DNA of 47,498 nt from Gammaproteobacteria bacterium HGW-Gammaproteobacteria-3 (GTDB taxonomy: Bacteria > Pseudomonadota > Gammaproteobacteria > Methylococcales > Methylomonadaceae), in assembly GCA_002843155.1 (NCBI GenBank), contig PGZD01000013.1, positions 1-47,498 of the forward strand, read 5' to 3'. A model generated the notes under the pieces. That model was not told the DNA's origin. It did not search any database and saw nothing but the letters and a program-made list of their open reading frames with translations. Position numbers and translations under genes: made by a program. Every line of letters begins with the position of its first letter. The first letter of the stretch is position 1. Below, piece after piece: positions 1-47,498 of this stretch.

Positions 1-93
1 GTGTTCAGCTTGAAACCAGAATCAGTGTTCAAGTTAAATCAGAATAGGTGTTCAGATTGGATCAGAATAGGTGTTCAGGTTGAGCCAGAATAT
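1..93. repeat. Four tandem ~23-bp repeats, possible IS21-type terminus
   Basis: Four head-to-tail copies start at 1, 25, 48 and 71. Each begins GTGTTCA and ends near CAGAATA, with a variable middle (GCTTGAAAC, AGTTAAAT, GATTGGAT, GGTTGAGC). There is no spacer between copies, so this is not a CRISPR array. Ends of IS21-family elements carry several short direct repeats of this kind, so this may be one end of such an element whose istAB genes lie outside the window. That is inferred from repeat style only; no transposase gene is visible. Confidence 0.5.
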
Positions 94-221
94 GCACGTG
101 TCGATAATATTGGCTTATATATTGCTGATAACATTTCGATGCGCCTCACTCCCGACTACTTGAGATGAGTTGCGCCGCAGACTTTCGAGCCAAACCATTA
201 TAAACCAGGAGCAATGCCCCT

Positions 222-1595
222 ATGCCACTATCCTTAGCCGGAACACTCCTGTTCTTGATTCATGCCCTACTAGCCTTTTCGGTGACCGCAGGCCCTAGCG
301 TCTACCCCACCGGTACGACCCGCTACGATCCGGCCCGAGCCTATAACGCCTTTATCCTGTTTACCGGCGGCGATCATATCGCTCGGCTGATCGACATGAA
401 TGGCCGCACGGTTCATCAATGGAATGATGCCGGTTATCACAGCACCCTGATCGATCCAAGCGTGAACGGCGGCAAACTCGGAAACCTGTTCGTGACCCTG
501 GCGACGGTGGAAGGCACGGGAACGGATCTGGTACCGGGACTCGCCGGTCGACGCATCGCCAAAACCGTCGCTGAACTGGACTGGAGTGGAAATGTCGTCT
601 GGCGTTTCGGCGACAAGGCACCCGGCGGTGCAGCGCTGCAACATCACGATTGGGCGCGATTACCCAATGGCAACACCTTGCTTCTGGCCAACGATGTGCA
701 TTCGATCGAAGGCTTTAAGCTAACCCGACTGCTCGATGACGTGATTTACGAAATAGACGCCAGCGGCGCAATCGTCTGGCGCTGGAAGGCAGCCGATCAC
801 ATCGAGGAATTCGGTTTCCAACCGGAACAGCTAGAATTGCTGCACGGTACCGATAACCCCGATTACCTGCATCTGAACAATCTCAAGGTGGTCGGAGCGA
901 ATCACTGGTTCGACGCCGACGACACCCGTTTCGCACCGGACAACCTGATAATCGATTCGCGCACCGCTAATTTCATCGCGATCATCGACAAAAAAACCGG
1001 TAACATCGTCTGGCGCCTGGGCCCCAATTTTCCGGCAATCGTCAGCGGTAAGGATGGGCGTAAAACGCCAAGACCGGTTGATCAGATCGCGGGGCAACAC
1101 GACGCTCACATCATCGCCAAAGGCCTGCCCGGGGCTGGTAATCTACTGGTATTCGACAATCAGGGCCCTTCCGGCTATCCGCCTGTCGCGCTGCCAGTTA
1201 CCGGCGGTTCCAGAGTGCTTGAAATCGACCCGGTCAAACAAGAGATCGTGTGGCAATACAGCGGCGAGAGCTCAGGCGGGCCCGCCTGGTCTTTTCGCAG
1301 CACCCATATCAGCGCGGCCCGCCGCCTGCCTAACGGCAACACCTTCATCGACGAAGGCCAGAGCGGTCGCCTGTTCCAGGTTACCCCAAACGGGGATATC
1401 GTCTGGGAATATATAAATCCTCACGCTCGCATCGGCGAGGATTCAGTATCGGGCCGACAAACCGTCAACAATCAACTCTACAGAGCGCAGCCGGTTCCTT
1501 ATGACTGGGTACCCGAAGGCACGCCGCACACCGAAAAAGCTATCGTACCGACAGCAGCAAGTGCGGCACCGATTTCGCAGGTTTCAAGCCGATAA
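222..1595 (+). CDS. Exported arylsulfotransferase-like (ASST) beta-propeller protein
   Basis: The 457-residue protein opens with a hydrophobic signal peptide (residues 1-23) and then shows the repeated blade pattern of the arylsulfotransferase family: W-x-W/R ends such as NVVWRFGD, AIVWRWKA, NIVWRLGP and EIVWQYSG, with LPNGNT turns near residues 146 and 370. Histidines that often mark the active site in this family are present at HHDW (141-142), QHDAH (293, 296) and STHIS (362). Family members transfer sulfate between phenolic compounds in the periplasm, but many relatives are uncharacterised and the substrate cannot be read here. The start is supported by AGGAG at 207-211. It is followed 38 bases later by a diheme cytochrome c, so the two may be co-transcribed. 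Confidence 0.8.
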   Translation: MPLSLAGTLLFLIHALLAFSVTAGPSVYPTGTTRYDPARAYNAFILFTGGDHIARLIDMNGRTVHQWNDAGYHSTLIDPSVNGGKLGNLFVTLATVEGTGTDLVPGLAGRRIAKTVAELDWSGNVVWRFGDKAPGGAALQHHDWARLPNGNTLLLANDVHSIEGFKLTRLLDDVIYEIDASGAIVWRWKAADHIEEFGFQPEQLELLHGTDNPDYLHLNNLKVVGANHWFDADDTRFAPDNLIIDSRTANFIAIIDKKTGNIVWRLGPNFPAIVSGKDGRKTPRPVDQIAGQHDAHIIAKGLPGAGNLLVFDNQGPSGYPPVALPVTGGSRVLEIDPVKQEIVWQYSGESSGGPAWSFRSTHISAARRLPNGNTFIDEGQSGRLFQVTPNGDIVWEYINPHARIGEDSVSGRQTVNNQLYRAQPVPYDWVPEGTPHTEKAIVPTAASAAPISQVSSR

Positions 1596-1633
1596 TCCTA
1601 CCTTAGCATCCAATACAAAGAGAGAAATGAACA

Positions 1634-2224
1634 TTGAACAACTTGAAGACAATCATTACCGCTTCCGTTTGCGCCGCGTTCTTTAACCTTCAGGTCCGTG
1701 CGGCGGATCAGGAGGCGGACACAAATATCGCCCAAACATGCTTCGAATGCCACGGCCAGGAAGGCATCAGCAATAACCCCGACATTCCATCCCTGGCAGC
1801 TCAGCAACCGGATTACATGATTCACCAGCTTAAGTCCTTCAGTGCGGGAAACCGGAACAACCCTCTGATGAACAAAATCGCAGCCGGACTGAGCGACGAT
1901 GACATCGTAAAAGTCACCGCTTATTTCGCCAGCCGCCAGCCACGGAGCGCCGGGGGTAACCCGGTGCTGGCGTCGGCGGGTGAAACCGATGTGGAGACAT
2001 GCTTCGAATGCCACGGCGCAAAAGCCCAAGGACACCGCTACACTCCACGCTTGGCCGGGCAACAGCCTCAATATCTGGTCACCCAACTCAAGAAATTCAG
2101 GGACGAATCCAGAGCCGGTGGCGTGATGAACCTGGTCGCCGACGATCTATCCGATGAGAATATGGAAGTGGTCGCCGCTTACCTTGGATCGTTTCAATCG
2201 GATGAAGATGCGTTAACTCCCTGA
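1634..2224 (+). CDS. Diheme cytochrome c4-type protein (TTG start)
   Basis: This 196-residue exported protein has a signal peptide (residues 1-23) and two homologous cytochrome c domains, each opening with the same CFECH heme-binding motif (residues 36-40 and 123-127). Each domain then has a P-x-LAxQQPxY segment and a conserved Met-containing stretch (NPLMNKIAAGLSDDD; GGVMNLVADDLSDEN) that probably supplies the axial methionine. This is the c4 architecture: a periplasmic electron carrier, usually feeding terminal oxidases. The only start giving a signal peptide is TTG at 1634, preceded by AGAGAG. An ATG at 1627 lies in another frame and gives no cytochrome. Position just downstream of the ASST-like gene suggests co-transcription, but no functional link is known. 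Confidence 0.85.
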   Translation: MNNLKTIITASVCAAFFNLQVRAADQEADTNIAQTCFECHGQEGISNNPDIPSLAAQQPDYMIHQLKSFSAGNRNNPLMNKIAAGLSDDDIVKVTAYFASRQPRSAGGNPVLASAGETDVETCFECHGAKAQGHRYTPRLAGQQPQYLVTQLKKFRDESRAGGVMNLVADDLSDENMEVVAAYLGSFQSDEDALTP

Positions 2225-2640
2225 TCTTGACTCCCAAAATTACGGATCCGCGCTCTATGACAGAAATGTCCGACAGACTTCTGGGAAATGTATCGATTTT
2301 CCTGGCCAATCCATTTTTGCAAAGCCCATTGGTGTCGCACCACTTTACGTTCTCGATTGCTGATAAAACAACAGCCGAGCAACACCAACTGCTGTGTTTT
2401 CAGCATATTTTAGGACTGGCCCCCACTAATCATCGCGTAGATAGGTTGGCACGCATACTGCTTATCTCTATAAATAAGACCGTTTCACCGCGACCTTCTC
2501 GATATTGCAAACCAAAAGATACTGTAACCCTATGATTATTGATTTTATTCAAACCATACCAAGGAGAACAAAAGTAACAGGACCAGTTGTCTCGTGCTTC
2601 TTTCCCTGCAATCATCGATCGCTCTAACGGTTAATACAAG
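2225..2640. other. Gene-free spacer before the efflux operon
   Basis: About 415 bases with no convincing coding sequence on either strand. It should hold the terminator of the cytochrome gene and the promoter of the RND operon, but I could not point to a clear hairpin or a good -35/-10 pair. The ATG at 2641 has no recognisable Shine-Dalgarno sequence. Confidence 0.5.
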
Positions 2641-4020
2641 ATGCATAATTCAGTTTGCAGAGGATTATTGCTTCTTTGTTGCGGTCTTTCCGCAGCCTGC
2701 AGCGTCAACAAAAAAGCCTTTTCCCCTCCCGTACATGTGGCCGAAACATTTTCCCACAGTGGCGATACGCCGTGGCTCGAACGCTGGTGGCTGAATTTCA
2801 ACGACGACGGCCTCTCCCGCTTAATCGTTAACGCTTTGACGGAAAATCTTGATCTACTGGCAACCTACAGCCGCCTTGAACAGGCCAAGGCGGTGGCGGC
2901 CAAGACCGGCGCCGAACTGATACCGGCCCTAAACGCTCTAACCGATGCCCAGGGTTCGTTGGACGGGCATTCGGGAAACTCACTAATGGGAGACTTTTCA
3001 GTGGCCTTCGCCGCCGGTTATGAACTCGATCTATGGGGCCGCATCCGCGCAGGCATCAAAGCGGCCAAATTGGATATCGAATCCGCCCGACAGGATATCG
3101 ATACGGCGGCCATCACTCTGACGGCAGAAATCGCTTCGGCTTGGTATCAACTGATCGAACAACGAAAACTGCTCCGTCTGCTCAACGCCCAAATCGAAAT
3201 GAACAAGCAGTATGTCAAGTTGGTCAATGTCCGGTTTCGCGCCGGCATAGCCACGCCTGCGGACGTATTCCAACAACAACAATTGCTGGAAGGTGTCATC
3301 GGAGACCGTTATACCGTCCAGGCCACGATTGACGTCCTGCTTAACCAGCTAGCGATACTGAGCGGACAGTCCCCGGGCCAATTCACTATCGAAACACCCG
3401 ACGAATTTCCGGAACTCGGTGACATGCCGGTAACCGGGTTAACATCCGATCTGATCGCCCGCCGTCCCGACATCCAGAAGGCGTATTACCGGCTGCAAGC
3501 GGCTGACTTGAGAATTGCCGCAGCCGTCGCCGACCGGTTGCCGAAACTCAGCCTGTCGGCCAGTATCAATACTTCAGCACCCAATCTCGACGGCCTTTTT
3601 TTAAATTGGATGGATACTTTGGCAGGAAATTTACTGCTTCCAATTATCGATGGTGGGCGACGCATCGCCGAAGTGGACCGCAACGAGGCACTGACCAACG
3701 AAGCACTGCGTCTTTACGGCCAGACGATTTTACAGGCTATCAATGAGGTCGAAAATGCGCTTTCACAAGAACAACGGCAGCACCAACGAGTGGAAAGCCT
3801 GAAAACACAATTGCAATATCTGAACGATGCCAATACGAATATTGCTAAACGCTCCGCCTATGGCGCCTTCGATTTTCTCCGGATTTTGTCGACTTTGAAC
3901 AGTCTTCAGGCCATGCAAAGAACATTGCTGCGCGCGCAGGGGGTATTGATAGGTTTCCGGATCGATTTATACCGTGCGCTCGCCGGACACTGGCCGCAGG
4001 CGCCTACAGCCGAGGGCTAA
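2641..4020 (+). CDS. RND efflux outer-membrane lipoprotein (NodT/OprM, TolC family)
   Basis: The 459-residue protein has a lipoprotein signal peptide with lipobox LSAAC (lipidated Cys20). Two TolC-type repeats follow, visible as AAGYELDLWGRIRAG in the first half and the matching LLPIIDGGRRIAEVD in the second, and the family motif DLIARRPDIQKAYYRLQAAD near residues 270-290. It forms the outer-membrane exit duct of a tripartite pump. An in-frame stop at 2632 forces the start at 2641 or later. The adaptor gene starts 3 bases downstream and the permease overlaps that adaptor, so the three are one operon. The exported substrate is unknown. Confidence 0.9.
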   Translation: MHNSVCRGLLLLCCGLSAACSVNKKAFSPPVHVAETFSHSGDTPWLERWWLNFNDDGLSRLIVNALTENLDLLATYSRLEQAKAVAAKTGAELIPALNALTDAQGSLDGHSGNSLMGDFSVAFAAGYELDLWGRIRAGIKAAKLDIESARQDIDTAAITLTAEIASAWYQLIEQRKLLRLLNAQIEMNKQYVKLVNVRFRAGIATPADVFQQQQLLEGVIGDRYTVQATIDVLLNQLAILSGQSPGQFTIETPDEFPELGDMPVTGLTSDLIARRPDIQKAYYRLQAADLRIAAAVADRLPKLSLSASINTSAPNLDGLFLNWMDTLAGNLLLPIIDGGRRIAEVDRNEALTNEALRLYGQTILQAINEVENALSQEQRQHQRVESLKTQLQYLNDANTNIAKRSAYGAFDFLRILSTLNSLQAMQRTLLRAQGVLIGFRIDLYRALAGHWPQAPTAEG

Positions 4021-4023
4021 AAG

Positions 4024-5277
4024 ATGAATAGAGATAACAGCCTCCGCAAAAAAGGATCTTTCCTGATCAGTTGTTTAGCGATTCTGATTGTAGCCGGAGG
4101 ACTTTCCGGCTATTGGCTGAATCATCAACCGAGAGCCGCTCGCAAACCCATTGAACCAACCATCCCGCTGGTAGAAACGATCGAACCGTTGGTGACCGAT
4201 TTCCATCCGCGCATCCAGGCCTTCGGTACGGTCATGGCGGCACATAGCGTCAGTCTCAACGCCAGGGTCCAAGGCATCGTCGTATCGACCAGCGAAAATT
4301 ATATAGAAGGCGGTTTGGTCAAACAAAACGAGGAAATTGTCCGCCTGGATCCGACCGACTATGAATTGGCGCTTGAACAAGCGCAAAGCGAACTGGCACG
4401 CGCCCAGTTCAATTTAAAACTGGAGCTGGGGCAGCAAGCCGTGGCCAAACTCGAATACGAAATGCTGGGTCAGGGCCTGGATCAACTGGGTACCGAACTG
4501 GTACAGCGCAAGCCGCATCTGGAGGCTTCCAAGGCAGCATTACGCTCGGCCCAAGCCGCCTATCAACAGGCCAAACTCAACCTTCAACGCACGCACGTCA
4601 TCGCGCCTTTCGACGCTGCCATTATCGAACGCAATTCCGAAATCGGCACCAAGATTTCAACTGCCGCCAGTGGCGATCCCTTGGTCAAACTGGTCGCCAC
4701 CGAATCCTTCTGGATAGATGTCTCGCTGCCGGTCGAGAAATTACGTTGGATTGATATCCCAGGTTTCAATGGGGAAAACGCTTCAACCGTCAAAATCGAG
4801 TTCGAAAATGGCTGGAAGCCCAATGAATACCGGATTGGACGGGTCAAGAAGCTTAAAGTGGCGGTGGAACCCGAAGGCCGAATGGCCAAATTAATCGTCG
4901 AGGTCGACGACCCCTTGAGCCTGAAACCGGGTAACCGGCATAAACCTGCTCTGATGCTGAACACGCTGGTTCGAGTCGAAATCACCGGCAAGCCCCTGCA
5001 ACGCGTCGTGCAATTGCCGGAAACCGCGTTACACGACGGACGTGAAATCTGGCTCATGAACGACTCTCAAACCCTTGACATCGCGAAAGTGACACCGCGC
5101 TGGATCGGACAGGGGAGCTTCTATCTCGACGCCGAACAATTGCCGTCGAATAGCCGGGTCGTCGCCAGTAATCTGCCGACACCGGTGCCGGGCATGCGTA
5201 TTCGTAAGCTCGGCGATATTTCTGAGCCAGTGATGACCAGCCATGCCGACGAAGCAGGTGATACCTATGCAGATTAA
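4024..5277 (+). CDS. RND periplasmic adaptor (membrane fusion protein, HlyD family)
   Basis: This 417-residue protein has an N-terminal membrane anchor (about residues 13-30, FLISCLAILIVAGGLSGYW). It then shows a lipoyl-like half (GTVMAAHSVSLNARVQGIV), a coiled-coil hairpin rich in A, Q, L and E (about 115-185), and the second lipoyl half (THVIAPFDAAIIERNSEIG). A beta-barrel region follows. This is the standard order for adaptors linking an inner-membrane RND pump to a TolC-type channel. No ligand-specific motif is visible. The gene lies between the outer-membrane component (3-base gap) and the permease (11-base overlap), which indicates translational coupling. Confidence 0.92.
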   Translation: MNRDNSLRKKGSFLISCLAILIVAGGLSGYWLNHQPRAARKPIEPTIPLVETIEPLVTDFHPRIQAFGTVMAAHSVSLNARVQGIVVSTSENYIEGGLVKQNEEIVRLDPTDYELALEQAQSELARAQFNLKLELGQQAVAKLEYEMLGQGLDQLGTELVQRKPHLEASKAALRSAQAAYQQAKLNLQRTHVIAPFDAAIIERNSEIGTKISTAASGDPLVKLVATESFWIDVSLPVEKLRWIDIPGFNGENASTVKIEFENGWKPNEYRIGRVKKLKVAVEPEGRMAKLIVEVDDPLSLKPGNRHKPALMLNTLVRVEITGKPLQRVVQLPETALHDGREIWLMNDSQTLDIAKVTPRWIGQGSFYLDAEQLPSNSRVVASNLPTPVPGMRIRKLGDISEPVMTSHADEAGDTYAD

Positions 5278-8200
5278 AGGGCCTGTGGCCTGGATGGCCG
5301 GTCATTCGGTCGCCGCAAACCTGGCGATGGCGGTACTGGTATTGGGCGGATTACTCTCCCTCCAGCACATTCGTCAGGAAGTTTTTCCCAATTTTGAAAT
5401 CGACGCAGTCACCATCAGCGTGGCCTATCCTGGCGCCAGTCCGGAAGAAGTGGAAAACGGGATCATCCTGGCGTTGGAAGATGTTATCAGCGGCGTCGAA
5501 AACATACACGACATAGAGTCTGTCGCTTCCGAAGGTTTAGGCACAGTTACCGTCAACGCCCTGCGCGGCGCCGATTTACAACGACTGGCGCTGGACATTC
5601 AGAAGGAAGTTGACAGGATCACCACCTTCCCGATCGATGCCGAACAACCCATCGTGAAAATTGTTTCCGGTCTGCGTCCGTTGCTGGAAGTGGTCTTGTA
5701 TGGCGACACCAAAGACCTGGTCTTGCACGAATTGGCCGAACATTTACGGGACAGGCTGTTGCAGGACCCTAACATCAGCCAGGCCGAATTGAATGGCGTC
5801 AAACCGATGGAAATCAGCATCGATGTCAGTCAGGAAAATTTACGCCGCTACCAGCTATCGCTCGGGGAAATCGCCCAGCGCGTTGCCAGAGCCAGCATCG
5901 ACCTGCCAACCGGCAGCATCAAAACCCAATCCGGGGAGATATTGATCCGGATGAAGGAGCGTAAAGATTTCGGGTTGCAATTCGCGCACTTGCCGATCGT
6001 AACCACCGCAGACGGCAGCCAGGTTTTTTTAGCTGATATCGCGAACATAAAAGACGGCTACGATCAGAGCGATTACTACGCCGTCTATGACGGTAAACCG
6101 GCGGTGATGATTCAGCTTTACAATATCGGTGAACAGACGCCGATTGCTGTCTCGGAATCCGTAACAGGAATTCTTGAATCGTTCAAGCCCGAGTTACCCG
6201 ATGGCATTACCGTCAAAATCAGGCGCGACTCCTCGGATGACTATCGGCAGCGGATCGACCTGCTGCTGCGCAACAGCGCCATGGGCCTGGCATTGGTATT
6301 AATCACACTGGCGGTATTCCTGGAATTGCGGCTGGCCTTCTGGGTAATGACCGGTATCCCGATTGCGTTTCTGGGTTCATTTTTGATATTGCCAAGCCTC
6401 GGCGTCACTCTGAACATGGTGTCGCTGTTCGCCTTCATTATCGCACTCGGTATTGTCGTGGATGACGCCATCATCATCGGCGAAAACATCTATCACTATC
6501 TTCAGGAAGGACTCAAACCGATGGACGCGGCGATCAAGGGAGCCCGCGACATGGCAATTCCGGTGACTTTCAGCATCCTCACCAACATCGCCGCTTTCAT
6601 GCCGATATTGTTCATCCCCGGAGTGACCGGAAAAATGTTCACGATGATACCACTGGTGGTCATCACCGTGTTTTTACTGTCGTTACTGGAAAGCTTATTC
6701 ATCCTGCCCAATCATCTCAGTCATGTCAAAAAACCCCGTCAGAACGGTATCGAAGCCTGGATTCACCACTACCAACAACGCTTCAGTTCCTCCTTCAGGC
6801 ATTGGGTGGCGTTTCGTTACGGCGGCTTTCTGGATTGGACGCTGCATCATCGCCATTTGATCGTAGTCGCCGCCTTCGCATTACTGGTCTCCACCCTGTC
6901 CTATGTCGGCAGCGGCCGCGTCGGCATCACCGCCTTTCCCAAAACGGAAGCCGATTTCGCCCGCGTGTCGGTGACCATGCCGTTCGGCACTCCAGTGGCG
7001 ATAACCGAAGCCACCGTACAAAAACTTACTGCCGCCGCCTATCGGGTCGCCGAATCCATTCCGAATGGAAACCAATTGCTGATCGGAGTGTTCGCCGAGC
7101 TTGGCTCCAGCCAACCCGGCGTCATCGCCGGTGGCCATATCGCCAACGTGCGCGCCTATCTCGCACCACCCGACATCCGGGAAAAAATCATGAGCACCGA
7201 TCAATTCGCCAGATTGTGGCGAAAAGAGGCCGGCGACATCGTCGGCGCCGAATCGATCGTCTTCGAATCGGACTTCGGAGGGCCCGGCGCCGGTGCCGCG
7301 ATCACCGTCGAATTGAACCACCGCGATAGCGGAGTGCTGGCTGCGGCCAGTGCGCAGTTGGTCGAGCTTTTACGTTCCTACCCCGCCGCCATCAATGTTC
7401 GAAACGAATTCAGCGCCGGTAAGGAGCAGCTTGATTTCACCCTATTACCGGAAGCCCGCAGTCTGGGGCTGGACGCTCAGGACGTAGCAAGTCAGGTACG
7501 CAACGCCTTTTACGGCGCCGAAGTATTGCGCCAACAACGCGGCCGCAATGAATTGAAGGTGATGGTCAGGCTGCCGGAATCCGAGCGTATTTCTATGCAT
7601 AATATCGATACCCTCTTACTGTGGAATTCAGCAAAAAAGGAAATTCCGCTAAAAGAGGCGGTGCATGTCGAAAGAGGCCGTGCCTTTACCCGGATCAACC
7701 GCCGCGACGGCCGCCGCATCATTCGGGTAACCGCCGATGTCGGCCCTAACGGGCGCGTCGGCGACATTGTCAACGACCTGAAAACCCGGGAATTGCCTCA
7801 ACTTATGAACCAATACCCCGGTCTGAGCTACAGCTTTCAAGGCAAACAGGCGGAAATGGCCGACAGCATGGGCAGCCTCAAAATCAGTTTCGTCCTCGCC
7901 CTGTGCGCCATCTATGCGATGCTGGCCATCCCGTTCAAAAGCTACACGCTGCCTTTGATCGTAATCATCACGATTCCGTTCGCCGCCATCGGCGCGGTGT
8001 TCGGTCACATGCTGATGGGCTACGACTTGAGCATCATCAGTATCTTGGGCATGGTCGCGCTGTCGGGCATCGTCATCAACGACTCCCTGGTGCTGATCGA
8101 CTACGCCAAGGAACTCAAATACAACAGCTCAGACTCCGCATTCAGCATCATCAGGACGGCCGCCATCCAGCGCTTCCGCCCCATCGTACTCACCTCGCTG

Positions 8201-8437
8201 ACCACGTTCTTCGGTGTCATGCCGATGATCCTGGAAACTTCCAAGCAGGCCCGATTCCTGATCCCGATGGCGATCTCCATCGGTTTCGGCATTCTGTTTG
8301 CGACCGTCATCACACTGATTTTAATTCCGTCGTTGTATTTGCTGATCGATGACATCGGCTTCGCCCTGAAACGACATAGGGAGCGCGATTCAAGCGCCGC
8401 GCCGCACACTGATGAAGCCGTCGAGGATCGGACGTAA
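5267..8437 (+). CDS. RND family inner-membrane efflux permease
   Basis: The product is 1056 residues, the usual size for AcrB/MdtB-type permeases. It has one N-terminal membrane helix, a large periplasmic loop, a block of helices with the proton-relay signature GIVVDDAIIIGENIY (adjacent aspartates near residues 398-399), a second periplasmic loop, and a final helix block with GIVINDSLVLIDYAK. It would use proton influx to drive export through the adaptor and outer-membrane lipoprotein encoded just upstream. I chose ATG at 5267 (AGGTGA upstream, MQIKGPVAWMAGHSVAANL), which overlaps the adaptor gene by 11 bases. An in-frame ATG at 5243 lacks a good ribosome site. The protein resembles the hydrophobe/amphiphile-type RND group rather than the heavy-metal CusA group; the substrate is not predictable. 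Confidence 0.93.
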   Translation: MQIKGPVAWMAGHSVAANLAMAVLVLGGLLSLQHIRQEVFPNFEIDAVTISVAYPGASPEEVENGIILALEDVISGVENIHDIESVASEGLGTVTVNALRGADLQRLALDIQKEVDRITTFPIDAEQPIVKIVSGLRPLLEVVLYGDTKDLVLHELAEHLRDRLLQDPNISQAELNGVKPMEISIDVSQENLRRYQLSLGEIAQRVARASIDLPTGSIKTQSGEILIRMKERKDFGLQFAHLPIVTTADGSQVFLADIANIKDGYDQSDYYAVYDGKPAVMIQLYNIGEQTPIAVSESVTGILESFKPELPDGITVKIRRDSSDDYRQRIDLLLRNSAMGLALVLITLAVFLELRLAFWVMTGIPIAFLGSFLILPSLGVTLNMVSLFAFIIALGIVVDDAIIIGENIYHYLQEGLKPMDAAIKGARDMAIPVTFSILTNIAAFMPILFIPGVTGKMFTMIPLVVITVFLLSLLESLFILPNHLSHVKKPRQNGIEAWIHHYQQRFSSSFRHWVAFRYGGFLDWTLHHRHLIVVAAFALLVSTLSYVGSGRVGITAFPKTEADFARVSVTMPFGTPVAITEATVQKLTAAAYRVAESIPNGNQLLIGVFAELGSSQPGVIAGGHIANVRAYLAPPDIREKIMSTDQFARLWRKEAGDIVGAESIVFESDFGGPGAGAAITVELNHRDSGVLAAASAQLVELLRSYPAAINVRNEFSAGKEQLDFTLLPEARSLGLDAQDVASQVRNAFYGAEVLRQQRGRNELKVMVRLPESERISMHNIDTLLLWNSAKKEIPLKEAVHVERGRAFTRINRRDGRRIIRVTADVGPNGRVGDIVNDLKTRELPQLMNQYPGLSYSFQGKQAEMADSMGSLKISFVLALCAIYAMLAIPFKSYTLPLIVIITIPFAAIGAVFGHMLMGYDLSIISILGMVALSGIVINDSLVLIDYAKELKYNSSDSAFSIIRTAAIQRFRPIVLTSLTTFFGVMPMILETSKQARFLIPMAISIGFGILFATVITLILIPSLYLLIDDIGFALKRHRERDSSAAPHTDEAVEDRT

Positions 8438-8583
8438 TGAAAACCCGGTCACAGTTCAGCCTCAGTCATCAGTACCGGCTACAGAAGCAAAAACGTAACA
8501 TCCGACACAATCAATTTTTATGTATTGCATGGCGACTCCATGCGCCCCACCCCCACCTGACCCATCCATAGGAGATAAGAAAA

Positions 8584-9273
8584 ATGAAAAGAAATACTAC
8601 TGTTGCCACCTTGCTGGTTCTGAGCGCCACCGCAGCCTGGGCGCAGCAGCCTCCAGTTGAAGATGCCAAGCCTCCACTCGGATTCTTCGTTACCAGCCAA
8701 GGCCCCGGTAACGGCGCCAACCTTGGCGGTCTGGCCGGTGCCGATGCCCATTGTCAGAAACTGGCCGGCGAGGCTGGTGCCGGCAACCGAACCTGGCGCG
8801 CCTATCTCAGCACCCAGGCCGATGGCAGCCAAGCGGCCATCAATGCCCGTGACCGCATCGGTAACGGGCCTTGGGCCAATGCCGACGGCATCATCATTGC
8901 CAATGATCCGGCCCATCTGCACGGAGACTCAGTGCAACTTGCCCAAATCGGCAACAATCTCCATCGACGGACCGCTCTCACCGAAAAAGGGAATCCCGTC
9001 AAAGGCGTTGGTGAAACGCCCAACGAACACGATATTATCACGGGATCCAGACCCGACGGTACGGCTTACTCCGATGCCGCCGATCATACCTGCAAGAATT
9101 ACACGAACGCCGGCGAAGGCAGCGTCAGGGTCGGCCACTCGGACCGAACCAACGGAGGCCGGAACGGTGGCAATGTATCCTGGAATTCAACACACGACAG
9201 CCGTGGTTGCAGCCAGGCCAATCTGGTCAGTACAGGAGGAGCCGGTTACTTTTATTGCTTTGCGGCGGACTGA
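8584..9273 (+). CDS. Exported lectin-like protein of unknown function
   Basis: The 229-residue protein has a clear signal peptide ending AWAQQ (about residue 21-22). The mature part contains motifs seen in a family of secreted proteins with a C-type-lectin-like or endostatin-like fold: LGGLAGADAHCQKLA near the start, RTWRAYLST, and a C-terminal block SWNSTHDSRGCSQ...GGAGYFYCFA. Four mature cysteines (near DAHCQK, HTCKNY, RGCSQ and FYCFA) could form two disulfides. Its biochemical role is unknown. The gene has a strong ribosome site (GGAGAT) and stands alone, with a hairpin right after it, so it is probably monocistronic. Confidence 0.75.
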   Translation: MKRNTTVATLLVLSATAAWAQQPPVEDAKPPLGFFVTSQGPGNGANLGGLAGADAHCQKLAGEAGAGNRTWRAYLSTQADGSQAAINARDRIGNGPWANADGIIIANDPAHLHGDSVQLAQIGNNLHRRTALTEKGNPVKGVGETPNEHDIITGSRPDGTAYSDAADHTCKNYTNAGEGSVRVGHSDRTNGGRNGGNVSWNSTHDSRGCSQANLVSTGGAGYFYCFAAD

Positions 9274-9290
9274 GCGCAAGGCCTGCCAAA

Positions 9291-9312
9291 GTCAGGGAGC
9301 GCGCTCCCTGAC
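9291..9312 (+). terminator. 22-bp perfect palindrome, probable terminator
   Basis: The sequence from 9291 to 9312 is perfectly self-complementary over 11 + 11 bases (left arm GTCAGGGAGCG). It starts 18 bases after the stop codon of the lectin-like gene. There is no long T-run after it, so it may work as a stabilising or bidirectional stop rather than a classical intrinsic terminator. Confidence 0.55.
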
Positions 9313-9462
9313 TAACTGCATCGCACGCCGAGTTATTTCAAAGAAATAAGAATAACGGCCCAACTTTGGCTAGACCCGCCGGGCACACGGAACGAATAAA
9401 CGGGTATAGTGAACGTATCCTAGGATTCCAGGCAACACAGCAATCGAGCTGCGTAGTTGCTT

Positions 9463-9778
9463 TTAAAACACGTTTTTAGTCAGCGGCTGGCCGGTGCGCC
9501 CGTTCAGAGCCGCATGAATTTCCGACACGATGGACAATGCGATTTCCTCTGGCGTTTCGGCGCCGATGTCCAAACCGACCGGCCCGAATACCCGCCCCGC
9601 CAGCCGCGTGGCCGCCGTCCCCAAACTGTTCAGCAATCCGGCCCGGCGCGGTGCCGGACCCAGTAGGCCGACATAAGGAATTTGGCTGTTGGCGGCGATC
9701 ATACGTAGCCAGCGCTCGTCGTAGTCGATATTGTGCGTCATCAAAACCAGCGCATCCAATCGCGCCAAGTCCAACCTG
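9463..9778 (-). pseudogene. xdhC/coxI-family remnant (C-terminal part only)
   Basis: About 104 residues on the minus strand match the C-terminal Rossmann-type domain of XdhC/CoxI proteins: LDALVLMTHNIDYDERW, IPYVGLLGPAPRR, and the very typical VGLDIGAETPEEIALSIV. XdhC proteins bind and insert sulfurated molybdenum cofactor into xanthine-dehydrogenase-type enzymes and are usually about 250-380 residues long. Here the N-terminal two thirds are missing. The open frame joins directly, in a different phase, to the end of the broken iorB remnant at about 9778, as expected if a deletion fused the two genes. Confidence 0.8.
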
Positions 9779-9779
9779 T

Positions 9780-11070
9780 TTGCGATACGGTGACCTCGGC
9801 AACCTGAGCGATGTAACCCCGATGGCTGAAATGAAAAGCGATACCTTGGCCACGGCCGCGTGAAAAGCTTTGCTTACCCCAGTCCGCCTGCTCTGCGGCA
9901 TATTGCAACACCTGCTTCATGCGTCCGACATCGTAAGGACTGCCGGCTCTTTCATCATGACCGGGCACCAGCGCCTTGTCACCGAGCAATCCCAGAGGGT
10001 TTCGGTGATGATCTTTTGCCCTGCCTCTGGGTTTTGCGTAGGCGCCCACAGCTCGATGCCGCCGTCCTGGTACCACGCGGTGCAATTTTGCGGTTCGATG
10101 CTGGTATGAGAAATAAAGGGATAACTATACGAAGCCGTCAACGTTTTCGCCGCCCCCCGCGAGCGCCTTGTCGATATCGCCATCATCGCGCAGCACCTCT
10201 GTACCGGAACCATCAGCCAAGGCTTGCGCCTTGGCAGCGAACCCGGCCCATCAGTCCCTTGAGATTGGTACCGCCTTCAATCACAAAAGCATCACGCACA
10301 CCGGGCAAAGCCTTGATTTCATCGAGATTGGCGTCGATCACCTTGCCGCCGAAAACCGGACATTTTTCATAGACGGCATAGCTCATTCCCGGCAGTTTGA
10401 CATCGATGCCGAACAACGGTTTGCCGCTGACGATAGCCGGATTATCGACGCCGCCGATACGTCTGCCAAGCAATTTATAATCCTTTGGATTCTTCTGGCG
10501 TACCGCATCGGCAGGAGGCAACGGCAACGATGCGGCGGTCTCGACCAAGTCACCGTAGTTCAAACGACGACCGCTGGGCGCATGGTGTACGGCACTCTCA
10601 CGCGCCACCAGTTCCGCCTCCGGCAGTTGCCAGATCAAAGCCGCCGCTTGCACCAACAACGTCCGAGCGGTGGCGCCGAGTTGATGAAACTCCTGATAAT
10701 TGGTCGGAGTCGAGCGAGAACCACCGGCGCTTTGGCTGCCGTAGATCGGGTCAAAATCGCCTTGCACGATCACCACATCCTGCCAGTTCACTTCCAGCTC
10801 CTCGGCGATCACCATCGGCAGCGAGGTTTTGATGCCCTGCTCTATCTCGGGTTGTTTGCTGACCAGAGTCACTGTGCCGTCCGGAGCGATGCGGATAAAG
10901 GCATTGGGCTTAATTTCCACACTGTCGCCGAGATCTGAAGGCTTGGCGACCCGATTGGTCTCATTGTTGGCTGCATTCAAGTAATAACCGAGCACTAACC
11001 CTCCCCCGGCCACCGCGCTCGTATATAGAAAATGACGACGACCAGGATTTTCTAAACGAGTTTTATTCAT
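9780..11070 (-). pseudogene. Isoquinoline 1-oxidoreductase beta subunit (iorB-like), degraded
   Basis: The first ~275 residues (11070 down to about 10245) read as an intact N-terminus of a molybdopterin-binding large subunit, with a Tat-like leader (RRHFLYTSAVAGGGLVLG) and motifs such as KQPEIEQGIKTSLPMVIAEEL and SQSAGGSRSTPTNY. After GGTNLKGLMG the frame is lost. Further pieces continue in other frames: EVLRDDGDIDKALAG at about 10240-10156, ASYSYPFISHTSIEPQN through GQKIITETL at 10156-9995, and YDVGRMKQVLQYAAEQ through AFHFSHRGYIAQVAEVTV at 9980-9780. The central half of a normal ~730-residue subunit is absent. At least two frameshifts plus large deletions are therefore needed. The start ATG overlaps the ancestral stop of the small-subunit gene (ATGA). 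Confidence 0.88.
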
Positions 11071-11540
11071 AACGACTCCTTAGCGGTGATTTCGACAGCA
11101 CGATGGATACCGGCACGGATTCGCAGATAAGTGCCGCAACGGCACAAATTGCCAGCCAAAGCGGTATCGATTTCCGAATCTGAAGATTACGGATTTTCCG
11201 CCAGTAACGCGGCTGCGGTCATCAGTTGACCGGCTTGGCAATAGCCGCATTGCGGCACATCGAGTTCTTGCCAGGCTTGTTGCAAAGGATGCGCGCCGTT
11301 GGCGTCGAGTCCTTCGCTTGTCGTCACCCGCATCTTGCCCACACTGGCAACCGGTGTCAAACAAGCTCGTGCCGATGCGCCATCGAGATGCACGGTACAA
11401 GCGCCACACTGACCGATGCCGCAGCCGAATTTAGTTCCCACCAAGTTGAGATGATCGCGCAGCACCCAAAGCAAGGACGTGTCGGGGGCGGCATCGACGG
11501 CTCTGGGTATGCCATTGATATCGAGGACGTAGTTGCTCAT
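11067..11540 (-). pseudogene. Isoquinoline 1-oxidoreductase alpha subunit ([2Fe-2S], iorA-like) with internal stop
   Basis: The frame encodes a xanthine-dehydrogenase-family iron-sulfur small subunit. The plant-type [2Fe-2S] cysteines are in GCGIGQCGACTVHL and the second cluster begins CGYCQAGQL. At 11187-11189 an in-frame TAA follows LLAENP. Translation in the same frame then resumes with [20 protein letters not shown], which carries the last two cluster cysteines, and runs to a TGA at 11067-11069. Without the TAA the product would be 157 residues, the family's normal length. One base change would account for it. Stopping early leaves an incomplete second cluster. The neighbouring partner subunit is also broken, so loss of function is likely rather than a sequencing error. 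Confidence 0.88.
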
Positions 11541-11741
11541 GAGTGGTTATTCTCCTGTTATATAGTAAGGGCAATCTTTATTTACTGAGCAAAATCCGCG
11601 CCTGGACATTAAAAATCCTGACTCACCGGAAAGACATATCGTTCGTCTATGTATGGACATCGACTCGGCAAAGACCGAATCACCGCTGTGCGGACAACAT
11701 GCGGCTCAAAGATAGGCTGCTCGAACTTTGAGATTTATCGG

Positions 11742-12000
11742 CTAAAAAAATTTCCGGACAATATTCGAATCCAATGTCTGCTGTTTGATCAACAGTTGTT
11801 CAACACTTTGTTGCCTTATCAGCATCACATCATAGAAGCGTTTCTTGCAAACACCTGTTGTATTCATGAGTAAGCGAGACGTATGTACTCCATCGGCGCC
11901 CAACGGAACCGCAATTTCAGACCTGTCCGTTTTGATGCGAACCAGCTCGTCGATAACCGCAAGCCCTGAACCTGTAAGACATTACAACCGCTTTATTCTT
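11742..12000 (-). pseudogene. Possible MarR-type regulator remnant
   Basis: On the minus strand a stretch of ~79 codons without a stop (11981 to 11742) reads LTGSGLAVIDELVRI at its start. In the adjoining frame just upstream the sequence reads NKAVVMS. Joined by a one-base shift they resemble the wing and following helix of MarR-family repressors (RRAVVxLTxxGxxxIDE). The rest of the stretch is not recognised, and no start codon or helix-turn-helix is visible. It would fit as a decayed neighbour of the broken ior genes. The remaining bases of 11541-12156 show no other gene. Confidence 0.28.
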
Positions 12001-12156
12001 TGTCGTTGGCACTTGAAGCGACCGGATCAAGATCGGTGAAACAATCTGTTCAAAATAATGGCACGGTTTGTGCTGAATATGTTTTAAACAACCTCGAATT
12101 TGATCGGCGCAAACCATTGCCAGAAATCAAAAGAAATCCGGAAAGGGGCACCCATT

Positions 12157-12951
12157 ATGAAAAGTTCATCGGCAAATTTCAATTCATTCGATACCGATTC
12201 GTTTGAACCCAAACAACGAAGTCTCGCGCCCGTCGTGTTGTTCAGACCCGCACGCGAATTTGCGCAGCCTCAGGCATTACTGTCTGCCGACAATGGCCTT
12301 GTTTTAAGCGATTTACGAAGGACGCCAAAAGATAAAGACCGGAAATTGATTGATTTCCTGTTGTTAGGAGCCATGTCGATATTCATTCACACCACCCTCG
12401 TCGAAAATTTCGATCGTTCGAGTTTCGATGCGGAATTAATCGAACCCGAAAAGCCCGTTAACAAGGTCGAAATTTCGATCATCCAGCCCAAGCCGGTCGC
12501 GCCGCCGCCCAAGGCCAGACCGAAGCCGATAGTAAAGAAAGCGGTGCCTTTGAAAAAACCCAAGGAAAAACCAAAATCAAAGCCGGAGCCGGTGTTTGAA
12601 GAACCTTCACCGCTTGCCGAACCCGTTCTCGACGCGCCCTACGAACCCACACCGGCGCCGGTGGAAAAAATCACCCGGCCCCGTGCGGGCGCCAACTACC
12701 GGAATAATCCGCCGCCCGTCTATCCGGACATCGCAATGGATCGCGGCTGGCAAGGCAAAGTGTTGTTGAAGGTTTATGTCAAGGCCAATGGAAAACCCAA
12801 AACTGTTTCGGTACTCAGAACCAGCGGTAAAAAAGTGCTGGATGCCGAAGCGGTCCGGACAGTCAAAAAATGGACCTTCGAACCCGCAAGGCGCGGCACA
12901 ACACCAATCGACGGCTGGGTTACGATACCGATCAACTTTTCTTTACGCTAA
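12157..12951 (+). CDS. tonB: TonB energy-transducing protein
   Basis: The 264-residue protein has a cytoplasmic tail of about 60 residues, longer than in classical TonB. A single membrane helix follows (about residues 66-82) and carries the S-x3-H pattern (Ser74, His78) needed for coupling to ExbB/ExbD. A periplasmic Pro/Lys/Glu-rich spacer (about 108-175) comes next, and then the C-terminal TonB domain (PPPVYPDIAMDRGWQGKVLLKVYV to the end, with the typical VRTVKKWTFEPA). It passes proton-motive energy to outer-membrane receptors. ATG at 12157 has a strong GGAAAGGGG ribosome site. exbB follows after 15 bases, and exbD and a receptor come next, so it probably serves that receptor specifically. 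Confidence 0.93.
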   Translation: MKSSSANFNSFDTDSFEPKQRSLAPVVLFRPAREFAQPQALLSADNGLVLSDLRRTPKDKDRKLIDFLLLGAMSIFIHTTLVENFDRSSFDAELIEPEKPVNKVEISIIQPKPVAPPPKARPKPIVKKAVPLKKPKEKPKSKPEPVFEEPSPLAEPVLDAPYEPTPAPVEKITRPRAGANYRNNPPPVYPDIAMDRGWQGKVLLKVYVKANGKPKTVSVLRTSGKKVLDAEAVRTVKKWTFEPARRGTTPIDGWVTIPINFSLR

Positions 12952-12966
12952 CACGAGGTTTCAATT

Positions 12967-13947
12967 ATGTCAGACACAACTACTCCCATTACTAACGAGC
13001 AACTACCTGACGGCAGTTCCGGAGGTCAACTTTTGACCGAAACAGGTATTGATCCGGCGGCTACCGAAAATCTTCAAAATTTGTTGAAGACGGGCGCCGA
13101 ATTGACGCCACCGGCGCCCGAAACCGCCCCGGACGCCTTGGAGCTCGGCGGTCTGCTTCCGGATATTTCCTCAGCCTTCATAGTCGATGGCACTTTATGG
13201 ACCCTGATCGGATTTTCCGCGTTGACCTGGGCCTTGATTCTGATCAAAGGATTGCAATTGCTGCGTATCGGCTACGGCAATCGACGTTACCAGAAACGGT
13301 TCTGGCGCGCCCAGGACTTTCACACCGCCGCCGCTATCGGTGGCGGCGGCCCGATTGCCCGGGTCGCAGGCTCGGGTTTCGCGACGCTGGTCGAAACCGA
13401 AGGCGGCACCTCGACCCACGATCTGGAACATGCCAGCGACCGGCAGGAACTGTTGGAGCGGCGTCTGCGTCAGCAAGTGCAAAAAGAGCGCGGCTATCTG
13501 GAGAGCGGTCTGGCTATTCTGGCGACAGTCGGTAGTATCTCGCCGTTTGTCGGTTTGTTCGGCACGGTTTGGGGCATTATGGGTGCGTTGACCAGCATCA
13601 GTAAAAGCGGTTCGGCCAGTCTCGATGTCGTAGCCGGGCCGATCGGTGAAGCCTTGGTCGCCACCGCAGTCGGTATTGCGGTCGCGGTGCCTGCGGTGAT
13701 CGCCTACAACTTTTTCATCCGCAGAAACAAAGTCATCCTCGCGATTCTCGACGATTTTGCCATCGACTTTATTCATTTGGCGCTCAAAACTTCTTTTATC
13801 ATCGGTAAGTCACCGCAAACCGCGCCGATTACGGACAACACTTCCACCGTCAAGGCATCGCTGAAAAAACCGTCGGTCGTCAAAACGGCTAACACTCGCG
13901 AAACCTTGAGTCAAGAACAACTGATCGCGAAAGGAGCGCATGCCTGA
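12967..13947 (+). CDS. exbB: ExbB-type proton channel (MotA/TolQ/ExbB family)
   Basis: This 326-residue inner-membrane protein has a long N-terminal region (about 75 residues, Thr/Pro/Leu-rich) and three membrane helices: about 76-100, 178-205 (TVGSISPFVGLFGTVWGIMGAL, the family signature) and 237-256 (ATAVGIAVAVPAVIAYNFF). The C-terminal cytoplasmic tail is also extended, about 55 residues. Together with ExbD it forms the proton-driven motor that energises TonB. It overlaps the exbD start by 1 base (TGATG), so translation is coupled. The extra N- and C-terminal lengths are larger than in E. coli ExbB (244 residues). Confidence 0.93.
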   Translation: MSDTTTPITNEQLPDGSSGGQLLTETGIDPAATENLQNLLKTGAELTPPAPETAPDALELGGLLPDISSAFIVDGTLWTLIGFSALTWALILIKGLQLLRIGYGNRRYQKRFWRAQDFHTAAAIGGGGPIARVAGSGFATLVETEGGTSTHDLEHASDRQELLERRLRQQVQKERGYLESGLAILATVGSISPFVGLFGTVWGIMGALTSISKSGSASLDVVAGPIGEALVATAVGIAVAVPAVIAYNFFIRRNKVILAILDDFAIDFIHLALKTSFIIGKSPQTAPITDNTSTVKASLKKPSVVKTANTRETLSQEQLIAKGAHA

Positions 13948-14357
13948 TGGCTTTTAAAACACAAGACGACGGCGATGAAGTAATGGGCGAAATCAACGTC
14001 ACGCCTCTGGTCGATGTGATGCTGGTTTTGTTGGTGGTATTCATCGTTACCGCGCCTTTGCTGAGCAACGCCGTGCATGTCAACCTGCCGAAAACGGCGG
14101 CGACCGCGCCGCCCGACGAAAAAGACCCGGTTTACGTCAGCATCGATAAAGAGGGCAAGGTGTTCATCGATGAAGCCGAAGTCGCGCTGGCAACGTTTGA
14201 GACTGAATTGCTCAAGCGCAAAGCCGAAAATCCGGAGCTCGCGCTTAACCTCAATGCCGATGACGGCGTGCAATACGGCATCGTCGCCAAAGTCATGGCC
14301 TCGATCGAGCGCTCCGGCATCAGCAAGTTGTCGGTATTGACCGTCCCCGGCGGTTAA
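13947..14357 (+). CDS. exbD: ExbD-type biopolymer transport protein
   Basis: The 136-residue protein has the standard ExbD layout: a short cytoplasmic start (GEINVTPLVD), one membrane helix (about 22-44) containing the essential aspartate (Asp23 in LVDVMLVLLVVF), and a periplasmic domain ending KLSVLTVPGG. It pairs with ExbB to use proton flow for TonB energisation. The start overlaps the exbB stop. A strong hairpin follows it before the receptor gene. Confidence 0.94.
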   Translation: MAFKTQDDGDEVMGEINVTPLVDVMLVLLVVFIVTAPLLSNAVHVNLPKTAATAPPDEKDPVYVSIDKEGKVFIDEAEVALATFETELLKRKAENPELALNLNADDGVQYGIVAKVMASIERSGISKLSVLTVPGG

Positions 14358-14385
14358 TTCATTTAATCCCCAGAAAACGAAACAG

Positions 14386-14405
14386 CCGGCCTGAAAACAG
14401 GCCGG
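14386..14405 (+). terminator. GC-rich hairpin between exbD and the TonB-dependent receptor
   Basis: CCGGCCTG and CAGGCCGG form a perfect 8-bp stem around an AAAA loop, 28 bases after the exbD stop. No T-run follows. It could be a terminator for tonB-exbBD, or an attenuating or RNA-stabilising element that sets receptor expression apart from the motor genes. The receptor starts 56 bases further on. Confidence 0.55.
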
Positions 14406-14460
14406 TCAGAGAACGTTTGCGCCTGAGCAAGCGCGATCGAACAATCATGAGAATGAATCG

Positions 14461-17262
14461 ATGAGAAAAAAAACAGTCAAGTACCAAATTGCCGCCAGAC
14501 CGGGCCGGACCTTGATGCTGGTTGCCGGAGCCCTCGCGCTGGCTCCGGGGCAGGCCTACGCCCAGCAACCCGATGCCGATCTGGCCGCCGAAATCATCCG
14601 CCTGAGGCAGCAGCTGGAGGCCAGCAGGCAGGAAAATGAGCTGTTGAAAGACGCCTTGACCGCCGATCAGCCGTCTACGCTCGACGAGCCCACCCTGGAA
14701 CCTCAGGCCGAGCCGGTTCTGGCCGAACAGCCACCCGCCGAACGAATCGAAACCGACGCTCTTGGGGAAGTCGTGGTCAGAGCCCAGCCCCGGATCAAGA
14801 AACTGAAAGAAGCGCCGGTGTCGGCCACCGTGCGCACTGGTCAGGAATTGTCACGGGAGCTGGCGTTCGACATGGATCAGATCTTGAAGCGCACCAATAA
14901 TACCAAACGCGACATCGGCAATTCACGCACTAACGGTATCGGCATGCGGGGTGTCGGCGGACAGTTTTTGTTTGAATCTTTAGATCCCAGCGTCGGCACG
15001 ATACAGGACGGCGTGGCCTTTACCTATACCGGCTTCACCAGTTTCGATCAGTACGATCTGGCGACGGTCGAGGTCGATAGAGGCCCGACCGGCACCGATT
15101 TCGGTAAAAACTATGGTCTGGGCCGGATCAGCTTCACGCCTCGGCACCCGACCTTCACGCCGGAAGCTAGTTCTTCGTTGACTTACGGTGATTTCAATAC
15201 CTATATCGCTGATGCCGCTGTCGGCGGCGCGGTGATCGATAATCTGTTGGCCTGGCGCGGCGCGATTCACGTCAACAAGGCCGATGGCCAATTCAAAAAT
15301 GCCTTCAATCCGGATCAAACCTTTTTCAATCGTGACCGCGTTCAAGGTCGAGTGCAATTGCTGTTCACGCCGTCAGAGGATTTTTCCGCCAGGGTCAGTT
15401 TCGACATGGTGACGCCGCAGGAAGAGTTTTTCAACAGCGGCGTGTTCCACAAACCGACGCCGACCACCTTCGCCAACGGCGCGACCAACAACAGTCTGAC
15501 GCCCGAGCGGCGTTTGTCGCGGCGCTGGTTCGTGGAAGGCAATCGTGATTTCACCCTGAACGATTTTTTCAGTCCCGATACCTTCAACATGAATTTGGCG
15601 CAAGGTGTCAAAAATGAAAGCAAGGGCGGTTTGATCGATCTCAACTGGTACCTGGATGACGACACCACGCTGACCTCGATCACGGCGGTCAGGGATTATT
15701 TTTTCCGCGCCTCCAACGACGAACAGACCCCGTTCGATGTCAACAACAGTTTTCTTTCGGGCGGTCACACGCCGGAAGTGCTGCATATCAGTCAGGAAGT
15801 CAGGCTCAAGTCGAAGTTTGAAGACCTGGTCGATTATCAGGTCGGCGCGCTCTATCTGAAGCGTTATACCGATCAATATACTTGGGGCGGGCGGGGTTCC
15901 GACGCCGGCGCCTGGTACGCGACCGATGCCGAGTTCGCCAGGCTGGATGCCGACAACAACGGCCGCCAACTGATGAAAGATTCGCTCGATGGCCTGGTCC
16001 GCCGCGAAGACTGGCTGGTCAATAACGATTCGGGCTCTTTGTTCTCCAACGCCGAATGGCATGTCACCGATGATCTGAATCTGGTCACCGGCGCCCGCAT
16101 CAATTACGAGCATCGGGTTCAGAAAACGCAAAGACAACTGATCCGAAATGGTTTCGGCGAGTTGCTCAACGACAAGTCGGTCAACGATACCGAACTGGGC
16201 GGTTTCAACGCCAACAATGCCGGTGAGCTTTCTGAAGACGCCTTGGCCGATCCCACGCAAGTCGCGGTGGCCGACGCCGTCGCCCGGCAGTATTTCGGCG
16301 CCGATCAATACGCCGACCTGTCGGCCGAGCAAAAAGCCCAGGTCGGTGCGGCGAAACGGATTCGCCGTGGCCAGATCGGCAATCTCTGGCAACGGGAGCC
16401 GGGCAATGTGTTCGAGGCATTCCAGCCGACATTCATCGTCAGCCCCAGCTATAAAATCAACGAGAATCTTACCAGTTACGTGTCCTGGCGCTACAACCAG
16501 AAAGCCGGCGGTTCGCAGTCGCCCAACGGCGTCGCGATCCGAGTGAAGCCTGAAACCAGCAATGCCTTCGAGATCGGCTTCAAATCGTCCCTGTTCAACA
16601 ATACCCTGGATCTGCACGCCGATTATTTCTGGAACGAGATCACCAATTATCAGCAAAGAACCTTGGTGCTCGATGAATTCACCACCAACATCCGCCGGCA
16701 GGCCGACCCGAATCTGCTGCCGACATTTATCGACATCGTCGGCAACGCCAAGGGCGTGCGCATCATGGGCGTCGAGATCGACGGCTTTTATTCCGGCATT
16801 CCCTACACCACGATCAATTTCGCGGGCGCCTGGAATCATGCCTATTACACCGATTTCAAGAATTCGCCGACGCCGGTCGAGCTGCAATTCCCCGGAGCTC
16901 CGACTTTGTTCGACGCCACCGGTAAAACCCTGCCATTCGCGCCGAAATTCACCTTCAACATCAGTCCGGAAGTGCGTTATCCGGTCAATGTGTTGGGCAT
17001 AGGCGCGGAAGTACATGGCAGTTTCACCACGGTGTTTGAAAGCAGATTTCAATCGGATCGGGCGTTTTCCGAATTCGGCTGGGTCGGGACCAACACCACC
17101 ACCGATTTTTCATTGGGTATCGGCCGGCAAGATGGTAAGTTCGATGTTTCGGTGATCGGCACCAATGTTTTTGACAATGATGAACCCATAGAGCAAACCT
17201 GGAACACCATCACCCCACGAACCGGGCGCTGGTTTGGCGTCCGGGTGAGCAGTTCACTGTAA
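14461..17262 (+). CDS. TonB-dependent outer-membrane receptor with N-terminal coiled coil
   Basis: The 933-residue protein has a signal peptide (cleavage likely after AYA, residue 34). A heptad-like helical segment follows (about 40-66, LAAEIIRLRQQLEASRQENELL in part), then a Pro/Glu-rich linker and a TonB-box-like LGEVVVRA (101-108). The plug domain runs to about residue 235, and a 22-strand-type barrel ends with the expected aromatic/hydrophobic terminus (RWFGVRVSSSL). The final strands contain the family's usual YKINENLTSYVSWRYNQKAGG and NLFD-like (GTNVFDNDEP) motifs. It imports an unidentified ligand across the outer membrane. It lies beside tonB-exbBD and an SMP-30-like periplasmic protein. 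The coiled-coil extension before the TonB box is unusual and is not a FecA-type signalling domain. Confidence 0.92.
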   Translation: MRKKTVKYQIAARPGRTLMLVAGALALAPGQAYAQQPDADLAAEIIRLRQQLEASRQENELLKDALTADQPSTLDEPTLEPQAEPVLAEQPPAERIETDALGEVVVRAQPRIKKLKEAPVSATVRTGQELSRELAFDMDQILKRTNNTKRDIGNSRTNGIGMRGVGGQFLFESLDPSVGTIQDGVAFTYTGFTSFDQYDLATVEVDRGPTGTDFGKNYGLGRISFTPRHPTFTPEASSSLTYGDFNTYIADAAVGGAVIDNLLAWRGAIHVNKADGQFKNAFNPDQTFFNRDRVQGRVQLLFTPSEDFSARVSFDMVTPQEEFFNSGVFHKPTPTTFANGATNNSLTPERRLSRRWFVEGNRDFTLNDFFSPDTFNMNLAQGVKNESKGGLIDLNWYLDDDTTLTSITAVRDYFFRASNDEQTPFDVNNSFLSGGHTPEVLHISQEVRLKSKFEDLVDYQVGALYLKRYTDQYTWGGRGSDAGAWYATDAEFARLDADNNGRQLMKDSLDGLVRREDWLVNNDSGSLFSNAEWHVTDDLNLVTGARINYEHRVQKTQRQLIRNGFGELLNDKSVNDTELGGFNANNAGELSEDALADPTQVAVADAVARQYFGADQYADLSAEQKAQVGAAKRIRRGQIGNLWQREPGNVFEAFQPTFIVSPSYKINENLTSYVSWRYNQKAGGSQSPNGVAIRVKPETSNAFEIGFKSSLFNNTLDLHADYFWNEITNYQQRTLVLDEFTTNIRRQADPNLLPTFIDIVGNAKGVRIMGVEIDGFYSGIPYTTINFAGAWNHAYYTDFKNSPTPVELQFPGAPTLFDATGKTLPFAPKFTFNISPEVRYPVNVLGIGAEVHGSFTTVFESRFQSDRAFSEFGWVGTNTTTDFSLGIGRQDGKFDVSVIGTNVFDNDEPIEQTWNTITPRTGRWFGVRVSSSL

Positions 17263-17276
17263 ACGGGAGATTGAAA

Positions 17277-18239
17277 ATGATTAATAAATGTATCTTGCCC
17301 TGGACATTGATCGCAGCGGCTGTTCTGTTCGAAAGCCATGCCCACGCCGCCGAACCCGTGACATCGGCGATTCCCGGCGTGACGGCGGGCGGTGTCAAGA
17401 TCGAGCTGATCAAAGACGGCTTCAACGGCACCGAAGGGCCTATCGGTCTGCCCGACGGCAGCCTGATCTTCACCGAAACCCAGGCCGAACGCATTACCCG
17501 GATTTTTCCGGATAACACGGTCGTGTCCTTTTTAGAGCATTCCAACGGCGCGAACGGTTTGGCATTCGATGCCGACGGAGCGCTCTATGCCGTGCAAGTC
17601 TTGAAACCGAAGGTCGGTATCATTTATCCGGTCGGCAAGGAAAAAACACTGGCCGAAGATTTCGAGGGCACGCCGTTCCAACGGCCTAATGACTTGGTAT
17701 TGGATCATCATGGTGGTGTGTATTTCACCGACAGCGGTACGCGGGCGACTCCCGAGAATCCCAATCCGCCCAAGTCCAATCCTGGTGTGTTTTATATTTC
17801 GCCGGAAGGCAAATTGACACGTTTGGCGAGCGATATCGACCGTCCGAATGGGATTCAGTTGAGTAAGGACGAAAAAACGCTCTACGTCGCCAATACACTC
17901 GGTGAACATGTTTTGGCCTATGACATTACCCGTCCGGGTGAAATCGGTAACAAGCGCCATTTCGCCAAACTGGCCGGTTGGCAGGAGACCGAAACTGGCT
18001 GGTCCAGCGGAGCGGACGGTTTGGCAATCGACGACAAAGACCGGTTATATGTTACCTCGAATGCCGGTATCGAAGTGTTCGATCAAGACGGCAAGCCACT
18101 TGGTGTGATTCCGATCCCGAAGAAGCCGCAGAATCTGGCGTTTGCGGGGAAAGACAAGAAAACTCTCTATGTGGTGGGGCGCGGCGCGGCCTATAAAATT
18201 CCGGTATTGACGCCGGGCTATCTGGGACGGGCGAAATGA
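17277..18239 (+). CDS. Periplasmic SMP-30/gluconolactonase-like beta-propeller
   Basis: This 320-residue exported protein has a signal peptide ending AHAAEP and a six-bladed propeller sequence of the SMP-30/lactonase family. Likely metal ligands fall in the expected order: Glu53 (NGTEGPIGLPDG), Asn in RPNDLVLDHHGG, Asn in RPNGIQLSKDEK and Asp in GADGLAIDDKD. Members hydrolyse sugar or other lactones with a divalent metal; substrate is not predictable. The ATG at 17277 has GGGAGA 7 bases upstream and is preferred over an in-frame TTG at 17271. The gene begins 14 bases after the receptor stop, so it is probably co-transcribed and may act on the imported ligand. Confidence 0.85.
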   Translation: MINKCILPWTLIAAAVLFESHAHAAEPVTSAIPGVTAGGVKIELIKDGFNGTEGPIGLPDGSLIFTETQAERITRIFPDNTVVSFLEHSNGANGLAFDADGALYAVQVLKPKVGIIYPVGKEKTLAEDFEGTPFQRPNDLVLDHHGGVYFTDSGTRATPENPNPPKSNPGVFYISPEGKLTRLASDIDRPNGIQLSKDEKTLYVANTLGEHVLAYDITRPGEIGNKRHFAKLAGWQETETGWSSGADGLAIDDKDRLYVTSNAGIEVFDQDGKPLGVIPIPKKPQNLAFAGKDKKTLYVVGRGAAYKIPVLTPGYLGRAK

Positions 18240-18517
18240 GCCGAGTCAAGAGAAGCGCATAGCTGTTTTAAGAATTCAGTTTCAGGTTCCGGCAAGGCGG
18301 TCATCGAAAGGATACGTCCCTTATTTACGGCAAGTTTCTCCCCCCTGAGAACTTTTTATGAGAATAAGCGGTTTAACCACACCTACAAGGATGGGCAGCC
18401 GATACGGAATTTGAAACTGATTTAATTTAGAGCGATACGACTGTAATAAACGGGTATTTAGGATTTCGTAATAAATAACATCCTGGAGCTATGAGCTTTG
18501 TTGAAGGTTCGGTAACT

Positions 18518-18594
18518 CGCTTGACAGGACGCCGTGAATACGTCCGTGTAGGCTTGACGGCGGCTTTCCCTGCCGCCGACACCTGCCAATCGAG
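18518..18594. repeat. Extragenic palindromic repeat element
   Basis: Two nested hairpins lie side by side: GGACG (18527-18531) with CGTCC (18541-18545), and CGGCGGC (18558-18564) with GCCGCCG (18572-18578). The block reads like dispersed extragenic repeats common in methanotroph genomes, but only this copy is in the window, so the repeat status is inferred. The rest of the 440-base gap (18240-18679) holds no convincing gene. The dienelactone hydrolase frame is open through this element, but a translation start there has no support. Confidence 0.5.
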
Positions 18595-18679
18595 CAACCG
18601 AACCCTTCCTAAAATAGGGAAATTATTTACGACCAAATCCTTACGATGCAAACGAATTCAATTTCATCAGGAGCATGTC

Positions 18680-19570
18680 ATGACACGTAAAACGGCAAAA
18701 GACTTTGATCCCGAAGTGCTGAAACTTTTCGACCGCTATGTCCACGGCGATATTTCACGGCGTGGATTCTTGGCTTCGGCGGCTAAATTCGCGGTTGCGG
18801 GATTAACGGCGGAAGTATTGCTCGATGCGCTAAACCCGCGTTATGCCGAGGCGCAGCAAATCAAACCGGACGATACCCGCATTACCGCCGAGTATGTCGA
18901 ATATCCATCGCCTCAGGGCTACGGCAAGATTCGTGGCTATCGGGTAAAGCCGGCGCGGCTTGAAGGTAAATTGCCGACGGTCTTGGTGGTGCATGAAAAC
19001 CGTGGCCTGAACCCGCATATCGAAGACATTGCCCGGCGTGTCACATTGGATAATTTCATCGCTTTCGCACCCGATGCTTTGTATCCATTGGGCGGCTATC
19101 CAGGTGATGAAGACAAGGCGCGTGAGTTGTTCCAGCAGCTCGATCAGGACAAGACGCAAAACGATTTTCTGGCCGCTGCGGCGGTATTGAAATCGCTGCC
19201 TGAAGGCAACGGCAAAGTCGGCGTGGTTGGTTTTTGTTACGGCGGAGGCATTGCCAATTTCCTTGCCACCCGGATTGCCGATCTGGGCGCGGTGGTGCCG
19301 TTTTACGGCCGCCAACCGGCAGCGGAAGATGTCGCCAATATCAAGGCGCCGCTGCAACTGCATTACGCGGGCGAGGACGAGCGCGTCAATGCCGGTTGGC
19401 CGACTTACGAACGGGCCCTGAAAGACGCAGGCGTTGCCTATAAGGCTTACATTTATCCCGGCGTACAGCACGGTTTCAACAACGATACCACGCCTCGTTA
19501 CGACGAAGCGTCCGCCAAACTGGCTTGGGAGCGAACCATCGGTTTTTTCAACACTCATCTTCGCAGCTAA
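18680..19570 (+). CDS. Tat-exported dienelactone hydrolase family protein
   Basis: The 296-residue protein starts at ATG 18680 (AGGAG 8 bases upstream). It carries a twin-arginine type leader that begins some way in (SRRGFLASAAKFAVAGL, about residues 26-42). The alpha/beta-hydrolase domain has the dienelactone hydrolase nucleophile Cys186 in GFCYGGG, Asp233 in AGEDERVNAGW and His264 in QHGFNNDT as the probable triad, and the HENRG segment (105-109) with the partner glutamate. The family hydrolyses lactones or related esters. E. coli YghX-like proteins share this leader and layout. It follows the lactonase-like protein on the same strand but is separated by 440 bases with a repeat, so a separate promoter is likely. 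Confidence 0.87.
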   Translation: MTRKTAKDFDPEVLKLFDRYVHGDISRRGFLASAAKFAVAGLTAEVLLDALNPRYAEAQQIKPDDTRITAEYVEYPSPQGYGKIRGYRVKPARLEGKLPTVLVVHENRGLNPHIEDIARRVTLDNFIAFAPDALYPLGGYPGDEDKARELFQQLDQDKTQNDFLAAAAVLKSLPEGNGKVGVVGFCYGGGIANFLATRIADLGAVVPFYGRQPAAEDVANIKAPLQLHYAGEDERVNAGWPTYERALKDAGVAYKAYIYPGVQHGFNNDTTPRYDEASAKLAWERTIGFFNTHLRS

Positions 19571-19633
19571 CGGTTAACGAATATGAAACCGGGCATGTCA
19601 AGCGCTCTAATCATTTATTAGGAATTGAAGATC

Positions 19634-21778
19634 ATGCATTCAATGCGGTTAATGTTATTAGCAGTGATTGTGACGACTGTTTTGGGTAGTCAAGCCCATG
19701 CAATTTCGCATGAGGCGGCCACCGAACAAGTGACGGCACAACTGATCGCTTCGGTCGATGCCGTGCGCCCGGGCGATGAGATTTTGGTCGGCGTGCAGCA
19801 GAGAATCATTCCGCATTGGCATACCTATTGGGTCAATCCGGGCGATTCCGGTTTGGCGACCAAGATCGACTACACATTACCGGAGGGTGCGTCTGTCGGC
19901 GATATTCAATGGCCGACGCCGAGCCTGATTCAGCTGGGTCCCGTGATCAACTACGGCTACGAGAATGAGGTGACGCTTTTGTCGCCTTTGTCGGTGCCGA
20001 AGGATGCCGTCATCGGTGAACGTTTTCCGATCCAGGCAAAAGTGAAATGGTTGGTGTGCGAGGAAGTATGCATTCCTCAACAAGTCGATTTGGCTTTGGA
20101 GTTGCCTATCGTGAGTTTCGTCGAATCAACCGGGCCGGGCAGTCCGTTGATAGAGCGGGCGCTCGCAAGCTTGCCGGTGACGAGTCCTTGGCCGATTGAT
20201 GTTAAGCCGAGCGGCGACGACTTGACCTTGAGGATAAGCGGTAGCGAACTGAGTTCGGCGGAAATAACAACGGTTCGGTTTTATCCGGAACAATGGGGCA
20301 GGATATCGCATGGCGCTCCGCAGCAGGACAGGCAGGCCGATGATGCCATTGAATTAACCTTGCGTCCTGGCGAGGCGCCATTGTCGCTCGGAGAACCCTT
20401 GGTCGGCGTGTTGACCCTTACCGAGAACATCGAAGGTCAAGCGATAACGCGGGGTTATATCGTCAACGTCCCTTTGAGCGGCGGTTCGCCGGACATCACG
20501 GTGAATGATCCGCCCGCCTTGCTGTTGCCGTCGGCCATGTTGTTGGCGCTGTTGGGCGGCGTGATTCTGAACCTGATGCCTTGCGTGTTTCCGGTGCTGT
20601 CGATCAAAGCCTTGTCTTTGATCCAACATGCGCATGAGGCACCACGGCAAACCCAATTGCAAGGTTGGGCCTATACCTCCGGGATACTGGCAAGCTTTGC
20701 GTTACTGGGCGGTTTATTGATCGCCTTGAAAACCGGGGGCGCGCAAATCGGCTGGGGGTTTCAATTTCAATCGCCATTGTTCGTGTTGGCTGTGGCTTAT
20801 TTGATGTTTGCGGTCGGGCTCAGTCTGTCCGGTGTGTTTACGATCGGCAACTCGATAGTCGGCGTCGGGTCCTCGCTCGCGCAGCGCTCCGGTTATTCGG
20901 GAAGCTTCTTTACCGGCGTGTTGGCCACGATCGTGGCAACCCCCTGCACGGCGCCGTTCATGGGCGTGGCTCTTGGGTTCGCGCTATCCCAGTCGCCTGT
21001 CGTGTTGCTGGCGGTTTTTCTGAGTTTGGGGTTTGGGCTGGCCTTGCCTTATTTGTTGCTGAGTTACTGGCCTGCCTTGCAAAGACGCTTGCCCAAGCCC
21101 GGTGTCTGGATGGACCGCTTGAAACAAGGCTTGGCTTTTCCCATGTATGGAGCTGCCGTCTGGCTGGTGTGGGTATTGGCGCAGCAGGCCGGATTGAACG
21201 CGGTTGCCGTAGCCTTGGGCGGCATGGTCGCGATCAGCTTTGCCGCATGGCTTTATGAGACCACCAAATACTCGAATGCTGGCGCACGGCGCAGTGGTGC
21301 CGGTTTTGCCGGAGTGGCCTTGGCGGCGGCATTGTTGGGCGGGTATGGGTCTGTCGAAACACCGGCCTCGGCTGTAACGTTTGAGAGTGAACAAACTCCG
21401 CAAAAAAACTGGGAGCCCTATAGCGCCCTGCGTTTAGCCGAGTTGAGGGCAGAGGGTAAACCCGTTTTTCTGAATTTTACCGCTGCCTGGTGTATCAGTT
21501 GCCTGGTCAACGAGCGGGTTGCACTGAGTCAAGCATCGGTGATCGACGCCTTCGAGCAATCGGGTATTACCTATCTGAAAGGCGATTGGACGAATCGAGA
21601 TGCTGAAATTACAAAAATTCTTGCAGAATTCGGTCGTAGCGGCGTGCCGCTTTATGTTTATTACCCGGCGGGAATCGATGCCGAACCGGAGGTATTGCCG
21701 CAACTATTGACGCCGGAAATTGTGACTCAAACGGTTACTGCGCCATCGAAGTTTGTGTCGTTGGCGATTAGGCACTGA
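19634..21778 (+). CDS. DsbD/ScsB-type thiol:disulfide transmembrane reductase
   Basis: This 714-residue protein contains all three parts of the DsbD/ScsB family. The N-terminal periplasmic domain has a redox pair CEEVC (about residues 142-146). The central eight-helix membrane domain has single cysteines in LMPCVFPVLS (about 316) and VATPCTAPFMG (about 437). The C-terminal thioredoxin domain has CISC (about 619-622). Electrons pass from cytoplasmic thioredoxin through the membrane cysteines to periplasmic partners. The large N-terminal domain is closer to ScsB-like proteins than to classical DsbD. The start ATG 19634 follows AGGAATTGAAG and gives a clean signal peptide (SQAHAIS). A redoxin and cytochromes downstream are plausible electron acceptors. 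Confidence 0.9.
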   Translation: MHSMRLMLLAVIVTTVLGSQAHAISHEAATEQVTAQLIASVDAVRPGDEILVGVQQRIIPHWHTYWVNPGDSGLATKIDYTLPEGASVGDIQWPTPSLIQLGPVINYGYENEVTLLSPLSVPKDAVIGERFPIQAKVKWLVCEEVCIPQQVDLALELPIVSFVESTGPGSPLIERALASLPVTSPWPIDVKPSGDDLTLRISGSELSSAEITTVRFYPEQWGRISHGAPQQDRQADDAIELTLRPGEAPLSLGEPLVGVLTLTENIEGQAITRGYIVNVPLSGGSPDITVNDPPALLLPSAMLLALLGGVILNLMPCVFPVLSIKALSLIQHAHEAPRQTQLQGWAYTSGILASFALLGGLLIALKTGGAQIGWGFQFQSPLFVLAVAYLMFAVGLSLSGVFTIGNSIVGVGSSLAQRSGYSGSFFTGVLATIVATPCTAPFMGVALGFALSQSPVVLLAVFLSLGFGLALPYLLLSYWPALQRRLPKPGVWMDRLKQGLAFPMYGAAVWLVWVLAQQAGLNAVAVALGGMVAISFAAWLYETTKYSNAGARRSGAGFAGVALAAALLGGYGSVETPASAVTFESEQTPQKNWEPYSALRLAELRAEGKPVFLNFTAAWCISCLVNERVALSQASVIDAFEQSGITYLKGDWTNRDAEITKILAEFGRSGVPLYVYYPAGIDAEPEVLPQLLTPEIVTQTVTAPSKFVSLAIRH

Positions 21779-22070
21779 GCGACAGATATCGTAAACAAAT
21801 GCATTTTGATAATGCAAAGAATTTGGTTTTGGGAAAAATGCTGGATGCGCAATTTCCCGTAATGGAAAGCGATTAATTGACCGGGCCGATAGCGAGGGGA
21901 GGCGCAATCCAGCCTAATTGGGAATCAATTCGGGTATCGGTGGAAACTGTAAGAGTTCATCTGTCGGTTTTTATGATCGCACTTGACGGACCAATCAGGG
22001 CGGGAGAACGAAGGATCGACTTCCGTCTTTTTATGAAAGTCGACAAATTTTTGGCTGGGGGCAAATCACT

Positions 22071-22508
22071 ATGATTACGATTATCCAAAGGTGGCTATCC
22101 AAACTAACGAAGCAACGGCGCATGAGCCTAGCCTTGATCGCGTTTGGTTTGCTTATCACGATGCCCGGCATGATGGGTCATGCTTTCATTTGGATCGTCA
22201 TTCATATCTATGAAATGCTTGAATTTATTCTTGATGAAGCCATCCATCATTTTTTTGAGACGAGCCGGCATGCTACGCAAGTCATCGTTTTTTACCTGAT
22301 GGCCGGATTGTTTCTGTGTGGTTTTTATCTGTTGGTGCGAAGACTGCTTGTGCTTTATCGCCATGCCGTCAACGTCTACCCGCAATGGCGGAATGTTCAA
22401 AAGGAAAAGATCACCGAATTTTGGGCAAGCTTGTCTTGGGTCAATAAGATACAAGTCTTTTTTGGAAGCACATTCAGCGGGGCATTTCTTGTCCTATGGG
22501 TGTTTTGA
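22071..22508 (+). CDS. Small His-rich membrane protein, unknown function
   Basis: The product is 145 residues with three probable membrane helices (about 20-48, 66-92 and 125-145). The first loop region is rich in His and acidic residues (HAFIWIVIHIYEML, DEAIHHFFETSRHATQ), which could bind a metal or heme, but no known motif is complete. A GGGGG run at 22054-22059 may be the ribosome site. I do not recognise the family. It sits between the DsbD-like transporter and an exported redoxin, so an envelope redox role is possible but not shown. Confidence 0.6.
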   Translation: MITIIQRWLSKLTKQRRMSLALIAFGLLITMPGMMGHAFIWIVIHIYEMLEFILDEAIHHFFETSRHATQVIVFYLMAGLFLCGFYLLVRRLLVLYRHAVNVYPQWRNVQKEKITEFWASLSWVNKIQVFFGSTFSGAFLVLWVF

Positions 22509-22640
22509 GCGATTTTGCCGTAATGAATGTAAACCGATTAGCCATTAAAGGAGCCGAGAATGATTTAACAATCCGTCAAATGACAAATAAGCCGATTACG
22601 TTTTTTAGCCATTCAATTAATATTTTTAAGAGAGTCCAGT

Positions 22641-23261
22641 ATGAAATTAAAAAATCTTTCACACATTACTTTAGCGAGTCTTATTTTCGGATTGCTGTCT
22701 TTAACCGCCAATGCCGAACCCGTCGTGGATCAACCTGCTCCGGTCTTTTCGGGCGCCGCTGCCGACGGCAGCACTATTAAACTGGAGGAGCTCAAAGGAA
22801 AAACCGTGATACTGGAATGGACGAATCACGAATGTCCGTTTGTGGTCAAACATTATGAAAGCGGCAATATCCCGAATTTACAAAAAGAAGCTTCGGCCCA
22901 AGGTTTTGTTTGGCTTCAGGTGATTTCGTCGGCGCCGGGAAAACAAGGCCATGTGGATGGCGACACGGCGCGTAGGCTCAATGAAGAGCGCGGCGCGACG
23001 CCGACCAATACCGTGTTCGACGATGATGGTTCAATCGGGAGGCTGTACGGCGCCACGAACACGCCGCAGTTTTTTATCATCAACCCCGAAGGCATACTCG
23101 TTTATAAGGGCGGCATAGACAGTATCGCTTCGGCCGATAAAGCCGATATTGCGCAAGCTGAAAATTATATAAGTTTGGCTTTTGCCGATCTGGCGGCAGG
23201 TAAAAAGATTGCAAAATCCAGCACGAAACCTTATGGCTGTACGGTCAAGTATGCAAGTTAG
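22641..23261 (+). CDS. Exported redoxin (AhpC/TSA-thioredoxin-like)
   Basis: The 206-residue protein has a signal peptide ending TANAEP and a thioredoxin-fold domain. The expected active-site region reads EWTNHECPFVVKHYES, with one cysteine (Cys65) instead of a CxxC pair. A second conserved cysteine lies at the C-terminus in KPYGCTVKY (Cys200). This pattern is typical of a redoxin subgroup in which the distant cysteine probably resolves the first. Likely role: periplasmic peroxide or thiol chemistry, possibly reduced by the DsbD/ScsB-type protein encoded upstream; that pairing is inferred. The start has AGAG upstream. Confidence 0.82.
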   Translation: MKLKNLSHITLASLIFGLLSLTANAEPVVDQPAPVFSGAAADGSTIKLEELKGKTVILEWTNHECPFVVKHYESGNIPNLQKEASAQGFVWLQVISSAPGKQGHVDGDTARRLNEERGATPTNTVFDDDGSIGRLYGATNTPQFFIINPEGILVYKGGIDSIASADKADIAQAENYISLAFADLAAGKKIAKSSTKPYGCTVKYAS

Positions 23262-23369
23262 GTTTTGTCGAATAAATAAAGACGTCATGAGGCCGAGCGT
23301 TCGCCTGTTTCGCATCGGTGATTGGCGGCAGACGCATAGGAATTATGTTAGATAAAAAGGGGGAATAAA

Positions 23370-24074
23370 ATGAAGACTACGGTAGACGTTTGGGATCTTC
23401 CTGTTAGGTTGTTTCATTGGACTTTAGTGCTGGCGTTGGTGGCGGGTTATATAACGGCCAGACTCGGAGGGTCTTGGATCGATTGGCATGGCCGCATCGG
23501 GCTTCTGATTTTAGGCTTGCTGATCTTCAGGTTGGTCTGGGGCTTTACCGGTTCAACCCATGCGCGATTTGCGAGTTTTTTTCCGACCTGGGGAAGGCTT
23601 TCAGCTTATTTCAAAGGTCAATGGCAAGGTATCGGGCATAATCCATTGGGTGCGCTTTCGGTATTGGCTTTGTTGGCTTTGTTGTTTTCACAGGTCGGTA
23701 CGGGGTTGTTCGCCAACGATGATATCGCCTATGAAGGACACCTATTCTCTTTGATTGATAAAACGACCAGCGATCGCATGACGGGCTGGCACAGCTCGAT
23801 TTTCGATGTTTTGCTGTTGTTGGTGGGCTTGCATATCGCTTCGATCATTTATTATCGGTTTATCAAGAAAAATGATTTGGTCAGGCCGATGTTGACAGGG
23901 AAAAAACAGGTCCCCCAAGCGTTGTCAGTACCCACTGCTAGCGTAGGCTCGACCCGTTTTGTCGTTTCACTGTTATTGACCGTTATTGTGGTTTGGGGCG
24001 TCGCAGAAGGTGCGTCCCAATTTTCTCCCCACGCGAATCTTCAGCAAACGGCCCAATCCGCACCGAGTTTTTAA
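23370..24074 (+). CDS. Cytochrome b561-family membrane protein
   Basis: The 234-residue integral membrane protein opens VWDLPVRLFHWTLVLALV, the typical start of prokaryotic cytochrome b561/hydrogenase-b subunits, with His in helix 1. Further candidate heme ligands are His in DWHGRIGLLILG, and His in WHSSIFDVLLLLVGLHIASI in helix 4. A fifth hydrophobic stretch near the C-terminus (FVVSLLLTVIVVWGVAEG) looks like an additional anchor. Such proteins transfer electrons from quinol to periplasmic c-type cytochromes. The cytochrome c' gene downstream makes that the obvious partner. The ribosome site is GGGGGA just before ATG 23370. Confidence 0.88.
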   Translation: MKTTVDVWDLPVRLFHWTLVLALVAGYITARLGGSWIDWHGRIGLLILGLLIFRLVWGFTGSTHARFASFFPTWGRLSAYFKGQWQGIGHNPLGALSVLALLALLFSQVGTGLFANDDIAYEGHLFSLIDKTTSDRMTGWHSSIFDVLLLLVGLHIASIIYYRFIKKNDLVRPMLTGKKQVPQALSVPTASVGSTRFVVSLLLTVIVVWGVAEGASQFSPHANLQQTAQSAPSF

Positions 24075-24098
24075 CACGTTGTGCGACACGTTTTTAAG

Positions 24099-24217
24099 GT
24101 AACTGTTCACACCCCCAGGCAAGTATTCAGTCCCTTTCTTTGAGAAAAGGGGCTAGGGGAGAATTTTTAGATAAATCCCCCCTCGCCCCCCCTTTTCCGA
24201 AGAAGATGAACAGTTAC
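24099..24217. repeat. Long imperfect inverted repeat (MITE-like hairpin)
   Basis: The outer arms are an exact 11-bp inverted repeat, GTAACTGTTCA (24099-24109) and TGAACAGTTAC (24207-24217). Inside, a purine-rich left arm (GAGAAAAGGGGCTAGGGGAG) faces a pyrimidine-rich right arm (CCCCCCTCGCCCCCCCTTTTCC) as an imperfect stem. The 119-base unit could fold almost end to end. It resembles widespread intergenic AGGG-rich palindromes. It lies between the cytochrome b561 and cytochrome c' genes and may uncouple them. Confidence 0.6.
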
Positions 24218-24385
24218 TTTTTAAGTGTTATATCGATGTCAAAGCCTATATGGTCATATTCAACCAGCACCTAAATTTCATGGTTGACCACCTTGGATAA
24301 TTTAGGCGCCGGGGGGAACTAGATTTGTGGCTCAATATTTGCTTTAACTTTTTTGTATTTTTATGACTACATGGAAATGATACCA

Positions 24386-24847
24386 ATGAAGAAAAAAATT
24401 ACCTTAACCTTAATTCTAGCCGTATCCTCGACCACAGCCTTAGCCGGTCCCATCGAAGAACAAATCCGATTCCGGCAATCGGCTTATTCGTTCATCGGCT
24501 GGAACACGGCAAAAATCAAGAAACACGTCGTGACTAACCCCGAGAGCTATAACAAGGAGTACGTCGCGGCTGCCGCAAACGCGATTGCCGCAGCGGCTAA
24601 TTCCGGTCTTGGCGAGCTTTACGGAGAGGGCACCGATCAAGGTATCGGTTGGAAAAAAACACGCTTAAAGCCGGAATTTTTCCAGAAAAAAGACGAAGTT
24701 GTCAAAGTCGCGAACGACTTCAATCTGGCCGCCAATGAACTGGCCAAAGTCGCGGCGTCGGGCGATATCAGTGTTATCAAGGAAAAATTCGGCAAGCTGA
24801 CCGATACTTGCAAAAGCTGCCATGATCTGGTCCGCATCAAGGAATAA
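24386..24847 (+). CDS. Cytochrome c' (class II c-type cytochrome)
   Basis: The 153-residue precursor has a signal peptide ending TALAGP and a four-helix-bundle sequence. The heme motif CKSCH is near the C-terminus (about residues 142-146), as in all class II cytochromes c. The first helix has an RQSAYSFIGWNTAKIK segment in the expected place. Cytochromes c' bind NO and CO at a five-coordinate heme and are thought to protect against nitrosative stress; in methanotrophs they are common. The start at 24386 (GGAAATG upstream) is preferred over in-frame ATGs at 24353 and 24371, which would disrupt the signal peptide. A strong hairpin terminator follows. Confidence 0.9.
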   Translation: MKKKITLTLILAVSSTTALAGPIEEQIRFRQSAYSFIGWNTAKIKKHVVTNPESYNKEYVAAAANAIAAAANSGLGELYGEGTDQGIGWKKTRLKPEFFQKKDEVVKVANDFNLAANELAKVAASGDISVIKEKFGKLTDTCKSCHDLVRIKE

Positions 24848-24926
24848 CATTCATCGAGGTCATTTTTTAAATCCCACCCCTTGCATCCCGTCTCCGCAGC
24901 CGAGAACAGGAATGCCTTTCCTATCC

Positions 24927-24950
24927 GCTCCGCCGTTTATACGGCGGAGC
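24927..24950 (+). terminator. Strong hairpin terminator after cytochrome c'
   Basis: GCTCCGCCG (24927-24935) and CGGCGGAGC (24942-24950) form a perfect 9-bp stem with a 6-base loop, followed by a T-rich stretch (AACATTTTTAATC). This is a good intrinsic terminator 80 bases after the cytochrome c' stop. It separates that gene from the rhodanese-like/DUF1549 operon. Confidence 0.8.
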
Positions 24951-24967
24951 AACATTTTTAATCGAAC

Positions 24968-25181
24968 GTGTCGGCGCTTGCTTTTACGACTCTTTTCACC
25001 GGGAATGACATTACAACCGCTTTCGCTCAAATGTATCCGGCGCCGCGTGCAGATAATGAAAGCACTCGATCTCAATGGAGACGGCATCACTGTTTGCCAA
25101 GCAACATCGATTGCTGTTCGCCTGCTGAATTATCAACAATTTCGCTCGCAACAAGCCTCCTTCGACGGCATGTTCCGGTAA
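24968..25181 (+). pseudogene. Possible EF-hand protein remnant
   Basis: One frame gives a short signal-peptide-like stretch (24968 onward: SALAFTTLFTGND...TAFAQ). Another frame at 25059-25103 reads MKALDLNGDGITVCQA, which contains the DxNxDG core of a calcium-binding EF-hand loop (starting 25068). Position 12 of the loop is Ala rather than Glu, and no single frame joins the leader to the motif. It may be a decayed exported EF-hand gene or a chance match. The rest of 24848-25476 shows no gene. Confidence 0.25.
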
Positions 25182-25476
25182 GTGGATCTGGGGTAAATGC
25201 ATTTTTTTTCGCTGCCGATAAACCTCCAACATACTGAAGCAATGCCTTGCCCCGCTGAATGGCGGCTATCTGCCTGCATTTGTCATTCCAGATTGAATTA
25301 TGGCCCGACAATTGCTGCAACATTATCGAATACCGGCCCATACCGCAAAGTCAACGACTGCAGAACCTGAACTGTCAGTAATGACCCGCGACCGGCATGA
25401 AATATCGACTCGGGGAAAGAGGACTTCACGACTCAGCACCCATTTTTATATACCATTTTTAAAGAGAGCAATTTCA

Positions 25477-25938
25477 ATGAAGCAAACGAGCACACTGGCG
25501 ATGATTTTACTGGTTCTGGCAAGTCCTTTGGCTGTTGCCGGAGCCCATCAGAAAAACGACGAACAATCCACCAAATCTCAGACGTCCGGTTATCAAGCCT
25601 CCTCGCCGCAAATCAAACGGGCTGGTTTGGAAGCACTACTGGCAAAGCCTGAGCATTTGTTGATCATCGATCTGCGCGATCCTCATGAAATCAGCGCCAT
25701 CGGCGGCTTTCCCGCCTATCTCAATATTCAGGCGAAGCAGTTGGAAAGCCATTTGGCGTTCATTCCCAAAGACCGGACGATCGTGACCGTATCGAATCAT
25801 GGCGGGCGCTCCGGCAAGGCGGCCGACCTGCTGGCCGCCAACGGCTTCAAAGTGGCCGGTTGGTTGGGTGCACAATATTACGAGGAAGAAGGCGGGCATT
25901 TGGTCAAAGCCCCTTTATCCAAAAAGGACGCTCAATAA
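25477..25938 (+). CDS. Exported rhodanese-like protein lacking the catalytic cysteine
   Basis: The 153-residue protein has a signal peptide ending AVAGAHQ and a rhodanese domain (about 48-146): LLIIDLRDPHEIS is the typical CH2A-like region, and TIVTVSNHGGRSGKAADLLAANGF is the active-site loop region. Active rhodaneses have C-x4-R at this loop. Here the position is Ser106 (S-N-H-G-G-R), and no cysteine occurs anywhere in the protein. It therefore should not carry a persulfide by the usual route and may be a binding or sensory domain. ATG 25477 has AAAGAGAG upstream. It starts an apparent operon with the DUF1549/DUF1553 gene (34-base gap). Confidence 0.83.
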   Translation: MKQTSTLAMILLVLASPLAVAGAHQKNDEQSTKSQTSGYQASSPQIKRAGLEALLAKPEHLLIIDLRDPHEISAIGGFPAYLNIQAKQLESHLAFIPKDRTIVTVSNHGGRSGKAADLLAANGFKVAGWLGAQYYEEEGGHLVKAPLSKKDAQ

Positions 25939-25972
25939 TAATCGATGAAGCAGTTATAACAAGAGGGCACAC

Positions 25973-28561
25973 ATGAAAAAGAACATCAACTTTAGAAAGC
26001 GCAAACTCTATTTCGCAACTTTGTACGGCCTGGCCGGGTCGCTGGCTCTCAACGGCCTGGTGAACGCCAATGCCGGGACGGATTTGTTCAATAAACCGGT
26101 CGGCGCCATCGGTCAATCCAAACAGCTCGATTTATTCAGTCAACCCGTTGGCAACATAGGGGCTAAAGCCACGAATAATCGCAAATCGAGTATTTACAAA
26201 AGTAACGAACAACTGATTATCGACGCATTCGGTGAAACCGGTCAGTCCAAAGTCAGTGGCGAAAAGCAACAGGCAGAGCAATTGTCCGCCGTGCAGACCG
26301 ATAAGCCTCAAGCTTCATCAAGGCGTAAATCCAGACACTGGTCCTATCAGCCGATCGCGCGCCCCGACGTTCCTGGCGTGCAAAACAGCGCCTGGGTGCA
26401 TACCCCGATCGATGCTTTTGTCGTTAAAAAACTGGAGGAAAAAGGCATCACACCTTCGGCAGAAGCGGACAAGGCTACACTGGCACGGCGTATCTACTTG
26501 GATGTGCTTGGATTTATCCCTACTCCCGAGGAAGTGGATGCTTTCGTCAAGGACCAATCGCCCGATGCCTATGAAAAGCTGGTGGACAAAGTGCTGGCTT
26601 CACCGCATTACGGCGAACGTCAGGCCCGCTTGTGGCTGGACTTGGCGCGTTACGCCGACAGCTCCGGGTTTCAGATAGACAGCAACCGGCTCAACAACTG
26701 GCGCTATCGCGATTATGTGATCAACAGCTTCAACGAAGACAAACCGTACAGCCGGTTCATTCAGGAACAAATCGCCGGGGACGAGTTGTGGCCGGGTGAT
26801 GAAAACGCGCTGATCGCTACCGGATTCATGGCACAGTTTCCAGATAACGCCAACTCCCGAGATTTCTTCGGCCGGCGCTATCAGATCATCACCGACATCA
26901 CCGACACGGTCGGCAAAGTCGTTCTGGGACAGACTTTAGAATGCGCCCGCTGCCACAATCACAAATTCGATAAAATCAGCCAGAAAGATTATTTCGCGTT
27001 GCAGGCGTTTTTCGCCAACATCAATTATGTCGATAATGTACCGGTCGCGAAGAAAACCGCGCTGGAAGTTGCCTACGACCAGCAATGGGCGCAATGGGAG
27101 GACGCGACCAAAGAACTTCGAGGCAAAATGAAGGCGATCCTCGATGCCGACCGCGAGGCCGCGCTTAAATACCATAAAGAGCGCTATCGCGAAGACTCCC
27201 AGGCGGCCATTTTCAAACCGCAAGAGCAATGGACGGCGCTGGATCGCTGGGCCAATCATCGTCTGGAGCGGGTCACCAACGACCGATCACTGCTCAATTA
27301 TTTCCAGGATCGGGCTGCCAGCAAGGATCCCAAGTTTCATAGCGATTGGCATGCCGAAAAATTCGCCGAGCTGAAAGAACTTGGGGAAGCATTGAAAAAA
27401 TTCGACGCCGTGAAACCGCCGATCGAGCTGGGATCGACCAAAATCGACGCCATTACCGAGCTGGGTTATAGCGATGTGCCACCGACTTATGTGCTGGAAG
27501 TTGGAAACCGCACCAAGCCGAAAGAAGAAGTCCAGCCAGCTTTTCCGGAAGCTATCACCGATGCCAAGCCGGACATACAGCCTACCGGATTTTCATCAGG
27601 GCGGCGCGCGGCATTGGCCAAATGGCTGACCAGTGAGGACAATCCTTTGACGGCGCGGGTATTCGTCAACCGGGTCTGGGATAAATATTTTGGCCAGGGT
27701 ATCGTGACTACGGTCAGCGATTTCGGCAAGGCAGGAGAGAAACCCAGTCATCCCGAATTACTGGATTATCTGGCCAGTCGGTTCGTAAAAGAGGGCTGGA
27801 GCGTGAAAAAACTGCACAGGGAGATTCTGTTGTCCAGCGTCTACCGGCAGTCTTCCAGCGAGCGGCCCGAGGTTGTCAAAGCCGATCCGGACAACGAATT
27901 GCTGGCGGTGTTTCCGCACAAGCGCCTGGAGGCCGAGCAGATCCGTGATTCGCTGCTGGTGGCGTCGGGCGAGTTGAACGACAAAATCGGCGGTCCCAGC
28001 GTGTTGCCGCCGCTGCCGAAAAACGCCGGCGATCAGGGCGATACCGGCTTTGGTATCGGCGACCCGTTCTGGCCGGTGTCCAAAAATCCTGACGATCACA
28101 ACCGCCGCAGCCTGTATATCTTTACCCGGCGCAGCAAGCCTTACCCGATTCTGAGTGATTTCAATATGGCCGAAGCCTCTCTTGCGCACAGTAAGCGAGA
28201 AGTGACCACCACGCCGCTGCAAGCCTTGACGTTGTACAACAGCGAACTCATTTTCGGCTGGTCCAAGGCGCTGGCGGGCAAGATTATCAACGAAGCCGGC
28301 AACGACGAACAGGCGCAACTGGACAGGCTCTACCAGGTTTTGTTCGCGCGCGCGCCCAGCGATCAGGAACGCCAGTTACTGAAGGGCTTTTTACAGGAAC
28401 AGCAACAAGTGATCGCCCAGCAAGCGAGTGACAAAGGGGAGTTCGCCGTTAATGTACCGGTGGGTGTCAAGGAGCCGATTAAGGATCCGTTGCGAGCCGC
28501 AGCCTTTGTCGATCTGGTGCATACCGTGGTCAATGCCAATGAATTCGTTTACCGGTTCTGA
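25973..28561 (+). CDS. DUF1549/DUF1553 protein with a CxxCH motif (Planctomycetes-type)
   Basis: This 862-residue protein has a hydrophobic leader (about residues 12-34) and an unusual 11-residue duplication, DLFNKPVGAIG (37-47) and DLFSQPVGNIG (53-63). The DUF1549 domain follows (about 130-360: TLARRIYLDVLGFIPTPEE, RLWLDLARYADSSGF) and contains CARCHNHKFDKI (near residue 324), a possible c-type heme site conserved in the family. The C-terminal DUF1553 domain (about 540-840) shows NPLTARVFVNRVWDKYFG, HPELLDYLA and RRSLYIFTRR. Most known members are from Planctomycetes and Verrucomicrobia and are of unknown biochemical function. The DUF1501 partner begins 35 bases downstream, the same pairing as in those phyla. 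Transfer from such a lineage is plausible. Confidence 0.87.
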   Translation: MKKNINFRKRKLYFATLYGLAGSLALNGLVNANAGTDLFNKPVGAIGQSKQLDLFSQPVGNIGAKATNNRKSSIYKSNEQLIIDAFGETGQSKVSGEKQQAEQLSAVQTDKPQASSRRKSRHWSYQPIARPDVPGVQNSAWVHTPIDAFVVKKLEEKGITPSAEADKATLARRIYLDVLGFIPTPEEVDAFVKDQSPDAYEKLVDKVLASPHYGERQARLWLDLARYADSSGFQIDSNRLNNWRYRDYVINSFNEDKPYSRFIQEQIAGDELWPGDENALIATGFMAQFPDNANSRDFFGRRYQIITDITDTVGKVVLGQTLECARCHNHKFDKISQKDYFALQAFFANINYVDNVPVAKKTALEVAYDQQWAQWEDATKELRGKMKAILDADREAALKYHKERYREDSQAAIFKPQEQWTALDRWANHRLERVTNDRSLLNYFQDRAASKDPKFHSDWHAEKFAELKELGEALKKFDAVKPPIELGSTKIDAITELGYSDVPPTYVLEVGNRTKPKEEVQPAFPEAITDAKPDIQPTGFSSGRRAALAKWLTSEDNPLTARVFVNRVWDKYFGQGIVTTVSDFGKAGEKPSHPELLDYLASRFVKEGWSVKKLHREILLSSVYRQSSSERPEVVKADPDNELLAVFPHKRLEAEQIRDSLLVASGELNDKIGGPSVLPPLPKNAGDQGDTGFGIGDPFWPVSKNPDDHNRRSLYIFTRRSKPYPILSDFNMAEASLAHSKREVTTTPLQALTLYNSELIFGWSKALAGKIINEAGNDEQAQLDRLYQVLFARAPSDQERQLLKGFLQEQQQVIAQQASDKGEFAVNVPVGVKEPIKDPLRAAAFVDLVHTVVNANEFVYRF

Positions 28562-28596
28562 CGGCCATTTCAAATAGATTATTAGGAGAATACAAA

Positions 28597-30039
28597 ATGC
28601 ATAATTCATCACGTCGTGAGTTTTTAACTAAAACCGGTATTGGCTTAGGCGGTCTAACGGTTAACTCGCTGTTTCCGGGCGGGGGACTGATCTCCAGTGC
28701 GCTGGCGGCGGAAAATCCCCTGGCACTAAAAACGCCGCATTTTCCGGCTAAAGCCAAAACCGTAATTTGGCTGCATCAGGACGGCGCGCCGTCCACGCTG
28801 GACTTGTTCGATTACAAACCGGTGCTGCACAAAATGGCGGGCGAAGGCCAGGCGGTGCCGGCGTCCTTTCTGAAAGACATCGTCACCGCCACCCAGGGCG
28901 GGGTCACCAAGTTGATCGCCACGCCGCGCCAGTGGAAGCAATATGGCGAAAGCGGCGCCTGGTTTTCGGATTGGGTGCCGAATCTGGCCCGTCATGCTGA
29001 CGATCTGGCCTTCGTCAAATCCAGCGTCACCGTCGGCGCGACCCACGACATCTCGATTTTGAAGCTCAATACCGGTGATTTGAATCCGGGCCGCCCGACA
29101 CTGGGAGCTTGGGTGCAATACGCCTTGGGTTCGGCCAATCCCAACCTGCCGGCCTATGTGGTGTTATACAATGATACGAAAGAACCGCGCGCCGGTGCGG
29201 TCAACTGGTCATCCGGGTTCTTGCCGGCGGTTTATCAGGGCACGCCGTTCCGTCCTACCGAATCGCCGATACTGCATCTGGATGACCCGAAATATCTGGC
29301 GCGTCAGGAAAAACGACAAGCGTTGAATTTGTTGTCCGGTTTGAACCGCTTGCAGGCGGAAAACTTTCCTTCCGACAGTGAATTGAGAGCCCGCACCGAG
29401 TCCTACGATCTGGCCTACCGAATGCAGGAAACCGCACCGGAAGCGGTGGATATCAGCAAGGAATCGGAAGCCACCAAGGAATTGTATGGCCTGAACGATC
29501 CGGTCAGTCGCGGATACGGCGAAGTTTTGTTGCGGGCGCGCCGTTTGACCGAGCGTGGCGTGCGCTTCATTCAGGTGGTGACCGGACCACAAGAGGTCGA
29601 TGGCGAAAAAAGGAATTGGGACGCTCATGAAAACATCGAAGACAACCATAGGATCATGGCCCGTTCGGTCGACAAACCGATTGCCGGTTTGCTGACCGAT
29701 CTGAAAACCTTGGGTTTGTTGGAGTCCACGCTGGTGGTCTGGACCTCTGAATTCGGCCGCACACCCTGGAGCGAATCGGGCGATGGGCGGGACCATAATC
29801 CTTGGGGCTATACCCAATGGATGGCGGGGGGCGGTGTCAATGCCGGTTACACCCACGGCGCCACCGACGAAATAGGCCTAAAAGCGGAGAAGGGCAAGGA
29901 AGTAGATACCTATGATCTGCACGCCACCGTGCTCAACCAGCTGGGCCTGGATCACCTGAAGGTTATCTATAAACATCAGGGCCGTTCAGAGCGGCCGACC
30001 GTGGTTCATGGCAAAGTAATCAAGGAGCTCATCGCTTGA
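28597..30039 (+). CDS. Tat-exported DUF1501 protein
   Basis: The 480-residue protein begins with a twin-arginine leader (SSRREFLTKTGIGLGGL, residues 4-20). It then has the DUF1501 features: KTVIWLHQDGAPSTLDLFDYKP, RGVRFIQVVTGPQ, WDAHENIEDNHR, LVVWTSEFGRTP, GRDHNPWGYTQWMAGGG. DUF1501 proteins share the alkaline-phosphatase/sulfatase-type fold; these Asp/His-rich motifs probably bind metals, although activity is unknown. It is encoded immediately after the DUF1549/DUF1553 protein, its constant partner elsewhere, so the two probably act together in the periplasm. The ribosome site is TAGGAGA. A hairpin follows the stop. Confidence 0.87.
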   Translation: MHNSSRREFLTKTGIGLGGLTVNSLFPGGGLISSALAAENPLALKTPHFPAKAKTVIWLHQDGAPSTLDLFDYKPVLHKMAGEGQAVPASFLKDIVTATQGGVTKLIATPRQWKQYGESGAWFSDWVPNLARHADDLAFVKSSVTVGATHDISILKLNTGDLNPGRPTLGAWVQYALGSANPNLPAYVVLYNDTKEPRAGAVNWSSGFLPAVYQGTPFRPTESPILHLDDPKYLARQEKRQALNLLSGLNRLQAENFPSDSELRARTESYDLAYRMQETAPEAVDISKESEATKELYGLNDPVSRGYGEVLLRARRLTERGVRFIQVVTGPQEVDGEKRNWDAHENIEDNHRIMARSVDKPIAGLLTDLKTLGLLESTLVVWTSEFGRTPWSESGDGRDHNPWGYTQWMAGGGVNAGYTHGATDEIGLKAEKGKEVDTYDLHATVLNQLGLDHLKVIYKHQGRSERPTVVHGKVIKELIA

Positions 30040-30080
30040 TGAAAGCGGTAAGGTAAGCGATTAACCTAATCGGATGACAG

Positions 30081-30101
30081 TGGCTGCCGTTTGAGCAGCC
30101 A
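30081..30101 (+). terminator. Hairpin after the DUF1501 gene
   Basis: TGGCTGC (30081-30087) and GCAGCCA (30095-30101) form a 7-bp stem with a 7-base loop, followed by TTTGTCTCTTTTC. It lies 42 bases after the DUF1501 stop and probably ends or attenuates the rhodanese-DUF1549-DUF1501 transcript. Confidence 0.65.
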
Positions 30102-30187
30102 TTTGTCTCTTTTCAATTTTATTTTTTCCTATCAATCAACCATTGAAAAATTAATGACGGAAAGAACGTCAGAAGGATTCTATTGAC

Positions 30188-30574
30188 ATGCGAAATATGA
30201 TCATTCTCTTAGGAATCATTTTTGTAACGATGAGTGGGTATGTTCGTGCCGAAGCGGAATTTGATTTTGAAGAATTGATGGAAGCGGTTGAGGACAATGC
30301 GCACGAGTTACAGGCATTCATTGTGAATGAAGATGCCGACAATAGTTTGAAGCTGACGCAGGAGCTCAAAGAAGCTTTTCAGCGCGTCGGAAACTATTTC
30401 GATGCTTGGGGCGACGCTCAGGATGCCGTGGATGATTCTAAGCAATATCAGAAAAAGCTCGATGAAATTACCGCCTTTCTACAGCAAAAAGATTTTGGTT
30501 CGGCCTCTAGTGCTGCGGTCGATTTTGCCAAAAACTGCGACAAGGCCTGCCACGATAAATACAAACCACTTTAA
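30188..30574 (+). CDS. Exported cytochrome c'-like protein with CxxxCH motif
   Basis: The 128-residue precursor has a signal peptide ending VRAEAEF and a strongly helical, acidic mature region. Four amphipathic segments can be drawn, as in cytochrome c' or cytochrome b562-type bundles. The C-terminal signature is CDKACH (Cys117, Cys121, His122), three residues between the cysteines instead of two. The placement near the C-terminus matches class II cytochromes c, including the gene at 24386. Heme attachment to CxxxCH is rare, so it may be a real variant heme protein or one that has lost heme. AGAAGGA lies upstream. The peroxiredoxin gene follows after 12 bases. Confidence 0.72.
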   Translation: MRNMIILLGIIFVTMSGYVRAEAEFDFEELMEAVEDNAHELQAFIVNEDADNSLKLTQELKEAFQRVGNYFDAWGDAQDAVDDSKQYQKKLDEITAFLQQKDFGSASSAAVDFAKNCDKACHDKYKPL

Positions 30575-30586
30575 AGGAATACTTAT

Positions 30587-31159
30587 ATGAAAAAATTGAT
30601 CTTAGCTTGCTTGTTGCTGACTATCGGTGTGGCCAACGCCGCGCTGCAAGAAGGCGATGTAGCCCCGGAATTCAAAACTCGGGCCTCGCTGGCCGGAAAA
30701 GATTTCGATTGGTCTTTGCAGGAATCATTAAAAAAAGGTCCGGTTGTGCTTTATTTCTATCCTTCGGCTTATACCGGGGGTTGTAACATTCAGGCGCACG
30801 ATTTTGCCGTCAAGCATGATCGATTTGTTGCGGCGGGTGCCTCGGTAGTGGGTATATCCCTCGACAGTATCGAGCGATTGAATGAGTTTTCCGCCGATCC
30901 CGATTATTGCGCCGGTAAATTTCCTGTCGCTTCCGACCCTGAAGGGCGGATTGCGCAATCGTTCGAATTGTCAATAAGAGAAGCTCAGCCCGGTAGAAAA
31001 GACAGTCGGGGCGTAGAGATAGACCATGGTTTTGCCGAGAGAACGACTTTTATCATAACGCCAGACGGTAAGGTGGCGGCCACCATCGGTGGATTGAGCC
31101 CTTCGGAAAATGTACAAGCGGCTCTTGATGCAGTGCAAAAATTGACCAAAGGCAATTGA
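30587..31159 (+). CDS. Exported peroxiredoxin (AhpC/TSA, Bcp-like)
   Basis: This 190-residue protein has a signal peptide ending VANAAL and a peroxiredoxin domain. The peroxidatic cysteine is Cys66 in FYPSAYTGGCNIQAHDF (usual motif TxxC after YP). A second cysteine, Cys108 (DPDYCAGKF), could resolve it. Cys7, the only other one, lies in the leader. PVASDPEGRIAQSFE and RTTFIITPDGKV are typical later motifs. It would reduce peroxides in the periplasm, where most Bcp/PrxQ proteins are cytoplasmic. It is 12 bases downstream of the CxxxCH protein, so the pair is probably co-transcribed. Confidence 0.87.
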   Translation: MKKLILACLLLTIGVANAALQEGDVAPEFKTRASLAGKDFDWSLQESLKKGPVVLYFYPSAYTGGCNIQAHDFAVKHDRFVAAGASVVGISLDSIERLNEFSADPDYCAGKFPVASDPEGRIAQSFELSIREAQPGRKDSRGVEIDHGFAERTTFIITPDGKVAATIGGLSPSENVQAALDAVQKLTKGN

Positions 31160-31275
31160 TATCGCAAGGGATTTTTGTTCGTTTCACCTTGATGCAGTCA
31201 AAGCGCGCGGAAAAGAATTTTAAGCATGGATATAAGGATATTGATTCTGGGTATTGGGTGCTGTTTATCGATTCG

Positions 31276-31563
31276 TTAGGCTAAATAGCCCCATTGCTTA
31301 AATTGCTGCTGTAATTCTGGTTCGTTTTTAAATGCTTGGAAATAAATATATTCAGGTGCCAAATCAGCACCATTTGACCAAACAATCGTATCCAGCTCTT
31401 TATCAACGGCTAAGCTTGAAAACATTGACTTATTTTTTAAGGGTTCAAACATTGCCCCCCTCAAGGCATCTGTTAAATCAGCTATACCTTTTCGCCCATT
31501 ATTAAAGGTTACTTCTATTTTATAATCTTCCAGATATTGAGCATCAGTAACATGAAGAAACAT
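31276..31563 (-). CDS. DUF2442 family protein
   Basis: The 95-residue protein matches DUF2442: VTDAQYLEDYKIEVTFNNGRKGIADL at the start and a typical TIVWSNGADLAPEYIYFQA near the end. It begins 5 bases after the DUF4160 gene on the same strand. DUF4160/DUF2442 pairs are frequent in bacteria and have been suggested to be toxin-antitoxin-like, but activity has not been established to my knowledge. Confidence 0.85.
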   Translation of the reverse strand: MFLHVTDAQYLEDYKIEVTFNNGRKGIADLTDALRGAMFEPLKNKSMFSSLAVDKELDTIVWSNGADLAPEYIYFQAFKNEPELQQQFKQWGYLA

Positions 31564-31568
31564 AATTC

Positions 31569-31826
31569 TTACTCCAATGGTTTAATCGCTTTTGGCGCTT
31601 CATCTTTTTGACAAAGTTCCCAGTTCTCTATTAACTCTTCCCTGTGTAATTCATACCATTCAAAGACATGATGCAACGCTCGCTTTGGAAATTTTCCTTC
31701 TACTACACCTGAGAGAATATTCACGGTAACTTCATACTCGCCATATTTTGCATGAAAATGTGGTGGGGCGTGATCGTCCCGGTACATGGCGATGATTATT
31801 CCAAGAAACCGGCTTATGACAGGCAT
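31569..31826 (-). CDS. DUF4160 family protein
   Basis: The 85-residue protein carries the DUF4160 signature IIIAMYRDDHAPPHFHAKYGEYEV. The DDHxPPHFH segment is strongly conserved in the family and looks like a metal or nucleic-acid contact site. I chose ATG at 31826 (GGGAA upstream) over an adjoining TTG. It is coupled to DUF2442 downstream. Function is unknown; the pair resembles a small two-gene module gained by transfer. Confidence 0.85.
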   Translation of the reverse strand: MPVISRFLGIIIAMYRDDHAPPHFHAKYGEYEVTVNILSGVVEGKFPKRALHHVFEWYELHREELIENWELCQKDEAPKAIKPLE

Positions 31827-31888
31827 CAAAGCATTCCCATTTTTATAAAAACCCCGTTAATTTTGCCATAATCTGTAAAAGCAAGAAC

Positions 31889-32125
31889 TCACTTCAGAAG
31901 CGCCCGAGCTTCCCGATAAACCACATCGGCAGAAATGCGTTGGGCCCGCCCTTTATTCATTTCGTCAGCCCGGCGGGCAGCTTCTTGAAACCAAAGTTGT
32001 TCAATTTCCGCTTCAGTCAGGGTATCAAGGCTGGACAATAATCGTTCTGCCAATTGCGCCCGCTCCCGAGGTGGGAGCAACAATGCTTCGTGACTGATAG
32101 TTTCAATGTTCATACTAACGTTCAT
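31889..32125 (-). CDS. Addiction-module antitoxin-like protein (Unstab_antitox family)
   Basis: The 78-residue protein reads ISHEALLLPPRERAQLAERLLSSLD...EIEQLWFQEAARRADEMNKG, the pattern of the putative addiction module component family (Pfam Unstab_antitox). These usually lie just upstream of a RelE/ParE-type toxin. No such toxin follows: the next gene on this strand is DUF4160, 63 bases away. It is therefore an orphan antitoxin or works with a different partner. The start could also be the ATG at 32113. Confidence 0.8.
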   Translation of the reverse strand: MNVSMNIETISHEALLLPPRERAQLAERLLSSLDTLTEAEIEQLWFQEAARRADEMNKGRAQRISADVVYREARALLK

Positions 32126-32275
32126 GAAAGCGCAGCATCACCCCGGAAAATGAAAGTTTTTGTATATCACAAAAACAGATAATGAACGCAAAATGACGAA
32201 CTTTCACAGTAAATTTACCGGCATGAGTTTAAAGTATCGATAGAGGATCGGGGAAAGCGCCCGCAGGCCTATGGA

Positions 32276-33286
32276 CTACCCGCGTTCCGCCAGGGTACTG
32301 TCAAAACTTTCCAACACTTTGATGTAGTTGACCCGCTCGTATGCGCCGGGGTTGGCGGCATTGTGCCGACTCATGACGCCCCGGACTTCGGTCAATGACG
32401 AGTAATCGCGCGCGGTCAGCCATTGCTCCAGGTCGGCGAGCAGAATTTTTAAATGTTGCGGACCTTTTTTCATCAGAACCGATGCCACCATCACCACATC
32501 AGCACCGGCCAGTAAATATTTGACGACTTCAGTGGCCGAATCCACACCCCGGCTGGCGGCCAGGGAGGCTTTGATGCGGCCGTACAAAACCGCGATCCAG
32601 AGCAGCGGCAGCCGGATTTCCTCCGGGCTGCTCAGGCTGGCGTGCGGGTCTACCTGCAACAGGTTCAAATCAAAATCGGGCTGATAAAAGCGATTGAACA
32701 ACACCACGCCATCGACCCCGGCTTCATCCAGGCGCTTGACCATATTGCCGATGGCGCTGAAAAAAGGACTCAGCTTAATGGCGACCGGGATGGATACCGA
32801 ATCCTTGACGGCTTTGAGAATATCGAAATAGCGCTGTTCGACTTCAGTCGCAAGCATTTCGATTGCGGTCGGGATGAAATAAATATTCAATTCAAGCGCG
32901 TGCGCGCCGGCCTCTTGAATCTGTTTGGCGTAGTCTATCCATCCTGTGTTGGTGATGCCGTTCAAACTGCCGATAATCGGTATGTCGGTAGCGGCGACGG
33001 CCTTGCCGATCAGGTTCAGATACTGCTCCGGGCCTTTGGGCGCACGGTCGATAGACGGGAAATAGCTCAGCGACTCGGCGAAGCTTTCCGTGCCCGAATC
33101 CAGCAAAAAATCAAAGGCTTCGTTTTCACGCCGGATTTGCTCTTCGAACAATGAAAACATCACAATCGCGCCAGCCCCGGAATCTTCCAGCAGCTTGATG
33201 CCGGACAAGGTTTCCGACAGCGGCGATGCCGATGCGATGATGGGGTTTTTTAACTCAAGGCCCAGATAATGGCTCGATAAATCCAC
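32276..33286 (-). CDS. Dihydroorotate dehydrogenase-like flavoprotein
   Basis: The 336-residue protein starts MDLSSHYLGLELKNPIIASASPLSETLSGI, like FMN-binding dihydroorotate dehydrogenases. It has a TIM-barrel pattern (IPIIGSLNGITNTGW, IPVAIKLSPFFSAIGNM, GVDGVVLFNRFYQPD, GADVVMVASVLMKKG). True PyrD has a catalytic Ser/Cys loop and a defined orotate site; this subgroup is usually annotated only as DHOD-like and typically sits beside nifJ. It starts 11 bases after the nifJ stop, so it is the third gene of the PFOR operon. Its substrate is unknown, and it should not be taken as the pyrimidine enzyme. Confidence 0.85.
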   Translation of the reverse strand: MDLSSHYLGLELKNPIIASASPLSETLSGIKLLEDSGAGAIVMFSLFEEQIRRENEAFDFLLDSGTESFAESLSYFPSIDRAPKGPEQYLNLIGKAVAATDIPIIGSLNGITNTGWIDYAKQIQEAGAHALELNIYFIPTAIEMLATEVEQRYFDILKAVKDSVSIPVAIKLSPFFSAIGNMVKRLDEAGVDGVVLFNRFYQPDFDLNLLQVDPHASLSSPEEIRLPLLWIAVLYGRIKASLAASRGVDSATEVVKYLLAGADVVMVASVLMKKGPQHLKILLADLEQWLTARDYSSLTEVRGVMSRHNAANPGAYERVNYIKVLESFDSTLAERG

Positions 33287-33297
33287 GGCAATGCTCC

Positions 33298-36200
33298 TTA
33301 TTCGGTGAAGGTGACAGCGGCGTCGGGATGAAAATGGCTACCCGTCCATGTCGCCATGTGCTCATAGACATCCCATTTTTGCTTGACGACTTGTTGCGCC
33401 AAGTCCATCAGATGCCCGGCTTCGTCCGGATGCGTGCGCTGTAGCATTTTGTAACGCAACTCATTATACGCATAGTCTTTAAAAGCGATACGCGGGCGTG
33501 GCGAATCCAGCACAAAAGGATTTTTATCGGATTGGCGCAGCATCGGGTTATACCGTATCAACGGCCAATAACCGCTGGCACTTGCCAAATCCTGCTGCTT
33601 TAAACCGTTTTGCATGGGGATGCCGTGCGCAATACAATGACTGTAAGCCAAAATCAATGACGGTCCCGGATAAGCTTCGGCTTCACGCAGGGCCAGCAGC
33701 GTTTGCTGCGGATTGGCGCCCATGGCGACACGAGCCACATACACATTGCCGTAAGAGATGGCCTGCAAGGCAATATCCTTTTTAGCGACGCTTTTACCGC
33801 CCGCCGCGAATTTCGCCACCGCACCCAAGGGCGTCGCCTTGGACATTTGCCCGCCGGTGTTGGAATAAACTTCGGTATCCAGCACCAGTACATTGACATC
33901 GCGGCCGCTGGCCAGAATATGATCGAGACCGCCGGAACCTATATCGTAAGCCCAACCGTCACCGCCGATAAGCCAGATACTGCGCCGTACCAGATGATCG
34001 GCCACGGACAACAGATCGCGCGCCGACTCGGAATCGAGTTGCAACAGCAAAGCTTTCAATTCCGCCACGCGCTCACGCTGCCTCAAGATTTGCACCTCGG
34101 TTTTTTGCGGCGCGGTGAGCATTTGCGCAATGAAATCCGCCCCCAATTCCGGCTCGAATTCACGCGCCAGTTGCATGGCCAGTGCCCGGTGTTTGTCCGC
34201 CGTCAAACGAAATCCCAGGCCGAATTCGGCATTGTCTTCAAATAACGAATTCGACCAGGCAGGCCCCCGGCCTTGTTGATTTTTAGTCCACGGCGTAGTC
34301 GGCAGATTACCGCCGTAAATCGACGAACAGCCGGTGGCGTTGGCGACGATCAGACGGTCGCCGAATAACTGCGACACCAGTTTGATATAAGGCGTCTCGC
34401 CGCAACCGGCACAAGCGCCCGAAAATTCGAACAAAGGCTCAAGAAACTGCGCGCCGCGCACCGACGAAAAATCCACCCGCGCCCGGTCGTTGACCGGCAG
34501 GGTTTCAAAAAATGCGATATTTTCCTTTTCCGTCGCCATCAACGGTTCCCGGGCTTTCATGTTGATTGCCTTGACGCCGCTTTGTTTCAGGCTGAGCGCG
34601 GGGCATACCGTGACGCACAGATTACAGCCGGTGCAGTCTTCAAGATAGATTTGCAGCGTGTAGCGCGTTTCAGGAAAGCCACGGGCGCTGATTGGCGCCG
34701 ATTTGAACGCGGCCGGTGCGGTATCCAGCGCGCTTTGATGATAAAATCTGGCGCGAATCACCGAATGCGGGCAGACGTAACTGCAATTGCCGCATTGTAT
34801 GCACAATTCCGGTTTCCATTCGGGCACAAACTCGGAAACATTGCGTTTTTCCCACGCTGTGGTGCCGGAAGGATAAGTACCGTCAACGGGTAACTGGCTG
34901 ACGGCCAGTTCATCGCCCTGGCCCGCCATCATCCTGGCCGTGACTTCCTGCACGAAAGCCGGTGCCTGTGCCGGAACAATCGGCGGCATGGTCACGGTGC
35001 CGCTGGCCTGCAACGGCACTTTGACCTGATACAGGTGCGCCAGGGTTTGATCGACGGCAGCGTAATTTTTCAGAACGATTTCTTCGCCTTTTTTGCTGTA
35101 GGTTTTTTTGATGGCCGCTTTTATTTTGGCGATGGCCTGAGCTTTGGGCAGGACGCCGGAGAGGGCGAAAAAACAGGTCTGCAAAATGGTGTTTACCCGC
35201 CCGCCCATGCCGGTGTCGCGCGCTACGGATGCGGCATCGATGACATAAAACGACAAGCGTTTTTCGATGATTCGCTCCTGCACATAACGGGGCAGACGCG
35301 CCCAAACTTCATCGGCGCTATAAGGGCTGTTCAACAAAAACACCGAAGCTTTGGCCGCTTGCGCCAGAATATCGGTCTTGAACAGAAAATTGAATTGATG
35401 GCAGCCGATAAATTGGGCCTTTTGCACCAGATACGGCGCATGGATGGGTTCGGAGCCAAAACGCAAATGCGAGACGGTTTGCGAGCCCGATTTTTTCGAG
35501 TCGTAAACAAAATAGCCCTGGGCATAAAAACCCGGTAATTCACCGATGATTTTGATGGTGTTTTTATTGGCCCCGACCGTGCCATCGGCGCCGAGACCGT
35601 AAAACAACGCGGCGATGACATTGTCGGGTTCGATACTGAAGCCGGGATCATAAGCCAGACTGGTATTCGACACGTCATCCTGAATACCGATGGTGAAACG
35701 CTGTTTCGGCCGCACCCGGCCCAATTCGTCGAAAATGCCCTTGACCATGGCCGGCGTAAACTCCTTGGAAGACAGGCCGTAACGCCCGCCGGTGATCTTT
35801 GGCAAACTACCGCGCCTGCCGTCGCTGAAAGCTTCGGACAAAGTCATCACGACATCGTGCAACAAAGGCTCGCCGGTCGCCCCCGGCGATTTGCAGCGAT
35901 CGAGCACTGCCACAGCGCGGGCGCTGGCGGGCAGTGCATCGAGAAAAGCCGCTTGTGCGAAAGGCAGATACAGGCGGACATGAACGACGCCGACTTTCTC
36001 GCCTTGCTGGAGCAAAGCTAAAACGGTTTGTTTCACCGTTTCGGTGGCCGAAGCCATGATTACGATGACTTTTTCGGCGTCCTGCGCGCCGGTATATTCA
36101 AACAATCGGTAATGGCGTCCGGTAATTTCGGCAAAGCTGTCCATGGTTTGCTGTACGATGGCAGGCGTCCTTTCGTAGAACGGGTTGACCGTTTCCCGTG

Positions 36201-36885
36201 CCTGAAAATACACATCCGGATTTTGTGCCGTGCCGCGAATGAACGGATGGTCGGGACTCAAGCCACGCTCACGATGCGCCCTGACATTATCGTTATCGAT
36301 CATGGCCCGGATTTGCGCATCGGACAGCAACTCGATTTTGTTGACTTCGTGCGAAGTGCGAAAACCGTCGAAAAAATGCAGGAACGGCACCCGTGCCGCC
36401 AGCGTCGCCGCTTGTGCGATCAAGGCCATGTCGTGGGCTTCCTGAACCGAACTGGAGCCGAGCAGCGCAAAGCCGGTATCGCGCACGGCCATGACATCGC
36501 CATGATCGCCGAATATCGACAAGCCCTGGGCCGCCAATGAGCGGGCAGCGACATGAAACACCGTGGCGGTCAACTCCCCGGCAATTTTATACATATTCGG
36601 CAACATCAGCAGCAAACCCTGGGATGCCGTGAACGTCGTCGTCAACGCCCCGGTCTGCAAGGCGCCGTGCACAGCTCCGGCGGCGCCGCCCTCGCTTTGC
36701 ATTTCCATAATCGCAGGAATGTTGCCCCAGATATTGTTTACACCCTCCGTAGCCCACTGATCGGCCCATTCGGCCATCGCCGATGACGGTGTGATGGGAT
36801 AAATGGCGCAAACTTCATTGATGCGGTAAGCCACATAGGCCACGGCTTCATTGCCATCGACAGTGACGATTTGAGATTCGGACAT
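33298..36885 (-). CDS. nifJ: Pyruvate:ferredoxin (flavodoxin) oxidoreductase
   Basis: The 1195-residue, single-chain PFOR has all domains in order. The N-terminal pyrimidine-binding domain has AVAYVAYRINEVCAIYPITPSS. The middle gamma-type domain contains GRYGLSSKEFTPAMV and GLGADGTVGANKNTIKI. The ferredoxin domain has two 4Fe-4S motifs, CIQCGNCSYVCPHS and CTGCNLCVTVCPAL. The C-terminal thiamine-diphosphate domain has CAGCGETPY, ATGCSSIYGG and VYSNTGGQMSKATP. It converts pyruvate and CoA to acetyl-CoA, CO2 and reduced ferredoxin, a reaction usually linked to anaerobic or nitrogen-fixing life. ATG at 36885 has GGGAG upstream and starts 4 bases past the preceding gene's stop, so translation is coupled. 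Confidence 0.96.
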   Translation of the reverse strand: MSESQIVTVDGNEAVAYVAYRINEVCAIYPITPSSAMAEWADQWATEGVNNIWGNIPAIMEMQSEGGAAGAVHGALQTGALTTTFTASQGLLLMLPNMYKIAGELTATVFHVAARSLAAQGLSIFGDHGDVMAVRDTGFALLGSSSVQEAHDMALIAQAATLAARVPFLHFFDGFRTSHEVNKIELLSDAQIRAMIDNDNVRAHRERGLSPDHPFIRGTAQNPDVYFQARETVNPFYERTPAIVQQTMDSFAEITGRHYRLFEYTGAQDAEKVIVIMASATETVKQTVLALLQQGEKVGVVHVRLYLPFAQAAFLDALPASARAVAVLDRCKSPGATGEPLLHDVVMTLSEAFSDGRRGSLPKITGGRYGLSSKEFTPAMVKGIFDELGRVRPKQRFTIGIQDDVSNTSLAYDPGFSIEPDNVIAALFYGLGADGTVGANKNTIKIIGELPGFYAQGYFVYDSKKSGSQTVSHLRFGSEPIHAPYLVQKAQFIGCHQFNFLFKTDILAQAAKASVFLLNSPYSADEVWARLPRYVQERIIEKRLSFYVIDAASVARDTGMGGRVNTILQTCFFALSGVLPKAQAIAKIKAAIKKTYSKKGEEIVLKNYAAVDQTLAHLYQVKVPLQASGTVTMPPIVPAQAPAFVQEVTARMMAGQGDELAVSQLPVDGTYPSGTTAWEKRNVSEFVPEWKPELCIQCGNCSYVCPHSVIRARFYHQSALDTAPAAFKSAPISARGFPETRYTLQIYLEDCTGCNLCVTVCPALSLKQSGVKAINMKAREPLMATEKENIAFFETLPVNDRARVDFSSVRGAQFLEPLFEFSGACAGCGETPYIKLVSQLFGDRLIVANATGCSSIYGGNLPTTPWTKNQQGRGPAWSNSLFEDNAEFGLGFRLTADKHRALAMQLAREFEPELGADFIAQMLTAPQKTEVQILRQRERVAELKALLLQLDSESARDLLSVADHLVRRSIWLIGGDGWAYDIGSGGLDHILASGRDVNVLVLDTEVYSNTGGQMSKATPLGAVAKFAAGGKSVAKKDIALQAISYGNVYVARVAMGANPQQTLLALREAEAYPGPSLILAYSHCIAHGIPMQNGLKQQDLASASGYWPLIRYNPMLRQSDKNPFVLDSPRPRIAFKDYAYNELRYKMLQRTHPDEAGHLMDLAQQVVKQKWDVYEHMATWTGSHFHPDAAVTFTE

Positions 36886-36889
36886 TGTT

Positions 36890-38527
36890 TTAAGCTCCCG
36901 GTTCCACAATCATTTCAATGGCGTGACATGGACATTGTTCGTAACAGACGGCGCAACCGGTGCATAACGCGTAATCGTATCGATAACGTTTGCCCGGCCC
37001 GAGCTTTATGATGGCCTGTTCGGGACAGGCGCCGTAGCAACCATCGCATTCGAAACAGTTGCCGCACGAAAAGCAGCGTTGCGCTTCGAAAGTCACATCG
37101 GCGGCATTCAAACCACTGACGATTTCGCTGAAATTTTCGCGCCGTTGCGCCAACGACAAATGGTACTGGCTTTTTTGCTCGGCATCGGTGTTGTACCAGA
37201 TATGCAGTTGTTCATAGCTGACCAGGTCGTGTTTGGGAGCGGGGCTGTAGCGCTCATTGCGCAGCCACGCATCGATATGGCGCGCGGCTTTTTTGCCGTG
37301 ACCGACCGCCACGGTCACGGTGCGCTCGCTCGGCACCATGTCGCCACCGGCAAAAATACCCGGCGCGCCGGTCTGCATCCCGGTATCGACCATGACCGTG
37401 CCGTCAGCTTTGAATTCGATGTCCGGCACGGCATGCAAAAAACCGGTATCGGTATCCTGGCCAATCGCCAGTATCAAGGCATCGGCTTCCAGCGTTTCAT
37501 AACGCCCGGTGGCGACCGCACGGCCGGTATCGTCCAACTCCATGACTTCGACTTTCAGCGAACTGTCATCGATGGCTTTAATGGAACGCAACCAGTTGAT
37601 TTTGACGCCCTCCTCTATCGCTTCATCGGCTTCAAAAGCATGGGCGGGCATGTGTTCGCGGTCGCGCCGGTAAATAATCAGAGCTTCTTCGGCGCCCAGG
37701 CGTTTGGCGGTGCGGGCCGCATCCATCGCGGTATTGCCGCCGCCGTAAACGGCCACCCGGCGGCCCAGTTTCGGGGCTGTGCCGGATGCCGCCTGACGCA
37801 GAAAAGTCACGGCATCGAGCATTTTTGAAGCATCCCGCGCCGGTATGTCGATGCGCTTGCTCAAATGGGCTCCGACCGCGACAAAAACCGCGTCAAAATG
37901 GCCTTGCTGCTTATCGGCCAGTAAATTATCGACTTTGCGGTTCAATACAATTTCCACGCCCAAAGCTTCGATTCTTTTGATTTCGCCATCGAGCTCCCGG
38001 CGCGGCAGCCGGTAAGCCGGTATGCCAAAGCGCATCATGCCGCCGGCAATCGGCCCCGCTTCATAAATAACAACCTGATGACCTAAACGCGCCAAATGAT
38101 AAGCCGCCGACAAACCACTGGGTCCTGCGCCGATAACCAACACGCGCTTGCCGCTGGCAGGGCGTACCGGTTGAATTTGCCAGTTTTGCGCCAGCGCCAT
38201 GTCGCCGAGAAAGCGTTCGACCGCATGGATACTGACGGCGCCGTCGAGTTGTTCACGGTTGCATTGGCTTTCGCAAGGATGATAGCAGACGCGGCCATGC
38301 ACGGCGGGCATCGGGTTGTCCTGCATCAAGACTTGCCAGGCTTGCTGGTATTGACCGGCTTGAACTAGGGCCAGCCAGGCCTGAATGTTTTCACCGGCAG
38401 GACAGGCGTTATTGCAAGGCGGGAGCAAGTCCTGATAAACCGGACGCTGACTGCGCACCGGCCCGGTTCCGAGATCGTGGCTCAGTAAATCCGCCGGACG
38501 GGTAATATCAATGGTTGTTTTTGTCAT
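36890..38527 (-). CDS. Glutamate-synthase-small-chain-like NAD(P)H oxidoreductase with ferredoxin domains
   Basis: The 545-residue flavoprotein has an N-terminal Fe-S region (CNNACPAGENIQAWL, CHYP-like CYHPCESQCNR) and an FAD-binding Rossmann motif (VIGAGPSGLSAAYHLARLG). An NAD(P)-binding motif follows (VAVYGGGNTAMDAARTAKRLG). The protein ends with two 4Fe-4S ferredoxin motifs (CFSCGNCFECDGCYGACP and CTGCAVCYEQCPCHAIE). Such proteins move electrons between NAD(P)H and ferredoxin-like partners and usually accompany 2-oxoacid oxidoreductases. Here it precedes nifJ, so it probably recycles the PFOR electrons. I chose ATG at 38527 (AAGGTG upstream) over an in-frame start at 38566. Confidence 0.9.
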   Translation of the reverse strand: MTKTTIDITRPADLLSHDLGTGPVRSQRPVYQDLLPPCNNACPAGENIQAWLALVQAGQYQQAWQVLMQDNPMPAVHGRVCYHPCESQCNREQLDGAVSIHAVERFLGDMALAQNWQIQPVRPASGKRVLVIGAGPSGLSAAYHLARLGHQVVIYEAGPIAGGMMRFGIPAYRLPRRELDGEIKRIEALGVEIVLNRKVDNLLADKQQGHFDAVFVAVGAHLSKRIDIPARDASKMLDAVTFLRQAASGTAPKLGRRVAVYGGGNTAMDAARTAKRLGAEEALIIYRRDREHMPAHAFEADEAIEEGVKINWLRSIKAIDDSSLKVEVMELDDTGRAVATGRYETLEADALILAIGQDTDTGFLHAVPDIEFKADGTVMVDTGMQTGAPGIFAGGDMVPSERTVTVAVGHGKKAARHIDAWLRNERYSPAPKHDLVSYEQLHIWYNTDAEQKSQYHLSLAQRRENFSEIVSGLNAADVTFEAQRCFSCGNCFECDGCYGACPEQAIIKLGPGKRYRYDYALCTGCAVCYEQCPCHAIEMIVEPGA

Positions 38528-38935
38528 CGTGTCACCTTCGGGCGTTGGCGGGACAGAAAAAAGCAACGCTAGGTTATCAGATTATGGGCTTTTTGGGGAG
38601 AAACGATACTATTGCGGCAGTCAATGTCCGGATATATTTTTAGTACCTATTCAGTCCTTAGATGCGGTTCCTATTGTCACCCCATCCTGCGGCCCTGACG
38701 GTTTATGTCATGCTCGACGCAAGTGGATTACAGAAAAGATTACAGGGTAGATTTAAGTGTAAAGGTATTCCTGAATCCGCGACTTAAAAAGCCGGAAAAA
38801 CACCTAACCTAATGATTTAAAATGCTTATTATGGGATAATGCCGCCATTCCACCCTTCACCCAGCGAGTGATTATGGATAGTTTTGATGAAACGTAGTTT
38901 TTGCAGCGAGGTTCATTGGCTTTGGCGTAGAATGG
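38528..38935. other. Regulatory gap upstream of the PFOR operon
   Basis: About 408 bases lie between the operon start (38527, minus strand) and the end of apaH (38936). No real gene is seen. It must hold the PFOR-operon promoter, but I could not identify a convincing -35/-10 pair, Fnr-type site or sigma-54 site by eye. Confidence 0.5.
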
Positions 38936-39769
38936 TCAGGATTTTTTGGCGCCCGGTTTGCTGGATATTTCGCAGTCTATGCTGACGCGGTAGATAGTCT
39001 CGCCCAGATGCAGGGCCGTCAATGAGCCGCCCCACAGACATCCCGAGTCGATGCAATAGCAATTGTGGCCTTTGTAATAGCCCAGGGTGGACCAATGCCC
39101 GAAAACGATACGGACATCGGCGTTTTTACGGTTGGGTAGCATAAACCAGGGTTTGAGGCCTTTGGGTTGAGAGCCGATAGCACCGCTGTGATTGAAGTCC
39201 ATGCGACCGTTATCATCGCAGTAACGCATTCGGGTAAAGCAGTTGACGATAAAGCGCTGGCGCTCGACGCCGGTCAGGTTGGGCGACCAGATATTGGGTT
39301 TGTTGCCATACATTCTTTTCAGAAAAACCCGGTAATCCGGGCTTTTTAATACCGTTTCAACGTCGCGTGCCATGGATTGGGCGGTAACGAGATCCCACTG
39401 GGGCGGCAGGCCCGCATGAACCAGGCAGAAATCATTCTGGTAATGCAGTAACGGGCGCTGCCTGAGCCAGTCCAGCAATTCGTCCCGATCCGGCGCTTCG
39501 AGCACCTGACTCAACGAGTCTTTTTTGCGTTCGGCTCTGACGGCGTGGGCTGTGGCCAGCAAATGTAAATCATGATTGCCCAGCACGGTAATGGCGGCAT
39601 CGCCCAGCGATTTTACGAAACGCAGGGTTTCCAGCGATTTGGGGCCGCGATTGACCAGATCGCCGGCAAACCAGATCTGGTCGCTGTGTTCATCGAATTT
39701 CAGTGCATCGAGCAAGCGCAACAAGTCGTCATAACAGCCCTGAATATCGCCAATGGCATAAATAGACAT
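38936..39769 (-). CDS. apaH: Diadenosine tetraphosphatase
   Basis: The 277-residue protein shows the metallophosphatase signatures in order: GDIQGCYDDL (residues 7-16), GDLVNRGPKSLETL and GNHDLHLLATAH. Later come LVHAGLPPQWD and VFGHWSTLGYY. It hydrolyses Ap4A and related alarmones (and Np4N RNA caps) to ADP in the cytoplasm. Length is normal for ApaH (about 275-280). ATG at 39769 gives MSIYAIGDIQG. The upstream apaG stop is 1 base away, so the pair is translationally coupled, as in many gammaproteobacteria. Confidence 0.96.
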   Translation of the reverse strand: MSIYAIGDIQGCYDDLLRLLDALKFDEHSDQIWFAGDLVNRGPKSLETLRFVKSLGDAAITVLGNHDLHLLATAHAVRAERKKDSLSQVLEAPDRDELLDWLRQRPLLHYQNDFCLVHAGLPPQWDLVTAQSMARDVETVLKSPDYRVFLKRMYGNKPNIWSPNLTGVERQRFIVNCFTRMRYCDDNGRMDFNHSGAIGSQPKGLKPWFMLPNRKNADVRIVFGHWSTLGYYKGHNCYCIDSGCLWGGSLTALHLGETIYRVSIDCEISSKPGAKKS

Positions 39770-39770
39770 G

Positions 39771-40148
39771 TTAATGCAGAATTCTGGGGATGGATAAAGT
39801 GAATTTGGGGATGGTTGCTTTGAATTGATCGCCCTCATCGGAGCGCAGCGTGTATTTGCCCTGCATGACGCCGACCGGAGTTTCGATCATTGCGCCGCTG
39901 GTGTAGCGAAAAGTTTCGCCGGGTTTGAGATAAGGTTTCTCACCGATGACGCCCTCGCCACTGACTTCCTGTACCTTGCCGTTGGCATCGGTAATCTGCC
40001 AATGTCTGGATAAAAGAGTCGCGGGCACTTCGCCGGTATTGGTAATGCTGATGCAATAGGCAAAAACATAGCGATTTTGGTCCGGTGAAGATTGCGCCTC
40101 GATAAAATGCGGCGTGGCCTCAACTAAAATTTTATTTTTTTCACTCAT
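39771..40148 (-). CDS. apaG: ApaG protein
   Basis: This 125-residue protein has the ApaG domain: an Ig-like beta fold with YCISITNTGEVPATLLSRHWQITDANG and a Gly-rich loop EVSGEGVIGEKPYLKPGETFRYTSG. ApaG is linked to divalent-cation and stress physiology and is normally encoded beside apaH; its precise activity is not defined. Size and start (MSEKNKILVEATPHF) are typical. Confidence 0.95.
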   Translation of the reverse strand: MSEKNKILVEATPHFIEAQSSPDQNRYVFAYCISITNTGEVPATLLSRHWQITDANGKVQEVSGEGVIGEKPYLKPGETFRYTSGAMIETPVGVMQGKYTLRSDEGDQFKATIPKFTLSIPRILH

Positions 40149-40287
40149 AAATCGATGCTATAAAGTTATGTTGTTTTTATGTAAGGCAGTTTTCAGCGGC
40201 AACCTGCTCGCAGCCATGCATGATATATTAATGCCTTGTATTTCATCGTAACTCATTGCCAAAGGCAAGCAACAATTAATCCGGAAA

Positions 40288-40857
40288 ATGAAAAAATTAA
40301 GCGTATTGTTATTTCTGATGGCGCCGTGTTGGGCTCATGCTGAAACCATCGACGATTTATTTTTGGCGGCCATCATGGGCCAAAATGCACGGATAGAAAC
40401 ACTGCTGGCTCAAGGTCTCGATGTCAACGGGCAGACAGCCGCCGGGCGCACGGCTTTGATGGGGGCCAGCTACAAGGGCAATGTGCGCACGTTAAAAACC
40501 CTGTTGGCCTACGGCGCCGATGTCAATATTGCCGATAATCTGGGTACGACAGCACTGATGGATGCCTTGGTGTTTGGTGACGAGGACATTGTGACGCTAT
40601 TGATTGCCCAGGGCGCCGATGTCAATGCCCTGGATAAACAGAATGTCAGCGTGTTGGGCCGGGCTAAAAAAATCGGTCGTGCGCGGATTATAAAAATTCT
40701 GGAACAGGCCGGTGCGGTTGATGAAGAGCCGCTTGAAGAGCCGTCTGCGACCGATGAAGCACCGGCGAAAGGCGATCCTGATCCTGAAAAAGATAAGGCG
40801 GCAGCGGACCAGACTAAAGCACCGACCGAAACACAACCTGAGCAACAAAAAAACTGA
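40288..40857 (+). CDS. Exported ankyrin-repeat protein with acidic tail
   Basis: The 189-residue protein has a signal peptide (MKKLSVLLFLMAPCWAHAET) and three to four ankyrin repeats (about 22-140): ETLLAQGLDVNGQTAAGRTALMGASYKGN, KTLLAYGADVNIADNLGTTALMDAL, and a third with TLLIAQGADVNALDKQN. The C-terminal ~45 residues are low-complexity and rich in E, P, K, D, Q and A. Ankyrin repeats bind proteins; the partner is unknown. A small hairpin (GATAAA/TTTATC) follows the stop, and mpl starts 46 bases after the stop on the same strand. Confidence 0.85.
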   Translation: MKKLSVLLFLMAPCWAHAETIDDLFLAAIMGQNARIETLLAQGLDVNGQTAAGRTALMGASYKGNVRTLKTLLAYGADVNIADNLGTTALMDALVFGDEDIVTLLIAQGADVNALDKQNVSVLGRAKKIGRARIIKILEQAGAVDEEPLEEPSATDEAPAKGDPDPEKDKAAADQTKAPTETQPEQQKN

Positions 40858-40903
40858 TAAAGGCGTTTATCGCCCTATTCTAAATTGAGTTAAGGACAAA
40901 GTA

Positions 40904-42256
40904 GTGCATATTCATATTCTCGGTATTTGCGGAACTTTCATGGGCGGCTTGGCGCTGATTGCAAAAGAGCTGGGGCATCAGGTCAGCGGTTCGGATCAGA
41001 ATGTCTATCCGCCCATGAGCACGCAACTGGAGCAGCAGGGCATAACGTTGATGGCCGGTTACCGGCCGGAAAATCTCGCTGGCAAGCCGGATCTGGTTAT
41101 CATTGGTAATGCGCTGTCGCGGGGCAATGTGGAAGTCGAAGCGGTACTCAATCAAGGCTTGCGCTATGCCTCCGGGCCGCAGTGGTTGGCCGAACAGGTG
41201 TTGCAGGATCGCTGGGTACTGGCCGTCGCAGGTACCCACGGCAAAACCACGACCACGGCCATGTTGAGCTGGGTTCTGGAGTGTCAGGGCTTTAAGCCGG
41301 GATTTTTGATCGGCGGCGTTCCATTGGATTTTGGTGTTTCCGCACGCCTCGGCGAGTCGTCATTTTTTGTCATCGAAGCCGATGAATACGATAGCGCTTT
41401 TTTCGACAAGCGATCCAAATTCGTGCACTACCGGCCCCGGACGGCCATTCTGAATAATCTGGAATATGACCACGCGGACATCTTTCCCGATCTGGACACC
41501 ATCAAAAAACAATTTCATCATCTGGTCAGAACCGTACCGGGCGAAGGCTTGATTATCGCGCCGGAAGCGGACGCCAACATCAACGAAGTGCTGGCCATGG
41601 GCTGCTGGACGCCGGTTGAACAAACCTCGATCGGAAACTCAGGTAGCTGGAGTGCGGATCTGCTCAAAGCGGACGGCAGTCAATTCAATGTAAGCTTCAA
41701 AGGCGAGCGGCAAGGTCTTGTCGATTGGTCTCTGACTGGCGTTCATAATGTTTACAACGCCCTGTCGGCGATAGCGGCGGCACGGCATGTCGGCATCGCG
41801 GGCGCGGATGCGGTGGCCGCATTGGCCCGGTTCAAAAACGTCAAACGGCGCATGGAAGTCATTGTGCGTACCGCCGACGTAACGGTGTATGACGATTTTG
41901 CGCATCACCCGACCGCCATTCAAATGACTCTGGATGGACTTCGGAAACAAGTGGGGCCGGAGCGTATCGTCGCCATCGTCGAACCAAGATCCAATACCAT
42001 GCGGATGGGTATACACACTGAATCCCTGGCGCAATCTTTGAATCCGGCCGACCTGGCCATTATTTTTCAACCGGAAAACCTGGATTGGGACTTGTCCGGC
42101 CTTAAGCAATACGCAGGCAATATTGAGATTTGCAAAACGCTGGATCAGATTGTCGCCCGGCTGCAACGGGAAAGCAGTTACGGCGGCCATTTCGTATTGA
42201 TGAGCAATGGCGGCTTCGGCGGTATTTATCAACGGTTGCAACAGGAATTAGGTTAA
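40904..42256 (+). CDS. mpl: UDP-N-acetylmuramate:L-Ala-gamma-D-Glu-meso-DAP ligase (peptidoglycan recycling; GTG start)
   Basis: The 450-residue Mur-ligase family enzyme opens HIHILGICGTFMGGLALIAKELGH, the Mpl signature. The ATP loop is GTHGKTTTTAML, and FFVIEADEYDSAFFDKRSKFVHYRP is typical of Mpl. C-terminal features are VYDDFAHHPTAIQMTLDGLR and VAIVEPRSNTMRMG. It attaches recovered tripeptide to UDP-MurNAc in the cytoplasm, saving new peptide synthesis. The start is GTG at 40904 with AAGGAC upstream. Length is normal (about 450-460). Confidence 0.97.
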   Translation: MHIHILGICGTFMGGLALIAKELGHQVSGSDQNVYPPMSTQLEQQGITLMAGYRPENLAGKPDLVIIGNALSRGNVEVEAVLNQGLRYASGPQWLAEQVLQDRWVLAVAGTHGKTTTTAMLSWVLECQGFKPGFLIGGVPLDFGVSARLGESSFFVIEADEYDSAFFDKRSKFVHYRPRTAILNNLEYDHADIFPDLDTIKKQFHHLVRTVPGEGLIIAPEADANINEVLAMGCWTPVEQTSIGNSGSWSADLLKADGSQFNVSFKGERQGLVDWSLTGVHNVYNALSAIAAARHVGIAGADAVAALARFKNVKRRMEVIVRTADVTVYDDFAHHPTAIQMTLDGLRKQVGPERIVAIVEPRSNTMRMGIHTESLAQSLNPADLAIIFQPENLDWDLSGLKQYAGNIEICKTLDQIVARLQRESSYGGHFVLMSNGGFGGIYQRLQQELG

Positions 42257-42274
42257 CCGGGCAAAGCGGCAACG

Positions 42275-42303
42275 CTTTTCCATCCACGCTACCGGGTTTG
42301 GAT
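42275..42303. repeat. 29-bp direct repeat, left copy
   Basis: Positions 42275-42303 match 42922-42950 at 27 of 29 bases, in the same orientation. The shared core includes CTTTTCCATCCACG and TACCGGGTTTG. The two copies flank the broken yefM-yoeB pair. Confidence 0.85.
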
Positions 42304-42343
42304 AAAATGATAAGGAACAGGCATAAATTAATTTGCCCAATTA

Positions 42344-42386
42344 CCATGAAGGACATGAAGACTTCAATCCTTCATGTTCTTCATGG
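42344..42386. repeat. 17-bp stem-loop after mpl
   Basis: CCATGAAGGACATGAAG (42344-42360) pairs with CTTCATGTTCTTCATGG (42370-42386) with one mismatch around a 9-base loop. Each arm also contains two half-copies of ATGAAG. It could be a dispersed palindromic repeat or a terminator for mpl; no T-run follows. Confidence 0.65.
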
Positions 42387-42481
42387 TTTAAAAATAAAAC
42401 CTGCTCTATTTCATGCACATTCCTAGACGGGTTTTATTGGGGATTTTCAGATGAAATTAAAATCATGGAGCAATCGGCTAT

Positions 42482-42592
42482 ATCAGTGACGATGATTACC
42501 TGAGATCAATAGAGGGCATGGTCGAAAGCATAAAAGAGTCCAGAAATGAATCCATTGAAAAAGGCGTAAAACTGGATGATTTGGACTGGTAA
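42482..42592 (+). pseudogene. Truncated YefM/Phd-type antitoxin
   Basis: A short frame reads ISDDDYLRSIEGMVESIKES and ends VKLDDLDW just before the stop at 42589-42591. This is the C-terminal toxin-binding part of YefM-type antitoxins (typically SIPGMxESI...LDW). The N-terminal DNA-binding half is missing: upstream in this frame stops occur at about 42451-42459. The yoeB-like start overlaps the stop by one base (TAATG), the normal yefM-yoeB arrangement. Confidence 0.75.
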
Positions 42593-42853
42593 TGTATACC
42601 CTTGTATTCATGACGCAAGCCCAAAAAGACGCCAAAAACTTATACTTCGCGCGGGCTTAAAAATAACGCAATGAAATTAATCAACATTATCAGTGAAAAT
42701 CCAATGCAATACCCGCCGGAATTTGAATGCTTAAAAGGCGACATGAGTGGTCTTATCAGTCGGCGTATCAATAAACAGCACCGTCTTGTCTACGAGGTTT
42801 TCGAACAACAAAAACTAATAAAAGTACATCGGATGTGGAGCCATTACGAGTAA
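42592..42853 (+). pseudogene. YoeB-type toxin with a one-base frameshift
   Basis: The N-terminus MYTLVFMTQAQKDAKNL (from 42592) and the C-terminus GLKNNAMKLINIISENP... to RRINKQHRLVYEVFEQ and HRMWSHYE (to 42853) lie in adjacent frames. Removing one base from GCGCGGG at about 42649-42655 gives an 86-residue YoeB/Txe toxin, the normal size, including the conserved SRRINxQHRLVYEV and C-terminal HY dipeptide that active YoeB ribonucleases use. As it stands translation stops at TAA 42658. Its antitoxin is also truncated, so the whole pair is inactive. Confidence 0.85.
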
Positions 42854-42921
42854 TGGAACAAGGCTCATGAACAGACTATATTAATTGCAAGGATTATTTT
42901 TTCAAAGCCGGTCAGACAATA

Positions 42922-42950
42922 CTTTTCCATCCACGTTACCGGGTTTGAAT
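42922..42950. repeat. 29-bp direct repeat, right copy
   Basis: Second copy of the repeat at 42275-42303, differing at two positions. It ends 41 bases before the start of the large membrane protein gene. Confidence 0.85.
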
Positions 42951-42990
42951 TTCTAAGATTAATCAACGGCGTATCGAGCGGGAGTTGAAT

Positions 42991-45900
42991 ATGATGATCA
43001 GAGCTTGGCTGGTTTTTCTCGTGAGCGCAGGCTTAACGTTAGCTCATGCCGCTCCCCTTTCGCCTGAACAGGTTCCCGAAGCGCTCCAGCCCTGGATAGG
43101 CTGGGTGTTGCAGGATGTCCAGGAGCGCGATTGCCCGTTTCTTTATAACAGTTACGAACACAAGCGCTGCGCCTGGCCGACGCAATTGGCTCTGTCTTTA
43201 TACGAAAAACAAGGCCGCTTTACGATAAGCTGGCAAGTCTATCGGGAAAGTTGGGTCAGTGTTCCGGGTAGTGTCGGGCATTGGCCGCAAAATGTCACGG
43301 TTAATCAAAAACCGGCGCAGGTACTCGAAAAAAACAAGCAACCCGGCATCAAATTGGGCCCCGGCCATTATCAGATTTCAGGCGATTTTAGCTGGGACAG
43401 TCTACCCGAAAATTTAACGGTTCCAGCCGATACCGGCCTTATCAGTTTAAAAATCAATGATAAAAACATTCCTTCGCCAAGATTCAAGCAAGACCGGCTC
43501 TGGCTGAAAACCGGCGACAACGGCGGTAAAACAGCTGAAAACAATCAAAACAGCCTGACCCTTCAGGTGTTTCGTAAAATTATCGATGACGTGCCTTTGC
43601 AAGTTGAAACGCTGCTACAACTCGAAGTATCCGGCGTACAGCGGGAGCTGAAACTGGCTCAACCCTTGCTCGAAGGTTTTCTGCCCTTGCGTATAGCCAG
43701 TCCGTTGCCGGCAAGACTCGAACCTGATGGTCAGTTACTGGTTCAGGTGCGCCCCGGACGCTGGCAGATTCAAATCGATGCGCGCAGTGTCAAACAACTT
43801 TCCTCCATCCCGCTGGCAAAAACATCCCGGGATTGGACGGATCATGAAATATGGGTGTTTGCAGCCCAGCCAGCCTTGCGTGTGGTTGAAATTGAGAACC
43901 TTGCCGTACTCGACCCCAGCCAGACCAATTTACCGGCATCCTGGAAAAGTCTTCCGGCTTATAGCATTCGCCCGGGAGAAAGCCTCGGTTTCAAAGTCAT
44001 CAGTCGGGGCGCGCCTCAAATGCAGGCTAACCAATTGAATCTGCACCGGACCTTGTGGCTGGATTTCAATGGCGGCGGCTATACCGTCAACGACACCATT
44101 ACCGGCCTGTTGACACAAGGCTGGCGCCTGGAAGTCACGCCCCCGATGCAGTTAGGCAAAGCCAGTCTGGACGGCGCCAATCAATTAGTGACGCGTCTTG
44201 CCGGGAGTTCCAGGCAGGGCGTCGAAGTCAGGACGGGAGTCATCAATCTGGCGGCCGACAGCCGCATTGCCGGCGCCATCGACACCATCAGCGCGGTCGG
44301 TTGGCATCAGAATTTTCATCGGGTCGAGGCCGAATTGAATCTGCCGCCGGGCTGGCGTCTGCTGGCGGCCACCGGTGTCGATAATGTGCCCGATAGCTGG
44401 CTGGCGCGCTGGACTTTACTGGATCTGTTTGTGGTGTTGATCGCCGCGCTGGCAGTCGGGCGGCTCTGGAATATTTATTGGGGTGTCATGGCGCTGATGA
44501 CTTTGGCGCTGAGTTGGCATGAGCCGGGCGCGCCGCAGTTTGTCTGGCTCAATATTCTGGCGGCGACCGCGCTGCTCAGGGTCTTGCCGACCGGCGCTTT
44601 CAAGATTTTCGTTGTCTGGTATCGCAATGCCGCCTGGTTGGGCTTGATTGTTATCGCCATTCCGTTCATGGTCGCCCAGGTTCGTATAGGGCTTTATCCG
44701 CAATTGGAAAAACCCTGGCAAGCCCTGCAAACACCTGCCTATAAACAACCTGCATCGTCCCCCAGCACGATGACGGCGGAGTCGAAAATGATGATGCCGC
44801 AACAAGCTTTGTCAAAAGCACGCAGGGCAGGCGATGAAGTGGCGCAAACCGCGCGCGCTTATCCCGATGAGGCCGTGAATTTTAAGCGGGTCGATCCCAA
44901 TGCCCACATTCAGACCGGCCCGGGATTGCCGCAGTGGCGCTGGCATAAAATCCAGTTGTCCTGGAACGGTTCGGTGGATGCCGATCAACCGTTGCGATTG
45001 TGGTATCTCCCGCCGACCGTGACCTTGCTGCTTAATTTCCTCCGCGTTTTGTTGATTGCAGGACTGGCCTTGTTGTTGTTCGGACCGAGAGGGAACTGGT
45101 TGAAGGGTAAAACAATCCTGACCGGTCTCTCAGGGTTTTTACTGATTCCGATGTTACTCTGGCCGGGGCATGAGGCGTTGGCCGATTTTCCCGATCAGGC
45201 ATTGTTGGATGAATTAAAAACCCGGTTGCTGGAAGCCCCGGATTGTTTGCCCGGATGCGCAGAGATTCCCCGAATGCGGATGTCGCTGACCGATGAGTCC
45301 ATCGATATTGAACTGCAAATTCACAATCAGGAGACCGTTGCCGTACCGTTACCGGCCGATTACGAACAATGGTTTCCCCAGCAAGTGTCGATCGACGGTG
45401 TGTCCGCACCCGCGTTGTACAGCGCGAACAATGGCTTGTGGCTCAATCTGGAGCCGGGACTGCATCAGGTGACGATGCACGGCACTCCGCCCCGGTCAAG
45501 CAAGTTCGTGCTGCCGCTGCCGCTTAAACCGATGCAGGTTACTATTGACAGTAACGGTTGGGAGGTGTCCGGCGTCCATGAAAACGGTAGCACCGATCAA
45601 CAGTTGCAATTTCGTAAAACAGCCACAGCCGCAACGCAATCAGCGCAAAAGCGGCTGGAACCGGGCGTTTTGCCGCCTTTTGTCAGAATAGAGCGGACGT
45701 TGCAGTTGGGGCTTGACTGGCGCATTGTCACCCGGGTCGTGCGTGTCTCACCGCCCGGCAGCGCGATTGTTCTGGATTTTCCCTTGTTGCCCGACGAATC
45801 GGTCATCAGCGCCGGTGTCAGAGTTGAAGACAAAAAAGTGAAAATAAGCATGACACCCGGGCAAACCGTCATGCACTGGCAGTCGCTACTGGAGAAAACC

Positions 45901-47040
45901 GAAGTAATCAAATTTATGGCAAGCGATACCGAGCAATGGACGGAAGTCTGGCAAGCGGATATAGCGCCGCTCTGGCATGTCGAAACCGAAGGGCTCACGA
46001 TGCTCCATCAAAACCGGCAGGGTGCCTGGCTGCCGCAATGGCGCCCCTGGCCGGGCGAGTCGGTCACTTTTAACATCACGCGACCGGAGCCGGTAGCAGG
46101 ACAGACCTTAACGATAGAGAACAGCCGCCTGACGCTGGTACCCGGCCAGCGTTCCCGCCAGACGGAATTGGCTATTACCCTGAATAGTTCACAAGGCGGT
46201 CAGCATACTCTGACGCTGCCCGAACAGGCACGGCTGGAGTCGGTTGAAATCGACGGTGTCAGTCAGCCGGTACGGCAACAGGGCCGGTCGGTAACCCTGC
46301 CCATTCACCCCGGCACGCAACAATTTCAATTAAACTGGCAGGAAGCTGTGGCATTGGCCGGCATCATCAAAACGCCCCGCGTCGATTTAGGCCGTGACAG
46401 CGTCAATACCAGTCTGAGCATCAAACTGGGTCAAGACCGTTGGCTGCTGTGGACCGCAGGTCCCTCTTTCGGCCCTGCCGTGCTGCTGTGGGGCATAGTG
46501 ATCGTTATTGTCATGCTGGCGTGGGCTTTGGGAAAAGCGCCGGTTACCCCGTTGAAAAGTCGGCATTGGTTGTTATTGTTAATCGGGCTGAGTCAAATAC
46601 CGGTCGCCTCGGCGTTTGTTGTGGTCGCCTGGCTGATGCTGTTGGGTGTCCGGGCCGCAAAACCACCGGAAAGGCGTGGTTACTTCAATGCCTTGCAGGT
46701 GCTGCTCGGCGTATTGACCCTGATTTCACTGATGCTCCTGTTTTGGGCGGTGCAGCAAGGTTTGCTGGGCTCCCCGCAAATGCAGATCAGTGGCAACCAA
46801 TCGCAGGCCTACCAGTTGAACTGGTATCAGGACAGAAGCGCCGCGCTGTTGCCCGAAGCACTGGCAGTATCGGTGCCGTTGATGGTTTACCGGTTGTTGA
46901 TGCTGGCCTGGTCGTTATGGCTGGCGATTTCATTGCTGAATTGGTTGAAATGGGGCTGGACAAGTTTTTCAACGCAGGGCTTATGGAAGAACAAACCCTT
47001 GATTGAAAAAACTTCCGGTTTGACAGACCGCGATCAATAA
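42991..47040 (+). CDS. 1349-residue exported/membrane protein of unknown function
   Basis: The protein has a signal peptide (MMIRAWLVFLVSAGLTLAHAAP) and a periplasmic beta-rich region of about 450 residues. Four membrane helices follow (about 470-515, 545-575, 680-705 and 712-730), then a second periplasmic region of about 420 residues. A C-terminal block of at least four helices starts near 1155 and ends WLAISLLNWLKWGW. The two periplasmic halves have similar phrases (SVDGVSAPALYSAN-like and VEIDGVSQPVRQQG), suggesting repeated beta-sandwich domains. I do not recognise a named family. ATG 42991 has GGGAG upstream and is preferred over a TTG at 42985. It stands alone on the plus strand after the broken toxin-antitoxin pair. 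Confidence 0.75.
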   Translation: MMIRAWLVFLVSAGLTLAHAAPLSPEQVPEALQPWIGWVLQDVQERDCPFLYNSYEHKRCAWPTQLALSLYEKQGRFTISWQVYRESWVSVPGSVGHWPQNVTVNQKPAQVLEKNKQPGIKLGPGHYQISGDFSWDSLPENLTVPADTGLISLKINDKNIPSPRFKQDRLWLKTGDNGGKTAENNQNSLTLQVFRKIIDDVPLQVETLLQLEVSGVQRELKLAQPLLEGFLPLRIASPLPARLEPDGQLLVQVRPGRWQIQIDARSVKQLSSIPLAKTSRDWTDHEIWVFAAQPALRVVEIENLAVLDPSQTNLPASWKSLPAYSIRPGESLGFKVISRGAPQMQANQLNLHRTLWLDFNGGGYTVNDTITGLLTQGWRLEVTPPMQLGKASLDGANQLVTRLAGSSRQGVEVRTGVINLAADSRIAGAIDTISAVGWHQNFHRVEAELNLPPGWRLLAATGVDNVPDSWLARWTLLDLFVVLIAALAVGRLWNIYWGVMALMTLALSWHEPGAPQFVWLNILAATALLRVLPTGAFKIFVVWYRNAAWLGLIVIAIPFMVAQVRIGLYPQLEKPWQALQTPAYKQPASSPSTMTAESKMMMPQQALSKARRAGDEVAQTARAYPDEAVNFKRVDPNAHIQTGPGLPQWRWHKIQLSWNGSVDADQPLRLWYLPPTVTLLLNFLRVLLIAGLALLLFGPRGNWLKGKTILTGLSGFLLIPMLLWPGHEALADFPDQALLDELKTRLLEAPDCLPGCAEIPRMRMSLTDESIDIELQIHNQETVAVPLPADYEQWFPQQVSIDGVSAPALYSANNGLWLNLEPGLHQVTMHGTPPRSSKFVLPLPLKPMQVTIDSNGWEVSGVHENGSTDQQLQFRKTATAATQSAQKRLEPGVLPPFVRIERTLQLGLDWRIVTRVVRVSPPGSAIVLDFPLLPDESVISAGVRVEDKKVKISMTPGQTVMHWQSLLEKTEVIKFMASDTEQWTEVWQADIAPLWHVETEGLTMLHQNRQGAWLPQWRPWPGESVTFNITRPEPVAGQTLTIENSRLTLVPGQRSRQTELAITLNSSQGGQHTLTLPEQARLESVEIDGVSQPVRQQGRSVTLPIHPGTQQFQLNWQEAVALAGIIKTPRVDLGRDSVNTSLSIKLGQDRWLLWTAGPSFGPAVLLWGIVIVIVMLAWALGKAPVTPLKSRHWLLLLIGLSQIPVASAFVVVAWLMLLGVRAAKPPERRGYFNALQVLLGVLTLISLMLLFWAVQQGLLGSPQMQISGNQSQAYQLNWYQDRSAALLPEALAVSVPLMVYRLLMLAWSLWLAISLLNWLKWGWTSFSTQGLWKNKPLIEKTSGLTDRDQ

Positions 47041-47111
47041 AGCCTCTGTTGCGGCTGGCCGGGTGGATAAAAAAGCTCGCAGGATGCGGACCTACGGTGG
47101 CGCGCTCTATG

Positions 47112-47271
47112 TAGAAACCCGATTTATCGGGCGATGGGGCAGTAGGCAAAATTGATTGCGTCAGGGCTTTGGGGCGTGGCCGGTAGCTGTTGTTCGCAGG
47201 GGCAGCGGCGGCTTATCTTCAATGTCCGAAGGTCTGGTCTTCGCTCGTCGCCCGATAAATCGGGCGCCTAC
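47112..47271. repeat. Pair of inverted REP-like palindromes (REPIN-like)
   Basis: CCCGATTTATCGGGCGA at 47118-47134 and its inverse, TCGCCCGATAAATCGGG, at about 47248-47264 form an inverted pair about 115 bases apart. Each copy is itself a small palindrome. TAG lies outside each (TAGAAACCC and GCGCCTACAG). Two REP sequences facing each other are the hallmark of REPINs, which are moved by RAYT transposases. Only one pair is in the window. Confidence 0.6.
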
Positions 47272-47498
47272 AGGTCACGCATAAAAAAACCGCCCGGGGG
47301 GTTCAGAAATCAATCGAATCTGACCCCTTTGATTCTATAATCTTACGAAACTTGATAGTTACCCAGGCACAACAGCTCATGCGCTTAACAAAAAACGAAA
47401 TTAACCCAACTTCGTCACCTAATAACGAAGTTCCCCGCCATTTCAATCAGTTAAAAATTTTAACTACTGTCGGTTGGCACTACAGATTTTTTGCTGTT
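47272..47498. other. Gene-free right edge
   Basis: No convincing coding sequence is visible. A phrase around 47310-47330 (ATCGAATCTGACCCCTTTGA) resembles sequences often found next to REP-associated transposase genes; that is a recollection, not a search result. AT-rich sequence follows to the end. Confidence 0.35.

Follow-up and report, generated by a model that had tools for sequence, protein, structure and literature searches.

A family of cytochrome c'-like proteins with a conserved C-x3-C-H motif in a redox operon of Methylomonadaceae

Introduction

Among the closest described systems to the protein reported here are small helical heme proteins. Cytochromes c-556 and b562 are low-spin four-helix cytochromes with His/Met ligation; b562 has no heme cysteines, unlike the protein treated below. 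The E. coli Ccm system, as Allen et al. reportedly found in 2009, matures b562 variants with CXnCH motifs, n = 3 included. Another small helical cytochrome, Kusta0087/Kusta0088 (PDB 6r6m), which we take to be NaxLS of anammox, is peculiar in its His/Cys ligation.

In the accessible parts of the literature, a heme motif with three residues between its cysteines (CX3CH) is mentioned mostly as a peculiar site within multiheme proteins, or else as a count in motif searches. The CXXXCH site of MmcA from Methanosarcina acetivorans takes heme, as seen by mass spectrometry (PMC11024163); this organism is an archaeon, with Ccm machinery distinct from that of bacteria (PMC9084895). CX3CH also occurs in ImcH proteins and in some homologues of CymA (PMC6295460), and genome surveys include it among the heme motifs that they count (PMC10734462, PMC13386937, PMC11434368, PMC6759336, PMC5566968). 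Such counts rely solely on the motif (as in PMC11434368) and may therefore include unnamed single-heme CX3CH proteins. Studies of heme-motif spacing have given mixed results (PMC4158909). Our searches of the open-licence literature found no report of a single-heme class II family with a fixed CX3CH. Cytochrome c'-like proteins and CX3CH hemes are both known; what our searches did not find described is a class II single-heme family in which CX3CH is fixed throughout. The protein analysed here shares its motif spacing with MmcA, ImcH and the CymA homologues. Whereas those proteins are multiheme, the small class II-like protein treated here has CX3CH as its sole heme motif; the motif is fixed across the protein family, and orthologues with CXXCH occupy a matching locus in another taxonomic family of the order.

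Results and discussion

The gene and its product

We analysed a window of 47,498 nucleotides, i.e. the whole stretch of contig PGZD01000013.1 under study, from Gammaproteobacteria bacterium HGW-Gammaproteobacteria-3 (Methylococcales, Methylomonadaceae). The first-pass annotation had singled out a small plus-strand reading frame with a C-terminal CDKACH, in which three residues separate the cysteines, and had set it against a nearby cytochrome c' with CKSCH. Translation confirmed the former at 30188-30574, and the latter was located at 24353-24847.

30188..30574, + strand: CX3CH class II cytochrome-like protein, 128 aa (ORF, translation, orthologue alignment)
30188..30250, + strand: probable signal peptide, residues 1-21 (by eye from translation and alignment; low pLDDT over residues 1-22)
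30278..30280, + strand: codon of the invariant Met31, candidate distal heme ligand (Met in 31 of 31 aligned rows)
30536..30553, + strand: CDKACH motif, residues 117-122 (C-x3-C-H), codons of C117 to H122
30554..30571, + strand: D-K-Y-K-P-L tail, residues 123-128, directly after CDKACH
24353..24847, + strand: ordinary cytochrome c' (CKSCH), PF01322 at 99 bits, used as comparison gene

The C-terminal end of the 128-aa protein reads NCDKACHDKYKPL. In the alignments, D, Y and K of the tail take positions +1, +3 and +4 after the heme His of cytochrome c'. At the other end, the leader is hydrophobic; cleavage was judged by eye to fall after A21 (between A and E of V-R-A-E), with the mature part starting at about E22. 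From this leader, the protein is probably exported and periplasmic.

Conservation of the C-x3-C-H motif

A profile search of 311 genomes of the order yielded a match in 56, the window's own included, and the motif was read in all of them. C-x3-C-H occurs without exception in the 53 full-length orthologues from the window's taxonomic family (window included, one per genome), by which a chance motif is ruled out. A 25-residue fragment near a contig end (L079, 6628-6702, genome G177) is the 54th same-family case, and the two remaining genes, from another family, have CXXCH. At L079 only the last 25 residues of the protein are encoded; the gene is possibly truncated or frameshifted there. Since 255 of the 311 order genomes, many of them from the window's family, gave no match at the profile cut-off used, the gene is far from universal.

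A search of 101 relatives located the gene in 17 genomes, again including the window's. The family profile, run across the class (369 genomes), matched 3 further genomes weakly, all with CXXCH; no CX3CH orthologue turned up outside the window's taxonomic family. The named genome collection contributed 23 loci, from Methylomonas, Methylobacter, Methylovulum, Methyloglobulus and Methylococcales/Methylococcaceae bins. The restriction of CX3CH to one family, with all 23 named loci in methanotroph genera or such bins, would suit a binding site for copper or another metal. CxxxC is the metal site in Sco-type proteins, methanotrophs of this kind depend on copper, and within a helix CxxxC brings both thiols near one face. 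Against this stand the column-by-column alignment with heme-binding cytochromes, distal Met and post-His residues included, and the existence of CXXCH orthologues; we regard a metal site as extremely improbable.

An alignment of homologues, the check proposed with the first-pass annotation, showed CxxxCH to be conserved and both cysteines and the histidine to be kept. It comprises 31 distinct rows, 29 with CX3CH and 2 with CXXCH. M31, C117, C121, H122 and Y125 are invariant across all 31 rows, and K126 is found in 29. Between the cysteines the residues vary, whereas the spacing, both cysteines and the histidine are fixed in the CX3CH orthologues. This pattern holds over considerable divergence, the 28 other CX3CH rows having 42-56% identity to the window protein. 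The dN/dS ratio (counting method) was 0.02-0.15 in 10 of the 11 pairs compared; the eleventh, window versus L002, was saturated. As these ten close pairs indicate, the gene is under strong purifying selection. Decay to a pseudogene is ruled out by the dN/dS values together with the residue invariance.

The same alignment speaks to the role of the first cysteine. From C121-H122 onward the spacing of cytochrome c' is kept and only the first Cys is displaced, as would be expected if the extra residue abolished the first bond, leaving a single thioether at C121 with C117 free or structural. However, C117 is as invariant as C121, both across the 31 rows and in each of the 54 matched genomes of the window's family, and MmcA shows that CX3CH is accepted in another protein. 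We consider a single thioether quite unlikely.

Kinship with cytochrome c' and fold

On its own, the window protein scores 22.5 bits against PF01322, below the Pfam gathering cut-off of 26.5, and a search of NCBIfam gave no meaningful match (best E 0.14). Across the family the signal is clearer: 28 of 31 members match PF01322 at E <= 0.01, and 10 of 31 match PF07361 (cytochrome b562) likewise. Profile-profile comparison with 89 cytochrome c' sequences from the gammaproteobacterial class gave a probability of 97.7 (E 1.7e-12) over residues 27-127 and 96 columns. The affinity to class II cytochromes claimed at the outset is borne out by this comparison and by the PF01322 matches of the family. 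In a PDB profile search, cytochrome c' chains (among them 2xle, named Alcaligenes xylosoxidans) top the list with a weak best E-value of 0.024, and CddaCHDkYK is placed on C-KACHDAYK/R with a one-residue gap.

Position by position, likeness and difference go together. As in cytochrome c', the heme motif lies in the C-terminal helix of a predicted four-helix bundle and an aromatic residue and Lys/Arg follow the His: of the 89 cytochrome c' sequences, 88 have F or Y in the column of Y125 and 82 have R or K in that of K126. Unlike there, one extra residue separates the cysteines, and Phe27 occupies the position at which 51 of the 89 sequences have an Arg in helix 1. Met31 falls on the distal-residue column, as Met does in cytochromes c-556 and b562. 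Since Met is also the commonest residue of that column in the surveyed cytochrome c' set (56 of 89, with Phe in 21 of 89), Met31 is no proof of six-coordination.

These comparisons raise the question of whether the protein might be the same kind of heme protein, yet a five-coordinate cytochrome c' that binds NO or CO rather than an electron carrier. Kinship by profile comparison, the retained D/Y/K behind the heme His and the best PDB matches, which are cytochrome c' chains and in some cases NO complexes, are compatible with gas binding. By contrast, Phe27 in place of the helix-1 Arg, the invariance of Met31 in 31 of 31 rows and neighbouring genes that resemble an electron-transfer module point away from it, and we hold this function to be unlikely.

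The AlphaFold model has helices at 27-46, 50-74, 78-99 and 103-125 (mean pLDDT 82.2, pTM 0.74). The structure prediction suggested earlier as a check accordingly returned a four-helix bundle and not another fold. Foldseek found no match to the model below E 0.001. The structure matches obtained are a mixture of cytochrome cb562, cytochrome c', designed bundles, FliS and PsbQ; as cytochromes appear among designed and unrelated bundles, fold comparison alone names no family. The VIA Z values were 12-14, a range for which the tool cautions that a similar packing of helices can by itself produce a match. In VIA, the model aligns over its helical part with heme-free cytochrome variants (8del, 8den) from one end to the other, model residues 25-126 on chain residues 1-106; if this alignment is ungapped at both ends, Met31 and His122 would fall on the b562 ligands Met7 and His102. 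Kusta0087/Kusta0088 (6r6m) also resembles the model (Z 12.7, 99 residues aligned, rmsd 2.3), but unlike the cytochrome c' kin it was not among the PDB sequence matches.

The ordinary cytochrome c' gene and the CX3CH gene are the sole PF01322 matches of the genome at E <= 1. The first-pass annotation had suggested a divergent paralogue; a close paralogy of the two did not hold: there is no protein-level match between them, and a protein search of the own genome returned the query alone. The close-paralogue reading was rejected on these grounds and on that of the conserved operon place which the CX3CH proteins have to themselves. They are an orthologous family in its own right with a fixed position in a conserved operon. 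In a survey of PF01322 (132 of 369 class genomes matched), all 90 members taken, namely the top 30 and 60 chosen among the matches listed, had CX2CH and none had CX3CH. This survey is biased, as the window protein itself (E 0.003) is missed at its cut-off of 0.001, and CX3CH members elsewhere could therefore be overlooked.

Orthologues with CXXCH

Two orthologues (G081, G096; loci L080, L081) belong to a different family of the order and carry CKDCH and CKACH. Both rows show a single-residue gap within the motif and end without D-x-Y-K-P-L; four helices are predicted for a CXXCH orthologue, too (pLDDT 75.7, single-sequence prediction). We computed a tree from the 31 family rows and 12 of the 89 cytochrome c' rows. 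Read from the cytochrome c' side, the CXXCH pair lies inside the CX3CH rows, at a fork with values of 92/81 that is not starred; the branches concerned are very long, and the program warns of them. If the cytochrome c' rows are disregarded, a branch (100/100) has the CX3CH rows together on one side, and by taxonomy the CXXCH pair belongs to a different family from the CX3CH orthologues. The motif may have expanded in the CX3CH family or contracted in the CXXCH pair.

Operon neighbourhood

The genes around the CX3CH gene in the window are the following.

25300..25938, + strand: rhodanese-like protein, start uncertain (upstream in 32 of 42 loci)
25973..28561, + strand: PSCyt2 and PSD1 (DUF1549/DUF1553) protein, CARCH motif codons from 26942 (upstream in 38 of 42 loci)
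28597..30039, + strand: DUF1501 protein, 445 bits, 148 bases before the CX3CH gene (upstream in 42 of 42 loci)
30587..31159, + strand: peroxiredoxin-like protein (AhpC-TSA), 12 bases past the CX3CH stop (downstream in 42 of 42 loci)

Counts refer to 42 loci of at least 5 kb with the whole gene; some genomes are represented twice, and the fragment L079 was left out. In the 4 loci without the PSCyt2/PSD1 gene, the contigs end within 1.8 kb upstream, and contig ends also account for some of the missing rhodanese and diheme neighbours. C-x2-C-H-x-H of the PSCyt2 domain is kept in every orthologous match that extends over it (36 of 36). Downstream, 37 of 42 loci have a gene related to the window's diheme cytochrome c. 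In the window itself, no diheme cytochrome c gene was seen behind the peroxiredoxin gene; its place, at 31276-31829, is taken by two short ORFs on the minus strand (95 and 86 aa), and a diheme homologue is found elsewhere, at 1634-2224. Gene order at the CXXCH loci L080 and L081 differs only in that the diheme gene precedes the peroxiredoxin gene, that a cytochrome c' gene follows and that no rhodanese gene was found. At three loci, L039, L071 and L072, the DUF1501 and CX3CH genes are separated by an SMP-30-like gene; L039 and L071 are apparently one contig.

The peroxiredoxin gene only 12 bases downstream, together with the DsbD-like and AhpC-TSA genes in the window, lends some weight to the proposal that heme was lost and that C117 is paired with C121, as a disulfide or as thiols, for instance in a partner of that peroxiredoxin. 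Yet a plain disulfide needs none of His122, Y125 and Met31, all of which are invariant, and the orthologues in the matching operon are CXXCH proteins. We judge heme loss to be highly unlikely. Of the two possibilities raised in the first-pass annotation, retained heme is favoured over heme loss.

A heme probably attached through CX3CH

The CX3CH protein would best be explained as a periplasmic single-heme class II (cytochrome c'/c-556-like) cytochrome with a four-helix bundle. Heme would be attached by the Ccm System I via the expanded C-x3-C-H motif, with His122 as proximal ligand and the invariant Met31 of helix 1 as likely distal ligand (low-spin, electron-transfer type); CcmF and CcmH are encoded in the genome. 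Two invariant Cys, the His and the distal-column Met are what a covalent His/Met heme needs, and we found no single alternative that explains all four residues as well as the CXXCH orthologues at the matching locus. In our judgement, it is highly probable that the protein is a c-type heme protein, and likely that both thioethers form. Attachment through CX3CH in a class II fold, a claim common to the electron-carrier and gas-binding readings, also appears likely.

As an electron carrier, the CX3CH protein would most likely serve the adjoining redox module, i.e. the PSCyt2/PSD1 protein with its own CxxCH, the DUF1501 protein, the peroxiredoxin and, in most relatives, the diheme cytochrome c; the gene neighbourhood tips the balance slightly towards this role. 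Whether CX3CH, in this lineage-fixed class II family, tunes heme geometry and potential for a dedicated PSCyt2/PSD1-DUF1501 partner is in our view an even bet.

With a CX3CH family and its CXXCH orthologues, the effect of one residue on attachment, strain, ligation and redox potential becomes testable in natural proteins. If the heme assignment is true, a single order with both motif lengths would offer a natural pair for testing motif spacing. Motif searches limited to CXXCH will miss the CX3CH protein.

Some observations concern the wider surroundings. At L018 (7860-9521) and L033 (8410-10080), a large membrane protein, presumably of the PepSY type, follows the operon; at L018 it is followed by what we take to be a sigma-54-type regulator. 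In the window, a cytochrome b561-type membrane protein adjoins the ordinary cytochrome c'.

23370..24074, + strand: cytochrome b561-type membrane protein

Both genes lie in a region (14461-24847) that also encodes a TonB-dependent receptor, SMP-30 (17271-18239), a dienelactone hydrolase, a DsbD-like protein and an AhpC-TSA protein; these genes possibly make up one larger redox/uptake cluster.
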